Made by a program: the position numbers and the translations under genes. DNA of 64,000 nt, taken from assembly GCA_024761205.1 (NCBI GenBank), contig JAMASS010000025.1, positions 1 through 64,000 on the forward strand, read 5' to 3'. The notes beneath the pieces were generated by a model. That model had not been told where the DNA came from and made no database searches. It was given only the letters and a program-made list of their open reading frames with translations. Source of the DNA: Limisphaerales bacterium. Its GTDB lineage: Bacteria; Verrucomicrobiota; Verrucomicrobiia; Limisphaerales; AAA164-E04. Every line of letters begins with the position of its first letter. Positions within the stretch are counted from its first letter, which is position 1. Shown here piece by piece: positions 1 to 64,000 of this stretch.

Positions 1-81
1 CGAGCGTTGGATTTCCTGTTGTATGGCGATGCGCATCACATCGGCATCGGTAATCTCGAGCTTTCTCGCCACAGCTTTCAT
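1..81 (-). CDS. Partial small DNA-binding-like protein (N-terminus only)
   Basis: An ATG at 81 on the minus strand opens a frame that runs off the window edge after 27 codons, starting MKAVARKLEITDADV. The short helical, charged N-terminus resembles small regulators or antitoxins, but too little is present to name a family. It lies downstream of the exosortase gene on the same strand, 153 bases away, so it may have its own promoter. The call rests on the open frame and sensible composition only. Confidence 0.3.
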   Translation of the reverse strand, partial: MKAVARKLEITDADVMRIAIQQEIQRS

Positions 82-234
82 CTCGTGTCGGGGTGCTCGT
101 ATCGTACGCCATTATGCGGCATAATTTGAGTCGTCGTGTTTAGATGCTGCCGAATTATTGATGTTTCCGTGAGCCCTGCTAATCGCTATCACTGAATGCG
201 GCCCGCCTTATCAATCGGGGCAACACCGCTCCCT

Positions 235-1170
235 CTACACACGCTTGCCCTGAACGTCTCCACCAACTGGCGACTTCAAACCAACCACACCGGGGCTCAC
301 AGTAATCACCCACTGCTCAATCTTCCCAAGTATCCAAGACAGCAAAACGACTCCAACAATGGTAAAAAGCAAGATCGACCACCCGGCCGTGTCATGGACG
401 GAGTCTAAGACCTCCACCCCTTCCCTCGAAGCGGATACGCTCAGATAAAAGACTCTCACCAGATTGCCGATGATCGCCAACAACAATCCAAACACTAAAA
501 GGGCAATCTGAGCGAACCACCATTTGAGAGTCAGACTACCGATGAACAAAGAGGCCATTAACGTTGACTGCAGACTCCGAATGCCGCTGCAGGCCTCATT
601 GACGCCGACAGTACAGCTAGGGAGCTGCACCAAACTTCCCTGTAGTTGGGCTGGGATACCATACAATGCCAAAAGCTCGACGGTCATCCAAGCCACAGAG
701 TTCTGCAACGTTCCCACAATTCTTTCATAGATTATGGAAGGGATTGGAATGGCGAGCAATAAGAACGCAAAGCCGAACCAAAACTGTCGAATGCCAGCAA
801 AGCCATGAATATACGACGCATTGGCGAGACCAATCAAAAGGAAACCCAGTCCCACTCCACTCATGCTAGCAGCAGTGAGGCCATAGGCGGCTTGATAGAT
901 CTGCGTCACAAAGATGGAAGCACAACCCAAAAACATTAACCCAACCGACGCCACACCCCACTTTTCGACCCGGACTCCTCGGTCAAGCCATCGTTCCCAA
1001 ATGAGATAGCCTCCCAAGAGAGGAATGGCCCAGCCAAACTGCATTTCCGGAACGTTCACCCAGAACCAACTTGCCTTGTCACATAAAAGACAAAACGCCA
1101 TCAGAGCAGGCGCCCAAAGAAGTAGCTCTTGCACTAGCCCCAGCCGTCCTGATTTACTCGGTTCTCGCAT
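235..1170 (-). CDS. xrt: Exosortase (archaeosortase/exosortase family transpeptidase)
   Basis: Multi-pass inner-membrane cysteine protease/transpeptidase that processes proteins with C-terminal PEP-CTERM-like sorting signals. The 311-residue protein has many hydrophobic segments and the three family catalytic sites: Cys194 in NEACSGIRSL, Arg239 in GNLVRVFYLS and His259 in VHDTAGW. It overlaps the EpsI-like gene by 17 bases, so the two are almost certainly co-translated. It is the last gene of the long minus-strand EPS locus, matching the known link between exosortases and EPS gene clusters. No PEP-CTERM substrate is visible in the window, so the targets lie elsewhere. Exact exosortase subtype is not assigned. 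Confidence 0.93.
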   Translation of the reverse strand: MREPSKSGRLGLVQELLLWAPALMAFCLLCDKASWFWVNVPEMQFGWAIPLLGGYLIWERWLDRGVRVEKWGVASVGLMFLGCASIFVTQIYQAAYGLTAASMSGVGLGFLLIGLANASYIHGFAGIRQFWFGFAFLLLAIPIPSIIYERIVGTLQNSVAWMTVELLALYGIPAQLQGSLVQLPSCTVGVNEACSGIRSLQSTLMASLFIGSLTLKWWFAQIALLVFGLLLAIIGNLVRVFYLSVSASREGVEVLDSVHDTAGWSILLFTIVGVVLLSWILGKIEQWVITVSPGVVGLKSPVGGDVQGKRV

Positions 1171-1939
1171 CGCTCATCGACATTGCATCATCGGGAATGT
1201 ATGGCGTCGAGACTAACCATTTCTCGAGAAAGAAATTCAATCGTCTCTCTGCCTCCTTGATGTCATCTGTGACCGGAGTCGATATTCTGATGAACTGTTG
1301 TGGCCCAGCCAGTCGGGTTCTGTTCTGAAACGACTCAAAGGCCCAGCCCCATACCCTTGGATTAACAAGCCGAGACAAGGGGCCCGAACGATGCTCCGTC
1401 ACCGTATTTCCCAAGGCCGCATTCAGATGGACGTCCATCCGGTAAGGAAGCGGTTTCCCGCCGACAGTCGCCCCGAAATAAACCAATTCCCGCGCATTCC
1501 CCGCACTAAAAACCCGCCGCTCCAGCATCATCTCGATTCCGTCCACTTCTTTGGTGATCACGTAAGGTTTCACCGGCACCACCCTCATACCTGCTATCGA
1601 CCAACAATTGTCCGGTGTGTGCGTCAATAACCCTATGGCATTTTTCTTTTCATAAAACCTCTTCGCCGAGAACACGCGCACCAAATGGCCCTCGTCTGAA
1701 ACAAATTCACCATTGCTTATGAGGTCGGCGGCGAGCTGCTCTTCCGCTCCGTCGCTAACCGGCCGCTCATCGAAGGTCCATCCCTCAATGTCGAACTGTT
1801 CCCGAAACCAAACAAAGTCCGTCGTCTCGTCGACACCGGCGTACCAAACCCCCGGGAACTGCCACAATGCAACCACCAGCAAAGCCATGCCGTAGATCGA
1901 CAGATTCTTGAAACGCATATTGGGAATGAATCGAAACAC
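1154..1939 (-). CDS. epsI: Exosortase-associated EpsI-like protein
   Basis: 261-residue protein with one N-terminal membrane anchor (about residues 14-34) and a periplasmic domain containing the EpsI-type motif HTPDNCWSIAGM (residues 107-118), which carries the conserved Cys. EpsI proteins accompany exosortases in EPS loci; their biochemical role is not settled. The start taken is a GTG at 1939 with AAGG just upstream; an in-frame ATG at 1918 is possible but has no obvious ribosome site. It overlaps the exosortase start by 17 bases. The 289 bases upstream (1940-2228) hold no supported gene. Confidence 0.85.
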   Translation of the reverse strand: MFRFIPNMRFKNLSIYGMALLVVALWQFPGVWYAGVDETTDFVWFREQFDIEGWTFDERPVSDGAEEQLAADLISNGEFVSDEGHLVRVFSAKRFYEKKNAIGLLTHTPDNCWSIAGMRVVPVKPYVITKEVDGIEMMLERRVFSAGNARELVYFGATVGGKPLPYRMDVHLNAALGNTVTEHRSGPLSRLVNPRVWGWAFESFQNRTRLAGPQQFIRISTPVTDDIKEAERRLNFFLEKWLVSTPYIPDDAMSMSDARTE

Positions 1940-2228
1940 GAGACCTTATGCTTCTCAATAAGACCTGACAACCGTACCCCTCTCAGTAACTACGGTTCCT
2001 CTCTTTCTCAATAAACCTTACCCCGAAATCCCGGTCAAAGCCAAGAACCTTTTCAATCGTCAGTGATTTCGACGAGTGAATCTCATCCCGCTTCAAATCC
2101 CGGAGGAAGACTGTCAGAGAGAGAACCAATCTCCAAAAAGCCCTAATGTCCTTTAAGGAGGGTTCGCCACCTGAGTGCTTGCACCTTTTGCCAAGAATGC
2201 GGTCTGCCGAGACGGTGAACCGGTCGAT

Positions 2229-3803
2229 TCACGGAACTAGACGCTGGTACATCGGGGTCTTGCCGCCCAACGTGGCTAGGACCACCGCAACCAGCAGAAA
2301 TGCGTGCAGGAGCGAATATATCTGGAAGGGAAAATCAATCACGCTGTGAAGACAGAAACCACCCAACGCCAATCGAAGAAAACCCGAATTGGCCACCCAA
2401 GCATCCTCTTGATCATCTCCGACGGGCACAAAGACGAGAATGAACAGAATTCCCGACAGCACGACGAACCCGACCAAACCAAACGTAATCAAAAACTCCA
2501 GAGGATCGCAATGAACCCACGCACTCCAATCATTCAACGGGGCGTTAGGTTCAATATGCCTCCAGTATCGAAGGCCTCGATTCACAGCATAGATGCTGGA
2601 AAAAGAACCCGGGCCAGCTCCCCAAATCAGGTGATCCCTGACCATAGGAAGGCTGTCCAGATAAATATGCTCCCTTCCCAGTCCCCCAGAAGATCCGTTC
2701 AGACTAGAAGCTCCGGTAAACGTAAGTTGCATTCGCTCCACAGCCCGCGCCATTCCTAAGCTGAAAGCACCGGCGACTATCGCAATGAACGTCACCCCAG
2801 AGATCATCAGAAAGAACCGCTTTGCGCGAAAACGCCACCCGCCAAACACGAGACAGGCCAATCCCAATAAGCACCCGAAAAGCAATCCGGCACGACTTGT
2901 CGATATGACCGGGACCAAGGCCAGAAGGATGATCCCGGGGAAAAAAAATACATGGGGGTCCCTGCCTGCTCGAAGCACCCGGCCTCTTCTCAGCCTCTCC
3001 TGCCTCAGACACAGTAAAAGATAGAAACAGCACGGCCATAGCAGATTGAAGTAGGTCGAAGCATTTCCCCGATAAGCGAAGGGACCGAAGTGGCTTTCAG
3101 CAAGGGGAAATTGGGGCGTGTGTATCCACAGCAATTTGATGTTCCCGTCGAGTCGCTGTAAGATTCCTACCAAGGCTAAAACCATGGCATTGACCACCAA
3201 AACCACCAGAAGCCTCTTCATCCGACGATATGGAGTCCACCGAGTCAATTGCTGCCCACGAGACCGGAAGAGAAACCTGCCTGGCAGATCCTTGAGCCAA
3301 TCTCTCGTCGCCCAAAATCCGAGAGCCAACGCTAGAAACCGCCAAAAAGTTTCCCCAGTTGAAGGTTGATCATAACTATGGGGAAATAGGGGCAGATACT
3401 TTTCATGGTAAATGAATCCCATCACTCTCGGATCAAACGTACCCCTGGCATTGATCCAATGAAGAAAGATATAGCCAACTAAGAAAACCATCAGCCACGC
3501 AAGGACCATTAACCAACGCCTACGCCGAGGAAGTTCGTCGCGATATTCCACCAAAGCATTCCATTGCTCAGAATCCGACCGCAATACCCACCCCCGAGCG
3601 AGGCCCGTTTTCAAAAGGAACAAAACCCCCAGGACGAAGCCCACCCCATTCATTACTTTGATGGCCCACGGATGGACGGTGCCGAACGCCCACGGTGCGA
3701 AAACTGCGCCAAAGTAGATGCAGGCTCCACTCGCAGCATCGAGCCAACTCCAGGCACTTACTATCCGACTTTGTCGACCTGAAGATTTTCTCGCTCGCAA
3801 CAT
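2229..3803 (-). CDS. O-antigen ligase/polymerase-like membrane protein (Wzy_C family)
   Basis: 524-residue polytopic membrane protein with about ten or more hydrophobic segments. A large periplasmic-type loop (about residues 340-430) follows the segment VISTSRAGLLFG, the hallmark of Wzy_C/WaaL-type proteins that join or ligate polysaccharide repeat units. It sits between the priming transferase and the EpsI/exosortase pair, fitting a role in EPS polymerisation. A second polymerase-like gene lies at 19313-20878, so one of the two could be a ligase instead. The 206-base upstream gap contains an AT-rich stretch and a hairpin. Confidence 0.85.
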   Translation of the reverse strand: MLRARKSSGRQSRIVSAWSWLDAASGACIYFGAVFAPWAFGTVHPWAIKVMNGVGFVLGVLFLLKTGLARGWVLRSDSEQWNALVEYRDELPRRRRWLMVLAWLMVFLVGYIFLHWINARGTFDPRVMGFIYHEKYLPLFPHSYDQPSTGETFWRFLALALGFWATRDWLKDLPGRFLFRSRGQQLTRWTPYRRMKRLLVVLVVNAMVLALVGILQRLDGNIKLLWIHTPQFPLAESHFGPFAYRGNASTYFNLLWPCCFYLLLCLRQERLRRGRVLRAGRDPHVFFFPGIILLALVPVISTSRAGLLFGCLLGLACLVFGGWRFRAKRFFLMISGVTFIAIVAGAFSLGMARAVERMQLTFTGASSLNGSSGGLGREHIYLDSLPMVRDHLIWGAGPGSFSSIYAVNRGLRYWRHIEPNAPLNDWSAWVHCDPLEFLITFGLVGFVVLSGILFILVFVPVGDDQEDAWVANSGFLRLALGGFCLHSVIDFPFQIYSLLHAFLLVAVVLATLGGKTPMYQRLVP

Positions 3804-3889
3804 AACCGATTTACCTGATTCTCTAATCCACCGGCATTTCTGACACGAACCAATCGAAGACTCTCACCTATCTATTCGACATCACGGGT

Positions 3890-3956
3890 GTCTTATAATA
3901 TAAGAAAATGAATTAATGAGCGGGTGAGTCTTCTGTCATCCTGCCTCTCAGCAGGA
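3890..3956 (-). promoter_or_regulatory. Possible promoter/attenuator ahead of the polymerase gene
   Basis: The 206-base gap between the sugar transferase and the polymerase gene holds a perfect 6-bp hairpin (stem TCCTGC at 3939-3944 with GCAGGA at 3951-3956). Nearer the polymerase gene there is an AT-rich, nearly palindromic stretch (about 3890-3902) that contains a TATATT-like -10 on the minus strand. This could separate the last three genes from the upstream transcript. No convincing -35 or U-tract is present. Confidence 0.25.
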
Positions 3957-4009
3957 CCCGAAACACAAAAAGGTCCTCCCATCCCACTCCATGCTCACTG
4001 TGCTTTAGA

Positions 4010-4645
4010 TTAAGACTCCGAAGACCCTCTAAACTCTTCCATCGTCGCCGAACTCTCCGCGCTAATCCCATCCCGTTTCAGCACACAAACCACCGTCCTC
4101 AGCAATATTTTAATATCCAGCACTAAATTTCTGTTTTCGACATACCACACATCCAGTTCCAGCCGTTCATCCCACGACAAAGAGTTTCTTCCATTGACCT
4201 GAGCCCAACCCGTCAATCCCGGATACACCTTGAGTCGTTTAATTTGGCGATCATTGTACCGCTCAACATACCGGAGAAGCAGCGGCCTAGGTCCTATGAG
4301 GCTCATATCGCCCCGAAGAACATGGATCAACTCAGGCAGCTCATCCAACGACAAGGACCTCAACCGCCTGCCAAAACCACTCAACCGAGCCTCGTCCGGT
4401 AGCAGCCTTCCCCTTTCATCCCTCTTGTCCGACATCGTCCGAAATTTAATTAACTCAAATGGCCGACCACCTAATCCGGCCCTCATTTGCCGAAAGAATA
4501 TCGGCCTCCCTAAGTTCCAGAAAACCAGCACCGATAGCACTCCAATCAGCGTCCCCCACAAGGGAGCGAAGATGATGGCAACCGAAAGATCGAAAACGCG
4601 ACGCTTAAAAATCATGCTGCGCAACGATATAAGCGGGCTTGGCAC
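4010..4645 (-). CDS. Priming sugar-phosphate transferase (bacterial sugar transferase family)
   Basis: Small polyprenyl-phosphate sugar-1-phosphate transferase that starts repeat-unit assembly on the lipid carrier at the inner membrane. The 211-residue length matches the minimal PglC-like class with one membrane hairpin (residues 19-45). Signature motifs are KFRTM (67-71), the catalytic acidic pair in DELPEL (101-106), LIGPRP (116-121) and PGLTGWAQVNGRNSL. Start taken is a GTG at 4645 preceded by GGGG at good spacing; an ATG at 4615 is the alternative. The sugar substrate cannot be read from the sequence. Downstream of the acyl module and KAS III remnant, on the same strand. Confidence 0.92.
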   Translation of the reverse strand: MPSPLISLRSMIFKRRVFDLSVAIIFAPLWGTLIGVLSVLVFWNLGRPIFFRQMRAGLGGRPFELIKFRTMSDKRDERGRLLPDEARLSGFGRRLRSLSLDELPELIHVLRGDMSLIGPRPLLLRYVERYNDRQIKRLKVYPGLTGWAQVNGRNSLSWDERLELDVWYVENRNLVLDIKILLRTVVCVLKRDGISAESSATMEEFRGSSES

Positions 4646-4755
4646 TTAACCCCAAAGTCTCGTTTACATCGGACTTGCATCACAAATTCCCCCGATTCTC
4701 GAGAGCATGGCACCACCGTAGGCGTAGGTACAAACGGAACCCGCGTTCCCTTAGG

Positions 4756-5401
4756 TCACTCCACAAGCGTCGCTCCCCAAGATAATCTACGCCAAACGCC
4801 ACTAGCACCACTCACATCCCCGTCCGGAGTCAGCCCTTCAACCAAGCATCCGTCAAGGCGATGGCCACTGTCGAACCGCCAGACCTCGGCTCCCGAAGAC
4901 CGCATCGGCGGCCATGAGGAGACGATGCTCTCTCCCATCAGTGCCCAGTGAAAAATCAACAAAGCTTCCAGACGCTCCCGCCGAGGCCTTTACCAAAAAA
5001 GCTGCCCCCGCACCCCAAAATAAAGGAACGACCGCCCCGATCCTAAGAATGGAGGATACGACTCACCCTATCGCCGGTCAGCACCAGCGCAGTTTTCGCG
5101 AGCCCGGCCTTAATTGTAAGCATGAGAAATCACCAGCGAATAGAGATATTAAAAACACAACCTAGATAGATCTCGAACGCTCCCAACGACATGCTCAGCC
5201 CGATTCGCTCCTAGAAGATGCAAGCGGTGGCCGGCAGCAAATAATCCGATGTCTGCGTCGCGAAAAGCAGCAGGTCGATTTCGCTCCGATCAACATCCAA
5301 TGTTCCATCGCATCCCGGCCAAACCGTTCGTTAAACTCTTCATAAGACAATCGCCGCTCCGTCACGCAGTAGGATGTTGCTGCAATCTTTGACCTTTTCA
5401 T
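4756..5401 (-). pseudogene. Broken 3-oxoacyl-ACP synthase III (KAS III/FabH-like)
   Basis: Following the minus strand across three frames recovers pieces of a KAS III in the correct order. From ATG 5401 comes RSKIAATSYCVTERRLSYEE. Next, shifted, is DLLLFATQTSDYLLPATACI, then a TAG, then GAFEIYLGC holding the expected active-site Cys. After further shifts come KTALVLTGDRVSRILHS, VVPLFWGAGAAFLVKASAG and DFSLGTDGREHRLLM. The ending is VVLVAFG and, in another frame, LSWGATLVE with a stop at 4756. At 646 bp it is about 300 bp short of a normal gene, and the part that would hold the catalytic His and Asn is missing. It starts 16 bases after the LuxE-LuxC stop, so it was once part of that operon. 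The protein cannot be functional. Confidence 0.82.
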
Positions 5402-5417
5402 CGCATCCGATCGCCAC

Positions 5418-7961
5418 TCAGCACGGGCCGCCGACGGTGATCCATTTAACCAACCGATCCATCGGAAACAGTCCGTCCCAAGGAGAATCAAAAAAAGTCA
5501 TTCTTCCGACATCAGGAAATCGTTCCGCTCCCCTCAACGCCGCCTCCCGGACGTATTGCAGTCGCCGCTCGCCCTCAACGGCCAGCCCGATTGTTTGGAC
5601 GCCTGAACTGGCGTAGCTGGCCGTAGACAAGATATCGTCAACAGCACGGACCGAAACCACCCGTGAGTACACCGGATCGGCCAGTCCGCTGACTGATTCT
5701 CCGTCATAGAGAACAGTCCAATCCGAGCCCTCTGACCTCCAATAATCTCCGGTCAGCTCATAGCGCAAACGCACGGATTCGATCTGCGCCTCCGTGGCGG
5801 AATCAGCAGGCGCCTTAGGTATTCGGACCAACGCTTTCTGCATTTCCTCAGACAACCGCTCAGCAAACTCCTTGGCACTGACCGCGCCCCCTCGCTCCAC
5901 AAAGATGGTGTGCGGTGACGCACAGGCGTACTGATCAAACACTGAAGCGTCGGTAGCAGCCCGCCGCAGCGTGCGTTTCTGTTTGCGCCCGCCATCCAGA
6001 TATTCGCGACCAATGGCCATATACGACAATTTCGGGCCAAAGAAAATGTCCTCAGCCCAGAGGCTGCGCGGGAGCTGCATCACACTTTCGATCGACTCCC
6101 GCCCCCCCCAGGCTACCCGGACATCCGCCACCTCGGAAAACGCAGTTGCGCTAGCCAAGTCCTCTCTCGGGAAATAGACCACTGCCAAGGCTCCCAACAC
6201 ATCGTTGCCGCGCAACGTCCGCCCACTAGGCGCTTTCACCTCAAGATCTCGGAACATATCCAGCAGGGATGGAAGCACACTGGAGAAGGAATTCGCCGTC
6301 TTCAACAGATTGGCATTCCGGGTCAAAATGCCTTGGACCAAAGCCAACATCCCCAACAGGGGAACATTTCCCGCAAGCCAATGCGCCACCAAACCACGCG
6401 GACGAGCGAACACCAAACGACGATTCGTGCTCTCAAAACTCTGCGGCCCATCCATCACCCCTCGAATCCCTCGGAACGAAAGATCGGCCACCCGCCGCAT
6501 CGAACCGGCTCGGCACCAACTGCTGAGGAATTGCAGACCCTGCGTTCTTAGAGGAAACAGTCGGGAATCCGGAGACATCCACCTTTGCGCCGTCCGATCC
6601 ACCAGCAGAATCAATTCGTCGATTGAGTACTGATCCAGAACGGTACGCCGCTCCCTGACCCTCGCAGCCAACGCCCGCAGATCCTCTACCCTTGGTAGTT
6701 TTCCAAGTATAATGGGACCATCGAGATTCTCCGGACAGTAGTTACCGTCTAAATCAAAAAGGAGCCTTGCATCGCTCACCTTGCCCGAGTCCGTGGCGGC
6801 TCGGTGCCTGCGGGACGCCGGAGCAATCTTGTCGCTCATAACATCGCCGCACCCTCGTGGTCCCGCCTCCTTCACCCGGCCCAACACCTCAAAACGCTTG
6901 CACGTCCAACCATCCTCATCCGTCTCCCCGCTGGATTCGTGCACCACCCCAACGTCATCGGTCAAGACCGCCAAGCCAGGATATGAATAGGGCAGGGGAG
7001 TGACAAACTCCAACAAACCCTCTTGTCCCGCTGGCAAAACCTCATGGTTGACAGGATTGCGAACAATCACGTCTGAAAAAACCGGAACACACTTCAAGCC
7101 AGACCGACCATCCGGATAGGTGACACCCATTTGCTCCGTGAACCCATAAAAATCCACCACCGACCCCGGATCGATCGAGAATAGATTGGCCATGGTCTCG
7201 TTAAAAACCTCTTTCGAAACCTGCTGGTCCTTTAATTTCTTCCAGCCGCCAATATGCACGACCTTCGAGCCCGCCGGCAGCGCAAACCGCGCCCCAGAGT
7301 CCATCAAGGGCTTTGCTCCGTAAACATAGAGCACAAAGGTAAATCCAAAGACACAGACAGGCTCGCTATAATTCGCCAGACCCTCCAGCTCCCTCTCCAG
7401 AACTTCTTTATTTGGCAACAGTCTCCCGTCAGGGTTGAGATCCATCACATAGCGCACCTCACAGGCTAGATTCAGAAATCCACGGACTGCGGCATTTCTC
7501 GCGCCCAACGCAGCCGCACCCACCACTCTCGGATTAGCATCAAACACCAGAAACGGCCGTCGTCTGCCGCCCAATGCCGCGCCCATCACCGCAGCCAACG
7601 CTTTGATCTGCCGCTTTGACGTGATTTTATCCACGGCCACGATACTAGGTCGCCCGTTAGTGGCCGAAGAACTTAGTGTCATGCGCACCTCATCCGCTGC
7701 TACAGATCGGAGCAGATCCGAATACTCCTTGAAGACCTGCACCGATAAAAACGGCAGATCCTCCGGGCGATCAAACCGAGCGTCGGCGCCAAACCCACGT
7801 CGCTCGCAGAATTTCCGGTAAGCCGAGCACGACCGGAAGTGATGACCGTAGCTTTCATTGACAGCCTCCAAGTACATATCTCGACCAGCCTGTCCCTGCC
7901 AAGCAAACGGATGCAGCTTCAGGAGCGCGTCCATGGCGTTCTTTTCTGTTACAGCTACCAT
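5418..7961 (-). CDS. LuxE-LuxC fusion: acyl-protein synthetase + acyl reductase
   Basis: 847-residue two-domain protein. Residues 1 to about 378 are LuxE-like (acyl-protein synthetase, related to PaaK), with an SSSATNGRPS motif at 97-106 in place of the usual SSGTTG, HIGGWKK at 237-242 and DFYGFTEQMG at 270-279. Residues from about 440 to 847 are LuxC-like acyl reductase of the aldehyde-dehydrogenase superfamily, with GNVP at 531-534 and the probable catalytic Cys680 in DQYACASPH. In luminous bacteria the two are separate proteins that activate and reduce fatty acids to aldehydes. Here they are fused and no LuxAB is present, so light production is not implied. The start overlaps the alcohol dehydrogenase stop by 7 bases. 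Predicted role: reduction of a small or fatty acyl group to an aldehyde for EPS modification. The acyl chain is unknown. Confidence 0.88.
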   Translation of the reverse strand: MVAVTEKNAMDALLKLHPFAWQGQAGRDMYLEAVNESYGHHFRSCSAYRKFCERRGFGADARFDRPEDLPFLSVQVFKEYSDLLRSVAADEVRMTLSSSATNGRPSIVAVDKITSKRQIKALAAVMGAALGGRRRPFLVFDANPRVVGAAALGARNAAVRGFLNLACEVRYVMDLNPDGRLLPNKEVLERELEGLANYSEPVCVFGFTFVLYVYGAKPLMDSGARFALPAGSKVVHIGGWKKLKDQQVSKEVFNETMANLFSIDPGSVVDFYGFTEQMGVTYPDGRSGLKCVPVFSDVIVRNPVNHEVLPAGQEGLLEFVTPLPYSYPGLAVLTDDVGVVHESSGETDEDGWTCKRFEVLGRVKEAGPRGCGDVMSDKIAPASRRHRAATDSGKVSDARLLFDLDGNYCPENLDGPIILGKLPRVEDLRALAARVRERRTVLDQYSIDELILLVDRTAQRWMSPDSRLFPLRTQGLQFLSSWCRAGSMRRVADLSFRGIRGVMDGPQSFESTNRRLVFARPRGLVAHWLAGNVPLLGMLALVQGILTRNANLLKTANSFSSVLPSLLDMFRDLEVKAPSGRTLRGNDVLGALAVVYFPREDLASATAFSEVADVRVAWGGRESIESVMQLPRSLWAEDIFFGPKLSYMAIGREYLDGGRKQKRTLRRAATDASVFDQYACASPHTIFVERGGAVSAKEFAERLSEEMQKALVRIPKAPADSATEAQIESVRLRYELTGDYWRSEGSDWTVLYDGESVSGLADPVYSRVVSVRAVDDILSTASYASSGVQTIGLAVEGERRLQYVREAALRGAERFPDVGRMTFFDSPWDGLFPMDRLVKWITVGGPC

Positions 7962-9100
7962 GACCTTTCGAGCATCTCGGCCAACAGATCATCAGTCACC
8001 GCAACAGGATTGGCCCGAGCACAGATATCCGCATGAGCGCCTTCGAACACCAATCGAGTTTGGGCGGGAGAAAGCTCCCGAGTTGAGGACAGATTGGCCA
8101 AAGACGATGAAAACTCAAGTTTCGCCTTCAACTCCGAGATCACTGCGTTCAAACCCTCTACACCGCTCACACTCAAGCTACTGGCAAGCCTAGCGTATCT
8201 TCTCGCGACTATCTCATCTCTCAGATTGATCGAGACGCTCGCTTGCAGCAGCCCGCCGCAAGCCATTCCGTGGGCGATGCCAAACAGACCCAGCTGATGC
8301 GCTAAGGCATGCCCGATTCCCGGTACCTTTAGATTCTGGACCCATCCTGCCATCAACGCCGCAACCATCATCTCCAGCCGAGCCTCCATATCCTCTGGAT
8401 CATCGACCGTCTGAGGTAGCAACCGAAGGATGATCTCAACACTTTTCTCCGCCTGAATGTCCGCCATCGGGTTAGAAAACTTTGAAACATACGACTCGAC
8501 AGAATGAGCCAGTGCATCCATGCCAGCGGCAATCAAAGCAGCGCGCGGGACATTGACCGTTAGTTTCGGATCCAAAATTGCAATGTCAGGGATCAGTTCA
8601 TGGGAAACAATCGCTCGTTTCCGCCCGTCCTCGTCGCCTGTGATGACCGCCGCCGAGCTGACCTCGGATCCCGTGCCCGCAGTCGTGGGCACAGCGACGA
8701 AACGGCTCCTCCCCCGCAGCTGCCTCAAAGCAAACGGCCGGCTCAGCGCCTCAAAATCCGTCTCGGGGTGCTCATAAAGAATCCAAGCCAACTTGGCTCC
8801 GTCCAAAACCGAACCTCCACCAATTGCGATGATCCAATTGGGTTGCGCCTGACTCATTCCCTCGGCCACAGCCGCAACACTTGTCAGGTTAGGCTCTCCC
8901 CCTGGATACTCCAAAACACTTAGTTTCAGATGATTGACCGCTCGCTCAATCTCACTCCGATGATGCCGCAGGACCGAGCGGGAAGCCACCACCGCCACGT
9001 CAACGCCATCGAGCGTCCGCAGCGCCGAGAGGCTGCCCTTACCGTGCAAAATTTCGCCGGCTCCAAAAAATCTTGGGATGGGTAAACGTAGCCGTAACAC
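7955..9100 (-). CDS. Iron-containing alcohol dehydrogenase
   Basis: 381-residue group III alcohol dehydrogenase. The cofactor region shows GGGSVLD (94-100) and GTGSEVS (142-148). The four metal ligands expected for the family are present: Asp195 and His199 in GMDALAHSVE, His264 in GIGHALAHQLG and His277 in GIAHGMACGG. Placed between the AMP-ligase (1-base gap) and the LuxE-LuxC fusion (7-base overlap), it most likely interconverts the aldehyde made by the LuxC domain and the alcohol. KdnB, which oxidises KDO in Shewanella, belongs to the same superfamily, so an ulosonate role is an alternative. The operon position favours the acyl pathway. Confidence 0.88.
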   Translation of the reverse strand: MLRLRLPIPRFFGAGEILHGKGSLSALRTLDGVDVAVVASRSVLRHHRSEIERAVNHLKLSVLEYPGGEPNLTSVAAVAEGMSQAQPNWIIAIGGGSVLDGAKLAWILYEHPETDFEALSRPFALRQLRGRSRFVAVPTTAGTGSEVSSAAVITGDEDGRKRAIVSHELIPDIAILDPKLTVNVPRAALIAAGMDALAHSVESYVSKFSNPMADIQAEKSVEIILRLLPQTVDDPEDMEARLEMMVAALMAGWVQNLKVPGIGHALAHQLGLFGIAHGMACGGLLQASVSINLRDEIVARRYARLASSLSVSGVEGLNAVISELKAKLEFSSSLANLSSTRELSPAQTRLVFEGAHADICARANPVAVTDDLLAEMLERSW

Positions 9101-9101
9101 C

Positions 9102-10664
9102 CTAAGTGTCCTCCCCGACCCAACGACTCCGAATCAACTTTGCCAGTTCAACCCGCTTCGCCTTTCCGGTATTCGCTCGCGGAATGGCATCCACTCGTTC
9201 AAACACCGCCGGTACTTTAAACTTTTCCAACTGTCGCAAACAATGAGTCTCCAGTGCACCAAAATCAAACGGCTCCACCTCCACGACAACACCAGCAACG
9301 ACCGACTCCCCTGTCACCCCTCCCACGCCCTCGATACCAACAACGCCAACGTCGCCAACACCGGGATAAGCCTCGATCACCTTCTCCACCTCCGCCGGAT
9401 TGACCTTGTAACCCCCGACATTAATAAAATCTTTCTTTCGTCCGGTGAGAAAAAGGTGCCCCTGTTCATCTTTGTAGCCCAAATCTCCCGTGTAAAGCCG
9501 TCCATTCTTGAAAACAGCACGATTCAATTCTTCATTCCGCCAATAGCCGGAAGTTACCGTCGGGCCACTGATCGCCACCTCCCCGGACTCGCCCGGTGAC
9601 TGTCCCTGGCCATTAGAATCCAAAACCTCAATCTTAACACCATCCATGCTTCTGCCCACTGAGGCATAGTAATTCGGCCCTTTGCTAGTCAGCGAAATGA
9701 AGGTCGAGCGCGAAACCTCCGTCAGACCATAATAAACCATGATATCGAGGTTCGGCAGCAACGCTTGGAGTTGGGCCGTTCGCTCCGGCGGCAAGGGAGC
9801 CGAATTGATGACCGAAAATCTCAAATGCTGCCCTCTCTGCCTTAAGACCTCTCCATACTTGTCGATGAGGATCCCAAACCCAGTCGGTGTCCCCGGAAAC
9901 CCGGTCGCACCAAATTCGGATAGCTTCTTCAAGACCCGCCCCACTCTTGCCATTCCGTTTTCCGTGTAAACGCCGCCGCCGCTGATCAAATTACAATACA
10001 GGTGCCCCAGACCAAAATTGTGAGACAGCGGGAGGATGATTACCTCGCGATCCTGCTCGGTATAGCCGATGAATCGAGTGATATTAGTGAGCGTCGCGTG
10101 AATATTGCGGTGAGTTAACGGAACCCCTTTGGCACCTCCCGTCGTGCCGGTCGTATACATGAGACTTGCCACCGCGTCATCCTGAACCTGCATATCAGCA
10201 CCCACATCCCTGGAGTCATCGGCCAGGGCGTCCTCAACAGAACGGCAGTTCGTATTTTTGTCATCCGAATCCATCGCGCCGAAGACCAAGATTCCTTCCA
10301 AACCCAGCGGCTCCGAATCCAGACAAAGACGCTTCAACGACAAAGCGTCTGTCACCAACACACGCGGCTCACAATTTCGGTAAATTCCAGTAAGGCTCTT
10401 CCGAGTAATCGCCGAATCACAAGGCACGCTAATGGCGCCAGCTGACAAAATGCCGAAGTGCGCCTGCGTAAATCGGACCGAATTCGGCAGCACCACTAAC
10501 ACGCGATCACCCACCTCAACGCCTATTTCACACAACAGATTAGCAAATCTGGCCGCCGCCGTCGCAAGTTGGACATAGCTCAACTCAGTGTCCGGATCAC
10601 TCACCGCGACCTTATCACCGAACCTCTCGGCCCCCTGCCGAACAATATCAGGAACCATCCACAT
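9102..10664 (-). CDS. AMP-dependent acyl ligase (ANL superfamily)
   Basis: 520-residue adenylate-forming enzyme that activates a carboxylic acid as acyl-AMP and passes it to a thiol, here probably the phosphopantetheine arm of the adjacent ACP. Motifs: P-loop TTGTTGGAKG (171-180), YYGLTEVSR, the hinge region GDLGYKDEQGH followed by GRKKDFINVGGYKVNP, and the C-terminal catalytic Lys in ANTGKAKRVEL. It begins 12 bases after the ACP gene and ends 1 base before the alcohol dehydrogenase start. The substrate is not predictable by eye; medium-chain acids, hydroxy acids and amino acids are all possible for this family. Confidence 0.9.
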   Translation of the reverse strand: MWMVPDIVRQGAERFGDKVAVSDPDTELSYVQLATAAARFANLLCEIGVEVGDRVLVVLPNSVRFTQAHFGILSAGAISVPCDSAITRKSLTGIYRNCEPRVLVTDALSLKRLCLDSEPLGLEGILVFGAMDSDDKNTNCRSVEDALADDSRDVGADMQVQDDAVASLMYTTGTTGGAKGVPLTHRNIHATLTNITRFIGYTEQDREVIILPLSHNFGLGHLYCNLISGGGVYTENGMARVGRVLKKLSEFGATGFPGTPTGFGILIDKYGEVLRQRGQHLRFSVINSAPLPPERTAQLQALLPNLDIMVYYGLTEVSRSTFISLTSKGPNYYASVGRSMDGVKIEVLDSNGQGQSPGESGEVAISGPTVTSGYWRNEELNRAVFKNGRLYTGDLGYKDEQGHLFLTGRKKDFINVGGYKVNPAEVEKVIEAYPGVGDVGVVGIEGVGGVTGESVVAGVVVEVEPFDFGALETHCLRQLEKFKVPAVFERVDAIPRANTGKAKRVELAKLIRSRWVGEDT

Positions 10665-10676
10665 AAAGTCGTTTTC

Positions 10677-10919
10677 CTACCGGCCCTTTTGGCCGATGTA
10701 GTCCTTGGTCTTCTCGACCAAATCCGCCACAGTTTCAATATCCGTCGCATCCACAACATCGAACAAAATGCCAAAACGCTCCTCAATCGCCATCAGAAGG
10801 TTGACATGCCCCACTGAATCCCACGCCGGGATATCGCCGACCGCCAAGTCTTCGTTGTATACCGCTGCGTCTATCTTTAGTTGCTTGAGCACGACGCCCT
10901 TAACTTCCTCTTCAATCAT
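10677..10919 (-). CDS. Stand-alone acyl carrier protein
   Basis: 80-residue acidic helical protein with the phosphopantetheine attachment Ser35 in PAWDSVGHVNLLMAIEERFG. It is not the housekeeping AcpP, because it sits in the EPS locus directly ahead of an acyl ligase and has the DSVGH signature seen in ACPs of specialised clusters. Its ATG overlaps the stop of a preceding ACP-like or other remnant as ATGA, indicating an ancestral co-translated gene pair. Predicted to carry the acyl group between the AMP-ligase and the LuxE-LuxC reductase. Confidence 0.9.
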   Translation of the reverse strand: MIEEEVKGVVLKQLKIDAAVYNEDLAVGDIPAWDSVGHVNLLMAIEERFGILFDVVDATDIETVADLVEKTKDYIGQKGR

Positions 10920-11068
10920 AACCGTTCTCGTTCACTTGCAGACAAAGCCACAAGCCTTGCTGCGCCGAGGCTCTCAAAACTGTATAAGTCCGCATCCTGC
11001 ACTATTGGAGCCGGTTTCGCACCAACAATCTCGGCAACCACTTCCAAAATTTCATTAACGGAGGCATA
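10916..11068 (-). pseudogene. Remnant reading frame, possibly a second ACP-like domain
   Basis: A 50-codon frame without its own start codon reads YASVNEILEVVAEIVGAKPA, then DADLYSFESLGAARLVAL and SASERERL, then a TGA that overlaps the ACP start as ATGA. The DADLY...SLGAARLV pattern resembles the helix II region of an ACP. The part before it also resembles the C-terminus of sugar epimerases, so the family is uncertain. Upstream (about 11069-11160) a different frame reads ELSGLDLDEKRDWVVLAM, which may be the frameshifted tail of the NeuD-like gene or of this remnant. It is most simply a decayed gene that was coupled to the ACP gene. Confidence 0.4.
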
Positions 11069-11142
11069 GCTATCTTGTCATCAAACGCTTCCTAACCTTT
11101 GGGTTCATTGCAAGCACCACCCAATCTCGCTTTTCGTCTAGA

Positions 11143-11820
11143 TCAAGACCGCTGAGCTCTCGAATGGAGCAGAGTCCGGCTAGGAGGCCCTACCACCGTC
11201 GAGAAAGGCTCCAGGCTTCGAGACGCAAAAGCATTGGCGCCCAGCGTGGCACCCTGCCCAACCGATTTTCCCGGTTGAATGCTCGCATTGGAACCGATGA
11301 AGGCCAACTCCCCAATCTTGCACCAGCCGTTGACCCTCGCCCCCGGACACACTTGGGCAAAATCGCCAATGACCGAATGATGCCCGACGCCCGCCAAAAT
11401 GTTGACAATGGCAAATGCGCCAATCTTGGCCATCGGCGCCACGACGCTTCCCGCGCTAACAAACGCTCCCGGCCCGGCCGAGGCGGAATGATGGAACACG
11501 ACCGAAGGGTGAATCAAAGTCGCCCCTTGAAACCCCCGACCAGTAATGAGTTTGGCCACCCGCTGACGACTGACGTTATTGCCGATCGCGCAATGAAAAT
11601 ACACCTCCCGATCGAGATCGCGACACACCTCTTCCGTTGTGCCCAATATCCGATAACCACAGAATGCCTCCCCCTTTTTATCCAGATTGTCATCAGCGAA
11701 ACCCAATACTTCCCAAGTGTATTCCATGGTTTCACTCTGGTTTATATCCTCAGTCAACCAAAGAGCCTCCATTCCGTAGCCACCGGCGCCAACGATCACA
11801 AGTTTCCGAACGGTCTTCAT
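11143..11820 (-). CDS. NeuD-like sugar O-acetyltransferase (hexapeptide repeat)
   Basis: 225-residue protein with an N-terminal Rossmann-like segment (VIVGAGGYGMEALWL, residues 9-23) followed by a left-handed beta-helix of hexapeptide repeats, the NeuD/PglD architecture that acetylates sugars using acetyl-CoA. It is predicted to decorate an EPS precursor in the cytoplasm. The glycosyltransferase gene ends 53 bases upstream. The C-terminus (RTLLHSRAQRS) departs from the usual short VGVPA-type end, and another frame stays open just after it, so a small C-terminal frameshift is possible. Confidence 0.85.
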   Translation of the reverse strand: MKTVRKLVIVGAGGYGMEALWLTEDINQSETMEYTWEVLGFADDNLDKKGEAFCGYRILGTTEEVCRDLDREVYFHCAIGNNVSRQRVAKLITGRGFQGATLIHPSVVFHHSASAGPGAFVSAGSVVAPMAKIGAFAIVNILAGVGHHSVIGDFAQVCPGARVNGWCKIGELAFIGSNASIQPGKSVGQGATLGANAFASRSLEPFSTVVGPPSRTLLHSRAQRS

Positions 11821-11873
11821 AATGAAAGATTTCGAATTGGTTCCTCTGCCAAAAATATCCAGTAACCTCCGAC

Positions 11874-13103
11874 TTAATCCCGGCCCGGCACCAGCCGATA
11901 TAGCAACTCCCCAAACTTCCTCGCATGGACCGATCGGTCAAAATTCCTGACCACGCCGTCGCGAGCCGCTCGCCCCATAGCCGCACATAGCTCCGGATCT
12001 TGCCGCAACCGCTGAATCGCCGCACTCAAGGCGCCGGAATCTCCAGGCGGCACGAAAATGCCAGCCTCAGCTTCCTCAATCACTTCTCGAATCACGCCGT
12101 CGATTCCTAACACTGTCGGTCGTCCCGCAGCCATGTAATCGAAAACCTTGTTCGGATAAGGCGCTCGAAACATGGGAATATCACGCAGCGTCGCCAAACA
12201 AACATCGGAGGCAGCCAATACCTCCGGCATCCTTGATTTTGGCATAGCCCCTGTGAAGGTGACATTGGTCACCTTCAGTTCGGCAGCCAACTCCTTCATT
12301 TTTCCTAGCTCCTTCCCATCGCCAACAATCGCCACATGGATACCTTCATCGGACATGAGGCCCCTGGCCGCCCGAAGAATGTTGGGAATATCGTTCGCCA
12401 TGCCAACGGCCCCCGCATAAACCACCAAAAACTTGTCCTCCAAATCCCATTCGCGTCGAAACGCCTCGCCACACGCGTTGGGGTCGAACATCTGGGGATT
12501 GACCCCATTCGGAATGAGCGTGACCTTGTTGGCATCGACGTCCTTCTGCTTAGTCAAATACTTTTTATAGGCTGGAGAATTCACCATCAAGTGCTCGCTC
12601 TGCCAATATAAAAACCGCTCTAGCAATCGAGCGATACCGATTAATATCGGATTCTTTAAGATGCCGATATCAATCGCAAACTCCGGCCAAAGATCTCGCA
12701 CTTCGAAGACAAACGGCCGCCTTCTCAACAGAGCAACCACCCATGCCGACAACGCCTGAAAGATCGGGGGAGACGTCCCCATGACCAGATCGACCGGCCC
12801 GGCTCGCAGCCCTGCCCATACCGACGTCACCATAAAACTCAGAAAAGACAAGGTTCGCCAAAAAAAGGATCGATGCAGCGTGGCCAACGTTCTGGCCCGC
12901 AGAATTCGCACCGGCCCGCGCTTTTCTTCGGTAATCAAGCCGGGATTCTCGATAACGCTCTTCCCCGTCAGATAAGTCAGATTGCTGGCAACGATAGTAA
13001 ACTGAATCCCCTGCTTCTCACAATGGGACGCCAGCTCAAAATGACGCGTCCCCCCCGCCTCCTCGGGAGCCACAAACGTCTGGTGGATCAACACAACCTT
13101 CAT
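11874..13103 (-). CDS. Glycosyltransferase, GT4-type
   Basis: 409-residue retaining glycosyltransferase of GT-B fold. The N-terminal domain begins MKVVLIHQTFVAPEEAGGTR. The C-terminal domain has NGVNPQMFDP, VYAGAVGMANDIPNIL, VAIVGDGKEL and the donor-site region PNKVFDYMAAGRPTV with conserved acidic EEAEAG nearby. The start chosen is ATG 13103, which overlaps the heparinase-like gene stop as ATGA; the longer open frame to 13211 is inside that gene and is rejected. It adds one sugar to the lipid-linked repeat; donor and acceptor are unknown. Confidence 0.9.
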   Translation of the reverse strand: MKVVLIHQTFVAPEEAGGTRHFELASHCEKQGIQFTIVASNLTYLTGKSVIENPGLITEEKRGPVRILRARTLATLHRSFFWRTLSFLSFMVTSVWAGLRAGPVDLVMGTSPPIFQALSAWVVALLRRRPFVFEVRDLWPEFAIDIGILKNPILIGIARLLERFLYWQSEHLMVNSPAYKKYLTKQKDVDANKVTLIPNGVNPQMFDPNACGEAFRREWDLEDKFLVVYAGAVGMANDIPNILRAARGLMSDEGIHVAIVGDGKELGKMKELAAELKVTNVTFTGAMPKSRMPEVLAASDVCLATLRDIPMFRAPYPNKVFDYMAAGRPTVLGIDGVIREVIEEAEAGIFVPPGDSGALSAAIQRLRQDPELCAAMGRAARDGVVRNFDRSVHARKFGELLYRLVPGRD

Positions 13104-15334
13104 CTCACTAACGTCAATTCCTGACTTTTCCCTGCTTCGGAGTATTGCACCGTCGACACCAGCAGCTCGGGGTCTTGAACGGTGGCGCCAAAAATCACTG
13201 AGCCCTCCCACCCGTTGCCAGCAAGTCGTAACCCCAGGGCATGATGCTCCACGATGACGTCACACGGCCTAAAGACAGTGGCCACCAACGCAGATCCACG
13301 ATCCGCCTGCACCCGGAATGAAAGAGCCGGCTCACGGTGGTTATAGTAACGCGACCGCCAACCACGGGTGGAAGCCAGATCGGCTCTGACACAGTCCGCA
13401 TCCGGTAGGTTCTCTAACGAAAACCAGTCGACAGCGTAACGTCCTTCGGGCAACTCAAGAACCACCCCCGCCAAACGCCCACCCACCCACTTCAATTTAT
13501 GAGGCAAATCCGGCGCCAGCCAATTCACCTCCCACCCTTTGCCGTGAACCTGAGACAAATAGTCGATTACGACCCAACTCTCCTGGCCCAATCGCGCGAT
13601 GCCTCGACGATGGATTATGCCCCGCTCTAACCAAGAGTAGCCGAAATGCTCTCCCTCCCAATAGTCCAATCCCAAATAACGATCCAGTGCGCGATATCGC
13701 AGATTTCCCTTCGGCCAAGGAAGAAACATAAACCGGCCCGCCTTTTCCATTTGATCGTTTCCCTCGACACAAACCGTATTGTGAACTCGGGTATGCACGA
13801 GTCCGTTATCCCAAGGACCCTCTGAATTGTAACTGAACGTACCAGCATCCGTGGCAATATTCCGCCCCCGCCACCAAAGGTCCACATGGAGCAAATCTGC
13901 TTGTCCGGGACGATGGTAAAACTCCTGTGGGCATCGCACAAAAACCGCCCCGTGGTCCGCTCTCAAAACATAGTATCCTCCCAAATCCGCCTGCAATTCG
14001 GGAACACAACGGCTTAAGCTCCCGCGCCCCTTAGGCAGACGCTCCACGCCACCAAACCACAACGTCTCCTCATTCCAAGGGCCGTCAGGAAACCTCGGCT
14101 CGCCAGTAAGCACCAAAGACGCAGCCTGCACCACCGGGCGGAAATCATCATACCGACAATTTGTCAGGGCAAACACCAGCGCGCCATCATTCGCTCCATA
14201 ATTTGGGACTTCCCCGTCATTGCCGACCACCAATCGATCCAGCCAATCGATCGCGCTCATAATCCGTTGCTTCACCTCCTCATCCAGAGGGTCTCCTGCA
14301 GATTCGCCCAGAGCGCAGACCCACAGACAGAGATGCAAGAGAACGCGGTGATAGTTCACCGAGTGTTGCGTAAAAGAACCGTCATCATAAATCAAATCTA
14401 GGACACACCGTTTGAACAACCGCTTGCCCTCATCACGCCACCCCTTAGCTCCATGCAACTCAGGAAAAACGACCCCACACGCCCAAAGACCGGCCGACTC
14501 GCTGACCGCATGATTATTCTTTTGACTCAAGGCATAGCCGATGTTCGCCTCTATCCTAGCGGCGGAACAAGCAACGAGCTCTAGCAACTGTCTCAACCGG
14601 GCATCCGTCGTGCACCGGGCATCCAAGAATCCATGCATTCCAAAAATCCACGCCATCATTCGAAACGCCACTTCTTGGCCGCACTTCCAATTCACACCCG
14701 CATTAGGCGGGTTCTTGGAGCGCCAATCCTCTAACAATGCCCAAAAGGTCTCGGCAAACGATTCATCTCCCATGCGCCAATACGCGCGAACCAAGTCGTA
14801 AACAAAACCAAATCGATTCAATTCCCAGATGACCTTGATATCCCCGTGGTCAAAATCGCCAACCTCACTCCAGTGCGCCTCACCCGGTGTGAACTCACCA
14901 CTCCCCACATGTTGATGCCAATTGGGAGGGAAGCCGACAACAAGAACATCGATCGAAAAAAAAACAAACGTTCCCTCCTGCACCCCCCTCGCTCGACTCA
15001 CGCAAGAAGCGTCTCCCAAATCGAACGCCTCAAAATGTCGTTGAAATTCCGCACGTTGATCAGTCCTCAAGAAAAAAAGCGATTGAATACGACGCCGATA
15101 CCCAAGGTAGTCTTTCAACACGGTCTTCCCTGACTCATCGACAACTCTCTCAACACGGTAGTCATCCCAAGTCCCAACCGGCATGCGGCGCTTCAACCAC
15201 CCCAACCGCCGGGCCAGTTCATACCAAATCCGGAACACCAGCCAAGAGAGCCCCAAATAACGAACCAAAAAAAAGATTTTCCTTCCGACTTTCACCCGAC
15301 TCCAAAGAGACTCCGTAACACTAACCCCCAGCAC
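13100..15334 (-). CDS. Heparinase II/III-like polysaccharide lyase family protein
   Basis: 744-residue protein with an N-terminal helical toroid domain and a C-terminal beta-sandwich. Conserved features include the active-site segment YDDGSFTQHSVNYHRVLLHL (starts near residue 311) and YYVLRADHGAVFVRCP further on. Proteins of this family inside EPS clusters (for example AlgL- or PslG-like helpers) are thought to trim or edit uronate-containing polymer. UDP-glucuronate and GlcNAcA enzymes elsewhere in this locus would supply such substrates. No clear signal peptide is seen, so its compartment is uncertain. It is co-translated with the downstream glycosyltransferase (ATGA). Confidence 0.85.
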   Translation of the reverse strand: MLGVSVTESLWSRVKVGRKIFFLVRYLGLSWLVFRIWYELARRLGWLKRRMPVGTWDDYRVERVVDESGKTVLKDYLGYRRRIQSLFFLRTDQRAEFQRHFEAFDLGDASCVSRARGVQEGTFVFFSIDVLVVGFPPNWHQHVGSGEFTPGEAHWSEVGDFDHGDIKVIWELNRFGFVYDLVRAYWRMGDESFAETFWALLEDWRSKNPPNAGVNWKCGQEVAFRMMAWIFGMHGFLDARCTTDARLRQLLELVACSAARIEANIGYALSQKNNHAVSESAGLWACGVVFPELHGAKGWRDEGKRLFKRCVLDLIYDDGSFTQHSVNYHRVLLHLCLWVCALGESAGDPLDEEVKQRIMSAIDWLDRLVVGNDGEVPNYGANDGALVFALTNCRYDDFRPVVQAASLVLTGEPRFPDGPWNEETLWFGGVERLPKGRGSLSRCVPELQADLGGYYVLRADHGAVFVRCPQEFYHRPGQADLLHVDLWWRGRNIATDAGTFSYNSEGPWDNGLVHTRVHNTVCVEGNDQMEKAGRFMFLPWPKGNLRYRALDRYLGLDYWEGEHFGYSWLERGIIHRRGIARLGQESWVVIDYLSQVHGKGWEVNWLAPDLPHKLKWVGGRLAGVVLELPEGRYAVDWFSLENLPDADCVRADLASTRGWRSRYYNHREPALSFRVQADRGSALVATVFRPCDVIVEHHALGLRLAGNGWEGSVIFGATVQDPELLVSTVQYSEAGKSQELTLVR

Positions 15335-15630
15335 CCAAACGCTATCGAAAGCTGACCGCTCTTCGATAAGCAGGATTGCTTCGCTTCTCCAAAGAACTGC
15401 AGCACACCGCCAATTCGACTTACTATGGATTTTGGCTCGGTGAAGACATTCCGGAGAACCTTAATCCCCATAATGTGCCGCAGAACTTAAGATGAACTCT
15501 CATTTCCAAGCTCCGGCTCGGAAAGTGCCTCTCTGTTTTGAGCACCCCCCCCCCAAAAAACCAATCACCAAATAAATCCGATCGCTCCCCATGATTCTGA
15601 GCAGCATGCTCTCTATTTTTTAACGCTCAC
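15335..15630. other. Gene-free stretch with a C10 tract
   Basis: About 300 bases between the heparinase-like gene and the broken methyltransferase. It holds a run of ten C followed by A-rich sequence (15545-15560). I see no coding frame with a recognisable product. The start of the downstream transcript could lie here but no promoter is convincing. Confidence 0.5.
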
Positions 15631-16319
15631 TAGCATTGTAACCCATTGTTGGGAAACCATCTCTTTATTAACCGCCTTGGCCAAATCCTTCTCGCAATTG
15701 AAAGCAGAATCCCGTGATGCCGTTGACCTGCGGCTGACGCCAGGAGGTCCCCATGACTTAGCAATGTTTCAATTTTAACTTCTTTGAAGCTTGAGATAAA
15801 TCTGCTCCGCTTGCTCTACTGAAAAGGCTTGCGTTCCCGGACTCTCTAGATAATCGGAGTAGAGGAAGTTCAGACCGCGCCACGGTCGTAACGCCAGTAA
15901 GCCATATCGCAACCAAAGCATGAAACCGATAACGCTCCATTTGTGATAGATCATTACTTTTGCACATCCGCCTTTCTTGAGGACCCGATAAACTTCCAAA
16001 ACAGCCTTCCTCATATCCGGAGTATAATGAAGAACTCCCCACGAGTAGATAATATTAAACGATTCGTCTTCGAATTGTAGATTTTCCGCATCGCCTACGC
16101 TAAGATTGGATTGCAACCCAAAGGCGTCAAACCGAGTCTTCGTGTGCTCAATTGCTCTTTCAGTCAAATCAATCCCCGTCAGCACGGCATTCATACCCCT
16201 CTTTCGTCCTATCGGGCAGATAGAGATTCTCTCCGCAATCTGCTCGGTTCCAAAACTCATACACTAAGCGCTTTTCATTAGACGCCTCTCGCCTCTCGCC
16301 GCATGTAATCTTTCCTCAT
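15631..16319 (-). pseudogene. Broken SAM-dependent methyltransferase
   Basis: Three frames give one methyltransferase in order. ATG 16319 opens MRKDYMRREA; a 7-bp tandem duplication then shifts the frame, after which come SNEKRLVYEFWN and RADCGENLYLPDRTKEGYE. The next piece, VLTGIDLTERAIEHTKTRF through the helical middle, follows in another frame. A further shift near 15786 is needed to read FKEVKIETLLSHGDLLASAA and RRIWPRRLIKRWFPNNG, with a stop at 15631. The segment that should carry the SAM-binding glycine-rich motif I is missing, so this is an internal deletion as well. It is related to Methyltransf_11 proteins common in EPS loci. The frame 15775-16260 stays open but is only a fragment. 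Confidence 0.8.
16283..16300. repeat. 7-bp tandem duplication that shifts the methyltransferase frame
   Basis: On the plus strand the unit CGCCTCT occurs twice in a row, followed by CGCC. Removing one copy restores the frame between the methyltransferase start codon and the downstream YEFWN segment, so the duplication is the likely inactivating change at this end. Confidence 0.75.
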
Positions 16320-16339
16320 ATAATATGTTCTTCATCTCT

Positions 16340-18241
16340 CTATCGCCCGTCTAAGAATCGCTGACACCAGAATTCGATGCACATGATCGCCAAGATCGGA
16401 TAAGCAGCATCAACCACACCCCTTCGATTCAAATCGAGCAATCGCTGAACTCCCTCAGCATCGAACAATCCTCGCCGGTTTAACACAGAAGGCGCGAGAA
16501 CATCCATCAACATCGGCTTTAGCTCACGGCTAAACCATTGTCGTAATGGGATTCCAAAACCTGTCTTCGATCGATAGATGACACTGTCTGGTAAAATACC
16601 CTCCATGGCCTTCCTCAATATATATTTTCCATGACGCCCGCGTTGTTTGAACGATACAGGCAACCGAAAGGCAAACTTCACCATCTCAAGATCAATCAGA
16701 GGAACACGAACTTCAACTCCGGTGGCCATGCTCATTTTGTCAGTGTAGTTGAGATTGTGATCGGTTAAGAAATAGAGAAGGTCCAATACCAGCATTCGAT
16801 TCATCGGAAGCACCTGATCTCCACAATCAGCCAGCGTAGATCTCATGCGGGCCAGAAGGTCGATGTCATCGCTCCGCGCCAACAAGCCCTTATCGAGACA
16901 GGACACCGTAATGTCAGGGTGCAGCCACAAGAAGTAGCTTGCAATGCGGTCATTCTCATCCATATCGCCGTATTGAAAGGCCTTGTTAATTCGCCGCCCC
17001 ATGACGCCGGCAGATGAAACACGACTAGACAAACTCTTCAGCAACATTCGGGACTGCCTCGGCATCCAAGTCCAATAACGCTCGAGATTTAACGCCCAAT
17101 GCCGGCGGTAGCCAGTAAACACATCATCTCCCCCAGCACCGGCAAGCAACACTTTGATTCCCTGCTCGCGAGCCATTTGACTGATAAACATCGAGTTCAA
17201 CGCCGCTATATCTGCCTGAGGCTCGTCAAGCTGATAAACCATGTCGGGCACCCGCTGCATGATGTCGGCCCGCCCGATCACTGCCTTCACCAAATCGACG
17301 CCGAGATAATCCGCAACACGCTCCGCGTAAGGTAAATCCAAATCATCACCGTCGAGCTCCTTGGCCCCCTCCATCTCCATCGTAAAGCACTGGAAGCGGC
17401 GGCCCGAGCAATGACTGCGGGCATGGGCCACCACAGCACTAGAGTCGAGCCCACCCGAAAGAAACGCTCCCACCGGAACATCGGCCACCATCTGCCTCTT
17501 CACAGCCACCGACAACTCAGAGCGAAGCTGACTGACAGCATCCTCGAACATCATATCCGGCTCCACCGTGTTGCACGGGAGCCAATAATACTGCCACTGC
17601 GACACTCGCCCGTCTAAACCGACCTTCATGGCCCAGCCTGGAGGCAGTTTTCTAATGCCTTTGACCATCGTGTCGGGCGAGGGCGAGTACATGAACGCCA
17701 AATAGGAAACCAATCCTTGGAGATTGATAGAACGATCTACTTCTACCGCGCGAAGGATTGACTTCAACTCGCTCGCAAAAATGAAGCCGGCACTCGTCTC
17801 AGCATAATACAAGGGTTTGACGCCAAGTGGATCTCGAGCCAGGAAGAGTTCCTTTCGAGAAGCGTCCCAGATCGCGAACGAGAAGATTCCATTCAGTCTC
17901 CCCAGACACTGATGCCCATGCTGGAGATATAGGGCAAGAACCACCTCGGTATCGGTGGCACTACGAAGCTGGGCCGAATGACCAATCTCACCTCGGAGCT
18001 CACGATAGTTATAAACTTCCCCGTTGTAGGTGATGACAGCCCGCCCTCCTGTATCGGTCATCGGCTGTCGGCCCAAATCGGAAAGATCAATAATAGACAA
18101 CCGCTGGTGACACAGGCCCACCCCGACCGATTCATCAGTCCAAGTTCCCTCTCCGTCCGGTCCGCGATGACGTTGCGAGTCATTGATACTCGCCAGACAC
18201 CCCTCATCAAATCGCCCTAAATACCCGCCAATACCACACAT
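16340..18241 (-). CDS. asnB: Asparagine synthase, glutamine-hydrolysing (AsnB type)
   Basis: 633-residue two-domain amidotransferase. The N-terminal class II glutaminase begins MCGIGGYLG with the nucleophile Cys2. The synthetase domain has the ATP-binding SGGLDSSAVVAHARS and the LLAGAGGDDVFTGY loop. In EPS loci such proteins often amidate uronic acids or other carboxylates rather than making free asparagine. The presence of two UDP-sugar dehydrogenases in this locus supports that reading, but free asparagine synthesis is not excluded. The broken methyltransferase starts 20 bases downstream. Confidence 0.93.
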   Translation of the reverse strand: MCGIGGYLGRFDEGCLASINDSQRHRGPDGEGTWTDESVGVGLCHQRLSIIDLSDLGRQPMTDTGGRAVITYNGEVYNYRELRGEIGHSAQLRSATDTEVVLALYLQHGHQCLGRLNGIFSFAIWDASRKELFLARDPLGVKPLYYAETSAGFIFASELKSILRAVEVDRSINLQGLVSYLAFMYSPSPDTMVKGIRKLPPGWAMKVGLDGRVSQWQYYWLPCNTVEPDMMFEDAVSQLRSELSVAVKRQMVADVPVGAFLSGGLDSSAVVAHARSHCSGRRFQCFTMEMEGAKELDGDDLDLPYAERVADYLGVDLVKAVIGRADIMQRVPDMVYQLDEPQADIAALNSMFISQMAREQGIKVLLAGAGGDDVFTGYRRHWALNLERYWTWMPRQSRMLLKSLSSRVSSAGVMGRRINKAFQYGDMDENDRIASYFLWLHPDITVSCLDKGLLARSDDIDLLARMRSTLADCGDQVLPMNRMLVLDLLYFLTDHNLNYTDKMSMATGVEVRVPLIDLEMVKFAFRLPVSFKQRGRHGKYILRKAMEGILPDSVIYRSKTGFGIPLRQWFSRELKPMLMDVLAPSVLNRRGLFDAEGVQRLLDLNRRGVVDAAYPILAIMCIEFWCQRFLDGR

Positions 18242-18267
18242 TTACCTAGTTCTCCGAACCATTCTTC

Positions 18268-19206
18268 CTATTTCCGCGCGCTGGGCAAAAACCGGTGAAT
18301 AAACTCCCAAATCCGCCACCCACCGCAAGCGATCAGAGTCAGGCAAAAATAACGATAATCAACGAGCATATGAGGAAACAACTCACGAACCGCCTCTAGT
18401 GAATGTTTCTCTCTCATGTGATAGCGAGCGGCATAGTAGGAAGCTCGGGCATAAGATTCCCTAAATTCAGAAGCATATTGAGCATCAATTCCAAGGTGTC
18501 GCTTCTTCAATAATTCCAGAGTATAGCAACGGTCTTTAGACCACATTTCACAAGCTTTATCCGTCAGCGATTCCGAATACCTCCGATATTGACAGATCAG
18601 TCTTCGAATTACGTTAAAGCGAGTTTCGAGGGAAAGTTGAATGAACAGACAGTATTCCTCGGATGCCTGTATGTTCGGATCAAAATTGAGTCCTGTCTCT
18701 GCCAATATCTTCTTTCTCACTATAACCGCCGGCACCGCAATATCCCAGTGAGTCATCAGTTGGGAAAACAACATGCCGCTTCTGAACCTAGGATAAGATT
18801 CCCCCGTTTTCTCCGATTCCTCATTGATGATCTCGAAACCACAATAAGAAACTCCGGCGTTATCCCTTTCAATCGAATCAATCTGAACTTGAAGGTAGTC
18901 AGGAAACCAAACATCGTCGGTATCCAAAAACGCAATGAACTCACCCTTGCATTCCTCAACCGCCAAAGCTCTGGCGTGCCCTAAGGGAACATGTTCCGTC
19001 CCCCTGATATATCGAATTCGCCGGTCACAGTAACCTTTCAATATTTGAGAACTCCCATCTGTGGATTGATTGTCCCAAAACACCAACTCCCAGTCCGAGA
19101 AAGACTGCTTTAAGACAGATTCAATCGCCTCACTTAAGAACCGCTCACCATTGTAGCAGTTCATAATTACTGAAACCTTAGGAGATGCGCCATCAAATCC
19201 ACTCAT
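18268..19206 (-). CDS. Glycosyltransferase family 2
   Basis: About 312 residues from ATG 19206 (MSGFDGASPKVSVIMNCYNG). GT-A fold signature: the N-terminal nucleotide-binding strand, FWDNQSTDGS, and the metal-binding DTDD in FIAFLDTDDVWFP. An inverting transferase that adds a sugar to the lipid-linked repeat at the inner membrane face. The open frame extends to 19350 but that part overlaps the upstream membrane-protein gene and lacks family similarity, so the shorter start is used. It ends 26 bases before asnB. Confidence 0.88.
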   Translation of the reverse strand: MSGFDGASPKVSVIMNCYNGERFLSEAIESVLKQSFSDWELVFWDNQSTDGSSQILKGYCDRRIRYIRGTEHVPLGHARALAVEECKGEFIAFLDTDDVWFPDYLQVQIDSIERDNAGVSYCGFEIINEESEKTGESYPRFRSGMLFSQLMTHWDIAVPAVIVRKKILAETGLNFDPNIQASEEYCLFIQLSLETRFNVIRRLICQYRRYSESLTDKACEMWSKDRCYTLELLKKRHLGIDAQYASEFRESYARASYYAARYHMREKHSLEAVRELFPHMLVDYRYFCLTLIACGGWRIWEFIHRFLPSARK

Positions 19207-19312
19207 ATGGGCCACTTCGGAAAATAAAAATTCCGTTTTAAAACGCAGGAAAAACGATCTCCTGTCGAAATTTCCGAAAGCTTGAAAAATGCCTACAGCA
19301 TCCGCCGGGTCA

Positions 19313-20878
19313 CTATCGCGAAGCCACAACTCGGCCTCTCTCATACCCACGTCTCACCGAGCCCGCTTGCCTATGATTGACCGCCGGTAAACTTTTGCCA
19401 TAAAGACAGCAAAATCTCCCCAACAGCAATCCGTAACTCACGATATATGGCTCCGCTTGCGGCAGGTAACAAAAGACACTTCCTGCAACACCAATAAACA
19501 TGACTCTAGAAACCCCCGTTCCATTGATGAACCCCTTCAAAAAAGCATGCCAAAGGCAGGCAACTAGCACAATGACACTTAACAACCCACCGATTCCGCA
19601 CGAGGATAGTAGTGAAACCACTAACACATGTGCGTCGAAAATGCGATCTTCGAGCAAATTCGCATCCGCTAACATTTCGGACATGGCCCGAAAACCGTAA
19701 CTTCTATCATTGTAATATTTTATGAGATAAGGTCCAAGGCCTCCAATCCCGGTACCGACAACAGGAGAGTGCTGTAATATCTGTATGGAAGCCACACTCA
19801 AAATAAAGCGGCTATTCATACTCTCGAGCGAAAAATAGGATCTGCCCTTTCTGTAGTCAATCTCCTTAAACTTTTCGATAAAAACCGACTGATAAGCTAA
19901 AAACATTATTCCCAGTGAACTTGCAAACACAAGCAAAGTCGCTGCTCGGTTCAGACGACGACTGAAAATGAAACTTAGCATAAAAGTCAACGCCACCGCA
20001 AAGCCTGTAGTTCGATGCAAAGAACTAATAGCAATAATCATAGCTAAGAGCCCTCCCATTATTGTGATGATTCTGTTACGCACGCCCAAGACAAAGCACG
20101 AGACTACAAATACCCCAGCTGGCCCCATCATTGTGCCGCCTCCGAGTCCATTGATTATACTGCGGAATCCTCCTCGAAAGTCCGCTAAATATCTGCCTAT
20201 TATTGATGTCTCATCGAATGTCATCCAAAGCAAAAATTCACCCGCGCCAACCACCAATCCGAAAGCACCCAATTTCAAGCACGTTTTTACCTTTTGATCA
20301 TCCCAGGCCAATTTCCCGATGCACAAAACAATAATTCCCTCAGTGATTACTAAGATCGAATGGTTCAGACCAAAAAATAGAAATCGATAATGTAAAAGAA
20401 GGTCGGCCATCACATATTGATTTCGGATACAAGCAATGAGAGAGCATACCCCTGATACTATTAGGGCTAAACCACACTGAGACCACAGTTTGCTTGCCTT
20501 CGAGACGTTATCACGACTGCGTAATCCGTGCACAGAGACCAAACACCCTATCGATAGCACAAAGCCAATTATTTGCACCACCGGCACCTCAATTTCCGGA
20601 GCCCAAGCATTCAACCATGTGACAAAGTTTCCGTTTGGGTTCCGTTTGGGAAAAAGCAACATGAATATCAGCCAAGTTTGAAAAATTCGAATTGGCTCGC
20701 GCATTCCTCTTGAGACAGCGATTACCATCAGGGAATAGATCAGAAGACCGATCCACCATAGATAAGCATAGGAGCCCAGAGAAAATGGGAACAGCGCTGT
20801 TAGATACAGAATCCCACTTCCTGCAAGCACAAGAGCTATACCAGGATTAATAACGCTCGGGTTTCTTGAATGGACCAT
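19313..20878 (-). CDS. O-antigen polymerase-like (Wzy-type) membrane protein
   Basis: About 521 residues with some twelve hydrophobic segments and a large loop before the last helices, the layout of Wzy polymerases, which join repeat units in the periplasm. Motif-like stretch HSPVVGTGIGGLGPYL lies in the loop. Start taken at ATG 20878, preceded by AGAGG; a start at 20911 would overlap the aminotransferase gene by 14 bases. Wzy proteins diverge strongly, so assignment rests on topology and on position among glycosyltransferases. It coexists with a second polymerase/ligase-like gene at 2229-3803. Confidence 0.8.
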   Translation of the reverse strand: MVHSRNPSVINPGIALVLAGSGILYLTALFPFSLGSYAYLWWIGLLIYSLMVIAVSRGMREPIRIFQTWLIFMLLFPKRNPNGNFVTWLNAWAPEIEVPVVQIIGFVLSIGCLVSVHGLRSRDNVSKASKLWSQCGLALIVSGVCSLIACIRNQYVMADLLLHYRFLFFGLNHSILVITEGIIVLCIGKLAWDDQKVKTCLKLGAFGLVVGAGEFLLWMTFDETSIIGRYLADFRGGFRSIINGLGGGTMMGPAGVFVVSCFVLGVRNRIITIMGGLLAMIIAISSLHRTTGFAVALTFMLSFIFSRRLNRAATLLVFASSLGIMFLAYQSVFIEKFKEIDYRKGRSYFSLESMNSRFILSVASIQILQHSPVVGTGIGGLGPYLIKYYNDRSYGFRAMSEMLADANLLEDRIFDAHVLVVSLLSSCGIGGLLSVIVLVACLWHAFLKGFINGTGVSRVMFIGVAGSVFCYLPQAEPYIVSYGLLLGRFCCLYGKSLPAVNHRQAGSVRRGYERGRVVASR

Positions 20879-20897
20879 TCTTCCTCTTTTCGTTGAA

Positions 20898-22013
20898 TCA
20901 ACTGACCTCAAAAGCCCTAACAGTATCGATGACTCTTTGTTGCTCGCGCTCGGTCAATTCGACATGCACCGGCAATGAAAGCAGCTCATCGCCAAGCTTA
21001 TCTGCGCGGGGCAATCTGTAATCCGCCTTGAAAAGGTCAAGCTGGTGATTGGGGCGATAATGAACACCACTCTCGATGCCCGCGCCGGAAAGATGGGCGC
21101 ACAACTTATCTCTTCGCCCCCCAAGAACTCGGATCACGAAGATATGGGGAATGATGTTGCCTTCTTCCAAGTTGAGCAAGCGAATCGCCGGGAAAGTCCC
21201 CAGCGCCGAGCGATAACCTTTTCCAATTCGCTGACGAGATTCGCCAAATCGATCGATCTTGCGTAGTTGCGTTCGCCCGACAGCCGCCATCAAATCGCTC
21301 ATATGGTAACGATAACCCGGGTGAAGCACATTGAATTGCCAGCTGCGCTGTGACTGATACCGCTTTTGAGTGTCTTTCACTACGCCCAGTAGCCGGGCAT
21401 CGCGAATTCGTTCCGCTAACTTTTTATCCCCGGTCACGACGGCGCCACCCTCTCCGGAAGTAATGTTTTTAATACCGTCGAAACTGAAACACACCACATC
21501 CCCATCAGCACCGATCCGTTGGCCATCCCGCCGGCAACCAAAGGCGTGCGCAGCGTCTTCGATTACACGCAGTCTATGCCTGGCGGCAAAGCGATATACC
21601 TCCGGAATTCCAGAGCCATCACTGGCATAATGCACCGGCATGACCGCTCGGGTCCTCTCCGTGACTCGCTGTTCGGCATCCTTAAGATCTAAGAATACTT
21701 TGTCTTCAGTGACATCACAAGCCACCGGTCTCGCTCCCGTCGCCGTCACCGCTTGAAACGACGCAACATACGTGATGCTCGGCACGAGAACCTCATCGCC
21801 AGGACCGATATCGAGACATTGAAGCGCTAGATGGAGCGCCGCCGTTCCGGTATTAACACACACCACTTCACGATCGAAACCAATGTAGGACCGCAGCTCC
21901 TGCTCAAAGGCCTCAACCTCCGGCCCCATCCCGAGATACCCCCGATCAATGACTCTTGCCAGAGCCGCTTTCTCCTCGTCTCCCACCGACGATCTTGAAA
22001 GTCTGATTCTCAT
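20898..22013 (-). CDS. DegT/DnrJ/EryC1-type sugar aminotransferase (CDP-sugar set)
   Basis: 371-residue PLP-dependent aminotransferase for keto-sugar nucleotides. The internal-aldimine Lys is in SFDGIKNITSGEGGA; RfbH and ColD, which act on CDP-sugars, carry His at this place, so this enzyme should perform ordinary transamination and not 3-deoxygenation. Other signs are NTGTAALHLAL and EDAAHAFG. It ends the CDP-sugar run RfbF-RfbG-cupin-aminotransferase (20898-24394), so a CDP-amino-6-deoxyhexose is the predicted product. The cupin gene stops 7 bases upstream. Confidence 0.9.
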   Translation of the reverse strand: MRIRLSRSSVGDEEKAALARVIDRGYLGMGPEVEAFEQELRSYIGFDREVVCVNTGTAALHLALQCLDIGPGDEVLVPSITYVASFQAVTATGARPVACDVTEDKVFLDLKDAEQRVTERTRAVMPVHYASDGSGIPEVYRFAARHRLRVIEDAAHAFGCRRDGQRIGADGDVVCFSFDGIKNITSGEGGAVVTGDKKLAERIRDARLLGVVKDTQKRYQSQRSWQFNVLHPGYRYHMSDLMAAVGRTQLRKIDRFGESRQRIGKGYRSALGTFPAIRLLNLEEGNIIPHIFVIRVLGGRRDKLCAHLSGAGIESGVHYRPNHQLDLFKADYRLPRADKLGDELLSLPVHVELTEREQQRVIDTVRAFEVS

Positions 22014-22020
22014 GATTCAT

Positions 22021-22467
22021 TTAATCTGGCCAAGCAACCGGGATGGCCTCCAAGTCACAATTTTCCGCCTCCGCAGGGTCGTGCTCCTCGTCGATGGTGT
22101 TGCATAACAGATTCAGATTCGGTCCCAGACCTTGGAATGCCACCCACAGTCTCGGCGCCACAGTCAGTCGTGAATACTCGTCCAATCCCAGCAAAATCTC
22201 CTGAAAACGCCCTTTGGTCGCGCTCCCCTGTCGATCATCATACACCATGAAACGCATCCTGCCCACGGGAACAACGATGTTCAACGTCACCCGGTGATGT
22301 CGTTTCCACCCCTTAGTGGCGCCGAAGACTACAGTAGAAAAGTAGGTCTCTCCAAAAGCGACAAACCCCGGACTTGATCGCTTAAGCACATGGAATAAAT
22401 CGCCTTTGGGCTTCTCAATCCGTTTTTCCGGGTACAGATTGACCCCATCAATATTCACACTGTCCAT
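22021..22467 (-). CDS. RmlC-like cupin, probable CDP-sugar epimerase
   Basis: 148-residue single-domain protein resembling the dTDP-4-dehydrorhamnose 3,5-epimerase family: YFSTVVFGATKGWKRHHRVT carries the His cluster, followed by LNIVVPVGRMRFMVYDD. It overlaps the RfbG gene by 13 bases and precedes the aminotransferase, so it probably epimerises the CDP-4-keto-6-deoxyglucose made by RfbG. It is shorter than typical RmlC (about 180 residues). Ketoisomerase activity is an alternative. Confidence 0.75.
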   Translation of the reverse strand: MDSVNIDGVNLYPEKRIEKPKGDLFHVLKRSSPGFVAFGETYFSTVVFGATKGWKRHHRVTLNIVVPVGRMRFMVYDDRQGSATKGRFQEILLGLDEYSRLTVAPRLWVAFQGLGPNLNLLCNTIDEEHDPAEAENCDLEAIPVAWPD

Positions 22468-23576
22468 ACCCGGGCGCGATCTGCAGCTGTCTTCTCATAA
22501 TGCGCAATCTGACTTTCCGTCATTTGGAACATATCGGTCTCGCCTTTGTAGAAAGCGTAGTGCCAACCACCCACCAATTGGATCATTTCGTCATAGGACA
22601 GATTCGGCTCCCAACCCAAATGAAAGAGCGCCTTATCACAATTCAACTTCAGCAGACCCGCTTCATGGAACGGAATGTTTCCCGTCACTCGGAAGACGTC
22701 ATCTGTCTGCTCAAATCCCCAAATATAGCTCAAATCTTTCAACAGTTCTAATACTGTTCTGCTCTGCTCTGCTCGAGGACCGAAGTTAAAGGCCTCTCCA
22801 GACAGTTCCGTTTCTGTCCGGAGGCCAGCACCCAGAGTGAGATACCCGCTGATAGGTTCCAAAACATGCTGCCAAGGGCGAGTGGCACTCGGGCTGCGAA
22901 TCTCCACGCTTCGCCCTTCGCTCCAAGCGCGCATGCAATCGGCCACTATCCGGTCCTTCGACCAGTCCCCTCCGCCAATGACGTTGCCTGCTCTGCCGAC
23001 TCCAAGGCGCACAGGGCAATCCTTGGCCGAGAAAAACGAATGAAAATAGGATTTGATAATGACCTCCGCGGCGCCCTTTGATCCGCTGTAAACATCTTTA
23101 CCACCGATGGCGTCCGTCTCCCTATACCCCCAAACCCACTCGACGTTGTCATAGCACTTGTCGCTCGTAATCAACACGACCACGCAAGGCCAGTCTGCTT
23201 CCCGCAGAGATTCCAAAAGATTCATGGCACCCAGGACATTGGTGGAGACCGTCCCGACCGGATCCTGATACGATACGGAAACAATCGCTTGAGCAGCCAA
23301 ATGAAAAACAAAATCGGGCTTCTCGCGCGCGACGATCTCACGGATGGCAGACAAATCGCGGACATCTGCAAAGTGATGACAAATACGACCCTCAAGCCCC
23401 AGCTCTTTGAACATCGCCGGCTCGGTTAAGATTTCCCGCGATATTCCGACGACTTCGGCCCCCAATTTGAGCAACCATGCGGTCATCCAGCTCCCCTTAA
23501 AACCGGTATGCCCCGTCACCACAACTTTCTTTCCGTTATATCTTCCCTCAAACAATTTATTTCCACCCTTTCCCAT
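22455..23576 (-). CDS. rfbG: CDP-glucose 4,6-dehydratase
   Basis: 373-residue extended SDR that converts CDP-glucose to CDP-4-keto-6-deoxyglucose. Motifs: NAD-binding VVTGHTGFKGSWMTAWLLKL near residue 15, FHLAAQAIVSVSYQDPV, and the YSGSKGAAE active-site Tyr/Lys. The region RPWQHVLEPISGYLTLGAGL is typical of RfbG. It follows the cytidylyltransferase by 44 bases and overlaps the cupin gene, forming a clear CDP-sugar operon. Confidence 0.93.
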   Translation of the reverse strand: MGKGGNKLFEGRYNGKKVVVTGHTGFKGSWMTAWLLKLGAEVVGISREILTEPAMFKELGLEGRICHHFADVRDLSAIREIVAREKPDFVFHLAAQAIVSVSYQDPVGTVSTNVLGAMNLLESLREADWPCVVVLITSDKCYDNVEWVWGYRETDAIGGKDVYSGSKGAAEVIIKSYFHSFFSAKDCPVRLGVGRAGNVIGGGDWSKDRIVADCMRAWSEGRSVEIRSPSATRPWQHVLEPISGYLTLGAGLRTETELSGEAFNFGPRAEQSRTVLELLKDLSYIWGFEQTDDVFRVTGNIPFHEAGLLKLNCDKALFHLGWEPNLSYDEMIQLVGGWHYAFYKGETDMFQMTESQIAHYEKTAADRARVWTV

Positions 23577-23620
23577 AGTGTCTAGCAGAACTCACCAAAG
23601 TGGGTGGGCATTTTAGAATA

Positions 23621-24394
23621 TCACCAAGTCTTCCATTGTGGATCCGATCCCGCCCACATTGCTTCCAATTCGTTCCGATCACGCAGCGTGTCCATACACT
23701 TCCAAAAACCTTCATGCCGATAAGTGTAAAGCTCGCCGTCCCTTGCCAATCCTTCCAGCGGTTCCCTCTCCAGAACCGTGGCGTCTCCTAGGGTGATGTA
23801 GTCGAAGACGCTCACCTCACAGACGAAGAACCCGCCATTGACCCATGAGCCATCACCTCGTGGCTTCTCAAGAAATTTGTTCACCCGCTCCTTCTCATCC
23901 GCCTCAAAAGTGCCGAATCGTCCATCAGGCTGCACAGAGGTCATGGTCATCGCCTTGCCATGCTTCCGATGAAACTGCAGCAGTTTGTCAAAATTAACAT
24001 CACTCACCCCGTCCCCGTAGGTCAGCATGAAGGTCTCGTTCCCGACATACTCCTGAGCGCGTTTGACTCGCCCTCCGGTCATCGTATCCACTCCCGTATT
24101 CAGCAAGGTAATGCGCCAGGGTTCGCTGGTGTTGTGATACACATCGAGCTTACTAGTTTTGAGGTCGATCGTAACATCACTCTGATGAAGGAAATAGTTA
24201 GCGAAATACTCCTTAATATAATACCCTTTGTACCCCAGCAGTACGACAAATTCTCTGTACCCGTAGGAAGAATACATTTTCATTATATGCCATAAGATTG
24301 GCTTTCCGCCAATCTCAACCATCGGTTTGGGGCGGACATCCGTCTCTTCACCCAGGCGCGTGCCGAAGCCCCCTGCCAGCAGCAGTACTTTCAT
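23621..24394 (-). CDS. rfbF: Glucose-1-phosphate cytidylyltransferase
   Basis: 257-residue nucleotidyltransferase making CDP-glucose from CTP and glucose-1-phosphate. It begins MKVLLLAGGFGTRLGEETDV with the nucleotide-binding loop, followed by RPKPMVEIGGKPILWHIMK. Further conserved segments are TYGDGVSDVNFDKLL and EPLEGLARDGELYTYRH. The start overlaps the stop of the upstream glycosyltransferase by 4 bases. First step of the CDP-sugar branch. Confidence 0.95.
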   Translation of the reverse strand: MKVLLLAGGFGTRLGEETDVRPKPMVEIGGKPILWHIMKMYSSYGYREFVVLLGYKGYYIKEYFANYFLHQSDVTIDLKTSKLDVYHNTSEPWRITLLNTGVDTMTGGRVKRAQEYVGNETFMLTYGDGVSDVNFDKLLQFHRKHGKAMTMTSVQPDGRFGTFEADEKERVNKFLEKPRGDGSWVNGGFFVCEVSVFDYITLGDATVLEREPLEGLARDGELYTYRHEGFWKCMDTLRDRNELEAMWAGSDPQWKTW

Positions 24395-25647
24395 GATTCC
24401 GAAAATGTCTTTTTTATAGACCTATAGATCGGGTAAAGCACGCCCCGCTCAGTCAGGCGTTGAGCGCAAAGTTCGCCATAGCTACAAATCGCGCGATCTG
24501 CTATCCGTAGCAACCGATTGCAAACGGAATCCAAGGAATGGTGTTGCTGGAAATACTCGGAGGTGCGGGCGGCCATTAAATCGGAATCGTTCAACAACTC
24601 CCTAACCCGGTCACTCAAGGAGTGATTTCCATCAACCGATTGATGCTTTGGTTGAAACGCACCCAAAGTGAATCCTGTCCGATCACAGAGCCAACGAAAG
24701 ACATAATTGTCGGGGACATCCCGGTAAAAGATATCCACCAGAATCGTCGGAACACCCAATCGCGCTCCCTCAAGCGCCGAAGCACCCATGGCCAACAGCA
24801 AATCGACTTCCTGGCAAAGGTATTCATCCAGATTCCCAGGCGAAATATGTTCGATGAAACGGATGGTATTTCGTTCCAAAGAATCGGCATGTCGATGTAG
24901 CTTGGCGGTATAATCACCGGACCCGACGATCGTCACCGTGAGTGGAATACTGAGCGTTTCCGCCACTTCTTCAAGTTTCGTGATAGCATGCTTTAGAATA
25001 AAATATTTGAAATCGCATACCCTGCCGATCCACGCGACGCGTAGACCTTGCGCTCGGAGGTCTCTGGACGGGCGCAAGACCTCTTTTGGCGGGTCGCCAG
25101 CCGTCACGGGTAAGAATACCGGATCGGCAATCTTCATCATAAGATATTGCTCCGTGACGGCCACGTTCGTGCTGTCATGGAACACCAACGATTCTTTCTC
25201 CAGCATTAGGTTTATCAGCCGCAACATTTTGTTCCGGAAAGAAATGAGCAAAGTAGTCAAGATCAAACGACCCCATACCGGACTGCGAAACATCAGGCCA
25301 GTTAAGCCCGGAAAAGACGGAATCAGATTAAAGGGATAACAGTTCCAATAAAGGATTCGCGTCTCGCTAGGAATCCGCAAAGCGGGAAATATCGACCACG
25401 GAGTCATCGCTTGAAAGATTACCAGACTCTCCTCCGGCACACTCACCCTGGAGCCATCACGATACGCTATAAAACGAGTCAACTCTGTATCGCGGTGTTT
25501 TGCCATGAATCCATCAGGGTAATCAACCAGATAGGTTTCTTGATCATACTCCGCGGCCAATCGCTCCGCCACTCGAAGGAAAAGGAGGGAAACGCCCCCG
25601 ACCCCTCGATAAGGAAAGCAAAACACCAATCTCCGAATGTCAGACAT
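24391..25647 (-). CDS. Putative glycosyltransferase (GT-B type)
   Basis: 418 residues beginning MSDIRRLVFCFPYRGVGGVS, with a donor-domain pattern RVAWIGRVCDFKYFILKHAI, VTIVGSGDYTAKLHRHADSL and LLAMGASALEGARLGVPTIL. These fit GT-B glycosyltransferases, although similarity looks more distant than for the GT4 gene at 11874. The ATG at 25647 is chosen; a TTG one codon earlier is possible. The start overlaps the sulfotransferase stop by 8 bases and the end overlaps rfbF by 4, so it is translated within the operon. Confidence 0.72.
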   Translation of the reverse strand: MSDIRRLVFCFPYRGVGGVSLLFLRVAERLAAEYDQETYLVDYPDGFMAKHRDTELTRFIAYRDGSRVSVPEESLVIFQAMTPWSIFPALRIPSETRILYWNCYPFNLIPSFPGLTGLMFRSPVWGRLILTTLLISFRNKMLRLINLMLEKESLVFHDSTNVAVTEQYLMMKIADPVFLPVTAGDPPKEVLRPSRDLRAQGLRVAWIGRVCDFKYFILKHAITKLEEVAETLSIPLTVTIVGSGDYTAKLHRHADSLERNTIRFIEHISPGNLDEYLCQEVDLLLAMGASALEGARLGVPTILVDIFYRDVPDNYVFRWLCDRTGFTLGAFQPKHQSVDGNHSLSDRVRELLNDSDLMAARTSEYFQQHHSLDSVCNRLLRIADRAICSYGELCAQRLTERGVLYPIYRSIKKTFSES

Positions 25648-26683
25648 CAATTAAAAATTCACTCAACTCACTTTCGAGATACCTCACTTCGTCTCGATGT
25701 CTGTAATGCCGCCAGATGCCAACGTTTTTAGCACTGACATGGTGATCAAAGTATTTCCCTGGCTGCTTATGTCGCAACGGAGAAATTTCGAGAAATCGAA
25801 AAATCCGAGCCACGCAATCCTCGTAGCGCCTGACCAGATCCTCAAAACGTATATGGAGCGTTCGAGGATCATCACCCTGATAGACCTTTTCGTTGTATAA
25901 ACGATATCGACGAACGAACATATCGAGATCATCCGTAGCCAAAAACGACTTGCTCAACCCATCATTATCAAAAGCAAGGAGATGCTTGTCTTCACTGTCA
26001 ACTTTATAATGATTCAGCCCGGAAACATAGCAATCGCGTGGGTCGCGAATGACGACCACCTGACGACTTCCTGCCAGCATGTCGAGGCCGGGCGAGGGAT
26101 TGAACGGTTCGAATCCATTATTCAATACGACGAGCTTTTCTCCATCCTGAACCACCTCCCTATACAAGGCGCTCAGATACGCCAACGCGCGCGCGTCGAA
26201 GTCCTCTCCGTCGATCATAACTACCTCCGCCATTAAGTAACGCCGCATTCCCAGTCGTCTCAGAACCTTGCATAAAAACCTCCGCCAACCGCTCATTCGC
26301 AGGTTCTCGTATGGCCACTCGGCCCGATATCTCCCCTTCACGAAAGAATTCACAAATTCCTCCGAAAGACGCTGAAATTTGTGGTTAAAACGCCGCTGAT
26401 ATCTCTGACTGGTGCTACGGAATAATCCTGGGATGTTCCACCATGCCGGATTGGCGCCCATCTTGGTGACGACGTCCAAAAATTGAAAATACGCCGCATG
26501 CGATCGAACGGGAGACCAATCCGTTTTCAGGTTTCGTCGCAGATCGAGCAGCCCACCAGGGACCCTGAACAAATCGAATTCGAACGAGTATTCGGGGGAA
26601 TAGACACCCTCGACTTCACGTAACAAATCGGTTACAGCCGTTTTGCCGGAATTGCCAACCCCGGAAATGTCTATAAAGCGCAT
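25640..26683 (-). CDS. Sulfotransferase-like protein
   Basis: 347-residue protein with an N-terminal P-loop-like PAPS site, ISGVGNSGKTAVTDLL (residues 5-20), and the 3'-phosphate-binding segment VVIRDPRDCYVSGLNHYKVD. A C-terminal region LHIRFEDLVRRYEDCVARIF matches the carbohydrate sulfotransferase family. It is predicted to move sulfate from PAPS to a sugar of the EPS, as seen in marine polysaccharides. No PAPS synthesis genes are visible in the window. It is co-translated with the downstream glycosyltransferase. Confidence 0.75.
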   Translation of the reverse strand: MRFIDISGVGNSGKTAVTDLLREVEGVYSPEYSFEFDLFRVPGGLLDLRRNLKTDWSPVRSHAAYFQFLDVVTKMGANPAWWNIPGLFRSTSQRYQRRFNHKFQRLSEEFVNSFVKGRYRAEWPYENLRMSGWRRFLCKVLRRLGMRRYLMAEVVMIDGEDFDARALAYLSALYREVVQDGEKLVVLNNGFEPFNPSPGLDMLAGSRQVVVIRDPRDCYVSGLNHYKVDSEDKHLLAFDNDGLSKSFLATDDLDMFVRRYRLYNEKVYQGDDPRTLHIRFEDLVRRYEDCVARIFRFLEISPLRHKQPGKYFDHHVSAKNVGIWRHYRHRDEVRYLESELSEFLIDV

Positions 26684-26762
26684 TTAGAAACTTGCTAAAT
26701 AGAGTGCTAAAAACCCCGACATTAGCGCCGCCCACAAAACTCAGTCCTGTCAAAGCCGGTGG

Positions 26763-27539
26763 TCACGGCGTTTTCATGTAACCTTGCATCAATAAATCAC
26801 AGGCCATTTTCTGTTCGACGTTTTTCCGATCCTCCTCGGTGTCGACCGCATAGGTAGAATAAGAAGTCAGCACCATCTTAACCTGAAATCCATGCTCCAG
26901 AATTCGATTCATATCCACGGACTCGGCGATTTCTAATGGAGTTGGTTCCATCTCTAGATATTCAAATAAAAAATCCCGCTGGAACGGTATAATACTAACC
27001 TGTTTGAGCATCCGAATGTCACCATCCGTCTTTTTTCGAGACGGGATAGGTTCGCGCGAAAAATAAAGTGCGTTGCTGTTGCGATCAGCAACGACCTTTA
27101 CTTCATTCGGATCCTCATGCTCATCCCGTGAATTCATTTCCGCCATGAGATTGACAACCTTGATCGATTTGTTCTCAAGCATTGGCAACATCGCCTCGTC
27201 GATCATTTCGGGACGCACCATCGGTTCATCACCTTGCACCATGACAACAATATCGACACGCTCGTTGCTGCTCGCCTCAATCTTCTGAACCGCCTCAGCA
27301 GTCCGATCAGAACAGCGCTTATGACTATCCTTTGTCATTATCGCCTTTCCTCCCACGCTTTCGATATAGTCGTAGATATCCTGATCACAGGTGGCAACGT
27401 ACACTTCCGAGAGTCTCTTAGCCATTTTTGTCCGGAAGTAGCAGTGCCCGATCATCGGAATACCGTGGATCTTAGCCAATGGCTTGTTTGGAAAACGAGA
27501 GGACGCTAGGCGCGCCGGTAAGACTGCTATATTATTCAT
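26763..27539 (-). CDS. KdsB-like CMP-ulosonate cytidylyltransferase
   Basis: 258-residue nucleotidyltransferase of the KDO cytidylyltransferase family: PARLASSRFPNKPLAKIHG for CTP binding, HKRCSDRTAEAV, and MVQGDEPMVRPEMID with the metal-binding Asp. Housekeeping KdsB is usually unlinked to EPS genes. Here the start abuts the stop of an HpcH/HpaI aldolase (TGA immediately followed by ATG), so the pair probably makes and activates an unusual 3-deoxy-ulosonate for the EPS. The sugar remains unknown. A second possibility is simple duplication of the LPS enzyme. Confidence 0.85.
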   Translation of the reverse strand: MNNIAVLPARLASSRFPNKPLAKIHGIPMIGHCYFRTKMAKRLSEVYVATCDQDIYDYIESVGGKAIMTKDSHKRCSDRTAEAVQKIEASSNERVDIVVMVQGDEPMVRPEMIDEAMLPMLENKSIKVVNLMAEMNSRDEHEDPNEVKVVADRNSNALYFSREPIPSRKKTDGDIRMLKQVSIIPFQRDFLFEYLEMEPTPLEIAESVDMNRILEHGFQVKMVLTSYSTYAVDTEEDRKNVEQKMACDLLMQGYMKTP

Positions 27540-28328
27540 TCAATTAGAACCAGATTTGGCGATCCGTGAGAGTCCTTCTCTTGCCTTGTTGCTCACAAAG
27601 AGATAATCAACCCCGTACGCAATCATTTGATACCCTTCGTCAATTCGCCGTTGCAAATCTTCGGGAACCGGCTGAACGACATGGATTCCCGACATGGTGC
27701 CGGTCTTTTCTTTGACCTGGAGAATCGAATTCAAGGCTTCCACCATTTTAGGATGATCGAATTCTCCGGGAATTCCTAGCGAAGCAGAAAGATCAAACGG
27801 CCCTATGAAAAAACCGTCAACACCCGGAACATTGATGATCTCCTCCATATTGCGCACGCCATCAATGTGTTCAATTTGAACAATCACCAGACTCTCCTCA
27901 TTGAGCCACCGATAATAACGATCGAATTCCTGAGCGTAGCCGTGTGCTCGAGAAAGTCCGACGCCACGAGTTCCCTTCGAGGGATATTTGACGGCGTCCA
28001 CTATATGGCGAGCCTCTGTCGCCGTATTAACGGTAGAAGCGATGATGCCATGCGCACCAGCATCCATCACCCGTTTGATCGTGTTAGCGTCGTGACTGCC
28101 AACTCGGACCAAGGCGTTAAGCCCCAACAGATCAATCACGCGAATCATCTCACCTGTGGTTTCCAAGCTCGTTACACTGTGCTCCAAATCTACAGTCAAC
28201 CAGTCGAAGCCAGCCCTTCCCAAAATCTCCGCAAGCGAAGGATGCGGGATGGTCAGCCATGATCCAATGGTAACACCGGAGAGAAACTCCGATCTCTTTG
28301 GCCTCCTGAATGCCGCTATTTCTCCCAT
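27540..28328 (-). CDS. HpcH/HpaI-type pyruvate aldolase
   Basis: About 262 residues of class II metal-dependent aldolase. Motifs: GSWLTIPHPSLAEILGRAGF, DWLTVDLEHS, LVRVGSHD, the metal-site region VQIEHIDGV and GVDGFFIGPFDLSASLG. These enzymes join pyruvate to aldehydes or cleave the products. Position directly before the KdsB-like gene suggests formation of a keto-deoxy sugar acid. The frame is open to 28496, but that upstream part looks unrelated, so the ATG at 28328 is used; start confidence is low because no good ribosome site precedes it and the family usually begins about 15 residues later. Confidence 0.82.
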   Translation of the reverse strand: MGEIAAFRRPKRSEFLSGVTIGSWLTIPHPSLAEILGRAGFDWLTVDLEHSVTSLETTGEMIRVIDLLGLNALVRVGSHDANTIKRVMDAGAHGIIASTVNTATEARHIVDAVKYPSKGTRGVGLSRAHGYAQEFDRYYRWLNEESLVIVQIEHIDGVRNMEEIINVPGVDGFFIGPFDLSASLGIPGEFDHPKMVEALNSILQVKEKTGTMSGIHVVQPVPEDLQRRIDEGYQMIAYGVDYLFVSNKAREGLSRIAKSGSN

Positions 28329-28592
28329 ATGTTTTCGCACTCGTCTGCGATTTGAGTCAATAAATCCAGATCGGTTCTCGTAAAGAGTAGCCCGCCGACT
28401 TGGGCGCATAGAATCAGCCGCCTGAACCTCTATCTGCCCAGGCAACAGGCAATTGTCATTTCCATGTCCCAAAATATCATCAACAACGCTTTTCAAATTT
28501 TCGTCAACCGATCTCCCTGATGCAAAATTTGCCCCACTACTGTGCCGGGATAGATCGTTTGAAGGTAAAAGCAGGGCGCGTGATTCCGTCCA

Positions 28593-28955
28593 TCATTCGC
28601 AAACCACCTCCTCAACGTCAGGAGTGAACCACCAACAAAAGACAGCTAACAATCCATCGATCAAGAACTCAACCCGCAACCCCTTGCCACCATCGAAGGG
28701 CAACAGAACCACGATTCTCTCAGGATTGTCGGGGCGCTGCCCATCCAGATCGATATCGCAAGCTTCCGGCATCCTCCCCCCTTCACCCTTGACCTGCCCG
28801 ACACTATGGTCCTCAGCCACAGGTCCAAAAAACTCCTCGCCCTCAAGGTAACGATCAAGGACCGAAGGATTACGAATTTCGGACTCTTTCATATCAAAGG
28901 CTCTGCAAATCTCTTGGAATCGGATATGCTCAAACAACTCCAATCGCGGTGTCAT
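28593..28955 (-). CDS. Hypothetical protein, family not recognised
   Basis: 120-residue soluble, acidic frame on the operon strand (starts MTPRLELFEHIRFQEICRAF, ends WWFTPDVEEVVCE). I cannot assign a family. The interval from here to the aldolase start (28329-28592) contains further open but startless frames (for example SGANFASGRSVDENLKSVV and LLTQIADECENIWEK), so the region may be a decayed gene of which this is one part. Expression from the operon is plausible. Confidence 0.4.
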   Translation of the reverse strand: MTPRLELFEHIRFQEICRAFDMKESEIRNPSVLDRYLEGEEFFGPVAEDHSVGQVKGEGGRMPEACDIDLDGQRPDNPERIVVLLPFDGGKGLRVEFLIDGLLAVFCWWFTPDVEEVVCE

Positions 28956-29065
28956 CGAAACCCTCTCAAATGCACTTTAGATTGCCCCACTCGGACCCAA
29001 TCCATCTTCAACCTTATCTACGCTATGATCGTTCACACATCCTCATCCGCGAGCACTTGATATCG

Positions 29066-30634
29066 CTATCGCTTCATCGAGGCTTCCATTGCTGACCTTC
29101 TTCGCAGCCCAAACAGTGTTAACCCATCACACAATTTCGTACGCAACACGTCACGTTCGGCATTCGTTAGGAACAGGAGATAGCCCGCAATCATCAAGCC
29201 CACGATCAAAGCAACCTTAAATCCGAGCAAGTAAGTGAGGTCTGTTATTCCAACTTTCGACGTGCAGCCTACAGCGACCACGGTCACCACGCCAATGACA
29301 GACAATCGACCCCATTCAACATCCAACCGGTAAAATCGCTGCGAAACCAAGAATACAAACACAACAAAAAAGCTAAACGTCGCCATCCGGACAACGGCTG
29401 CCCCCTGGTAACCCCAACGGGGAATAGCAACCAAGTTAAGACCAAAATTAAGCACCACGGCCAAACATATCCCAAAGGCTGTAACGATAACGCGACGGTT
29501 GAGATACACACCTACATCAACGATGTTCAATGCGCCGTTAAGCACGTAGGAGCCAGCGATCAAGGCCAAAACCGATGCCGCTTCATAGTATTCGGGCCGC
29601 TGGGCGATCACGTGCAGTATTTCCGTGGCAAAGACGCCAATGACTATCACTGTCATTGCGCCAAACAGAAAATAATAGGTCAACATGGTCTTGTAAAACT
29701 CTCGTGCGTTGCTGTCCCCATGATATTGTGTCTTCACCGGCGTCCAGATCAGTCCGAAAGGATTCACGAAAGCCGCCTGAATCACCGCCCCTAGTTTACA
29801 ACCAAAAGCATAGATACCCACTTCTCTCAGCGAGTAATTACCTCCCAGTATTAAACGGTCGATCCAGTCCAGCGAATAAGTTGCCATCGCCATTACAACG
29901 TATGAAAACCCGAACCTCAGCTGCAGAACAGCCTCCTTGCAATTGAACCCCACTCCAAATCTACCCCGACAAAGAATAGCATAACAGATCAACAACAACA
30001 GTTCGGTCACGCAATGACCCAAAATCGGAGCCAAAACTCCCAACTTCAATCCAATTAAAAAGGTCAATATAAACGCCGCTCCAGTCACCACCGACACTGC
30101 ACTCATCATGATGACAAGTTTCGATCTGCGCTCAAACCTGAGCAACACCACAAAGAGCGTGTTGATAAAAGCAAAAGCCTGCGCTGAAAATGCAATTACC
30201 AAATGAGGCTTATATTCAGGGGTATGAAACAACCTTTCGGAAAGCCATCCACCAAACAGAAAGCCGAAAACTACTTGAAGGAAGCCACCCGCAAAAGCGA
30301 TAAAAAAGGCTGTGTCCACCGCTTTACGTCGGCTCTTATGATCCGGATAATCGTAATAGGACCGTGATAGAGCGTTCGAACCGCCGAACCCGAAAAAGGC
30401 GCCAACAATCGCGGCAGACATGCAGAGCAAAGCGAAGACCCCGTAGGTAGAAGCTTCATAATACTTCGTGTAAATCGGAATCAGGAGAAAACCAAGCAAC
30501 ACTTGGAGCGCCGACCCGATGCCGTAGATGATCGTATGAGCTCCGGTCTCGCGAATTTTCTGAAAGACAGTCCTTTCCGCAGATTCGCCTTTCAACCCCG
30601 CCTTCACAAGATTCTCTTTATCCGAAGATTCCAT
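29066..30634 (-). CDS. wzx: Polysaccharide flippase (Wzx-like, MATE/MOP superfamily)
   Basis: 522-residue protein with about fourteen predicted membrane helices, starting after a hydrophilic leader of about 30 residues. Typical segments are IIYGIGSALQVLLGFLLIPI, IYTKYYEASTYGVFALL and LGGNYSLREVGIYAFGCKLG. It would flip the lipid-linked repeat unit across the inner membrane, feeding the Wzy-type polymerases. It lies 16 bases downstream of the broken sugar O-methyltransferase. Confidence 0.92.
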   Translation of the reverse strand: MESSDKENLVKAGLKGESAERTVFQKIRETGAHTIIYGIGSALQVLLGFLLIPIYTKYYEASTYGVFALLCMSAAIVGAFFGFGGSNALSRSYYDYPDHKSRRKAVDTAFFIAFAGGFLQVVFGFLFGGWLSERLFHTPEYKPHLVIAFSAQAFAFINTLFVVLLRFERRSKLVIMMSAVSVVTGAAFILTFLIGLKLGVLAPILGHCVTELLLLICYAILCRGRFGVGFNCKEAVLQLRFGFSYVVMAMATYSLDWIDRLILGGNYSLREVGIYAFGCKLGAVIQAAFVNPFGLIWTPVKTQYHGDSNAREFYKTMLTYYFLFGAMTVIVIGVFATEILHVIAQRPEYYEAASVLALIAGSYVLNGALNIVDVGVYLNRRVIVTAFGICLAVVLNFGLNLVAIPRWGYQGAAVVRMATFSFFVVFVFLVSQRFYRLDVEWGRLSVIGVVTVVAVGCTSKVGITDLTYLLGFKVALIVGLMIAGYLLFLTNAERDVLRTKLCDGLTLFGLRRRSAMEASMKR

Positions 30635-30650
30635 CAGATCGGCAGATGTC

Positions 30651-31834
30651 CTAAATAGTATTTATCCTTCTGTAAAGATACATAAAAATATCTTCGTTGA
30701 AGTCCACTCGCCTTTGCCGAAAAAGATGATCAAAGTCGAGATATCTGAAGCACAGCTGAAACTCCGAACTCACCGGATATTCAAACGCCAGCGGATCGCG
30801 TTCGGTTCCTCTTTTATGCAGATACGGGCTTTTAAAGCCATCATGGGGCATGTGAAAAAACCATCGTTTAACAAGCCTGTTTATCTCGTTAATATAGGCA
30901 AAGCAAGTTGCCTTTTCCATCTCTCCCAAGTTTACTCGATTAATGAAGAGATCTATGGATTGGTTGAGATGAACATCCGGCATTCCAAATGAAGGTCACA
31001 GAATCAGGTCATAGTCAGCCAACGCCTTTGCGTCCATGCCCCCTCCCCGTAAAGCAGTGCTTTGGCATTTGAGTAGCACGAAAGAAGATAATAAGACGCG
31101 AGCGTGAGGCTTTCGGGCAAATCAAAATTAATGTAGGTCCATCGCTGGGATGATTCACAACTAATCTTGCGAAGCATAAATTCTGCTGTTTTTCCTGAAC
31201 CTCCGCCCATATCTGCTATGACCGGATTGGGAATTTCGCTAACCACCCCCCGCCAGGAGCGAGCCTCGAATCTCGTTATGGAAACAGTTTATGTCCAAAA
31301 GTTTTCCTTGATAAACGCTCCCGCCTCGTTGCCGAATCTAGGCGATCCGAGGTCATCCCCCCCGCCCCCCGTAGAACCATTGCCAAAATCTCCACCTCTT
31401 TTCATAGAACTGTCTTTTTCAGATAGGAATGGAGCAAAATAGAGTCCCCGGCCGTGCACAACATTGCATTTACATCGAAACCTAACACAACTGGCCATAT
31501 CCCAAAGCTTGCAAGAAAGCGGGCAGCAGTTTCGGGGCTTTTTAGAGATTAAAACCCGTGGTCCAATATGAATTGCCAATTTTCCGTTGGAGCAAACACT
31601 TGATCGGCAATTTTCTGATCTTTCTTCGCTACGATATATGCTTGATAGACGCGCGATATTAGCTCGCTCTCTTCCCGGTCCGGCTCTGTTTCCTATGGAA
31701 CATGGAGTCGGAATTCACTTCAGCTAAACAGTCGATTGCACCTTCCATATACGCTGCAACCTGTTCCGTAAGGTGGTGAACGTTCTTCCCTCTTTGATTA
31801 TCCGGCTTAGTTTGATTTTTGTTGCTTGCTTCAT
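30651..31834 (-). pseudogene. Broken putative sugar O-methyltransferase
   Basis: Pieces on the minus strand give one methyltransferase after several frame changes. ATG 31834 opens [20 protein letters not shown], overlapping the aminotransferase stop as ATGA. Next come RVYQAYIVAKKDQKIADQVF, WQFILDHGF and RFGNEAGAFIKENFWT. The frame 31004-31246 reads VIADMGGGSGKTAEFMLRK (SAM site), then INFDLPESLTLASYYLL and ALLYGEG. The final frame 30651-30983 gives CFAYINEINRLVKRWFFHMP and SSEFQLCFRYLDFDHLF. The order and motifs match the putative sugar O-methyltransferase family. At least three frameshifts plus stops make it non-functional. Confidence 0.82.
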
Positions 31835-32946
31835 TTTTTTGATGCGCTGCTGTAGTTCTTTATACAGTTAAGAACATGTTTGATTTGACTTAACTCAAGG
31901 TAGGGATGCATCGGCAAGCTCAGTACAGAATCAGCTAGGCTCCTAGCAACGGGAAAGGCGTCTTGCCTCCATCCGAAGTCTTGATAAGCATCCGACATAT
32001 GTGGTGGAACCGGATAGTGGATTAATGTCCCGACTCCCGCATTCTTGAGAGATGCCGCCAACTCATCGCGGTGGGAATGCCTGATGACAAACAAGTGAAA
32101 AACCGCCTCGGTTCCTTTTGGTTCCTTGGGCAAAACCAAGTCAGGCACCATTGACAGCCACTCTGAATAGCACGCGGCCCATTGACGCCGCTTCTCATTC
32201 CACGCGTCCAAACGGCGAAGTTTAACCCGTAGGAAGGTGGCCTGGATCTCGTCAAGCCGCGAGTTGAAGCCGCGCACTTCGTTGTAGTAGCGGGTCTTTG
32301 ATCCGTAGTTGCGAAGAATGCGAATCCTTTCGGCTAACTCACTATCATCCGTGGTGACCGCCCCGGCATCGCCCAAGGCTCCGAGATTCTTTGTTGGGTA
32401 AAAGCTATGTCCAGCCGCATGGCCCAACCCGCCAATTCGCCTTCCGTGGTAGCGCGCGCCTTGTGCCTGAGCGGCATCTTCCAACACACGCAATCCGCGT
32501 CTGTCAGCGATTTCCATGATCGGGTCCATATCCGCCGGTTGCCCATAGAGATGAACCGGCAATATTGCCTTAGTGCGCGGCGTCAAGGCGGCTTCAATAC
32601 GATTTGGGTCGATATTGTACGTGCATGAATCGGGTTCGACCGGGACAGGTGTCGCGCCCGCAGAACTCACTGCGAGCCAAGTGGCGATGTAAGTGTTGGA
32701 GGGAACAATAACCTCATCGTTCGGACCGATTGCCCAGGCCCGCAGCACCAGATGCATGGCTTCAAGCCCATTGGCAACGCCGATGCAATGAGCCGAGCCG
32801 CAATAATCAGCGTAATCCTTCTCAAACGCCTCGACTTCCCGGCCAAGAACATACCGAGCCGACTCCATGAACCGGAAATAAGCCTCGTCGAGTTCGGTCT
32901 TCAGGTCCCGATAAGGAGAAATGAGATCAATAAACGGAACCTTCAC
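31831..32946 (-). CDS. DegT/DnrJ/EryC1-type aminotransferase (dTDP-3-amino sugar)
   Basis: 371-residue PLP enzyme starting [20 protein letters not shown]. The catalytic Lys lies in [31 protein letters not shown] holds the PLP Asp. Together with the adjacent 3,4-ketoisomerase (20-base overlap) and acetyltransferase, this matches the FdtB/QdtB step that makes dTDP-3-amino-3,6-dideoxyhexose. Whether the product has galacto or gluco configuration cannot be told. The stop overlaps the start of the broken methyltransferase as ATGA. Confidence 0.92.
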
Positions 32947-33388
32947 GCGCTGCCGTCACTGCCAACTGGTAGGTTGAGTATTCCCGGTAGTAATCATCTT
33001 CGTTGTAATATTCGGAGGCGAGAACGAGACACACTGATCCGGAGGAAAAGTTGTCCGTCTCTAGCCATACCATAGGCGGAAGATATAGGCCGTAATATGA
33101 CCGGGCTAGGTGGACACGCTTTTTGTTTGCGCCATCATCAATGATCACATCAAAACTGCCCGATACCGCAATCAGCAACTGGTGACACTCCTTGTGGGCA
33201 TGCTCGCCACGAGCAGCATCTCCCGGTACATCATACAAGTAAAATACACGTCGAACAGAAAACGGGAGATGCCGTTCACTTTCGATAAAAGTAATATTTC
33301 CGCGATGATCTGTGATCCTCGGCAGATCAATAAGTTTGCATGAATCAATACTCGAGTAACCGTTATAAGATGTCGTCTTATTGCTCAT
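32927..33388 (-). CDS. dTDP-4-oxo-6-deoxyglucose 3,4-ketoisomerase (FdtA/QdtA-like cupin)
   Basis: 153-residue cupin with the family motif [20 protein letters not shown] followed by [19 protein letters not shown]. It converts the RmlB product to the 3-keto sugar that the adjacent aminotransferase uses. The ATG overlaps the stop of the ankyrin remnant as ATGA, and the end overlaps the aminotransferase start by 20 bases. Together with RmlA/RmlB upstream it forms a complete route to a dTDP-3-acetamido sugar. Confidence 0.9.
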
Positions 33389-33417
33389 TCGGCATCATAT
33401 TCCTTTAATAACGAAAT
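33378..33417. repeat. Direct repeat, copy A
   Basis: Forty bases that match 34351-34390 in the same orientation with 3 differences by eye. It covers the end of the ankyrin remnant and the start of the ketoisomerase gene. It is the downstream boundary (in transcription direction) of the interval holding the acetyltransferase. Confidence 0.8.
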
Positions 33418-33715
33418 AACACGCTGATCGTCATCTTTCTCGGCGTAGTTGGATACGGTCATCCCATCGGGATCTTTGTGTCGAAGATCCACCCCCTGCT
33501 TTAGCATCAGCTCCAGGCTTGTCATATCACCGGTATGAACCGCATCTGTCCTGGCGTATATCACGACAGACGTGCCCCTGAAGTTCTTCGCGGCAGCATT
33601 CGCGCCTCGGTCGTCCAACTCCAATCGCGGTGATTGGACCTGAGTCCTTGTTGCCCAGCAGGATCAACAAAAACGGGCGGACTTCATCTGCCAAGCCGGA
33701 TTCCAATAATTTCCT
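33385..33715 (-). pseudogene. Ankyrin-repeat remnant
   Basis: The 79-codon frame 33385-33624 contains an ankyrin-like unit: TGDMTSLELMLKQGVDLRHK followed by DPDGMTVSNYAEKDDDQRVI and [10 protein letters not shown] preceding frame reads KLLESGLADEVRPFLLILLG and NKDSGPITAI, also ankyrin-like but shifted. No proper start or full repeat array exists. The fragment ends overlapping the ketoisomerase start (ATGA). Its last 13 or so codons are copied almost exactly on the other side of the acetyltransferase gene (34351-34390). Looks like debris from a rearrangement, not an EPS enzyme. Confidence 0.55.
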
Positions 33716-34294
33716 TCATTTATTATTTATCTGAAAAACGCTATTTTTTCCACGCTGATAAGTGTGCTTGCATTTACATGTTGCCACGCTTGACAGCCCA
33801 AAATCTAGTTTGATTCCACAACGGCAAACCCAGGCTGTTAGTCTAGCCGGATTACCCAAAACAAGAGCATGGTCCGGAACGTCCTTGGTGACCACAGAGC
33901 CTGCACCCACCATCGCCCATTTCCCAATGGTCACTGGCAAAACAGTGCTATTTGCCCCAATACTGCAACCGTTTGACAGCCGAGTAACACAAAAGGAATC
34001 CAAATAGTTTCTACTCCTTGGTCTCAAGTCATTAACGAATGCCACGCAAGGACCGATGAAGACATCATCCTCAACAATCACGCCATTCCACAAATAAACG
34101 CCACATTTTATCGTGACTCGATTCCCCAGAGATACTCCGCCTTCGATAAAGGTATGATCGCAAATATTGCAATCTTCGCCGACTCGGGCACCGGAGGCGA
34201 TATGAGCAAATGCCCAAACTCTGGACCTCGCCTTGATAGACACACCCTCATCAACCAATGCCTTGCGATGAATTGAAACTTTGGCTGCGATCAC
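33716..34294 (-). CDS. Hexapeptide-repeat sugar N-acetyltransferase
   Basis: 192-residue left-handed beta-helix protein (RVGEDCNICDHTFIEGGVSL, VTIKCGVYLWNGVIVEDDVF, IGPCVAFVNDLRPRS). This is the family of FdtC/QdtC/WbpD-type enzymes that acetylate amino sugars on nucleotide carriers. Beside the ketoisomerase and aminotransferase it most likely makes the dTDP-3-acetamido sugar. It ends with an unusual Cys-containing tail (CRCGIKLDFGLSSVATCKCK). The gene is bracketed by a 40-bp direct repeat, so it may have been inserted or duplicated in. Confidence 0.85.
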   Translation of the reverse strand: MIAAKVSIHRKALVDEGVSIKARSRVWAFAHIASGARVGEDCNICDHTFIEGGVSLGNRVTIKCGVYLWNGVIVEDDVFIGPCVAFVNDLRPRSRNYLDSFCVTRLSNGCSIGANSTVLPVTIGKWAMVGAGSVVTKDVPDHALVLGNPARLTAWVCRCGIKLDFGLSSVATCKCKHTYQRGKNSVFQINNK

Positions 34295-34602
34295 AAAATC
34301 TATAAGCTAAGATCGGCGATATTTTGTAATTGAGTAAATGTTATGGGATGTTATTGCTTATTCGGCATCATATCCCTTTAATAACGGAATGTTTGTCGAA
34401 AATTTTCTAAAATACCATGATCCCGTTGTCTAGACAGTACTCGCAGAAACCACAAGCCGTATCATCTAAGCCGAGTAGCAATCAAATTTGCCCGACTATA
34501 CCGCCTGTATCCAATGCCTGCATGGCTCGATCCGGTCCCCATAAATCTAGAGCCGAAACTCCGCGAGATCGCTCGCCGGGCGATCTGTCTCTGGAGACTG
34601 GA
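34295..34602. other. Non-coding interval with repeat copy B and inverted repeats
   Basis: 308 bases between rmlA and the acetyltransferase. It contains the second 40-bp repeat copy at 34351-34390 (ankyrin C-terminus, reading YDAE then stop). It also contains a 7-bp hairpin (stem AGATCGC 34566-34572 with GCGATCT 34580-34586). A further 6-bp hairpin (34596-34601 with 34609-34614) overlaps the rmlA stop. Neither hairpin is followed by a T-tract on the minus strand, so termination is uncertain. No intact gene is visible. Confidence 0.55.
34351..34390. repeat. Direct repeat, copy B
   Basis: Matches 33378-33417 (37 of 40 identical by eye). It encodes the same last residues of an ankyrin-type protein but lies outside any intact gene, directly upstream of the acetyltransferase gene. 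Confidence 0.8.
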
Positions 34603-35493
34603 CTAAGCCCAGTCCACAGTAAATTCGGATGACAGCAAGAACCGGAGATAATTTGCATAGTCCCCCTTGCCCATTGCATCAGCTGCCCGCTCTACAGCCA
34701 GCCGATCAATCCAACCATTTTCCCAAGCGATCTCCTCCAAACAGGCAACCTTCAAACCCTGGCGTTCCTCAATGGCCTCAATAAAATTCCCGGCTTCCGA
34801 TAAACTCCGGTGCGTGCCAGTGTCAAGCCAAGCAAAGCCTCGACCTAGTTTCTCAACATTCAATTCGTCATTCTCAAGGTATAAGCGGTTTAAGTCTGTA
34901 ATTTCCAATTCGCCGCGGGCGCTCGGCTTTAGGCTCGCCGCTAGATCCGGTGCCCGTCCGTCGTAAAAGTAGAGCCCTGGCACCGCGTAATTGCTACGGG
35001 GGTGGCGGGGCTTCTCTTCGAGAGAGATCGCCCGACCAGTGCTTTCATCGATTTCAATCACCCCGAAACGTTCCGGATCACGTACAAAGTAGGCAAACAC
35101 GGCAGCACCGGATTTGAGTCGAGCCAGTCTGCGGAGTTTTGGCGTGAAATCCTGCCCGTAGAAAAGATTGTCCCCCAAAATGAGGCACCCCGAATCTCCA
35201 GTCAGAAACTCACGACCGATAATCAAAGCCTGCGCCAATCCGTCGGGGCTAGGTTGTTCCGCATATTGAATGCGGAGGCCTAACTGCGACCCATCGCCTA
35301 GTAGCCGTTGGAACTGCGGCAAGTCGTGAGAAGTGGAAATGAGCAGAATCTCCCTTAGTCCCGTCAACATCAGCACGCTGAGCGGGTAATAAATCATCGG
35401 CTTGTCATAAACAGGCAGCAGCTGTTTGCTCACAGCACTAGTTAAAGGATATAGCCGCATGCCAGTTCCCCCGGCTAGGATAATCCCTTTCAT
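34603..35493 (-). CDS. rmlA: Glucose-1-phosphate thymidylyltransferase
   Basis: 296-residue enzyme making dTDP-glucose. Begins [20 protein letters not shown] with the nucleotide loop; [49 protein letters not shown] and FAWLDTGTH follow, all RmlA hallmarks. It lies 17 bases after rmlB on the same strand and supplies the dTDP-3-amino sugar branch (31831-34294). No RmlC/RmlD pair for rhamnose is adjacent, so rhamnose is not the evident product. Confidence 0.96.
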
Positions 35494-35510
35494 TGGTTTG
35501 GGTTCCGAAT

Positions 35511-36578
35511 TCAGCCCTTCGTTCCGGTTTCTTGTCGCTTAAGCCGGTAATTTCCACTGAGAATATCTTCCCACCACTCTTGATTATTCAAATACCACCT
35601 CACGGTTTTGCGAAAACCGCTTTCGAAACTCTCGGACGGAGACCAACCGAGTTCCTGGTTGATGCGCGAGGAATCAATTGCATATCGTAGATCATGCCCT
35701 GGCCGATCTATTACAAATGTAATCAATTCCTTGTAGCTGGAGATGCCCCATTCCGGCTTGGACGGCCTCATTTCGTCAAGCAACAGGCACAAATGCTTGA
35801 CGAGTTCAATGTTGGCTCGTTCATTGCTACCGCCGATATTATACGTTGCGCCTACCTGTCCATGTGAGACCACTTGATGGAGGGCAGTAACATGATCCCC
35901 CACATAGAGCCAATCACGCACATGTTCACCTTTCCCATAAACCGGAACCGATTCTCGCCGAAGGCATTTGAGGATCACCACCGGGATGAGCTTTTCCGGG
36001 AATTGATAGGGACCATAATTATTCGAACAGTTGGTCACGATCACCGGCAAGCCATACGTGTCGTGCCATGCTCGGGCTAAATGATCGGAAGCTGCCTTAC
36101 TCGCCGAATACGGCGAATGCGGATCGTATGGAGTGGTTTCCGTAAAGGGGGAATCGTCGAAACCTAGCGATCCGTAGACCTCGTCGGTCGACACATGTAG
36201 AAACCGAAACGATTCCGGCTTTCCGATTTCAGTCCAATAGCTGAGTGCTACTTGGAGCAAATTGAACGTGCCGCATACATTCGTTTGGATGAATTCACCT
36301 GGGCCATCGATTGATCGATCCACATGGGATTCGGCTGCCAAATGCATTACAACATCCGGATGGTATTCCTGGAATGCATTGCGAACCGCTATGGCATCGG
36401 CAATATCAATCTGGGTAAAAGCGTATCGCTTGTCCTCAGCAATCTCCGCCAGCGACTGCAAGTTGCCAGCGTAGGTGAGTTTGTCAAGACAAAGAACCTG
36501 GTTGTCCGTCTGCTGGACTAAATATCGAACTAGATTCGAGCCTATAAACCCGGCACCACCTGTTACTAAAATTTTCAT
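35511..36578 (-). CDS. rmlB: dTDP-glucose 4,6-dehydratase
   Basis: 355-residue extended SDR forming dTDP-4-keto-6-deoxyglucose. NAD site [19 protein letters not shown], active-site THR-type strand [13 protein letters not shown], and [15 protein letters not shown] with the Tyr/Lys pair; [18 protein letters not shown]-like region (reads [18 protein letters not shown]) is diagnostic. Product feeds the FdtA/QdtA-like ketoisomerase. Gene starts 11 bases after the UDP-glucuronate epimerase-like gene ends. Confidence 0.96.
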
Positions 36579-36589
36579 CGGTCGCTTTC

Positions 36590-37594
36590 TCAGTGCGCCT
36601 CAGTCCGCTGAACCCCTCCCTCGTCTAAACGAATATCTTTTAGCCAAGCCGCGTTTTCCCGATGCCAAGCCACTGTGAGTTCCAGTCCCTCTTCAACCGA
36701 AACTTGTGGTTCCCATTTCAGGAATCTCTTCGCCTTGGCGATGTCCGCTCGAGTCTCTTTGATGTCTGCTCGATGAACCGACTTTCGTTCCACGATCGCT
36801 TCCTTCCCTAAAAGTTGTGCCAGACAATCAATGATCGTATTCATCGACATCGGATTTTTACCCCCTCCAAGATTGAAAATCTCGAAACCGAAGCGCTCTA
36901 GTGCGACAATGGTCCCCCTAGCGATGTCTTCAACATAAGTAAAGTCGCGACTCTGACTCCCATCACCAAACAACTCTATAGGGACACCGTCTTTGATCCA
37001 TTGAATAAAACGAAATATCGCCATATCCGGTCGCCCAGCCGGGCCGAAAACAGTAAAATATCGGACCACAGAGATATTCAAATCATAGAGATGATGGTAA
37101 GAATAGGCCATCACCTCGGCCGCTTTCTTTGAAGCAGCGTAGGGTGAAATCGGGGTATTTACTGGCAGGGTTTCCTTGAAAGGGATTTCCTGGCCCGAGT
37201 AGAGCGACGACGTTGAGGCCAGTACCATCTTTTTGACTCCAGCGGCTTTCATGCAGTTAAGCAAATTCAGCGTACCCATGGCGTTCGTCGTCATGTAGGC
37301 TTCTGGATCCTCCATGCTGTAGCGGACACCAGCCCTTGCGGCTAAGTTAAAGATTCCAGAGAAATCATGCCGTCTAAAAAGGTCCCTGACGCTATCTCGT
37401 TCCTCGATATCGAGTTTTTCAAAGACCATCCCCTCACGCTTCTCGAGTGCCTCTAGCCGATAACTCTTCAGCCTGACATCATAGTATTCATTCAGATTGT
37501 CTACCCCCACAACCTCATCACCACGATCCAAAAGCAACTCTGCTGTTTTCGAGGCTATAAATCCCGCCGCTCCAGTTACCAGGTACTTCGCCAT
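36590..37594 (-). CDS. UDP-glucuronate 4-epimerase-like SDR
   Basis: 334-residue extended [23 protein letters not shown] binds [23 protein letters not shown] is the segment typical of UDP-glucuronate/galacturonate epimerases; STSSLYSG and [15 protein letters not shown] hold the catalytic residues. It would convert UDP-GlcA from the UDP-glucose dehydrogenase at 41069 into UDP-GalA for the EPS. Other C4 epimerisations are possible. It sits between rmlB and the WbpA-like dehydrogenase. Confidence 0.85.
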
Positions 37595-37639
37595 CTCAGG
37601 TAATATTTGGGGGTTCCTGCCCCCTCTTTAGCGCCAGTC

Positions 37640-38926
37640 TTAGGCCTTTATCACTCTACCATCAACCAACTCCACACCGTTCATAACATCTCTTGTGTCA
37701 ATAATGCAGCTTGCCCAATTCCCCAACTCCTTATAGTTAACATTCTGATGCGCCGTTGAAATGACTACCGCATCGTAAGCTGATATCTGCTCCTCTTTCC
37801 AAGAAACCGAGGCTTTCCCTTTAAAGTGGCTATACTCTCGCTTGGGGCGAATCACCGGAATATAGGGATCGTAATAGTCAACAGTAGCCAGCTTTTCCCG
37901 AAACAACTCCATCAGGCGGTAGCTTGGTGATTCTCGGTCGTCATCGACGTTGGCTTTGTAGGCCAATCCAATAATCAATATCTTGGCACCATTCAGTGCC
38001 TTCCCTCGTTGGTTGAGGACGTCCATCGTTCTTTGAATCACGTACTCCGGCATGGCAGTGTTAATCTCACCTGCCAGCTCGATGAATCGAGTTGAAATGC
38101 CGTATTGTCGCGCTTTCCATGTGAGGTAAAAGGGATCGATGGGAATGCAATGTCCGCCCAAACCCGGTCCGGGATAAAATGCCTTATAGCCGAAGGGTTT
38201 GGTTTTTGCCGCCTCAATAACCTCCCAAACATCGATGCCCATCTGGTCGTATATCACCTTCAATTCATTGACTAGTGCAATGTTGACACTTCGAAAGATA
38301 TTCTCGAGTAATTTAGTCGCCTCTGCCGCCCGGCAATTGGAAACAGGCACGATTGTCTCGATGGCAGTCTTGTAAATCGCTGCTGCCTTTGCCTGACAAG
38401 TGGGAGTGCACCCACCTACCACTTTCGGTATTTTGCCGACCTGACTATCGGGGTTTCCCGGGTCTTCCCGTTCTGGGGAATAAGCCAAATAAAAATCCGT
38501 TCCGGCCCGCTTCCCTGATCGACGTTCCAGAATGGCTCTCAGATCTTCATCTGTCGTTCCTGGATAGGTGGTCGACTCCAAGACAACGGTCATCCCCTTC
38601 GTAATGAATGGGGCTAGTTTCTCGCCCGTTGAAAACACATATCCCAAATCAGGCTCCCGATATTTATTGAGTGGTGTTGGCACGCATATCAAAACGCCGT
38701 CGCAACCGCTAGCTTCCGCTATCTCAGTCGTCGCTCGCAACCGGCCGTTAATCGTTAATTTCTCGATCTCCGCAGATTCAATGTGTTTGATAAAGCTTTT
38801 GCCTCTGTTAATCAAATCGACCTTTTCCTGATCAACGTCAATTCCAAGCACTTCTGCTCCGGACCTACCGAATTGCAAGCACAACGGTAAGCCGACGTAC
38901 CCCAATCCAATAATTCCTATCTTCAT
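37640..38926 (-). CDS. UDP-N-acetylglucosamine 6-dehydrogenase-like (WbpA type)
   Basis: 428-residue nucleotide-sugar dehydrogenase. NAD site IGIIGLGYVGLPLCLQFGRS, ICVPTPLNKYREPDLGYV, SPEREDPGN, and the catalytic Cys in GPGLGGHCIPIDPFYLTWKA. The EREDPGN and GGHCIPIDP patterns are those of the WbpA/TviB/CapL branch that oxidises N-acetyl-hexosamine nucleotides to uronic acids. It gives a second uronate pool separate from the UDP-glucose dehydrogenase product. Confidence 0.9.
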   Translation of the reverse strand: MKIGIIGLGYVGLPLCLQFGRSGAEVLGIDVDQEKVDLINRGKSFIKHIESAEIEKLTINGRLRATTEIAEASGCDGVLICVPTPLNKYREPDLGYVFSTGEKLAPFITKGMTVVLESTTYPGTTDEDLRAILERRSGKRAGTDFYLAYSPEREDPGNPDSQVGKIPKVVGGCTPTCQAKAAAIYKTAIETIVPVSNCRAAEATKLLENIFRSVNIALVNELKVIYDQMGIDVWEVIEAAKTKPFGYKAFYPGPGLGGHCIPIDPFYLTWKARQYGISTRFIELAGEINTAMPEYVIQRTMDVLNQRGKALNGAKILIIGLAYKANVDDDRESPSYRLMELFREKLATVDYYDPYIPVIRPKREYSHFKGKASVSWKEEQISAYDAVVISTAHQNVNYKELGNWASCIIDTRDVMNGVELVDGRVIKA

Positions 38927-38951
38927 TCTTTCCTAAATTGCTGCCTGTCCA

Positions 38952-40022
38952 TTATGCCTCAATGCGGTGGATGACTCCGTCATAAATGTCATCGAATATC
39001 TGATCTATGGTATAGGTCAGTTTCCAATTCGGGTAGTCACGGGTAAATTGTGACAGATCGGAGATATACCACCGATGGTCTCCAATTCGATTCTGATCGA
39101 TATAGACACTGGATAGCGACCGGCCAGCTCGACTCTCACATGCGTCAATGGCCTCCAGCATCGAGCAATTGGATTGGCGTCCACCGCCAATGTTGTACAC
39201 TCTTGCCATCCGCGGCTTCTCTATATATTCGTGAACTGCGCAAACGAGATCGCTACTGTGAATATTATCCCTAACCTGCTTCCCTTTATGACCAAAAATC
39301 CGGTATTCCTTCCCCGTCACAACGCACTTCATCAGATAGCTGAGAAATCCGTGCATCTCCGTTCCTCTGTGTCCGCCTCCTGTCAGGCAGCCTCCCCGAA
39401 AACAAACCGTGTTCAATCCAAAATACCGTCCGTATTCTTGCACCAGCAGATCCGCCGACAACTTACTCACGCCAAAGAGGCTGTGCAGGCATTGGTCGAC
39501 TGGCATTGATTCGTCTATTCCAGGGTGAAGCAACGAAGACGAATTGTAAGCTTCATATCGAGTCTCTTCCTCGAGTAGCGAGAGTGTATTGGGGCGATCG
39601 CCGTAAACCTTGTTAGTGGATGTGAAAATAAACGCGGCGCCCGAGGAATGATTCCGATAGCTCTCCAGGAGGTTTAGGGTGCCGTTCGCGTTAATGCCAA
39701 AATCGGTGATTGGATCTTGAGCGGCCCAATCGTGGGACGGTTGGGCCGCCGTGTGGACAATAGCGAAGATGTCAGTTTGCCTCTCATTGAAGATAGCATC
39801 GACAGCTTTTTGATCTCGAATATCGATGGATTTGTGGGCATAGCTACCTAGCTCTTCCTGCAATTGGGCCACTGCCCATTCGGTGGAGGCCTCTTGGCCG
39901 AAGAGCTCGCCCCGCATGTTGTTGTCGATACCGACGATATCATAGCCTTGGCCCGAGAAGTAGCGACTTGCTTCGGAGCCAATGAGACCGGCTGAGCCAG
40001 TGATGACAATGGTTTTGGGCAT
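38952..40022 (-). CDS. CDP-paratose/tyvelose 2-epimerase-like SDR
   Basis: 356-residue extended SDR: IVITGSAGLIGSEASRYFSG for NAD binding, VHTAAQPSHDWAAQDPITDF (characteristic of CDP-paratose 2-epimerases), STNKVYGDRPN and the active-site Tyr replaced within LFGVSKLSADLLVQEYGRYF. The family C2-epimerises CDP-linked sugars. As the locus makes CDP-4-keto-6-deoxyglucose (rfbF/rfbG) it may act in that branch, although it lies 15 kb away between UDP- and GDP-sugar genes. Substrate is uncertain. Confidence 0.78.
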   Translation of the reverse strand: MPKTIVITGSAGLIGSEASRYFSGQGYDIVGIDNNMRGELFGQEASTEWAVAQLQEELGSYAHKSIDIRDQKAVDAIFNERQTDIFAIVHTAAQPSHDWAAQDPITDFGINANGTLNLLESYRNHSSGAAFIFTSTNKVYGDRPNTLSLLEEETRYEAYNSSSLLHPGIDESMPVDQCLHSLFGVSKLSADLLVQEYGRYFGLNTVCFRGGCLTGGGHRGTEMHGFLSYLMKCVVTGKEYRIFGHKGKQVRDNIHSSDLVCAVHEYIEKPRMARVYNIGGGRQSNCSMLEAIDACESRAGRSLSSVYIDQNRIGDHRWYISDLSQFTRDYPNWKLTYTIDQIFDDIYDGVIHRIEA

Positions 40023-40067
40023 ACCGCGGTCTCTCTTGCCCGGAGAGGTACTAACGCAGAGGTTCGT

Positions 40068-41048
40068 CTACCGTTCCAGTTCTTTGAGGTCGGCTTCGAC
40101 CATCAATTTGACCAGATCGTTGAAATCTGTTTTTGGCTTCCACCCGAGTTCTTTTTTCGCTTTTGAGGCGTCGCCGATGAGGATATCCACCTCTGCCGGG
40201 CGTTCGTAGCGATGGTCCGTGCGAACGTAATCTTGCCAGTTGAGACCAAGAAGGCCGAAGGCGACTTCAAGGAATTCTCTCACCGAGTGAGCTTCACCTG
40301 TCGCCACCACATATTCGCTGCTCACTTCAGCCTGGATCATCAACCACATCGCCTCAACATAATCTTTGGCGTAACCCCAATCGCGTTGCGCCTCTAGATT
40401 CCCCAGAATAAGCTCCTTCTGTAATCCTTTCTTGATGCGGGCCGCGGCTCTGGTGATCTTTCGAGTCACGAAGTTTTCACCCCGCCGAGGAGATTCATGA
40501 TTAAACAGGATACCGTTGCTCGCATGGAGGTTGTATGCTTCCCGATAATTGATCGTCGACCAATAAGCGAACACCTTGGCGACTCCGTATGGATTCCGCG
40601 GGTGGAAGGGTGTATTCTCATTTTGGGGAACCGCCCGGACCTTACCAAACATCTCACTAGAGGAGGCTTGATAAAACCGAATTTCGGGATTGGTTTGACG
40701 AATGGATTCCAGAATTCTGAGTGTTCCCATACCTACAACATCAGCGGTATATCCCGGGTTTTCGAAGCTGACCTTCACGTGACTCTGGGCAGCTAGATTG
40801 TAGACCTCCTCCGGCTGAATCTCTCGCAATAAACGACCCAAAGCGGTGCTATCTGTCAGATCGCCGTAGTGGAGAAAGAGACGCTTCGTCTCGCGGTTGT
40901 AATCTGCCACTATTGGATCAATTCTGCCTCGATTGAAGATACTTGTACGCCGCACAATACCATGTACTTCATACCCCTTCCCGAGCAAAAACTCCGCCAA
41001 ATAGGAACCATCTTGACCTGTGATGCCGGTAATGAGCGCTCTCCTCAA
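40068..41048 (-). CDS. gmd: GDP-mannose 4,6-dehydratase
   Basis: 326-residue SDR making GDP-4-keto-6-deoxymannose. NADP site [57 protein letters not shown] and [19 protein letters not shown] are highly typical. No GDP-fucose synthase or Rmd reductase lies next to it, so the final GDP-6-deoxysugar enzyme must be elsewhere or one of the SDRs here. It ends 45 bases before the paratose-epimerase-like gene start. Confidence 0.96.
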
Positions 41049-41068
41049 GTTCCTCGTCTTTCTAACTC

Positions 41069-42454
41069 CTAGACCCGCCCAATGCCGCGGATTTGGAAGC
41101 CTATTCGACGCATTGCATCGAAATCCAGAAGATTTCTCCCATCAAAAAAGAAAGCCGGTTTCTCCATCAAGGAGAAAATTCGCTGATAGTCGAGGTTTTT
41201 GAACTCCTGCCATTCGGTTAAAATCACCACGGCGTGACTTCCGGCACAAGCACTATAAGGATCATCCTCGGCCACCAGATTGTTTGAATTCGCATTCACC
41301 AAATTCAGCTCACTTTCGATCTGTTCTCTTTTTACCCCAGGATCATATACGGAGACCAGGCCCTGCTCCTCGAGTAAATCTGAGCAGACCTGAATTGCCG
41401 GCGTTTCGCGGGTGTCGTTGGTGCCACTCTTAAATGCAAAGCCCAGAATCGCGATTTTCTTTCCGGACACTGTGTTGAACAGTGTCTTGACGAGGTTTTT
41501 GGTGAAACGCCGCTTCTGGTAGTCGTTCATCTTAATAACCTGTTCCCAATAGGCAGCGACTTCCGGGAGACCGAAGTGCTCACAGAGGTAGACGAGATTC
41601 AGAACATCTTTTTGAAAGCAGGAGCCGCCAAAGCCTACTGAGGCTTTGAGGAATTTTGGGCCGATTCGTCTGTCCCTGCCAATAGCTTGTGCGACTTCGT
41701 CGATGTTGGCCTGGGTTACCTCGCAAAGAGCGGAGAGGGCGTTGATGGATGAGATTCTTTGAGCTAGGAAGGCATTCGCTGCTAGTTTTGATAACTCCGA
41801 TGACCAAAGATTCGTCTTAATGATTTTTTCCGAGGGCACCCAGCTTTCATAAACACTCGCCAAGGTATCTACCGCCTGTCTGCCAGACTCAGTTTCTTCT
41901 CCCCCAATGAGAATTCTATCTGGATAATGCAGATCTTGAATCGCTGAGCCTTCAGCGAGAAATTCCGGGTTTGATAAGACCTGAACCACATTTTCAGAGC
42001 AGTTTTCCCTCATGATCCGTTTGATCATCTCGGCTGTTCTCACCGGGATAGTGGATTTTTCGACGATTATTTTGTTCCCGGTGGAGATCAAGGCTATTTT
42101 TCTCGCGCACAACTCGACAAATTTCAAATCCGCAGCTTTTCCCGCTCCTTCACCATAGGTTTTTGTCGGGGTGTTAACACTGATAAAAATAATGTCCGCT
42201 GCTACTATCCCTGCATCCACGTCCGTGCTGAAAAATAGGTTCTTTCCTCGCGTGGTCTCAAGCACAGCATCAAGACCGCGCTCATAAACCGGGAGTTCGT
42301 CAGAGTTCCAGGCAGCAATCCGCTGCTCATCAATATCAACCACGGTAACCCGAATGTCCGGACACTTTTGAGCGATGACGGCCATCGTCGGTCCGCCGAC
42401 GTAACCGGCACCAATGCAACAGATTCTTTGTGGTTTTATTTGTGGATTCGACAT
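41069..42454 (-). CDS. ugd: UDP-glucose 6-dehydrogenase, animal-type
   Basis: 461-residue dehydrogenase making UDP-glucuronate. The sequence follows the animal UGDH pattern rather than the common bacterial one: [80 protein letters not shown] (catalytic Cys) and [20 protein letters not shown]. Animal-like UGDH genes are known in some bacteria. It supplies UDP-GlcA for the EPS and for the 4-epimerase at 36590. Confidence 0.95.
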
Positions 42455-42520
42455 TGCTATAGTTTCTCCCTTTGGCTATCCCAGTCGCTTAAAAAGGAGA
42501 AAGGCATGTCAGATTTTAGA

Positions 42521-43615
42521 TCAGGTAGTTAGTAACGAATGCAACCCTTTAATCACTCTGTCCTGATCTACTTCATTCAAAAACGGATGTATCGGGAGGC
42601 TAAGCACTTCCCGAGACGCGGCCTCTGCTGCTGGAAAGTCACCAAGAGTATATCCCAGCTTCGAAAAGACTGGCTGCTCATGCAAACATTTCGGGTAATA
42701 GATAGCCGTTGGGATACCCTTATCTCTTAGATCACGCTGCACCTGGTTACGATTCTTCACTCGAATGGTATACTGTCCATACACATGACTATTCTTATCA
42801 TCGACCCTGGGCACAGTACAGATATTATCCAAAAATTCACTATACCTCCTTCCTATTACCTCTCTTTTCTCTAATTCATCCATAAAGAATGGCCACTTGG
42901 CCAATAAGATCGCTGCCTGAACAGTATCGAAGCGGCCATTCATACCGACTGTTGTATGATGATGGTGTCGTTCACTTCCATGTGTTCGAATTCTCCGCAT
43001 CTTTTCTCCCAATTGATTGTCATTAGTAAACAAAGCTCCTCCATCACCGTAGCAACCGAAGGGTTTAGCCGGGAAAAAGCTCGTGCTTCCGATCGTTGTC
43101 AACGATCCGCTGCGTCTACCTACTCTTGTGGCGCCAAAACTCTGGGCTCCATCTTCGATCACAGCGATATCGTGCAAGGCCGCTATTCGATTTGCTTCCT
43201 CTAGATTGGGTATTTGTCCAAACAAACTAACCGGGATGATTGCTTTAGTCACCGATGTGATTGCTCCCTCCAATTGAGTCATATCCATGTTGAATGTCTT
43301 TGGATCGATATCAACAAAGATCGTTTTCGCTCCTACTAATTCGATCACCTCTGCGGTACTTATCCACGTAAACGGCACGGTTATGACCTCATCCCCAGGC
43401 CCAATCTCCAGTGCTCTAAGCGCTATTTCTAAACTATCCGTTCCACTCGCTACCGTCAAACAATGACAAACCCCGGTAAAATCAGCCAATTGGTCCTCCA
43501 ACTCCACCACCTCTGGCCCCATGATAAATTTGCCATGCGTCAGTACCTTGGAAATGGCTCGATCTATCGGTTCCTGATATTTTTGGTATTGACTTTTGAA
43601 GTCGATGAATTCCAT
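42521..43615 (-). CDS. DegT/DnrJ/EryC1-type sugar aminotransferase
   Basis: 364-residue PLP-dependent enzyme. Catalytic Lys in TSFFPAKPFGCYGDGGALF; VIEDGAQSFGATRVGRRSG for PLP binding; FKSQYQKYQEPIDRAISKV at the N-terminus, as in WbpE/WlbC-type enzymes that aminate keto-uronates. It is the first gene of the long minus-strand EPS run, starting at 43615 with 344 bases of upstream divergent spacer. Partners might be the WbpA-like dehydrogenase and another enzyme outside the window. Confidence 0.9.
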   Translation of the reverse strand: MEFIDFKSQYQKYQEPIDRAISKVLTHGKFIMGPEVVELEDQLADFTGVCHCLTVASGTDSLEIALRALEIGPGDEVITVPFTWISTAEVIELVGAKTIFVDIDPKTFNMDMTQLEGAITSVTKAIIPVSLFGQIPNLEEANRIAALHDIAVIEDGAQSFGATRVGRRSGSLTTIGSTSFFPAKPFGCYGDGGALFTNDNQLGEKMRRIRTHGSERHHHHTTVGMNGRFDTVQAAILLAKWPFFMDELEKREVIGRRYSEFLDNICTVPRVDDKNSHVYGQYTIRVKNRNQVQRDLRDKGIPTAIYYPKCLHEQPVFSKLGYTLGDFPAAEAASREVLSLPIHPFLNEVDQDRVIKGLHSLLTT

Positions 43616-43959
43616 GAGTTAGCTCGCCCGGATTTCTCTCCAATAGAAGCGGACGGGATTTTGACGGCTTTCCAAGGATGGGAAGGCAGCGAACATTGGC
43701 CTTCGCCAAGGCGTTCTCCCGCAAGCGGAATTGGCAAACGCCCTAGTCAAAGCGATAGAGGGCTCCAAGCCAAAGAAATCATATTCTTTTTAGCACTTCG
43801 TGCCGGTCAATTCGCCTGTCCTTCTACTTCACAAGTCGAATCTAATTCCAATTCGTTTTAATTCCCTAAACGTTTTCTCTTCTACCTGTCAAGAAAACGC
43901 TGGTTTCTCAGCAGTCCCTTCCCTACCATTCTCATTTCTAGGAATTCTTTGTAACTCTT
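43616..43959. other. Divergent spacer at the head of the EPS locus
   Basis: 344 bases between the first minus-strand EPS gene and thiD on the plus strand. The promoter of the whole EPS transcript should lie here. It contains small inverted repeats (TTGGC 43696-43700 with GCCAA 43705-43709, and CCGCAAGCGG nearby) that could form a leader structure. I find no confident -35/-10 pair and no gene. Confidence 0.45.
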
Positions 43960-44775
43960 ATGAGTGAGTCTTTTCCCTCCTCTTCTGTTGCTCGATGCCC
44001 GCCCAAATGTGTCTCTGTTGCTGGCTTTGATCCCCTTTCTTTTGCCGGCGCCACTGCTGACTTAAGAACCTTTACCTTAGTTGGGGTCCAAGGTTTTTCC
44101 GTCATTACGTCTTTGACGGTTCAGACGATTGACCGCTTTTTCCGATGCTGTCCGGTTGATAGTTCAGTTTTTTCTGAGCAATTTCGCTCCATTTTTGATC
44201 AATTCGGATCTTTACCTATCAAAATTGGCCTGATCCCCTCGATCTATCTGATAAACAATCTTTCTTCCCTCTTGGCCTCGTATCAGTATCCCAAGGTGGT
44301 TCTTGATCCTGTATTCGCTCCTTCCGCAGTATCTGTAGCCTCTCTACGAGAGTGTCAATCTCACACCGTCGAAAAACTCTTTCCCTTGGCTTCTTTAGTC
44401 ACTCCCAATATTCTAGAGGCCGAACGGATCCTTGATCGGCCTATCTCACACTTAAATGCGATGGCGGCGGCGGCTTCAGATATCCACGCTCGTTTTGGTT
44501 GCTCTGTTCTCCTTAAAGGTGGGCATCTCCCCTCTCAGGAGCTCTCTGTCGATATTTTATGTCATCAATCGCTTGTCACTCGTTTCGAATCTCCTCGTGC
44601 TTCAGTGTCTTCCATTCATGGTTCGGGCTGTTTTCTTTCCGCCTCGATTACCGCTTTTCTAGCACTCGGATTCGATATTCCTTCAGCTGTTCGCCTAGCC
44701 AAGGAACATATTTCCAAAGCCTTCTCGGATCCTGTTGACATGGATGGTTTCCCCCTCTTGCATTCCTCTCCGTAA
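43960..44775 (+). CDS. thiD: Hydroxymethylpyrimidine (phosphate) kinase-like, ThiD family
   Basis: 271-residue ribokinase-fold protein. It begins with CVSVAGFDPLSFAGATADLR and TFTLVGVQGFSVITSLTVQT, matching the ThiD N-terminus, although the usual GGAG turn is altered to SFAG. LTRFESPR-type core is followed by SIHGSGCFLSASITAFLALG, where the catalytic GTGC-type motif reads GSGC. It would phosphorylate HMP-P in thiamine synthesis. It is 6 bases from the desulfurase gene, so probably co-transcribed. The coding strand is strongly pyrimidine-rich, unlike genes to the right. Confidence 0.85.
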   Translation: MSESFPSSSVARCPPKCVSVAGFDPLSFAGATADLRTFTLVGVQGFSVITSLTVQTIDRFFRCCPVDSSVFSEQFRSIFDQFGSLPIKIGLIPSIYLINNLSSLLASYQYPKVVLDPVFAPSAVSVASLRECQSHTVEKLFPLASLVTPNILEAERILDRPISHLNAMAAAASDIHARFGCSVLLKGGHLPSQELSVDILCHQSLVTRFESPRASVSSIHGSGCFLSASITAFLALGFDIPSAVRLAKEHISKAFSDPVDMDGFPLLHSSP

Positions 44776-44781
44776 CACGCC

Positions 44782-45930
44782 ATGCGAAGTGTCTATCTCG
44801 ACTACAACGCCACGACTCCGCTGGACCCGAAGATTCAGGAGGCTATGTCTTCCACCACCGCCGCTAGTTTCGGAAATCCTTCCAGTGTTCACCATATCGG
44901 TAGGGCCGCCAGAGCTTTGCTAGATGATTGCCGTTACCGTGTCGCTTCTCTTTGGCAATGCAAGCCTTCCGAGGTCATCTTCACTTCGGGCGGCACCGAG
45001 AGTAATAATTTGGCCGTCTTCGGTGCTGCCAGATCCCTCGCTTCCAAGGGACGGCACCTCATTACTTCAAACATCGAACACCACGCAGTCCTTAATGCCT
45101 TTAAGCACTTGGCCTCTACTGAGGGTTTTGAGCTCTCTCTAGTCCCCGTCGACTCTGCTGGCTTTGTCCATCCTGAGGATCTTATCTCTCTGATTCGGTC
45201 CGATACGGTTCTCGTTTCGGTCATGGCCGCCAACAACGAAACCGGAGCCATCCAACCCTATACTGATCTCTCACACATCTGCCGGAAGCGCGGGATTACC
45301 TTTCATTGTGATGCCGTTCAAGCTGTTGGCAAGCTTGAGTTTCATTCGATCCAGCAGTTTGGAGCTGATCTCGTTTCTGTCTGCTCCCACAAACTCCACG
45401 GACCTAAAGGTGCTGGTGCTCTTTTTTGTCGATCTCCTCTTCGCCTCTCTCCTCTACTTCGAGGTGGTGCTCACGAAAATGAAAACCGGGCCGGCACCGA
45501 AAATCTTGCCGCTATCTTGGGCTTCACTCTCGCACTGGAGCATTTTGTCCGCCCTTCTGTTTTTGATGCTTCTCTCCTCTGCCCTCTTTCCCGCCGTCTC
45601 ATTGAATCCCTCGCTGATATTCCCGGTGTGGATTTCCAAGGTCCTCCCAACAATCGTCTTGCCAATACCGTCGTCTTCACGGTCAGCGGTTGGGATAGCA
45701 TTTCCTTACTCGCCGCCCTTGATCTCGAAGGGATTTGCGCTTCCAGCGGTTCTGCTTGCTCGGTCGGTTCCCTCGAGCCTTCCCATGTCCTCCTTGCTAT
45801 GGGGCTCCCTCGTAACGTCGCTGCTTCTCTTGTTCGTTTCTCTCTCGGTCGCGATACCTCTGAGGCTGATATCCTCCAAACCATTGACGTATTTCAGTCC
45901 ATCGTATCCTCTTCACGACTCCCCGAATAG
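44782..45930 (+). CDS. Cysteine desulfurase (NifS/IscS family)
   Basis: 382-residue PLP-dependent enzyme that takes sulfur from cysteine for Fe-S clusters or thio-cofactors. VYLDYNATTPLDPKIQEAMS, GGTESNNLAVFGAARSLASK, the PLP Lys in CSHKLHGPKGAGALF, and the persulfide Cys in SSGSACSVGSLEPSHVL. Coupled to thiD, it may supply sulfur to thiamine synthesis, but a general IscS role is equally likely. Codon choice is heavily C/T-ending, consistent with the plus strand being the C-rich strand left of the proposed origin. Confidence 0.93.
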   Translation: MRSVYLDYNATTPLDPKIQEAMSSTTAASFGNPSSVHHIGRAARALLDDCRYRVASLWQCKPSEVIFTSGGTESNNLAVFGAARSLASKGRHLITSNIEHHAVLNAFKHLASTEGFELSLVPVDSAGFVHPEDLISLIRSDTVLVSVMAANNETGAIQPYTDLSHICRKRGITFHCDAVQAVGKLEFHSIQQFGADLVSVCSHKLHGPKGAGALFCRSPLRLSPLLRGGAHENENRAGTENLAAILGFTLALEHFVRPSVFDASLLCPLSRRLIESLADIPGVDFQGPPNNRLANTVVFTVSGWDSISLLAALDLEGICASSGSACSVGSLEPSHVLLAMGLPRNVAASLVRFSLGRDTSEADILQTIDVFQSIVSSSRLPE

Positions 45931-46029
45931 CCTGTTAATAATCTGGGATCAGTCTGCTCACTGAGCGTTCAGAAATTCTCACATTCTTTTGTCAACGTTC
46001 TTTTCCCTTACTTCGTCCTTACGGTAATC

Positions 46030-46058
46030 TTGACAGTGCTATTCGCATACCTTATCCA
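46030..46058 (+). promoter_or_regulatory. Possible dnaN promoter overlapping the DnaA box
   Basis: A perfect TTGACA (46030-46035) is followed 17 bases later by TATCCA (46053-46058), a weak -10 that lies inside the DnaA box. If real, DnaA binding would repress dnaN transcription. The start of dnaN lies 59 bases downstream. Confidence 0.35.
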
Positions 46059-46060
46059 CA
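46052..46060 (+). promoter_or_regulatory. DnaA box (TTATCCACA)
   Basis: Nine-base exact match to the consensus DnaA-binding site on the plus strand, 58 bases upstream of dnaN. It is the only perfect one I noticed in this spacer. Confidence 0.7.
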
Positions 46061-46117
46061 GGGCTTATTATTACGGTTTTTTGGGTGACATAAATTACTC
46101 TATAACAGATCCAACGG

Positions 46118-47233
46118 ATGAAAATATCGATAGCCAAAGAACAACTCCTTGCTGGCTTGCAGGCAGTCCAGAATATCGTCTCTAGCCGGACGACCCTTCC
46201 GATCCTGTCAAATGTTTTACTGCATGCGGTGGGAAAGGAGCTGGTCCTGACGACGACAGATTTGGATATAACCATCTCGTGTGGCGTTGAAGCCATCGTG
46301 AAAAAGGGCGGATCGGTGACCCTCCCGGTGAAGAAACTTTTCGGGATCGTTCGAGAGTTAACCACACCAGAAATTGATTTAGAGGTCGACGAGAAAGGGA
46401 TTTGCTCCATTCGGGCAGGGGTGTCGTTTTTCAAGATTCATGGTCTGTCCGCAGATGAATTTCCTCCGCTGCCGAAATTTGCCGAGAAGAAGGAAATCAC
46501 TCTCGATCAAGGAACCCTGAGGTCCATTCTACGGAAGACATCTTATGCTGTATCGACGGAGGAAGCGCGGTATGTATTGAATGGGATATATTTCTGCTTG
46601 GGCGACCAAAGAATAACGGGGGTCGCTACGGATGGGCGTCGGTTGGCGTTGGTGGACGAGGAATCCGAAGTGGCAGAGGAGAGTAAGGGAGAGTTTATTG
46701 TGCCGACCAAGGCGATCAACGAGCTGAATCGGTTGTTGGGATCGGAAGGGAAAGTCGAGTTGCGGTATACGGACAATCAAGCGTCGTTTACGCTCAGCGG
46801 GAATGGGGAAGCGTCTGTCTTCTTGATGACCAAGCTAATAGACGGAAACTATCCGAATTATCGACAGGTCATCCCGGGGGAGAACAAAGAGAGAAAGAGA
46901 ATCGCACTGGAGAGAGAAGAGTTTCTGCGGGCGTTACGGCGGGCTGAGATTATGGCGAGTGAGAAAGCGAGCTCGGTAAAGCTGCAAATCACCAAAAACA
47001 ACGTTTTGATTACAGCCAATACTCCCGATGTTGGAGAGGCTAGGGAAAGCATCGCGATTAACTATGATGGAAACGAAATCGCGGTCGCTTTTAATCCTCA
47101 ATATGTGATGGATCCCTTAAAGGTTTTGGAGGAGGACGAGGTTTTTCTTGAGTTATCAGACGAACTCAGCCCGGGAGTCTTAAAGGTCAACGGACCGTTT
47201 CTTTACGTGATCATGCCCATGAGAATGAGCTAG
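46118..47233 (+). CDS. dnaN: DNA polymerase III beta clamp
   Basis: 371-residue sliding clamp with three repeated domains. MKISIAKEQLLAGLQAVQNI, RTTLPILSNVLLHAVGKELV and TTTDLDITI form domain 1; YVLNGIYFCLGDQRITGVATDG lies in domain 2; the C-terminus MDPLKVLEEDEV... ends LYVIMPMRMS, the canonical clamp end. A ring-forming processivity factor. Often adjacent to dnaA at the origin; dnaA is not in this window, so the two are separated here. Starts 59 bases after the TATCCA element. Confidence 0.97.
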   Translation: MKISIAKEQLLAGLQAVQNIVSSRTTLPILSNVLLHAVGKELVLTTTDLDITISCGVEAIVKKGGSVTLPVKKLFGIVRELTTPEIDLEVDEKGICSIRAGVSFFKIHGLSADEFPPLPKFAEKKEITLDQGTLRSILRKTSYAVSTEEARYVLNGIYFCLGDQRITGVATDGRRLALVDEESEVAEESKGEFIVPTKAINELNRLLGSEGKVELRYTDNQASFTLSGNGEASVFLMTKLIDGNYPNYRQVIPGENKERKRIALEREEFLRALRRAEIMASEKASSVKLQITKNNVLITANTPDVGEARESIAINYDGNEIAVAFNPQYVMDPLKVLEEDEVFLELSDELSPGVLKVNGPFLYVIMPMRMS

Positions 47234-47322
47234 AGGGGGAGAGGTGTTGGGGGAGATCAAGGGAACTAGGGAATAGAAGGGAGAAGCCTGAAAGAAGTAG
47301 ATTTTAGAGGAGTATTCACCGA

Positions 47323-47736
47323 CTAAAAAAGCTCAGAGTTGACGAAGAAACGTCGGATCTCAGCAGCAGCCGATTCGGAGGAATCTGAAGCGTGTGCAAT
47401 GTTTCTCATCTTGTCGGTTCCATAGTCGCCACGAATAGAACCTTGAGGTGCCATCGTAGAGTCCGTGGGGCCGAGGTGATTGCGAACAGAGGCGATGCTG
47501 TTGGCGCCCTCAATTGCAAGGGCGACGATAGGAGATGATTGCATGAAGGCAATGATTTCAAGGAAAAAAGGTTTATCGACCAAATGAGAATAGTGTTCCT
47601 TAAGAAGTGCTTCGGAAGCATTGAACATCTTGCAACCACGGATACGAAGCCCAAGATCTTCGAATCGTTTGATGACTTCGCCGACAAGATTCTTCTCAAT
47701 ACAGTCTGGTTTCAGCAAAACAACCGTTGTTTCCAT
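47323..47736 (-). CDS. ndk: Nucleoside diphosphate kinase
   Basis: 137-residue kinase that balances NTP/dNTP pools by a phospho-His intermediate. METTVVLLKPDCIEKNLVGE at the N-terminus, and NIAHASDSSESAAAEI with the catalytic His. Length is standard. It is convergent with dnaN; on its own strand hisA lies upstream, now separated by the inserted IS element (47784-49719). Confidence 0.96.
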   Translation of the reverse strand: METTVVLLKPDCIEKNLVGEVIKRFEDLGLRIRGCKMFNASEALLKEHYSHLVDKPFFLEIIAFMQSSPIVALAIEGANSIASVRNHLGPTDSTMAPQGSIRGDYGTDKMRNIAHASDSSESAAAEIRRFFVNSELF

Positions 47737-47775
47737 AAGCGGTTTGAACCTAAGGATTCCGCAAGAAGTGGAAAG

Positions 47776-47783
47776 TAATTTTT
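47776..47783. repeat. Target-site duplication, left copy
   Basis: TAATTTTT directly before the left inverted repeat; identical to 49720-49727. An 8-bp duplication is the expected size for IS1595-family insertion. Confidence 0.9.
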
Positions 47784-47812
47784 GGGATTTATTTACTTAG
47801 CTAGAGGGGTGG
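47784..47812. repeat. Left terminal inverted repeat
   Basis: 29 bases identical to the reverse complement of 49691-49719. It forms the left end of the IS1595-family element. Confidence 0.92.
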
Positions 47813-47835
47813 TTTCAAGTAGATTCTAGGGGAGT

Positions 47836-48806
47836 ATGAGTTATGTAGTATCTGGGGGTCAGGCGGAGAAGCCCACCGTCTTGAGCCGGTTTCAATTTTT
47901 TCATCTGTTCCCTGATGAACGGGCGGCGGAGGCCCATGTGGAAAACATTCGGTGGAAGGTGACTTGCCCGCATTGTAAATCTGAACGGACATCGAGGGTG
48001 AAAAGCCGCAAACCCATGCCGTGGCGCTGTCGAGGTTGCCAGCGATACTTCAGCGTGCGCACGGGGTCATTTTTATGGCACATTGGAAAAAGGGTATTTC
48101 GAGCATCCAGCTGGCGAGGGAAATTGGCGTCACGCAGAAAACTGCGTGGTTCCTAGCACATCGGCTGAGGCTGGCTTTTAAGGTGAAAGACGGTTTGTTG
48201 CTGAGCACTGTGGTGGAGATTGACGAAACCTACTTGGGCGGCAAGGAGAAGAATAAACCTGCTCGTAAAAAGGCGAGAGCGGGACGAGGAGCAGTGGGAA
48301 AGATACCCATCTTGGGTATGAGAGAGAGGGGCGGGCAGGTGCGCGCCTTCCCTGTCCCTAACACATCCAAGACTTGTTTGCAGCGGCTCATCAAGAAGCA
48401 CGTCCGTCCAGGTTCACGGATTTACACCGATGAACACCGATCCTATCAAGGATTGAATGAAGAGGGCTATGAACATGAATCGGTGAATCACAAGCAAGGC
48501 GAATACGTCAAGGGTGAAGCACATACCAACTCCCTTGAATCCTTTTGGGCACTGCTCAAGCGAGGGTATCATGGCACTTTTCACTGGTTCAGCCCGAAAC
48601 ATACGGCCAGTTACGTGAGTGAGTTTGCAGGGAGATTGAATCTTGGATTTGACACCATGACTTCTGTGGATACATTATTACAAGGGGCAGTTGGTAAGCG
48701 TCTCACTTGGAACCAACTGACACAGAAAACGGTGCTACTTTACGAGAAAAATGAAAAAACAGGAGAAAAGACAATCCGCTTTACGGAAGGTTCAGTGACA
48801 TGGTAG
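47836..48806 (+). pseudogene. IS1595-family transposase, frameshifted/deleted
   Basis: The N-terminal frame (47836-48156) gives the zinc ribbon: VTCPHCKSERTSRVKSR, WRCRGCQRYFSVRTGS. The rest is in a second frame (48021-48806): KKGISSIQLAREIGVTQKTA, WFLAHRLRLAFK, the DDE-type VEIDETYLGGKEK, RIYTDEHRSYQGL and AHTNSLESFWALLKRGYHGT. About 20 residues that normally join SVRTGS to the KKGISS helix are missing, so there was a deletion of roughly 55-60 bases with loss of frame near 48070-48090. The catalytic residues survive but the protein cannot be made as one chain. Confidence 0.88.
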
Positions 48807-48937
48807 GAGCCATCATGTGCTCCAAGCCCGATAAAATCCCGCCGCCGCCGCCTATGCCTCGGAGGAAACGGGGTCCATCCCGCGAGAAAGAGCCTATCAC
48901 GCTCAAAGGCATTGCTCCGTGGCACAAGGGAAACTGA
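48800..48937 (+). CDS. Small basic proline-rich passenger protein
   Basis: ATG 48800 overlaps the transposase stop and opens 45 codons: MVGAIMCSKPDKIPPPPPMP then RRKRGPSREKEPITLKGIAP and WHKGN. The overlap suggests coupled translation with the transposase. No family is recognised; the Pro- and Arg/Lys-rich composition would fit a nucleic-acid-binding or merely unstructured peptide. It is too short to be sure it is a gene. Confidence 0.35.
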   Translation: MVGAIMCSKPDKIPPPPPMPRRKRGPSREKEPITLKGIAPWHKGN

Positions 48938-49002
48938 AGTCCGACTGTTTGATAACTTTGTTCCAGTGTCTGACTAAACTACAAAAAATAATAGATTACA
49001 AT

Positions 49003-49263
49003 ATGAGCACTGAAGAAGAAATAGCCAAGTTTGACAAACCGACTGCCTATTTTGAGCAGCATCGGGAAGAGTTCGTAAAAGAACACCACCGAAAATGGAT
49101 GATTATGTCTCTTCAAGACAACAGCAAGACAGACTTCTTTGCTGACTCTAACGAGGCATACCTCTTTGGAGCAGAGAAATACGGTGAAGGCGAGTTCATG
49201 TTGCGCCAGGTGCTGCGTAAGGATGAAGAACCGGAGATCATCTTTCACTCCAGAGTAGCCTGA
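49003..49263 (+). CDS. Small acidic protein resembling DUF5678
   Basis: 86 residues from ATG 49003 (MSTEEEIAKFDKPTAYFEQH ... EIIFHSRVA). The pattern of an N-terminal helical part and a C-terminal HSRVA ending recalls DUF5678 proteins, which I recall as often sitting directly upstream of retropepsin-like proteases; this recollection should be checked. Stop and next start overlap as TGATG. An upstream in-frame start at 48919 exists but is less family-like. Passenger gene of the IS element. Confidence 0.6.
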   Translation: MSTEEEIAKFDKPTAYFEQHREEFVKEHHRKWMIMSLQDNSKTDFFADSNEAYLFGAEKYGEGEFMLRQVLRKDEEPEIIFHSRVA

Positions 49264-49702
49264 TGCAGCAATAGCACTTTAGTTTTACCAGGGAATCCGA
49301 TAAGATAACAGATGCACTTGATGCGAAAATAGGAGTGTCGAAAACCATTTTCGACACCGAGCCCACAGCCTTTTTTCGGGGGACATGGGATACTGGCGCA
49401 ACATGTTCGGCTATCTCAGAAAAGGTTGTAAAAGCTTTGGGACTTAAGGCTATTGCCACTACAACGATTCAAACGGCAAATGGCAGCCGCAAATCCAATT
49501 ATTACCTTGTTTCCCTCCATTTGCCCAACAGGTTTGTGCTACCCCAACAAGTAAACGACGTTACGTTATCAGGTGATATTGACGTGTTGATTGGCCAAAA
49601 GATGTCATCAGTCAGGGAGACTTCTCGATTACTCATCGGGAGAATAAAATATGCCTGTCGTTCTGTATGCCCCCAATGTACCAGGTTCAGCCACCCCTCT
49701 AG
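49263..49702 (+). pseudogene. Broken retropepsin-like aspartic protease
   Basis: ATG 49263 overlaps the previous stop (TGATG) and opens MQQ, then hits a TAG, after which the frame continues HFSFTRESDKITDALDAKIG and VSKTIFDTEPTAF. The catalytic motif WDTGATCSAISEKVVKALGL follows, then NRFVLPQQVNDVTLSGDIDV. Near 49600 a frameshift moves the end to VISQGDFSITHRENKICLSF and CMPPMYQVQPPL with its stop at 49702 inside the right inverted repeat. Related to bacterial clan AA retropepsin-like proteases. A nonsense codon and a frameshift both break it; a GTG at 49335 could start a shorter protein. Confidence 0.8.
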
Positions 49703-49719
49703 CTAAGTAAATAAATCCC
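49691..49719. repeat. Right terminal inverted repeat
   Basis: 29 bases, reverse complement identical to 47784-47812. It contains the stop codon of the broken protease gene. Confidence 0.92.
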
Positions 49720-49727
49720 TAATTTTT
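49720..49727. repeat. Target-site duplication, right copy
   Basis: TAATTTTT immediately after the right inverted repeat; same as 47776-47783. Confidence 0.9.
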
Positions 49728-49755
49728 CTACAGGGAAGCGAAAAAGTAGCGGCTT

Positions 49756-50520
49756 CTAAGAGCCGAGGGAACGATTGAAGGCGACGGCATCAGTGTAACG
49801 GACTCCGGATCCTCCAAAAATATCAAGAGCAGAACCGATCGTCAGATCGACGCGGCCAGCGCTCCGATCATGGACAGAATGAAGGTCGTCTAGGGATTGA
49901 GCGCCACCGGCGTAGGTGATAGGTAAAGGAGAAGCCGAAGCAAGAAGTTCGACTAACTCAAGGTCGATACCTTGACAGAGACCTTCGATATCAGCGGCAT
50001 GGATGAGGAACTCTGCACAGTAATCGCTGATGGAAGAAAGCGTTCGAGCGGATATCTCCAGGGAGGTGAAGGTTTGCCAACGGTTAGTGACGACGAGATA
50101 GTGATCATCCACTTTGCGACAGCTAAGATCAACCACGAGACGATCTCTCCCTACCAGATTCGAAAGGGCGACCAACTTGTCAGAGTCAAAGTGATCCCCA
50201 TTGAAGAGCCAGGAGGTGACGATGACATGAGAGGCACCGGAGCGGAGATAATCAAGAGCGTTATCGGGATTAATGCCGCCACCGGCTTGAAGGCCACCGG
50301 GAAAAGCCTCAAGGGCGGAGCGAGCGGCGTCTTCGTTGCCAGGCCCGAGCATGATGACATGGCCGCCAGTTAAAGCATCTCGTTGATAGAGCTCAGCAAA
50401 CCAGGAACTTGGGTGCTCGGCGGTAAAATTCGTAAGCAAATCAGATTCTCTGGACGTCAAAGAACTTCCAACGATCTGTTTCACTTTCCCTTGGTGGAGA
50501 TCAATGCAGGGTCTAAACAC
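49756..50520 (-). CDS. hisA: HisA, eukaryote (HIS6)-type ProFAR isomerase
   Basis: 254-residue TIM barrel of histidine synthesis (ProFAR to PRFAR). The sequence follows yeast HIS6 rather than ordinary bacterial HisA: MFRPCIDLHQGKVKQIVGSS, GGHVIMLGPGN, LQAGGGINPDNALDYLRSGA, SHVIVTSWLF, RLVVDLSCRKVDDHYLVVT, NRWQTFTSLEI and EFLIHAADIEGLCQGIDLEL. The ending VDLTIGSALDIFGGSGVRY also fits. On the minus strand upstream of ndk, now split by the IS element; divergent from the sugar-isomerase-like gene with 197 bases between. Confidence 0.92.
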   Translation of the reverse strand: MFRPCIDLHQGKVKQIVGSSLTSRESDLLTNFTAEHPSSWFAELYQRDALTGGHVIMLGPGNEDAARSALEAFPGGLQAGGGINPDNALDYLRSGASHVIVTSWLFNGDHFDSDKLVALSNLVGRDRLVVDLSCRKVDDHYLVVTNRWQTFTSLEISARTLSSISDYCAEFLIHAADIEGLCQGIDLELVELLASASPLPITYAGGAQSLDDLHSVHDRSAGRVDLTIGSALDIFGGSGVRYTDAVAFNRSLGS

Positions 50521-50717
50521 AGGAATGGAGGACTCGAGCGAGAGCGGCTAGGGAAGTTAAGGTGAGTATATTTGGTGAACACAGAGAAAGCTTATTATTA
50601 ATTGCATTGCGGGCCAAGAAATCGTTGTCTGGGAAGACAAAGAGAATCGACGCTGGGCCAGTGCTGAAAGGCTTTGACATGTTGGACCAAGATACTACGC
50701 TTAGGACAACCTTATCT

Positions 50718-51563
50718 ATGAGAATCGGAATCAATACTTTCTTGTTTACCTCACCCTTTACGACTCGACGCACGCAGCGGTTTCCCACTTTTAAAAAGTG
50801 GGGTTTTGAGACCGTTGAGATTCCTGTAGAGGATCCTTCTCATATCATCCCTAAAAAAGTTAAGGCGGCTCTGGATGCCAATGGCTTGGTTTGCGGTTCG
50901 GTCTGCGCGTGTATGGGGCCGGACAGGGATCTCCGAGGCAACACCAAGCAGCAAAAGATGGGGATGGATTACCTGATGACTTTGATTGATCAAATGGTTG
51001 ATCTTGATTGTCCATCGCTCATTGGGCCGGTCTATTCGGCGGTCGGTCGAGCAGACGCCGTTCCCGCTAAGGAGTACAAAGTCCAATGGAAGACAGTCGT
51101 CAAGAATCTCAAGAAACTCACAGCTTATGCGGAGAAGAAAGGTCGAATCATTTGTTTGGAACCGCTCAACCGTTTTGAGACGGATTTTATCAATACCTGC
51201 GATCAAGGACTTAAAATGATCAAGGATGTTGGCAGTCCGGCGTTGAAACTTCACTTGGATACCTTCCACATGAACATTGAGGAGAAGAACCAGTCTAAGG
51301 CGATCGAGAAAGCCGGCAATTTACTGGGGCACTTCCATGCCTGCGGCAGTGATCGCGGCACACCCGGAGGGGATCATATCGACTGGAAGTCGATTACAGC
51401 AGCATTGAAATCGATTCGATATAAAGGCGATGTCGTCATCGAGTCGTTCACAACTGATGTAAAAGTAATCGCACGAGCAGCAGCCATCTGGCGTCGGATT
51501 GAACCCTCGCGCGATGAGATTGCGGTGAAAGGTTTGAAATTCCTAAAGAAGACGTTGAAATAG
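50718..51563 (+). CDS. Sugar phosphate isomerase/epimerase-like TIM barrel
   Basis: 281 residues from ATG 50718 (MRIGINTFLFTSPFTTRRTQ). AP-endonuclease-2/xylose-isomerase-like fold: FPTFKKWGFETVEIPVED, ICLEPLNRFETDFINTCDQG with the metal-binding Glu, LHLDTFHMNIEEKNQSKAIE and GHFHACGSDRGTPGGDHIDW. These match the ketose 3-epimerase (D-psicose/tagatose) branch of the fold. The frame upstream to 50562 is spacer. Probably in one operon with the DUF1080 gene (24-base gap). Likely reversible isomerisation of a sugar or inositol. Confidence 0.87.
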   Translation: MRIGINTFLFTSPFTTRRTQRFPTFKKWGFETVEIPVEDPSHIIPKKVKAALDANGLVCGSVCACMGPDRDLRGNTKQQKMGMDYLMTLIDQMVDLDCPSLIGPVYSAVGRADAVPAKEYKVQWKTVVKNLKKLTAYAEKKGRIICLEPLNRFETDFINTCDQGLKMIKDVGSPALKLHLDTFHMNIEEKNQSKAIEKAGNLLGHFHACGSDRGTPGGDHIDWKSITAALKSIRYKGDVVIESFTTDVKVIARAAAIWRRIEPSRDEIAVKGLKFLKKTLK

Positions 51564-51587
51564 TCGTTAAATCAAGCAACCAGTAAC

Positions 51588-52595
51588 ATGAATACTCTAC
51601 TGCGAAAAATCTTTCTGTTGTTGTCGTTCATCATTGGCACCGCAATCGGAGATCGTTACCAACAGGAGGAAGGGTTTATCAGTTTGTTTGATGGTGAAAC
51701 TTTAAAAGCATGGGAGGGTAATCCAAAATTCTGGTCGGTTCAGGAGGGAGCAATCACCGGAATCACCACCAAAGAAAACCCAGTTGAAGAGAACACGTTT
51801 CTGATTTGGCGGGGAGGGGTGGTGGATAACTTTGAGCTAAGATTAAAGGTTAAAATCGCCGGTGGCAATTCAGGAATTCAGTATCGTAGCGAAGATCACG
51901 GAAACTGGGTTATGTCTGGCTATCAGGGTGACTTCGAGTACGGGACGGCGTTCTCTGGGATTCTTTATCACGAGAAGGGACGTGGCATCTTGGCACGGCG
52001 GGGAGAAAAGACCGTCGTGACCAATGAGGGAGGCAAACATAAAGTGTCCGTAGTAGGATCCCTCGGGGACACAGACGTGATACAGGCAGTGATCAAGCAG
52101 GATCAGTGGAACGACTATAAGGTCATCGCCCGAGGTTATGAGTTCACCCATGTGATCAACGGGAGAGTCACCGCTGAAGTCACCGACCTCGACAAGAAAG
52201 GCCGGAAACCCAGTGGGCTTCTTGGCTTACAACTTCATGCCGGCCCGCCGATGAGGGTTCAGTTCAAGGACATCCGTATCAAGCCTTTGGATGGAATCAA
52301 CATCAGCGGCAAATGGAGATTCTTGGTAGAAACGGATCAAGGAACGGGAGAACCGGAGTTTGACTTAAAACAGGATGGTGAGACGTTGACGGGGACTTAC
52401 AGCGGTTTATTCGGAACTCAGCCGGTGAAGGGGATTGTTAAGGGAAATCGATTCTCAATGACGGTTGAAGGGAACTACGACGGGCAAGTTATCGTATCCA
52501 TCTACGAAGGCAAAATAGTCGGTTTTGAATACATGAAAGGCTCGGTCGATTTCAACGAACAATTCAAGGCAACTTGGACGGCTAGGAAATACTGA
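51588..52595 (+). CDS. DUF1080 (3-keto-disaccharide hydrolase) domain protein
   Basis: 335 residues with an N-terminal hydrophobic signal-like segment (residues 8-22). DUF1080 core: GFISLFDGETLKAWEGNPKF, AGGNSGIQYRSEDHG, MSGYQGDFEYG, GILYHEKGRGILARRGEK and DQWNDYKVIARGYEFTHVIN, ending near GLLGLQLHAGPPMRVQFKDI. A C-terminal extension of about 90 residues forms a beta-rich domain. DUF1080 proteins in PVC bacteria act on 3-keto sugars in oxidative glycan breakdown; likely periplasmic. Confidence 0.92.
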   Translation: MNTLLRKIFLLLSFIIGTAIGDRYQQEEGFISLFDGETLKAWEGNPKFWSVQEGAITGITTKENPVEENTFLIWRGGVVDNFELRLKVKIAGGNSGIQYRSEDHGNWVMSGYQGDFEYGTAFSGILYHEKGRGILARRGEKTVVTNEGGKHKVSVVGSLGDTDVIQAVIKQDQWNDYKVIARGYEFTHVINGRVTAEVTDLDKKGRKPSGLLGLQLHAGPPMRVQFKDIRIKPLDGINISGKWRFLVETDQGTGEPEFDLKQDGETLTGTYSGLFGTQPVKGIVKGNRFSMTVEGNYDGQVIVSIYEGKIVGFEYMKGSVDFNEQFKATWTARKY

Positions 52596-52850
52596 GGCGC
52601 ATTGCTGGTGTTGGGATTCGGGAAGTAACTGTTGTGAAAAAATCGGCTTTGTAACGGGGAAGCTCAGCTAGTACGACCCATGAGTCCATTCAAGAGGACC
52701 GGCTATAGCAGTTCAATCCGCTGATGGATCAAGGGTTGGTTTTGAATGCTTCCATGATGGTGTCGAAATCCCAGGAGAAAAGGGGGATACTGAGTTTTTG
52801 GATTGGATGGACGGTTATTTTGAAATCCATTGGTCGGTGAGTAAGAGCGT

Positions 52851-53726
52851 ATGAAATTAACGCCCCTCTGTTTTGCTATTCTTTTGGTTGCAGCGAATGT
52901 CCTAATTACGGCTACAGCAAAGAATATAGTCCTTATAGCCGGCAAACCGAGTCACGGTCCCGGAGATCACGAGTTCAACGCCGGCTGCTTGCTGTTGAAG
53001 AAATGCCTCAATGCACTGCCGGGTATTCAGTCGGAGGTGTACAACATGGGATGGCCCAAGGATGAGTCAGTCTTTGACGATGCAGATGCGGTCCTCATCT
53101 ATGCCGATGGAGGTGGGCGTCATCCAGCCATCCAGGCAGATCGGTTAGAGTTGATTGATAAGCTTGCCGAACGAGGAACAGGCATCGGATGTGCGCACTA
53201 TGGAGTTGAGGTTCCCAAGGGTGATCCGGGAGAGGCCTTACATCGTTGGATCGGTGGCTACTACGAGCATCTGTATAGCGTCAATCCGATGTGGAATCCA
53301 GAATTCACGTTTTTTCCGAAGCATCCAGTGACACGTGGTGTGAAGCCTTTTGGCGTGCGAGACGAATGGTATTTTAACATACGATTCAAGCCTGACATGT
53401 CTGGCATCACGCCGATCTTGGTTGCAACCCCATCGGATGAAGTTCGGAATGGGCCTTATATCTACCCCAAGGGGCCCTATCCTCATATCCAGGCAGCCTC
53501 AGGTCGGAAGGAAACCGTGATGTGGGCTTACCAACGGGAGGACGGGGGCCGTGGCTTCGGATTCACGGGTGGCCATCGACATGTCAATTGGAGAAATGAT
53601 AATTTCCGGAAAGTGGTGCTGAACGGCTTGCTGTGGATCGCCAAAGCTGAGGTGCCCGAGGGTGGCGTGTCTTCCGAGGTCACGGACGCCGAGATCAAAC
53701 AGAATCTGGATGATAAGAACCGTTAA
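52851..53726 (+). CDS. ThuA-like domain protein
   Basis: 291 residues with an N-terminal signal peptide (cleavage near ITATA). The ThuA fold shows as NIVLIAGKPSHGPGDHEFNA, DAVLIYADGGGRHPAIQADR, GIGCAHYGVEVPKGDPGEAL and GFTGGHRHVNWRNDNFRKVV, a glutamine-amidotransferase-like flavodoxin fold. ThuA-like proteins in PVC genomes accompany secreted sugar-degrading enzymes. It lies 27 bases before the beta-propeller gene, which it probably accompanies in a periplasmic operon. The 255 bases upstream (52596-52850) hold no visible gene. Confidence 0.88.
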   Translation: MKLTPLCFAILLVAANVLITATAKNIVLIAGKPSHGPGDHEFNAGCLLLKKCLNALPGIQSEVYNMGWPKDESVFDDADAVLIYADGGGRHPAIQADRLELIDKLAERGTGIGCAHYGVEVPKGDPGEALHRWIGGYYEHLYSVNPMWNPEFTFFPKHPVTRGVKPFGVRDEWYFNIRFKPDMSGITPILVATPSDEVRNGPYIYPKGPYPHIQAASGRKETVMWAYQREDGGRGFGFTGGHRHVNWRNDNFRKVVLNGLLWIAKAEVPEGGVSSEVTDAEIKQNLDDKNR

Positions 53727-53753
53727 GAATCTAGGGCAGAGTCACCATATAAG

Positions 53754-55763
53754 ATGAAAAATTTCAGAGATTGTTTTCTTCTTACGGCATTCCTTTTAGT
53801 GTTCATCGAGTCTCGGGGGGAGAATCCTCGAGGCACCGGGCGTGAGGCAGCGTTGGAACAGCTCAAAGAATTGGAGGTCGCCGAAGGGCTCGAGGTTACT
53901 CTCTTCGCTTCGGAACCCGTAGTGGTCAATCCTGCTAATATGGATATTGATGCCCGGGGGAGAGTTTGGGTTACCGAAGGAGCCAACTACCGCTTGTGGC
54001 AAAAATGGGGTAACCTGCGCCCCGGCGGTGATCGAATCATGATTCTGGAAGACACGGATCTTGATGGAGCTGCGGATAAGGAGACAGTTTATTATCAGGG
54101 AGAGGATGTAAATACAGCGCTGGGGATATGTGTGCTGGACAATCGGGTCATTGTCTCCTGCTCGCCTCAGGTTCTCATGTTCACGGATATCAACGGGGAT
54201 GACAAACCGGACGAGAAAGATATCCTTTTCTCTGGGATTAAAGGTGTCGATCACGATCATGGAGTTCATGCCTTCGTTTTTGGTCCGGATGGTCGACTCT
54301 ATTTCAATTTTGGAAATGACGGTAAGCAGATTGCTGACAAGAACGGCAAACCTCTCACGGATCCTCAGGGAAACATTATCGCGGATAACCGCAAACCGTA
54401 TCAACAGGGCATGGTTTTTCGGTGTTATCCTGATCTGAGCGGATTTGAAGTTTTGGGGCATAACTTTCGCAACAGCTATGAAGTTTGTGTGGATTCCTTT
54501 GGGACCCTGTGGCAATCCGACAATGACGACGACGGAAATCATGGCGTGCGAATCAACTACGTCATGGAGTATGGCAACTACGGCTACCGCGATGAGATCA
54601 CCGGCGCGGGTTGGCGGGAGGAGCGAACCGGTTGGGAGGAAACCATTCCCGAACGCCACTGGCATTTGAATGATCCCGGCGTGGTGCCCAATCTCTTGCA
54701 GACCGGGGCGGGATCGCCGACCGGTATTTTGCTCTATGAAGGCCGCTTGTTGCCGAAGAAGTATCGCAATCAAATAATCCATTGCGACGCCGGTCCAAGA
54801 GTGGTTCGAGCATATCCGGTGAAGCGTTTGGGCGCTGGCTATAGCGCAACCATCGCCAACATTCTGACGAGCGAAGATACTTGGTATCGGCCATCGGATG
54901 TTTGTGTGGCTCCGGATGGCGCGCTGTTTATTTCCGATTGGAATGATGCCGGTGTGGGAGGCCACAACATGGCGGATCGGACTCTTGAAGGCATGAGCGG
55001 TCGTATCTATCGAGTGGCGCCAAAAGGAAACAAACCCGAGGTTCCCAACTATCGGGTCAGGCGGACGCAAGGCGCGATCCGGGCGCTTAAATCCCCGAAC
55101 CTAGCCGCTCGCTATCTGGGCTGGACGGCTCTGCGTGAAATGCAAGGAGAGGCCGAGGAAGCCCTCTTGAGTATGTGGAAGGGAAGGAATCAGAAATTCC
55201 GAGCGAGAGCGCTCCACCTACTCGCCCAAATTAAGGGCAAGGCGGATCATTATGTTCAACAGGCGATCCAAGATAAAAACCCCAATATTCGGATCACCGG
55301 ATTGCGAATTGCTCGAGAGCGGAAACTAGAGTTGGTCAACTTGGTTGCTAAGCTCGTGCACGACCCGTCGCCACAGGTGCGGCGCGAATGCGCCATCGCC
55401 CTCCGCCATGAACCCTCAAATCTAGCGCCCGACTTGTGGGCAGAGCTAGCGCAACAACACAAAGGCAACGACCGCTGGTATTTGGAGGCTTTGGGAATCG
55501 GGGCCCACGGCCAGGAAGATCGCTATTTTTCCGCTTGGCTGGATAAGGTCGGAGAGGAATGGAATACCAAAGGGGGGCGGGATGTAATTTGGCGGTCCCG
55601 ATCCAAGAAAACACCGGCTTTGTTGGTCAAGATCATTGGTGATAAGTCTTTGACGGAAGCCGAAAAACTCCGCTATTTCCGAGCGATGGATTTTTTAGAG
55701 GGGCCGGAGAAAGAGGCCGCCTTGGTAAAATTGCTGATGGACGATCTGGGGGATCTGGAGTAG
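53754..55763 (+). CDS. PVC-type membrane-bound dehydrogenase-like beta-propeller protein
   Basis: 669 residues with a signal peptide. A six-bladed propeller domain follows: VTLFASEPVVVNPANMDIDA, RGRVWVTEGANYRLWQKWG, GDRIMILEDTDLDGAADKET, DHDHGVHAFVFGPDGRLYFN. HEAT-like helical repeats cover about residues 440-600 (NIRITGLRIARERKLELVNL; SPQVRRECAIALRHEP). The family usually ends with a PVC-type cytochrome c heme domain (CxxCH); none is present in this protein, so it is a heme-less variant or a truncated form. Predicted periplasmic, partner of the ThuA-like protein; substrate unknown. Confidence 0.88.
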   Translation: MKNFRDCFLLTAFLLVFIESRGENPRGTGREAALEQLKELEVAEGLEVTLFASEPVVVNPANMDIDARGRVWVTEGANYRLWQKWGNLRPGGDRIMILEDTDLDGAADKETVYYQGEDVNTALGICVLDNRVIVSCSPQVLMFTDINGDDKPDEKDILFSGIKGVDHDHGVHAFVFGPDGRLYFNFGNDGKQIADKNGKPLTDPQGNIIADNRKPYQQGMVFRCYPDLSGFEVLGHNFRNSYEVCVDSFGTLWQSDNDDDGNHGVRINYVMEYGNYGYRDEITGAGWREERTGWEETIPERHWHLNDPGVVPNLLQTGAGSPTGILLYEGRLLPKKYRNQIIHCDAGPRVVRAYPVKRLGAGYSATIANILTSEDTWYRPSDVCVAPDGALFISDWNDAGVGGHNMADRTLEGMSGRIYRVAPKGNKPEVPNYRVRRTQGAIRALKSPNLAARYLGWTALREMQGEAEEALLSMWKGRNQKFRARALHLLAQIKGKADHYVQQAIQDKNPNIRITGLRIARERKLELVNLVAKLVHDPSPQVRRECAIALRHEPSNLAPDLWAELAQQHKGNDRWYLEALGIGAHGQEDRYFSAWLDKVGEEWNTKGGRDVIWRSRSKKTPALLVKIIGDKSLTEAEKLRYFRAMDFLEGPEKEAALVKLLMDDLGDLE

Positions 55764-56024
55764 TTTGTGGCCAAAGTAGCGAAGCATCGCGCACGGCTCT
55801 GAGTGTTAAATTGCCCCGCTGGTTTCTCGGTGTTCGGTGCGGCGGATGAGCCCCCGTTCCTTTAACCTCCCCCCTGCCGTCGGCAACCTTGCTTTTTGAG
55901 TTGTTGGTCGGCTCGATCGAGTTGCTGGCGAAGTTGTCGGTAAGCAGTGTTAATTTCGAACAATGGCCCGAGTGAAATATCTAGCCAGCCTAGAGGGTTT
56001 GAGCGAAGGCGAAGATGAATCCTG

Positions 56025-56987
56025 CTACTTGGGCACATCAGGGATTGCTGTAGCAAGGTGATCCGGTCCTGGGGCTGCCAGCTTCGCCAAGGCTAAAGCC
56101 CCCGTTGGCACCGCATTCTCTCCGAGCTGAGAGAGTTTGATGATGGGGGGAGGCATGATTTCCATGAGGTATTGAGGAAGCGCGTCGGCAACGGCCTTGC
56201 GTAAGGGTTCGCCAAGGCGGGAAAGACCGCCGCCGAGAATCACAGTCTGCGGGTGCTGAAGGTGAATGACATGGGAGAGTCCAAAGGCGAGGTCATCCGC
56301 GGTGGAGCGGAGAATCTGCAGTGCAAACGAATCTTGAGCTGCAACTGCGGGACTGAGGGCGATAGCCTCTACTCCCGGATGTTCCTTTGCCAGTAAGGCC
56401 AACTCGGTGTCGGGCTCTTCCTTTATGGCGGATCGTACCTTGCGGTTTACCGCCCAGCCGGAGCAGGAGTGCTCGAGAATGAGGCCGTCGCGGTTCAGGC
56501 GGAGATGTCCTATTTCTGCTTCACCCGGAGTCTCCCCATGATAGATATGGCCGTTGACCACCAATCCCCCGCCCACGCCGCTTCCCAGGGTGACGTAGAA
56601 CACGGGATCAAATCCTGTCCCCGCGCCAAACACCGCCTCAGCCAGACCTGCGACGTTGGCGTCGTTGTCGATGGATGCTCTGGTATTCCATTGGTCCTTA
56701 AACCAACGGCCAAGAGGGAAATGCTCCCAGCCTGCGATTTGGTGGGAGCACGCGATCTGTCCTGTTCGCCGATCGACAGGCCCACCAAAGCCAACTCCTA
56801 TAGCAGTTGGCAGCCGATGGCCGAGTAATTCGGAGAGGGCTTTCTTGATTTCGTCGAGAATCCCCTGTGCGCCTAGAGTGACATCGACCGGTGCGCAGTA
56901 GTGATCCGCAATCTTCGGCAGGCATTGACTCGCAACCACCTGGAGTTTGGTGCCACCGATTTCGACGCCAACATAGAGATCGTTCAT
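56025..56987 (-). CDS. ROK-family sugar kinase
   Basis: 320-residue kinase: LYVGVEIGGTKLQVVASQ (ATP phosphate loop), IDNDANVAGLAEAVFGAG with the catalytic Asp, YVTLGSGVGGGLVVNGHIYH and VILGGGLSRLGEPLRKAVAD. The region after the GEIGH-type segment (EIGHLRLNRDGLILEHSCSG) lacks the CxCGxxGCxE zinc motif of most ROK kinases, an uncommon variation. It phosphorylates a hexose or N-acetylhexosamine. It is separated from the propeller gene by 261 bases with no clear gene, and lies 24 bases downstream of the DUF362 gene. Confidence 0.88.
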   Translation of the reverse strand: MNDLYVGVEIGGTKLQVVASQCLPKIADHYCAPVDVTLGAQGILDEIKKALSELLGHRLPTAIGVGFGGPVDRRTGQIACSHQIAGWEHFPLGRWFKDQWNTRASIDNDANVAGLAEAVFGAGTGFDPVFYVTLGSGVGGGLVVNGHIYHGETPGEAEIGHLRLNRDGLILEHSCSGWAVNRKVRSAIKEEPDTELALLAKEHPGVEAIALSPAVAAQDSFALQILRSTADDLAFGLSHVIHLQHPQTVILGGGLSRLGEPLRKAVADALPQYLMEIMPPPIIKLSQLGENAVPTGALALAKLAAPGPDHLATAIPDVPK

Positions 56988-57011
56988 ATTGGGAGGGTGA
57001 AGGCGAGATTC

Positions 57012-58166
57012 CTATTGAATGAACTCGATTTGAATCGAGTTATGATCGCTGATGCCAAGTTGCAGGAGGGTGGCGTTCTCGTAGAGGGAGCGGTTCTCTT
57101 CTACGGTCTCAATTCCTTTGAGGTCGCGTTGTTTCTCTAGCTCAGCGATCGAAAGGACATCCAAAGCTACGGGATCAGCGCTGAAACGCAGCTCGTTTAG
57201 TACCGAGGAGTCTTGGAGGCGAGCTTGCACTTCTCCTTGGTATTGAGCGATGAGTGCGTCCACCACATTGAGGATGATTCGGTCACCAATTTGCGGCAAG
57301 GCGATGATCTCAGGCACCGCGATTGCTAGGCGGCCGGGATCCGGCTTAAATCGGAGTGTGTTATCGACACTGGCCAGAGCCAGTCCCACAAGATTGCCAT
57401 AAACGCCGGCGCGATTGTGATTCAAGAGCGGGGTCACGTTGATGATTTTAGTGATTTCCTCAGTGAGCAATCGAGTGACAAAGGACCGACGGCCGATGCC
57501 CTCGCCCTTCTCTCCAAACTCATGATCGCCCCAGACCAATGTGCCGATGATCGAAGATTCGTAGTAGGCGTCGCTGTCGTAACCGGTTTCGCGAGCGCCG
57601 GCGATCCGAACGCCGAATCGATCCCTCAATGAGAGATAACCGGCGGTTCGGAGGGAAGAGAGCTGCCGATCCCAGACAATGATCTTGTGGGCGGGGTGGC
57701 CGCTAGCAAGGAGGCTCTCGATCAGGGCGGCCACCACTTCCGGGCGTGAGCCGCTTGTCTTTCCAGTGGAGGAATGGATGCGGAGGCCCACGACATCGTC
57801 GGCTGAGATTAAAGTGCGCCAACCCAAGACCGGGGTCGGCGTATTCCAAAGGGCGGATAGGCCTCGCTCAACCATCGAGTGCACGATTTGCGACTGAGGA
57901 GTGAAGGTCGTGGTCGCCTGATCGTCATGGACCACAATCACCCGGGAGGCGTCCTCATAGTGAGCGGGCAACGGTGATGGTGGCGGGTTTGCGGGCGTCC
58001 AGAACCGAATTGAAAGACCGGCCAGGATAAACCCAAGGATCGTTGTCGTGTTAGGCAGGCAGCAGCGGCGGCCTGGCTTCGATTGGGGATGGCGAGGCGG
58101 AGATATGTGGACTACTTTCCTCAAAATCCTGCACAGCTTGACTCGTAGGTGCACGGATGCTACCAA
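57012..58166 (-). CDS. DUF362 domain protein
   Basis: 384 residues. The DUF362 domain shows in VVGLRIHSSTGKTSGSRPEV, VAALIESLLASGHPAHKIIV and DAYYESSIIGTLVWGDHEFG, TKIINVTPLLNHNRAGVYGN. There is no ferredoxin-like 4Fe-4S Cys cluster, which some DUF362 proteins have. The N-terminus contains a possible anchor (TTTILGFILAGLSIRFW, residues 41-57). The start at 58166 leaves only 9 bases to the divergent TPR gene, so the true start may lie further inside. Function unknown; it precedes a ROK kinase. Confidence 0.78.
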   Translation of the reverse strand: MVASVHLRVKLCRILRKVVHISPPRHPQSKPGRRCCLPNTTTILGFILAGLSIRFWTPANPPPSPLPAHYEDASRVIVVHDDQATTTFTPQSQIVHSMVERGLSALWNTPTPVLGWRTLISADDVVGLRIHSSTGKTSGSRPEVVAALIESLLASGHPAHKIIVWDRQLSSLRTAGYLSLRDRFGVRIAGARETGYDSDAYYESSIIGTLVWGDHEFGEKGEGIGRRSFVTRLLTEEITKIINVTPLLNHNRAGVYGNLVGLALASVDNTLRFKPDPGRLAIAVPEIIALPQIGDRIILNVVDALIAQYQGEVQARLQDSSVLNELRFSADPVALDVLSIAELEKQRDLKGIETVEENRSLYENATLLQLGISDHNSIQIEFIQ

Positions 58167-58175
58167 CTATAGGAG

Positions 58176-60023
58176 ATGAAAGCCACCAAAATTGCCCCGA
58201 TGGCAATGTTCCAGCTGGGTGGAGCCTTCTTATTGTTGTGTTTGGTGGGGTGTACACCTCCGGGCCCGGCGGCGTTGTTGGAGGGGGAAACGCTCCTGAA
58301 TGAAGGAGAGATCTCAGCCGCGCTGAAAACGCTGCGAAAAGCGACGGAATTGTTGCCGAACCATCCTCAAGCCTGGAATCTTCTCGCCTTGACCTATCAT
58401 CGGTCGGGCGACGCCAAGGAAGCGGCGAGGGCTTATCAAAAAGCGCTTGAAGTTGATCCGAATTTCGTGGTCGCCCGTTACAATTTAGGATATCTGCTTT
58501 TGGAAAACGAGGAGTTCAAGGCCGCTGAGAGCCAATTCAAAACCTATGAAATCCTGGTCGACAATGATCCTCGGGTCTGGGTGAAGATGGGCACCGCGCA
58601 ATTAGGCGCAGGGAATCTGGAAGAAGCAACCGCGTCCTATGAAACGGCGTTGGGCCATAGCCGGACATTCCCAGAGGCATGGAACGGGTTGGGCTTGATT
58701 CGAGTCAAGAAGGCCCAGCCGCGCAAGGCTTTCGATTATTTCAACACTGCTGTAGAGGTGGATGATCAGTACGCGCCGGCATTTCTCAATCAGGCGATCG
58801 TCGCACATCAGTATTTTAAAAAATTGCCGTTGGCACTCCAAAAGTATCGTCAGTTTATGTTCTTGGATCCCAATTCGCCTCTCACGGAATCCGTAAAGGC
58901 CTTGACGGCAGAAATCAATGAAGCACTACGCCCGGAGCCCGCAGTAATGGAGGTCCCTGAGGAACCGGAAATGACGCCAGGAATGGTTCCCCTGCCCGAA
59001 ATGGTGGCAACGGAGGTGGTTGCTAAATCGAAAATGCCAGGAGCACAGGCTTCCGATACAGATTCGGAGACAGTGAATAAAACGCCGGAAGTCGCTCACA
59101 CCGTCATTGTAGAGACCAACGGCGGGGACTCCGTTCAGGAGAAGGAGGAGCCAACCAAACTGGTGACTGTGGCGCCCACAAAGGAGGGGGGCGAGGAGAG
59201 TCCGAGAATCTCGAGCGCTCCCAGCGATGAAGCGTTTGAGCCTCCTGTTGTCGTGACTCGGGAAGGAGACACGGCCAACAGCGCAGCGTTTGAGGTCAAG
59301 GTGACGGAGGGGGATTACAATTTTGCCGTTGCCGACACGAGTCCCGAACCGATGGCCGAAGAGAGAGACGATCCAGACGAATGGCGGACGGTTTCAGTGC
59401 GTCGGTCGGGATTGGGTATTTCTATTGGCCGGCGGATGTTTCGGAGTTCGGACTCGAATCCAGCGAAGTCGCGGGCAGCAACTCGGCCGGTCGGATTAGA
59501 GCGAGTAGCCAGTGTGCCTTACAGTTACCGGACGCCGAGAAAACCGGACGCCGGCGATCGCAGGAAGGCGGACCCCTATTTTCAAAAAGGAAATCAAGCG
59601 TTCAGAGCAGGCCGCGCTTCGGAGGCGATTCTTGCCTATCGAGGGGCGCTGGCCCAGGACCCTGCCTTCTTTGAGGCTCACTACAATTTAGGGCTGGCGG
59701 CGATCAAATCCGGATTTCCCCAGACAGCCTTGGAAGCGTATGAAACCGCGTTGGCGATTCAACCGTCGAACCGAAATGCGCGTTACAATTTTGCGCTCGC
59801 CCTTGAACAGGGCGGGCATTTTGAGGAGGCGGTCTTTGAGCTGAAAACCGTGATCAAGAATCACCCGGACGATCTCAACGCGCATTTCACCGTGGCGACT
59901 TTGTATGCCAATCAACTCGGTGATGCTGAATCTGCGAGGTGGCACTACGAGCGTGTGCTCGAGTTGGATCCTAACTATCCCAAGGCGGGTTCCATTCGAT
60001 ATTGGCTGAGTGCGGGGGATTAG
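58176..60023 (+). CDS. TPR-repeat lipoprotein
   Basis: 615 residues. A lipoprotein signal ends at LLLCLVGCTPPG with the modified Cys26, so it is anchored in a membrane. TPR units: PQAWNLLALTYHRSGDAKEA, ARAYQKALEVDPNFVVARYN, LGYLLLENEEFKAAESQF, PEAWNGLGLIRVKKAQPRKA. A low-complexity Pro/Glu/Val-rich linker covers about residues 250-430. A second TPR block (KGNQAFRAGRASEAILAYRG onwards) ends the protein. Starts at 58200 or 58206 are possible. It probably scaffolds a cell-envelope complex; partners unknown. dnaG follows 18 bases later on the same strand. Confidence 0.88.
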   Translation: MKATKIAPMAMFQLGGAFLLLCLVGCTPPGPAALLEGETLLNEGEISAALKTLRKATELLPNHPQAWNLLALTYHRSGDAKEAARAYQKALEVDPNFVVARYNLGYLLLENEEFKAAESQFKTYEILVDNDPRVWVKMGTAQLGAGNLEEATASYETALGHSRTFPEAWNGLGLIRVKKAQPRKAFDYFNTAVEVDDQYAPAFLNQAIVAHQYFKKLPLALQKYRQFMFLDPNSPLTESVKALTAEINEALRPEPAVMEVPEEPEMTPGMVPLPEMVATEVVAKSKMPGAQASDTDSETVNKTPEVAHTVIVETNGGDSVQEKEEPTKLVTVAPTKEGGEESPRISSAPSDEAFEPPVVVTREGDTANSAAFEVKVTEGDYNFAVADTSPEPMAEERDDPDEWRTVSVRRSGLGISIGRRMFRSSDSNPAKSRAATRPVGLERVASVPYSYRTPRKPDAGDRRKADPYFQKGNQAFRAGRASEAILAYRGALAQDPAFFEAHYNLGLAAIKSGFPQTALEAYETALAIQPSNRNARYNFALALEQGGHFEEAVFELKTVIKNHPDDLNAHFTVATLYANQLGDAESARWHYERVLELDPNYPKAGSIRYWLSAGD

Positions 60024-60040
60024 GCGGAGGGGGCTATTGG

Positions 60041-61852
60041 ATGGCAAGAATCAGTGGCTCAGAGCTGAAGGAGCGGATCCGAGAAGCGAATGATATTGTC
60101 GATGTGATCAATGGTTACGTCCCACTCAAACGAGCTGGAGCGAATTTCCAAGCGCTCTGTCCGTTTCATCAGGAAAAAACCCCGAGTTTCAGCGTCAATC
60201 CAGCGAAACAGATATTTTATTGCTTCGGCTGCCATAAGGGCGGCGATGTCTTCACCTTCGTCCAGGAGTTTGAGAAATTTTCCTTCCCTGAGGCAGCCAA
60301 GCGTTTGGCGGAGCGGGCGCGGATTCCCATTGAGTGGGACGAAAGTCCCGGTGCTCGAGAGCGGGGTCAGATCAAGGAGCAGCTGTACAAAATCCACGAG
60401 GAGCTCGCGGAGCGATGGCATCGATTGCTGTTGAAGGATGCCCAAGGGGAAGAAGGCCGCGAGTATCTCAAGAGTCGGGGAATCAGCGACGAGGCGGTTG
60501 CGAAGTTTCGCTTGGGTTTTGCGGCCAATGAGTGGTCGGACACGCTGAATTGGGCTGAAGGCAAACGATATAGCGTCGATCTGCTGGAGAAGGCTGGTCT
60601 AGTCAGCCGCAAAGAAGAGACCGATCACCGCTATGACCGATTCAGGAGACGATTGATATTTCCTATCACGGACATTCAGGGACGTGTGATAGGGTTCAGT
60701 GGTCGTATCGTCGACAACGAGGAAAAGGGTGGAAAGTATGTGAACTCACCGGAGACCCTCATTTTTAAGAAAGGCAAGGTCTTGTTTGGTTTGGACAAGG
60801 CCCGGAAAGCGGCGATCGAAGCGAATGCGATGATTGTTTGTGAGGGGCAGCTGGATTTGATCGCCTGTCATGTTAACGGTATTAAGAATGTGGTCGCTCC
60901 TCAAGGCACGGCCTTGACGGCGGATCACGCTCGCATGCTGAAGAACTATGTTTCGGAAGTCATTCTCTGTTTTGACTCAGACAGTGCTGGGCAGAATGCC
61001 ATCCAGCGTTCCTTTAATGATCTCCTTCAATCCGGGACGGCCGTTCGGGTTGTCCGGATCCCTGAGCCTCATGATCCCGACAGCTTTATTCGTGAGCACG
61101 GATCCGAAGCGTTCCGGGAATTGACGGCGAAGGCGCCGGGGGTTTTTGACTACTTGCTGGATTATCTGTGTCAGGAACACGACAGATCGAGCGATAGCGG
61201 GAAAAACTCGATTGTTCACGGTATGGGCTTGGCGGTGAACAAGACTGGAAATGCCGTCCTGGTAGATACCTATGCTCAGAAGACAAGTGTTCGGCTCGGG
61301 GTGTCGGTCGAGGCGGTGCGGAGCGAGTTTACCAAGGCGATTCCACGATCTGGAGAGGTGTTCGAGGCCGTGGCGGAGGAGGTTCCGCTAGTTCCCCCGA
61401 TGGAACGCCCCGGCACCCTAGAGTTTTGGCTGCTTAAGTTGATGGTCAGTGAAAGTGATTCGACCTTGGCGGAATGGCTCTTTCAACATTTGGATCTCGG
61501 ATGGGTGAATCACGATGTGGTCAAGCAGGCGTTGGGGTTTCGTCTGGATCGACTCGCTGACAACCGACCTTTCGACATCGCTGAGCTCCTCGGTGAAGTG
61601 GAGAGTCCCAAAGTGGCCAGTTTGATCACAGAAGCTGCGGCGGATCAGCGGGAGATTCCCAATAAGCAGGAGCAACTAACGGATATTGTGCTACGATTGC
61701 GGAACTTGCATATCGACCAAGAAATGCAGCGAATCTCGTATGCTTTGAGGGATGCAGCTCTCGAAGAAGGGCAGCAAGTTTTACTACTTCAGGAGCTTCA
61801 GGAGTTGAGGCGGACAAAACAGCAACCGTTAAGGTTGTTGGCGGATGCGTAG
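60041..61852 (+). CDS. dnaG: DNA primase
   Basis: 603 residues from ATG 60041 (MARISGSELKERIREANDIV). The CHC2 zinc finger is CPFHQEKTPSFSVNPAKQIF then YCFGCHKGGDVF. The Toprim region includes MIVCEGQLDLIACHVNG and VILCFDSDSAGQNAIQ with catalytic acidic residues. It synthesises RNA primers at replication forks. The longer frame from 60002 has no family similarity at its start. C-terminal residues 450-600 form the helicase-interaction part. Confidence 0.96.
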   Translation: MARISGSELKERIREANDIVDVINGYVPLKRAGANFQALCPFHQEKTPSFSVNPAKQIFYCFGCHKGGDVFTFVQEFEKFSFPEAAKRLAERARIPIEWDESPGARERGQIKEQLYKIHEELAERWHRLLLKDAQGEEGREYLKSRGISDEAVAKFRLGFAANEWSDTLNWAEGKRYSVDLLEKAGLVSRKEETDHRYDRFRRRLIFPITDIQGRVIGFSGRIVDNEEKGGKYVNSPETLIFKKGKVLFGLDKARKAAIEANAMIVCEGQLDLIACHVNGIKNVVAPQGTALTADHARMLKNYVSEVILCFDSDSAGQNAIQRSFNDLLQSGTAVRVVRIPEPHDPDSFIREHGSEAFRELTAKAPGVFDYLLDYLCQEHDRSSDSGKNSIVHGMGLAVNKTGNAVLVDTYAQKTSVRLGVSVEAVRSEFTKAIPRSGEVFEAVAEEVPLVPPMERPGTLEFWLLKLMVSESDSTLAEWLFQHLDLGWVNHDVVKQALGFRLDRLADNRPFDIAELLGEVESPKVASLITEAAADQREIPNKQEQLTDIVLRLRNLHIDQEMQRISYALRDAALEEGQQVLLLQELQELRRTKQQPLRLLADA

Positions 61853-61953
61853 ACCTATAGCCTTAGTCTTTGCCAACGTCACTTCCCCGCTTCGGCAGCG
61901 TCCATCCAATGAATTCCTCTTGTCGGCGTTTTGCCTGGGATTATCATTTGGCT

Positions 61954-62409
61954 ATGGTTGTTATTGCCACATTGCTGATAGCTGGGATGTTGCTTCTGAT
62001 TTCGGAGATATTTCTTCCCGGAATGATCGCAGGATTCGCGGGTTTCATTTGTTTGACGATTTCTGTGATTATGGGGTTCCAAGAGTTGGGACCTACTGGC
62101 GGAGGGTTGCTGTTGATGGGCGTGTTGATCGCTTTAGTCGCGGGATTTGTGCTGTGGCTGCAGTGTTTTCCAAAAAGTAGTTTGGCAAAACCGTTTGTCT
62201 CGGAGGGGAAAATTGGCGATATCGGAGCGGAACAGCCAGAGTTGGTGGGTAAGGAAGGCGTGACCTTCACCCCATTGCGGCCTTCGGGAACGGCGATCAT
62301 CGACCAGCGCCATGTCGATGTGGTGACGGAGGGAGATCTCATTGACAAGGAGGTAAGAGTCAAGGTCGTCGAGGTAGAAGGGATGCGGATCGTGGTTCGA
62401 AAAATCTGA
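61954..62409 (+). CDS. NfeD-like membrane protein
   Basis: 151 residues from ATG 61954. Membrane segments VVIATLLIAGMLLLISEIF, GMIAGFAGFICLTISVIMGF and LLLMGVLIALVAGFVLWLQ; then a soluble OB-fold domain GKEGVTFTPLRPSGTAIIDQ, RHVDVVTEGDLIDKEVRVKV. NfeD proteins work with flotillin/FloA or stomatin-type proteins in membrane microdomains. The FloA gene lies 250 bases downstream, and a divergent upstream frame to 61870 is not family-like. The gap to FloA carries no obvious gene. Confidence 0.88.
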   Translation: MVVIATLLIAGMLLLISEIFLPGMIAGFAGFICLTISVIMGFQELGPTGGGLLLMGVLIALVAGFVLWLQCFPKSSLAKPFVSEGKIGDIGAEQPELVGKEGVTFTPLRPSGTAIIDQRHVDVVTEGDLIDKEVRVKVVEVEGMRIVVRKI

Positions 62410-62659
62410 TGTCCCTCTCACTGGCTGGCCTAGCGGACAGATTGTGATCACGAAAAACGGCGAGATGGAAGTCAGGTTGTGCGATGATCCTTTTCATTTG
62501 GTCAGGCTTCCATCCTCCTTCACTCTGCTACGGAGGTCGGTGGCGCGAGAGACTCTCGCTTCACCGGCAATAGATCAAGTTAGACCTTGGCAGTGGTTGG
62601 AAGTAAGTGTAGGATAAAGAGCGTTTGACGGAAAGCTAAATAAATTGGATGGATTAATT

Positions 62660-63673
62660 ATGGATAATTTTTGGGTAGTAGGAGGCATTTTTATCGGCAT
62701 CATCGTCCTGGTCGCACTGTTGCTGGGGCTCAACTTCTTTAGCGTTTGGATTCGAGCCTTCTTCTCAGGCGCACGTGTCGATTTTACCGATCTAATTGCG
62801 TTGCGGCTACGATCCGTCCCTGTCGGTCAAGTTGTGAATACCCGGATCACAGCGATCAAATCCGGTTTGCCGACTTCGATTGATGATCTGTCCACTCACT
62901 ACTTGGCTGGCGGCAGCATTGACATGGTGGTGCAGGCCTTGATTGCCGCCCGCAAGGCAGGGATTCGATTGGACTTTGATCGGGCGTGTGCGATTGACTT
63001 GGCCACCAAAGGGACCGGAAAGAACGTGATTGAGGCCGTCAAGACATCCGTGAATCCTCGAGTAATCGACTGTCCTTCACCAAGTGTCGGTAAAGGGACC
63101 GTGGATGCTGTCGCAAAAGACGGTATTATCATTCGAGCGCGGGCACGGGTGACGGTAAGAACCAATTTGGATCGATTCGTAGGCGGTGCCACGGAAGATA
63201 CGATTGTGGCCCGGGTCGGTGAAGGTATTGTTTCCACGATCGGTTCGTCCGATAGCTACAAGGACGTGTTGGAGAATCCCGATATGATTTCGCGTACGGT
63301 CTTGAGTAAGGCGTTGGATAGCAATACGGCCTTTGAGATTCTCTCGATTGATATTGCCGATGTCGATGTGGGTGAGAATGTGGGAGCTAAACTCCAAGCG
63401 GAGCAGGCGGAAGCGAACAAGCTGATCGCTCAGGCGCAGGCTGAAGTTCGGCGAGCCGCTGCTGTGGCAACGGAACAAGAAATGGTGGCTCGAGTTGCGG
63501 AAATGCGCGCTCGTGTGGTTGAGGCTGAGGCGCAGGTGCCTTTGGCCATGGCGGACGCCTTCCGGAGCGGCAATCTGGGCGTGATGGATTACTACCGGAT
63601 GAAGAATATTCAGGCCGATACCACGATGAGGGACAGCATTGGTAAGCCTGAGACCGAGAATGGCGAATCCTAG
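62660..63673 (+). CDS. floA: Flotillin-like protein FloA
   Basis: 338 residues from ATG 62660 ([20 protein letters not shown]), preferred over 62645 because GGATGG sits at good distance before it. One N-terminal membrane anchor, then the SPFH-type domain: [60 protein letters not shown], ending in a helical C-terminus rich in Ala/Glu/Gln ([20 protein letters not shown]). Organises membrane microdomains with its NfeD partner. Operon with NfeD-like gene likely. Confidence 0.92.
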
Positions 63674-63731
63674 TGGTTTTCCGATCAATGTTTCTTGAAG
63701 CGTTTAATGGATTAAGAGCCGGAGTTTCGTT

Positions 63732-64000
63732 GTGTTTGATAACCCGATCTTCTATATCATTCTGATCTCGCTGATCTCAGTGGTGTCTGAATGGGTCGGA
63801 AAGCGGCGCAAGGCTCGTAGGATGGCTGAGGAGGGGCCGTTGTCGCCCTCTCCGGAGGATGCTCTATCGGAACCGGAGGTGGCAGAGCGACGGCGTAGCG
63901 TTGCTTCACAGGGCGCGCAGGAATGGGAAGAGCGGTTGAGGCGGCTGTTGGGGGAGGAGACAGATACAACCCCTGCCGCAGCGAGTCCGCTCTCTCCAGA
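63732..64000 (+). CDS. Partial membrane-anchored protein of unknown function
   Basis: A GTG at 63732, seven bases after GGAG, opens FDNPIFYIILISLISVVSEW (membrane segment) followed by VGKRRKARRMAEEGPLSPSP and a charged, Pro/Ser-rich stretch to the window edge. Located just after FloA, it may be part of the same membrane-domain operon. Cut off by the window, so family cannot be assigned. Confidence 0.55.
   Translation, partial: MFDNPIFYIILISLISVVSEWVGKRRKARRMAEEGPLSPSPEDALSEPEVAERRRSVASQGAQEWEERLRRLLGEETDTTPAAASPLSP

Follow-up and report, generated by a model that had tools for sequence, protein, structure and literature searches.

The window, that is, the whole 64,000-nucleotide stretch of DNA analysed here, represents contig C18 of a draft genome of 4.94 Mb and contains an EPS locus that is linked to an exosortase and has a priming enzyme of the PglC type. 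Base 1 of the window is the contig end, so the locus is cut at that point. Transcription on the minus strand runs from a NeuD/PglD-type acyltransferase through an acyl carrier protein (ACP), an AMP-forming ligase, an iron-containing alcohol dehydrogenase (Fe-ADH) and a LuxE-LuxC fusion to the remnant of a KAS III gene and the PglC-type priming transferase (Table 1). The core of this block is tightly spaced, with 12 bp between the ACP and ligase genes, 1 bp between those of the ligase and Fe-ADH, and a 7 bp overlap between those of Fe-ADH and LuxE-LuxC. The adjacency and order of five genes described in the initial annotation hold for every gene, and the flanking NeuD-like acyltransferase and priming transferase that it named are borne out by their family profiles.

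Table 1. Features of the acyl module and its surroundings in the window
Feature	Coordinates	Strand	Basis
NeuD/PglD/VioB-type hexapeptide sugar N-acyltransferase, putative RfbO/PglD role	11143..11820	-	TIGR03570
Probable remnant of second ACP (= ACP1 of G157)	10943..11050	-	36-residue match, shuffles
Acyl carrier protein, putative RfbK-like role	10677..10919	-	PF00550
AMP-forming acyl ligase, putative RfbL-like role	9102..10664	-	PF00501, PF13193
Iron-containing alcohol dehydrogenase, putative RfbM-like role	7955..9100	-	PF00465, PF25137
LuxE-LuxC fusion (acyl-protein synthetase + acyl-thioester reductase), putative RfbN-like role	5418..7961	-	PF04443, PF05893
KAS III (FabH-like) pseudogene	4755..5401	-	four fragments, two frames, stops
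PglC/WcaJ-type priming sugar-phosphate transferase	4010..4645	-	PF02397
DegT-type sugar aminotransferase, same locus, non-adjacent	20898..22013	-	PseC/ArnB below cut-offs

The ACP scores 21.9 bits against PF00550 (cut-off 20.8), and its WDS phosphopantetheine site is kept across the core ACPs compared. The ligase, which matches PF00501 with 243 bits and PF13193 as well, carries the P-loop MYTTGTTG...KG and the C-terminal GK lysine; its nearest solved structures are oxalyl-CoA and malonyl-CoA synthetases, a kinship that hints at a small polar acid as a fitting substrate. Fe-ADH (PF00465, 114 bits; PF25137, 106 bits) has the metal-site motifs MDALAH, GHALAH and IAHG, with Asp and His positions conserved in four loci. 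The LuxE-LuxC protein of 847 aa combines a LuxE part (residues 9-379; PF04443, 284 bits) with a LuxC part (residues 444-840; PF05893, 269 bits). Family membership is indicated for LuxE by its profile score together with the C-terminal acyl-accepting cysteine, and for LuxC by its score together with the cysteine of the DQxAC active-site motif. These residues, Cys371 and Cys680, are invariant in four copies and align with the KGCS cysteine of LuxE and the LuxC cysteine, respectively, of the solved LuxC-LuxE complex 7xc6. A structure prediction of the fusion from a four-sequence alignment gave a pLDDT of 47 and a pTM of 0.30 and was set aside. The NeuD/PglD-type enzyme exceeds the TIGR03570 cut-off (176 versus 160.8 bits), shares an invariant VGHH histidine across five loci, and finds its nearest solved structures in VioB, PglB/PglD and perosamine N-acetyltransferase. 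The priming transferase (PF02397, 189 bits) is 52-56% identical to its counterpart in related loci. The four core genes and the NeuD gene are full length and in frame, and they keep all active-site motifs checked and a coding base pattern; with the exception of KAS III, the genes of the module look functional by these sequence features.

The presence of LuxE and LuxC does not point to bioluminescence, as the initial annotation had already held from the lack of LuxAB. The fusion reaches only 88.8 of the 550 bits and 86.8 of the 750 bits set as NCBIfam equivalog cut-offs for LuxE and LuxC, and inspection of the open reading frames of the window revealed no luxAB. Bioluminescence was considered and dropped, as was a general role in fatty alcohol or wax formation. 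In the LuxE tree, the module copies group with LuxE proteins of glycan loci (a Deinococcus plasmid EPS locus and Nonomuraea, where a NeuB gene lies in the same stretch) and with that of genome G429, apart from LuxE-LuxC pairs found elsewhere; this split is well supported, the inner forks less so. The genome also encodes a second LuxC on contig C46, beside a PTPS-like gene. It was rejected as a copy of the module because the other module genes are absent there, and its LuxE-like neighbour branches separately in the tree.

Approximately 970 genome searches at the level of order, class and phylum, in which some genomes were counted twice, identified five carriers of the block: the window genome and four further Verrucomicrobiota (G157, G359, G531 and G736), with LuxE-LuxC identities of 52-58%. 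G359 is apparently the same contig as L003. All five share the core in the same order, together with a NeuD/PglD-type acyltransferase and a PglC-type transferase. Conservation of the block in four further genomes at this level of identity shows that its gene order and spacing are not due to chance. The five-gene neighbourhood of the initial annotation, which was to be sought in other genomes, recurs as far as the core is concerned, whereas KAS III is absent from three of the four additional loci. The cassette is patchy, since none of the other searched genomes of the same genus or family contains it. A scan of genome contigs with a single protein returned one relative; viral contigs yielded none, a DNA search of E. 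coli genomes gave no match, and neither plasmids nor phages contained a close match, apart from one weak LuxE-like match in the latter. The five comparable loci provide a basis for working out the substrate and acceptor of the pathway.

The KAS III copy in the window is truly a pseudogene, in agreement with its earlier description as lost. Relative to the intact reference in G157 (L024:11931-13028), only pieces corresponding to residues 1-30, 70-154, 156-187 and 295-339 remain, in two frames interrupted by several stops; residues 188-294 have been lost. Dead in the window and absent from three of the four related loci, KAS III does not belong to the core of the module to which it had been assigned. 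The G157 locus comprises, in order, NeuD, ACP1, SDR, ACP2, ligase, Fe-ADH, LuxE-LuxC, KAS III, aminotransferase, priming transferase and PglF, with ACP2 corresponding to the ACP of the window (52% identity). In the window, the 223 bp gap between the NeuD and ACP genes contains a 36-residue match to ACP1 of L024, whose score was reached by one of 500 dinucleotide shuffles; other ACPs score near the shuffles, and the PF00550 score of the match, 13.2 bits, is under the cut-off. A remnant of SDR was sought in the same gap and not found. The probable ACP1 scrap and the dead KAS III occupy the positions of ACP1 and KAS III in G157, and no trace of ACP1, SDR or KAS III is present near the block in G359, G531 and G736. 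The system thus consists of two parts, a core (ACP2, ligase, Fe-ADH and LuxE-LuxC) and an optional extension part (ACP1, SDR and KAS III). Because of the two remains, the ancestor of the window copy would seem to have had the extension part, which has since been lost while the core was retained. The two-ACP locus of G157 and these decayed remains raise the prospect that acyl groups change through module loss. It is conceivable, though we would not expect it, that in G157-type loci the cassette and the extension set together lengthen the hydroxy acid to a novel polyhydroxy acyl group and that the window organism, having lost the extension, makes the short form.

Genes for 4-amino sugars recur beside the block. 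All four types of the bacillosamine set PglF-E-D-C lie next to it in G157, G359 and G736, where PglE- and PglF-type genes follow, and in G531 an aminotransferase is present before the contig ends. In the window locus, enzymes of the PglD and PglC type are joined by one of the DegT type, and no large protein of the PglF type is present. The best NCBIfam matches of the DegT enzyme, PseC and ArnB, are both below their cut-offs, and its nearest solved structures are ArnB, the 2oga transaminase and perosamine synthetase; judged by these relatives, it is the likely source of a 4-amino sugar. A CDP-glucose 4,6-dehydratase and a GDP-mannose 4,6-dehydratase are encoded near the block, and their 4-keto products, linked to CDP or GDP, are candidates for the acceptor in the window.

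Taken together, the module is probably a Verrucomicrobiota version of an rfbKLMNO-type cassette, which would convert a dicarboxylate to a hydroxyacyl-ACP and attach the acyl group to a 4-amino sugar through an amide bond. What is directly observed is which genes are present, in what order and how intact, their conserved active-site motifs, and the repeated association with 4-amino-sugar genes; for the order of reactions, the substrate, the product and the sugar, we infer the following scheme. The LuxE part would convert a small carboxylic acid to its acyl-AMP, from which the acyl group would travel via the C-terminal LuxE cysteine to the cysteine of LuxC. LuxC would reduce it to the aldehyde, and Fe-ADH would reduce the aldehyde to a primary alcohol, yielding a hydroxy acid. 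The AMP-forming ligase would then activate the remaining carboxylate and load the dedicated ACP. Two carboxylate-activating systems (LuxE-LuxC with Fe-ADH, and ligase with ACP) are what the conversion of a dicarboxylic acid to a hydroxyacyl-ACP requires. Transfer of the hydroxyacyl group to a nucleotide-linked 4-amino-4,6-dideoxy sugar, at its amino group, may be attributed to the NeuD/PglD-type enzyme, a natural last step because this enzyme is encoded adjacently and its nearest solved relatives are 4-amino-sugar N-acyltransferases; the priming transferase would finally place the acylated sugar on the lipid carrier. Malate is the starting acid of the proposed tetronate pathway of Vibrio cholerae. 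Solely by analogy with that pathway, L-malate would be the starting acid here too and 2,4-dihydroxybutyrate (3-deoxytetronate) the product. The dead KAS III neighbour and the absent PglF are observations that count against the cassette explanation.

Within the same mechanism, a different acid may be used, for instance succinate, which would give 4-hydroxybutyrate. Fe-ADH partially matches 4-hydroxybutyrate dehydrogenase (183 bits, far under the cut-off of 500) and 4-hydroxybutyrate-CoA ligase is among the matches of the ligase, although such matches are general to their families; the flagellin islands and the Deinococcus EPS locus discussed below, which use an SDR instead of Fe-ADH, also leave room for another substrate. 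This alternative, which alters the substrate alone, is the less favoured one but deserves to be kept in mind. The initial annotation had favoured a route that makes an aldehyde or alcohol from an acyl group and attaches this product directly to the EPS or to its lipid; the bond would then be that of an ether, ester or acetal. Its dedicated acyl activation and reduction route within a polysaccharide locus stands, and the conversion of an acid to an alcohol is indeed what LuxE, LuxC and an alcohol dehydrogenase would be expected to carry out. Attachment of the free product, however, is improbable: it would render the ACP and ligase superfluous, the block is always accompanied by an N-acyltransferase of the 4-amino-sugar family, and the matched V. 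cholerae set has been assigned to an N-linked hydroxy acid. By the cassette reading, and by the same analogy, the end product is likely a hydroxy acid carried on ACP and amide-joined to a 4-amino sugar.

It has also to be considered whether a fatty-acid-synthase-like route of KAS III, SDR and ACP builds the acyl group, with LuxE-LuxC and Fe-ADH merely adjusting it. G157, in which ACP1, SDR and an intact KAS III surround the core, would fit such a route, as would Pseudomonas syringae, whose vioS, vioR, vioB and acp genes have been assigned to 3-hydroxybutyryl viosamine; in the window, however, which has only a KAS III pseudogene and has lost SDR, this proposal is largely refuted, and with neither KAS III nor SDR traced near the block in G359, G531 and G736, it is very unlikely overall. 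That the whole module is decaying in the window organism, without present function, is suggested by the dead KAS III and the second ACP reduced to scrap, but is equally hard to credit for four core genes and a NeuD gene that are intact, tightly spaced and still bear their motifs and coding base pattern.

The closest published counterpart of the cassette is found in V. cholerae O1, whose antigen is a perosamine N-acylated with 3-deoxy-L-glycero-tetronate (PMC3441752). VC0248-VC0252 are its tetronate genes, and deletion of wbeL (rfbL) abolishes the O antigen (PMC3441752). RfbL, the product of VC0249, activates 2,4-dihydroxybutanoate, which it is proposed to transfer to the carrier RfbK (PMC12208996), while RfbN contains a LuxE domain (PMC4772473); the published reports taken together imply that VC0248 is RfbK. 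The rfbKLMNO (wbeKLMNO) set shares with the window a carrier, an AMP-forming ligase, an Fe-ADH and a LuxE-containing acyl reductase in the order K-L-M-N, an adjoining gene of the sugar acetyltransferase type, and a surface polysaccharide locus as its setting. In both, the two Lux activities reside in one protein, RfbN being annotated with both. The acetyltransferase gene follows RfbN in V. cholerae, whereas the acyltransferase gene precedes the ACP gene in the window, a difference that counts against the cassette match. The two also differ in that the V. cholerae genes belong to a perosamine O antigen and those of the window to an exosortase-linked EPS locus whose priming enzyme is of the PglC type, in the KAS III remnant of the window, and in phylum. 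The match is one of gene content, order and published annotation. The V. cholerae tetronate pathway was itself reportedly proposed from sequence, by Morona et al. in 1995. The earlier claim that no EPS modification with this exact set had been described is incorrect, because the O1 set, with the same genes and order, has been published; by this analogy, the module is a new setting of an already described pathway type and not an undescribed system. The cassette type of the cholera O1 antigen would thereby be extended to environmental Verrucomicrobiota and tied to bacillosamine-type priming sugars.

Several other systems share parts of this arrangement. One V. vulnificus genome lists RfbN pieces close to an ACP and a PglD-type acetyltransferase (PMC11264103). 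Flagellin glycosylation islands of Aeromonas, Enterobacteriaceae and Dickeya contain ACP, ligase, LuxE and LuxC genes beside amino-sugar genes, but LuxE and LuxC are listed separately, an SDR/FabG replaces Fe-ADH, and the target is the flagellin glycan; the published sets comprise acp, fabG, AMP-synthetase, luxE and luxC without Fe-ADH (PMC7874193, PMC4875605, PMC7575072). The plasmid EPS locus of Deinococcus sp. NW-56 (L042) combines a sugar transferase, ACP, ligase, LuxE, LuxC and a NeuD-like acyltransferase, with 28-34% identity to the window proteins (56% for the sugar transferase); it differs in having an SDR in place of Fe-ADH and unfused LuxE and LuxC. The viosamine island of P. syringae (vioA, B, S, R and acp) resembles the extra part of G157 in its KAS III, SDR, ACP and VioB, while ligase, Fe-ADH and LuxE-LuxC are unreported there. 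In Flavobacterium psychrophilum, whose O antigen structure has been solved, a PglD homologue has been proposed to move the hydroxyacyl group from a dedicated ACP to UDP-Qui2NAc4N (PMC6519341). Its O-antigen R-group genes wfpC-G differ from the cassette in that the acyl group is built by ketoacyl synthases and a reductase and LuxE-LuxC is unmentioned; in pairing a PglD homologue with an ACP of its own and a hydroxyacyl-substituted Qui2NAc4N, they nevertheless offer a published parallel to the last step suggested for the window.

Elsewhere in the window, the direct adjacency of an aldolase gene and a CMP transferase gene suggests a CMP-activated ulosonic acid as product of the locus, and a consecutive row of cytidylyltransferase, dehydratase, small-ORF and aminotransferase genes possibly serves a CDP-linked amino sugar. 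The GC skew changes sign next to a gene that appears, by eye, to be DnaN-like.

At the contig end lie exosortase and EpsI-like genes; by visual inspection, EpsI-like genes seemingly adjoin the block (ACP, AMP-ligase, Fe-ADH and LuxE-LuxC fusion) in three other Verrucomicrobiota genomes (G359, G531 and G736) too. In G531, a glyoxalase-fold gene is flanked by the priming transferase and NeuD genes, and a similar-looking ORF at the equivalent position in G736 is its candidate counterpart.

LuxC matches are almost universal across the order, and the window genome carries a second LuxC on another contig (C46). The plasmid-borne LuxE-like/LuxC/ABC transporter/SDR genes of Azospirillum and Priestia are a separate conserved set of their own. 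The G157 locus joins a viosamine-island-like set with a tetronate-like core (ACP2, ligase, Fe-ADH and LuxE-LuxC).

Coordinates of the features discussed
Location	Positions	Feature
Window	235-1939	Exosortase (XrtA/EpsH-like), EpsI-like
Window	20898-24394	Glucose-1-phosphate cytidylyltransferase, CDP-glucose 4,6-dehydratase, 148-aa small ORF, DegT aminotransferase
Window	26763-28496	HpaI/GarL-type aldolase, KdsB-type CMP transferase
Window	46000	GC-skew sign change
Window	46118-47233	DnaN-like
L040 (G531)	9775-10224	Glyoxalase fold, PF13669
L065 (G736)	7864-8337	ORF
L026 (window genome, C46)	5027-8156	Second LuxC, LuxE-like gene upstream, 6-pyruvoyl-tetrahydropterin-synthase-like gene alongside (by eye)
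Azospirillum, Priestia plasmids	L043:11464-17305, L045:9479-15315	LuxE-like, LuxC, then ABC transporter, its binding protein, SDR
L024 (G157)	5344-6605, 11931-13028	ACP1, SDR, KAS III (viosamine-island-like)
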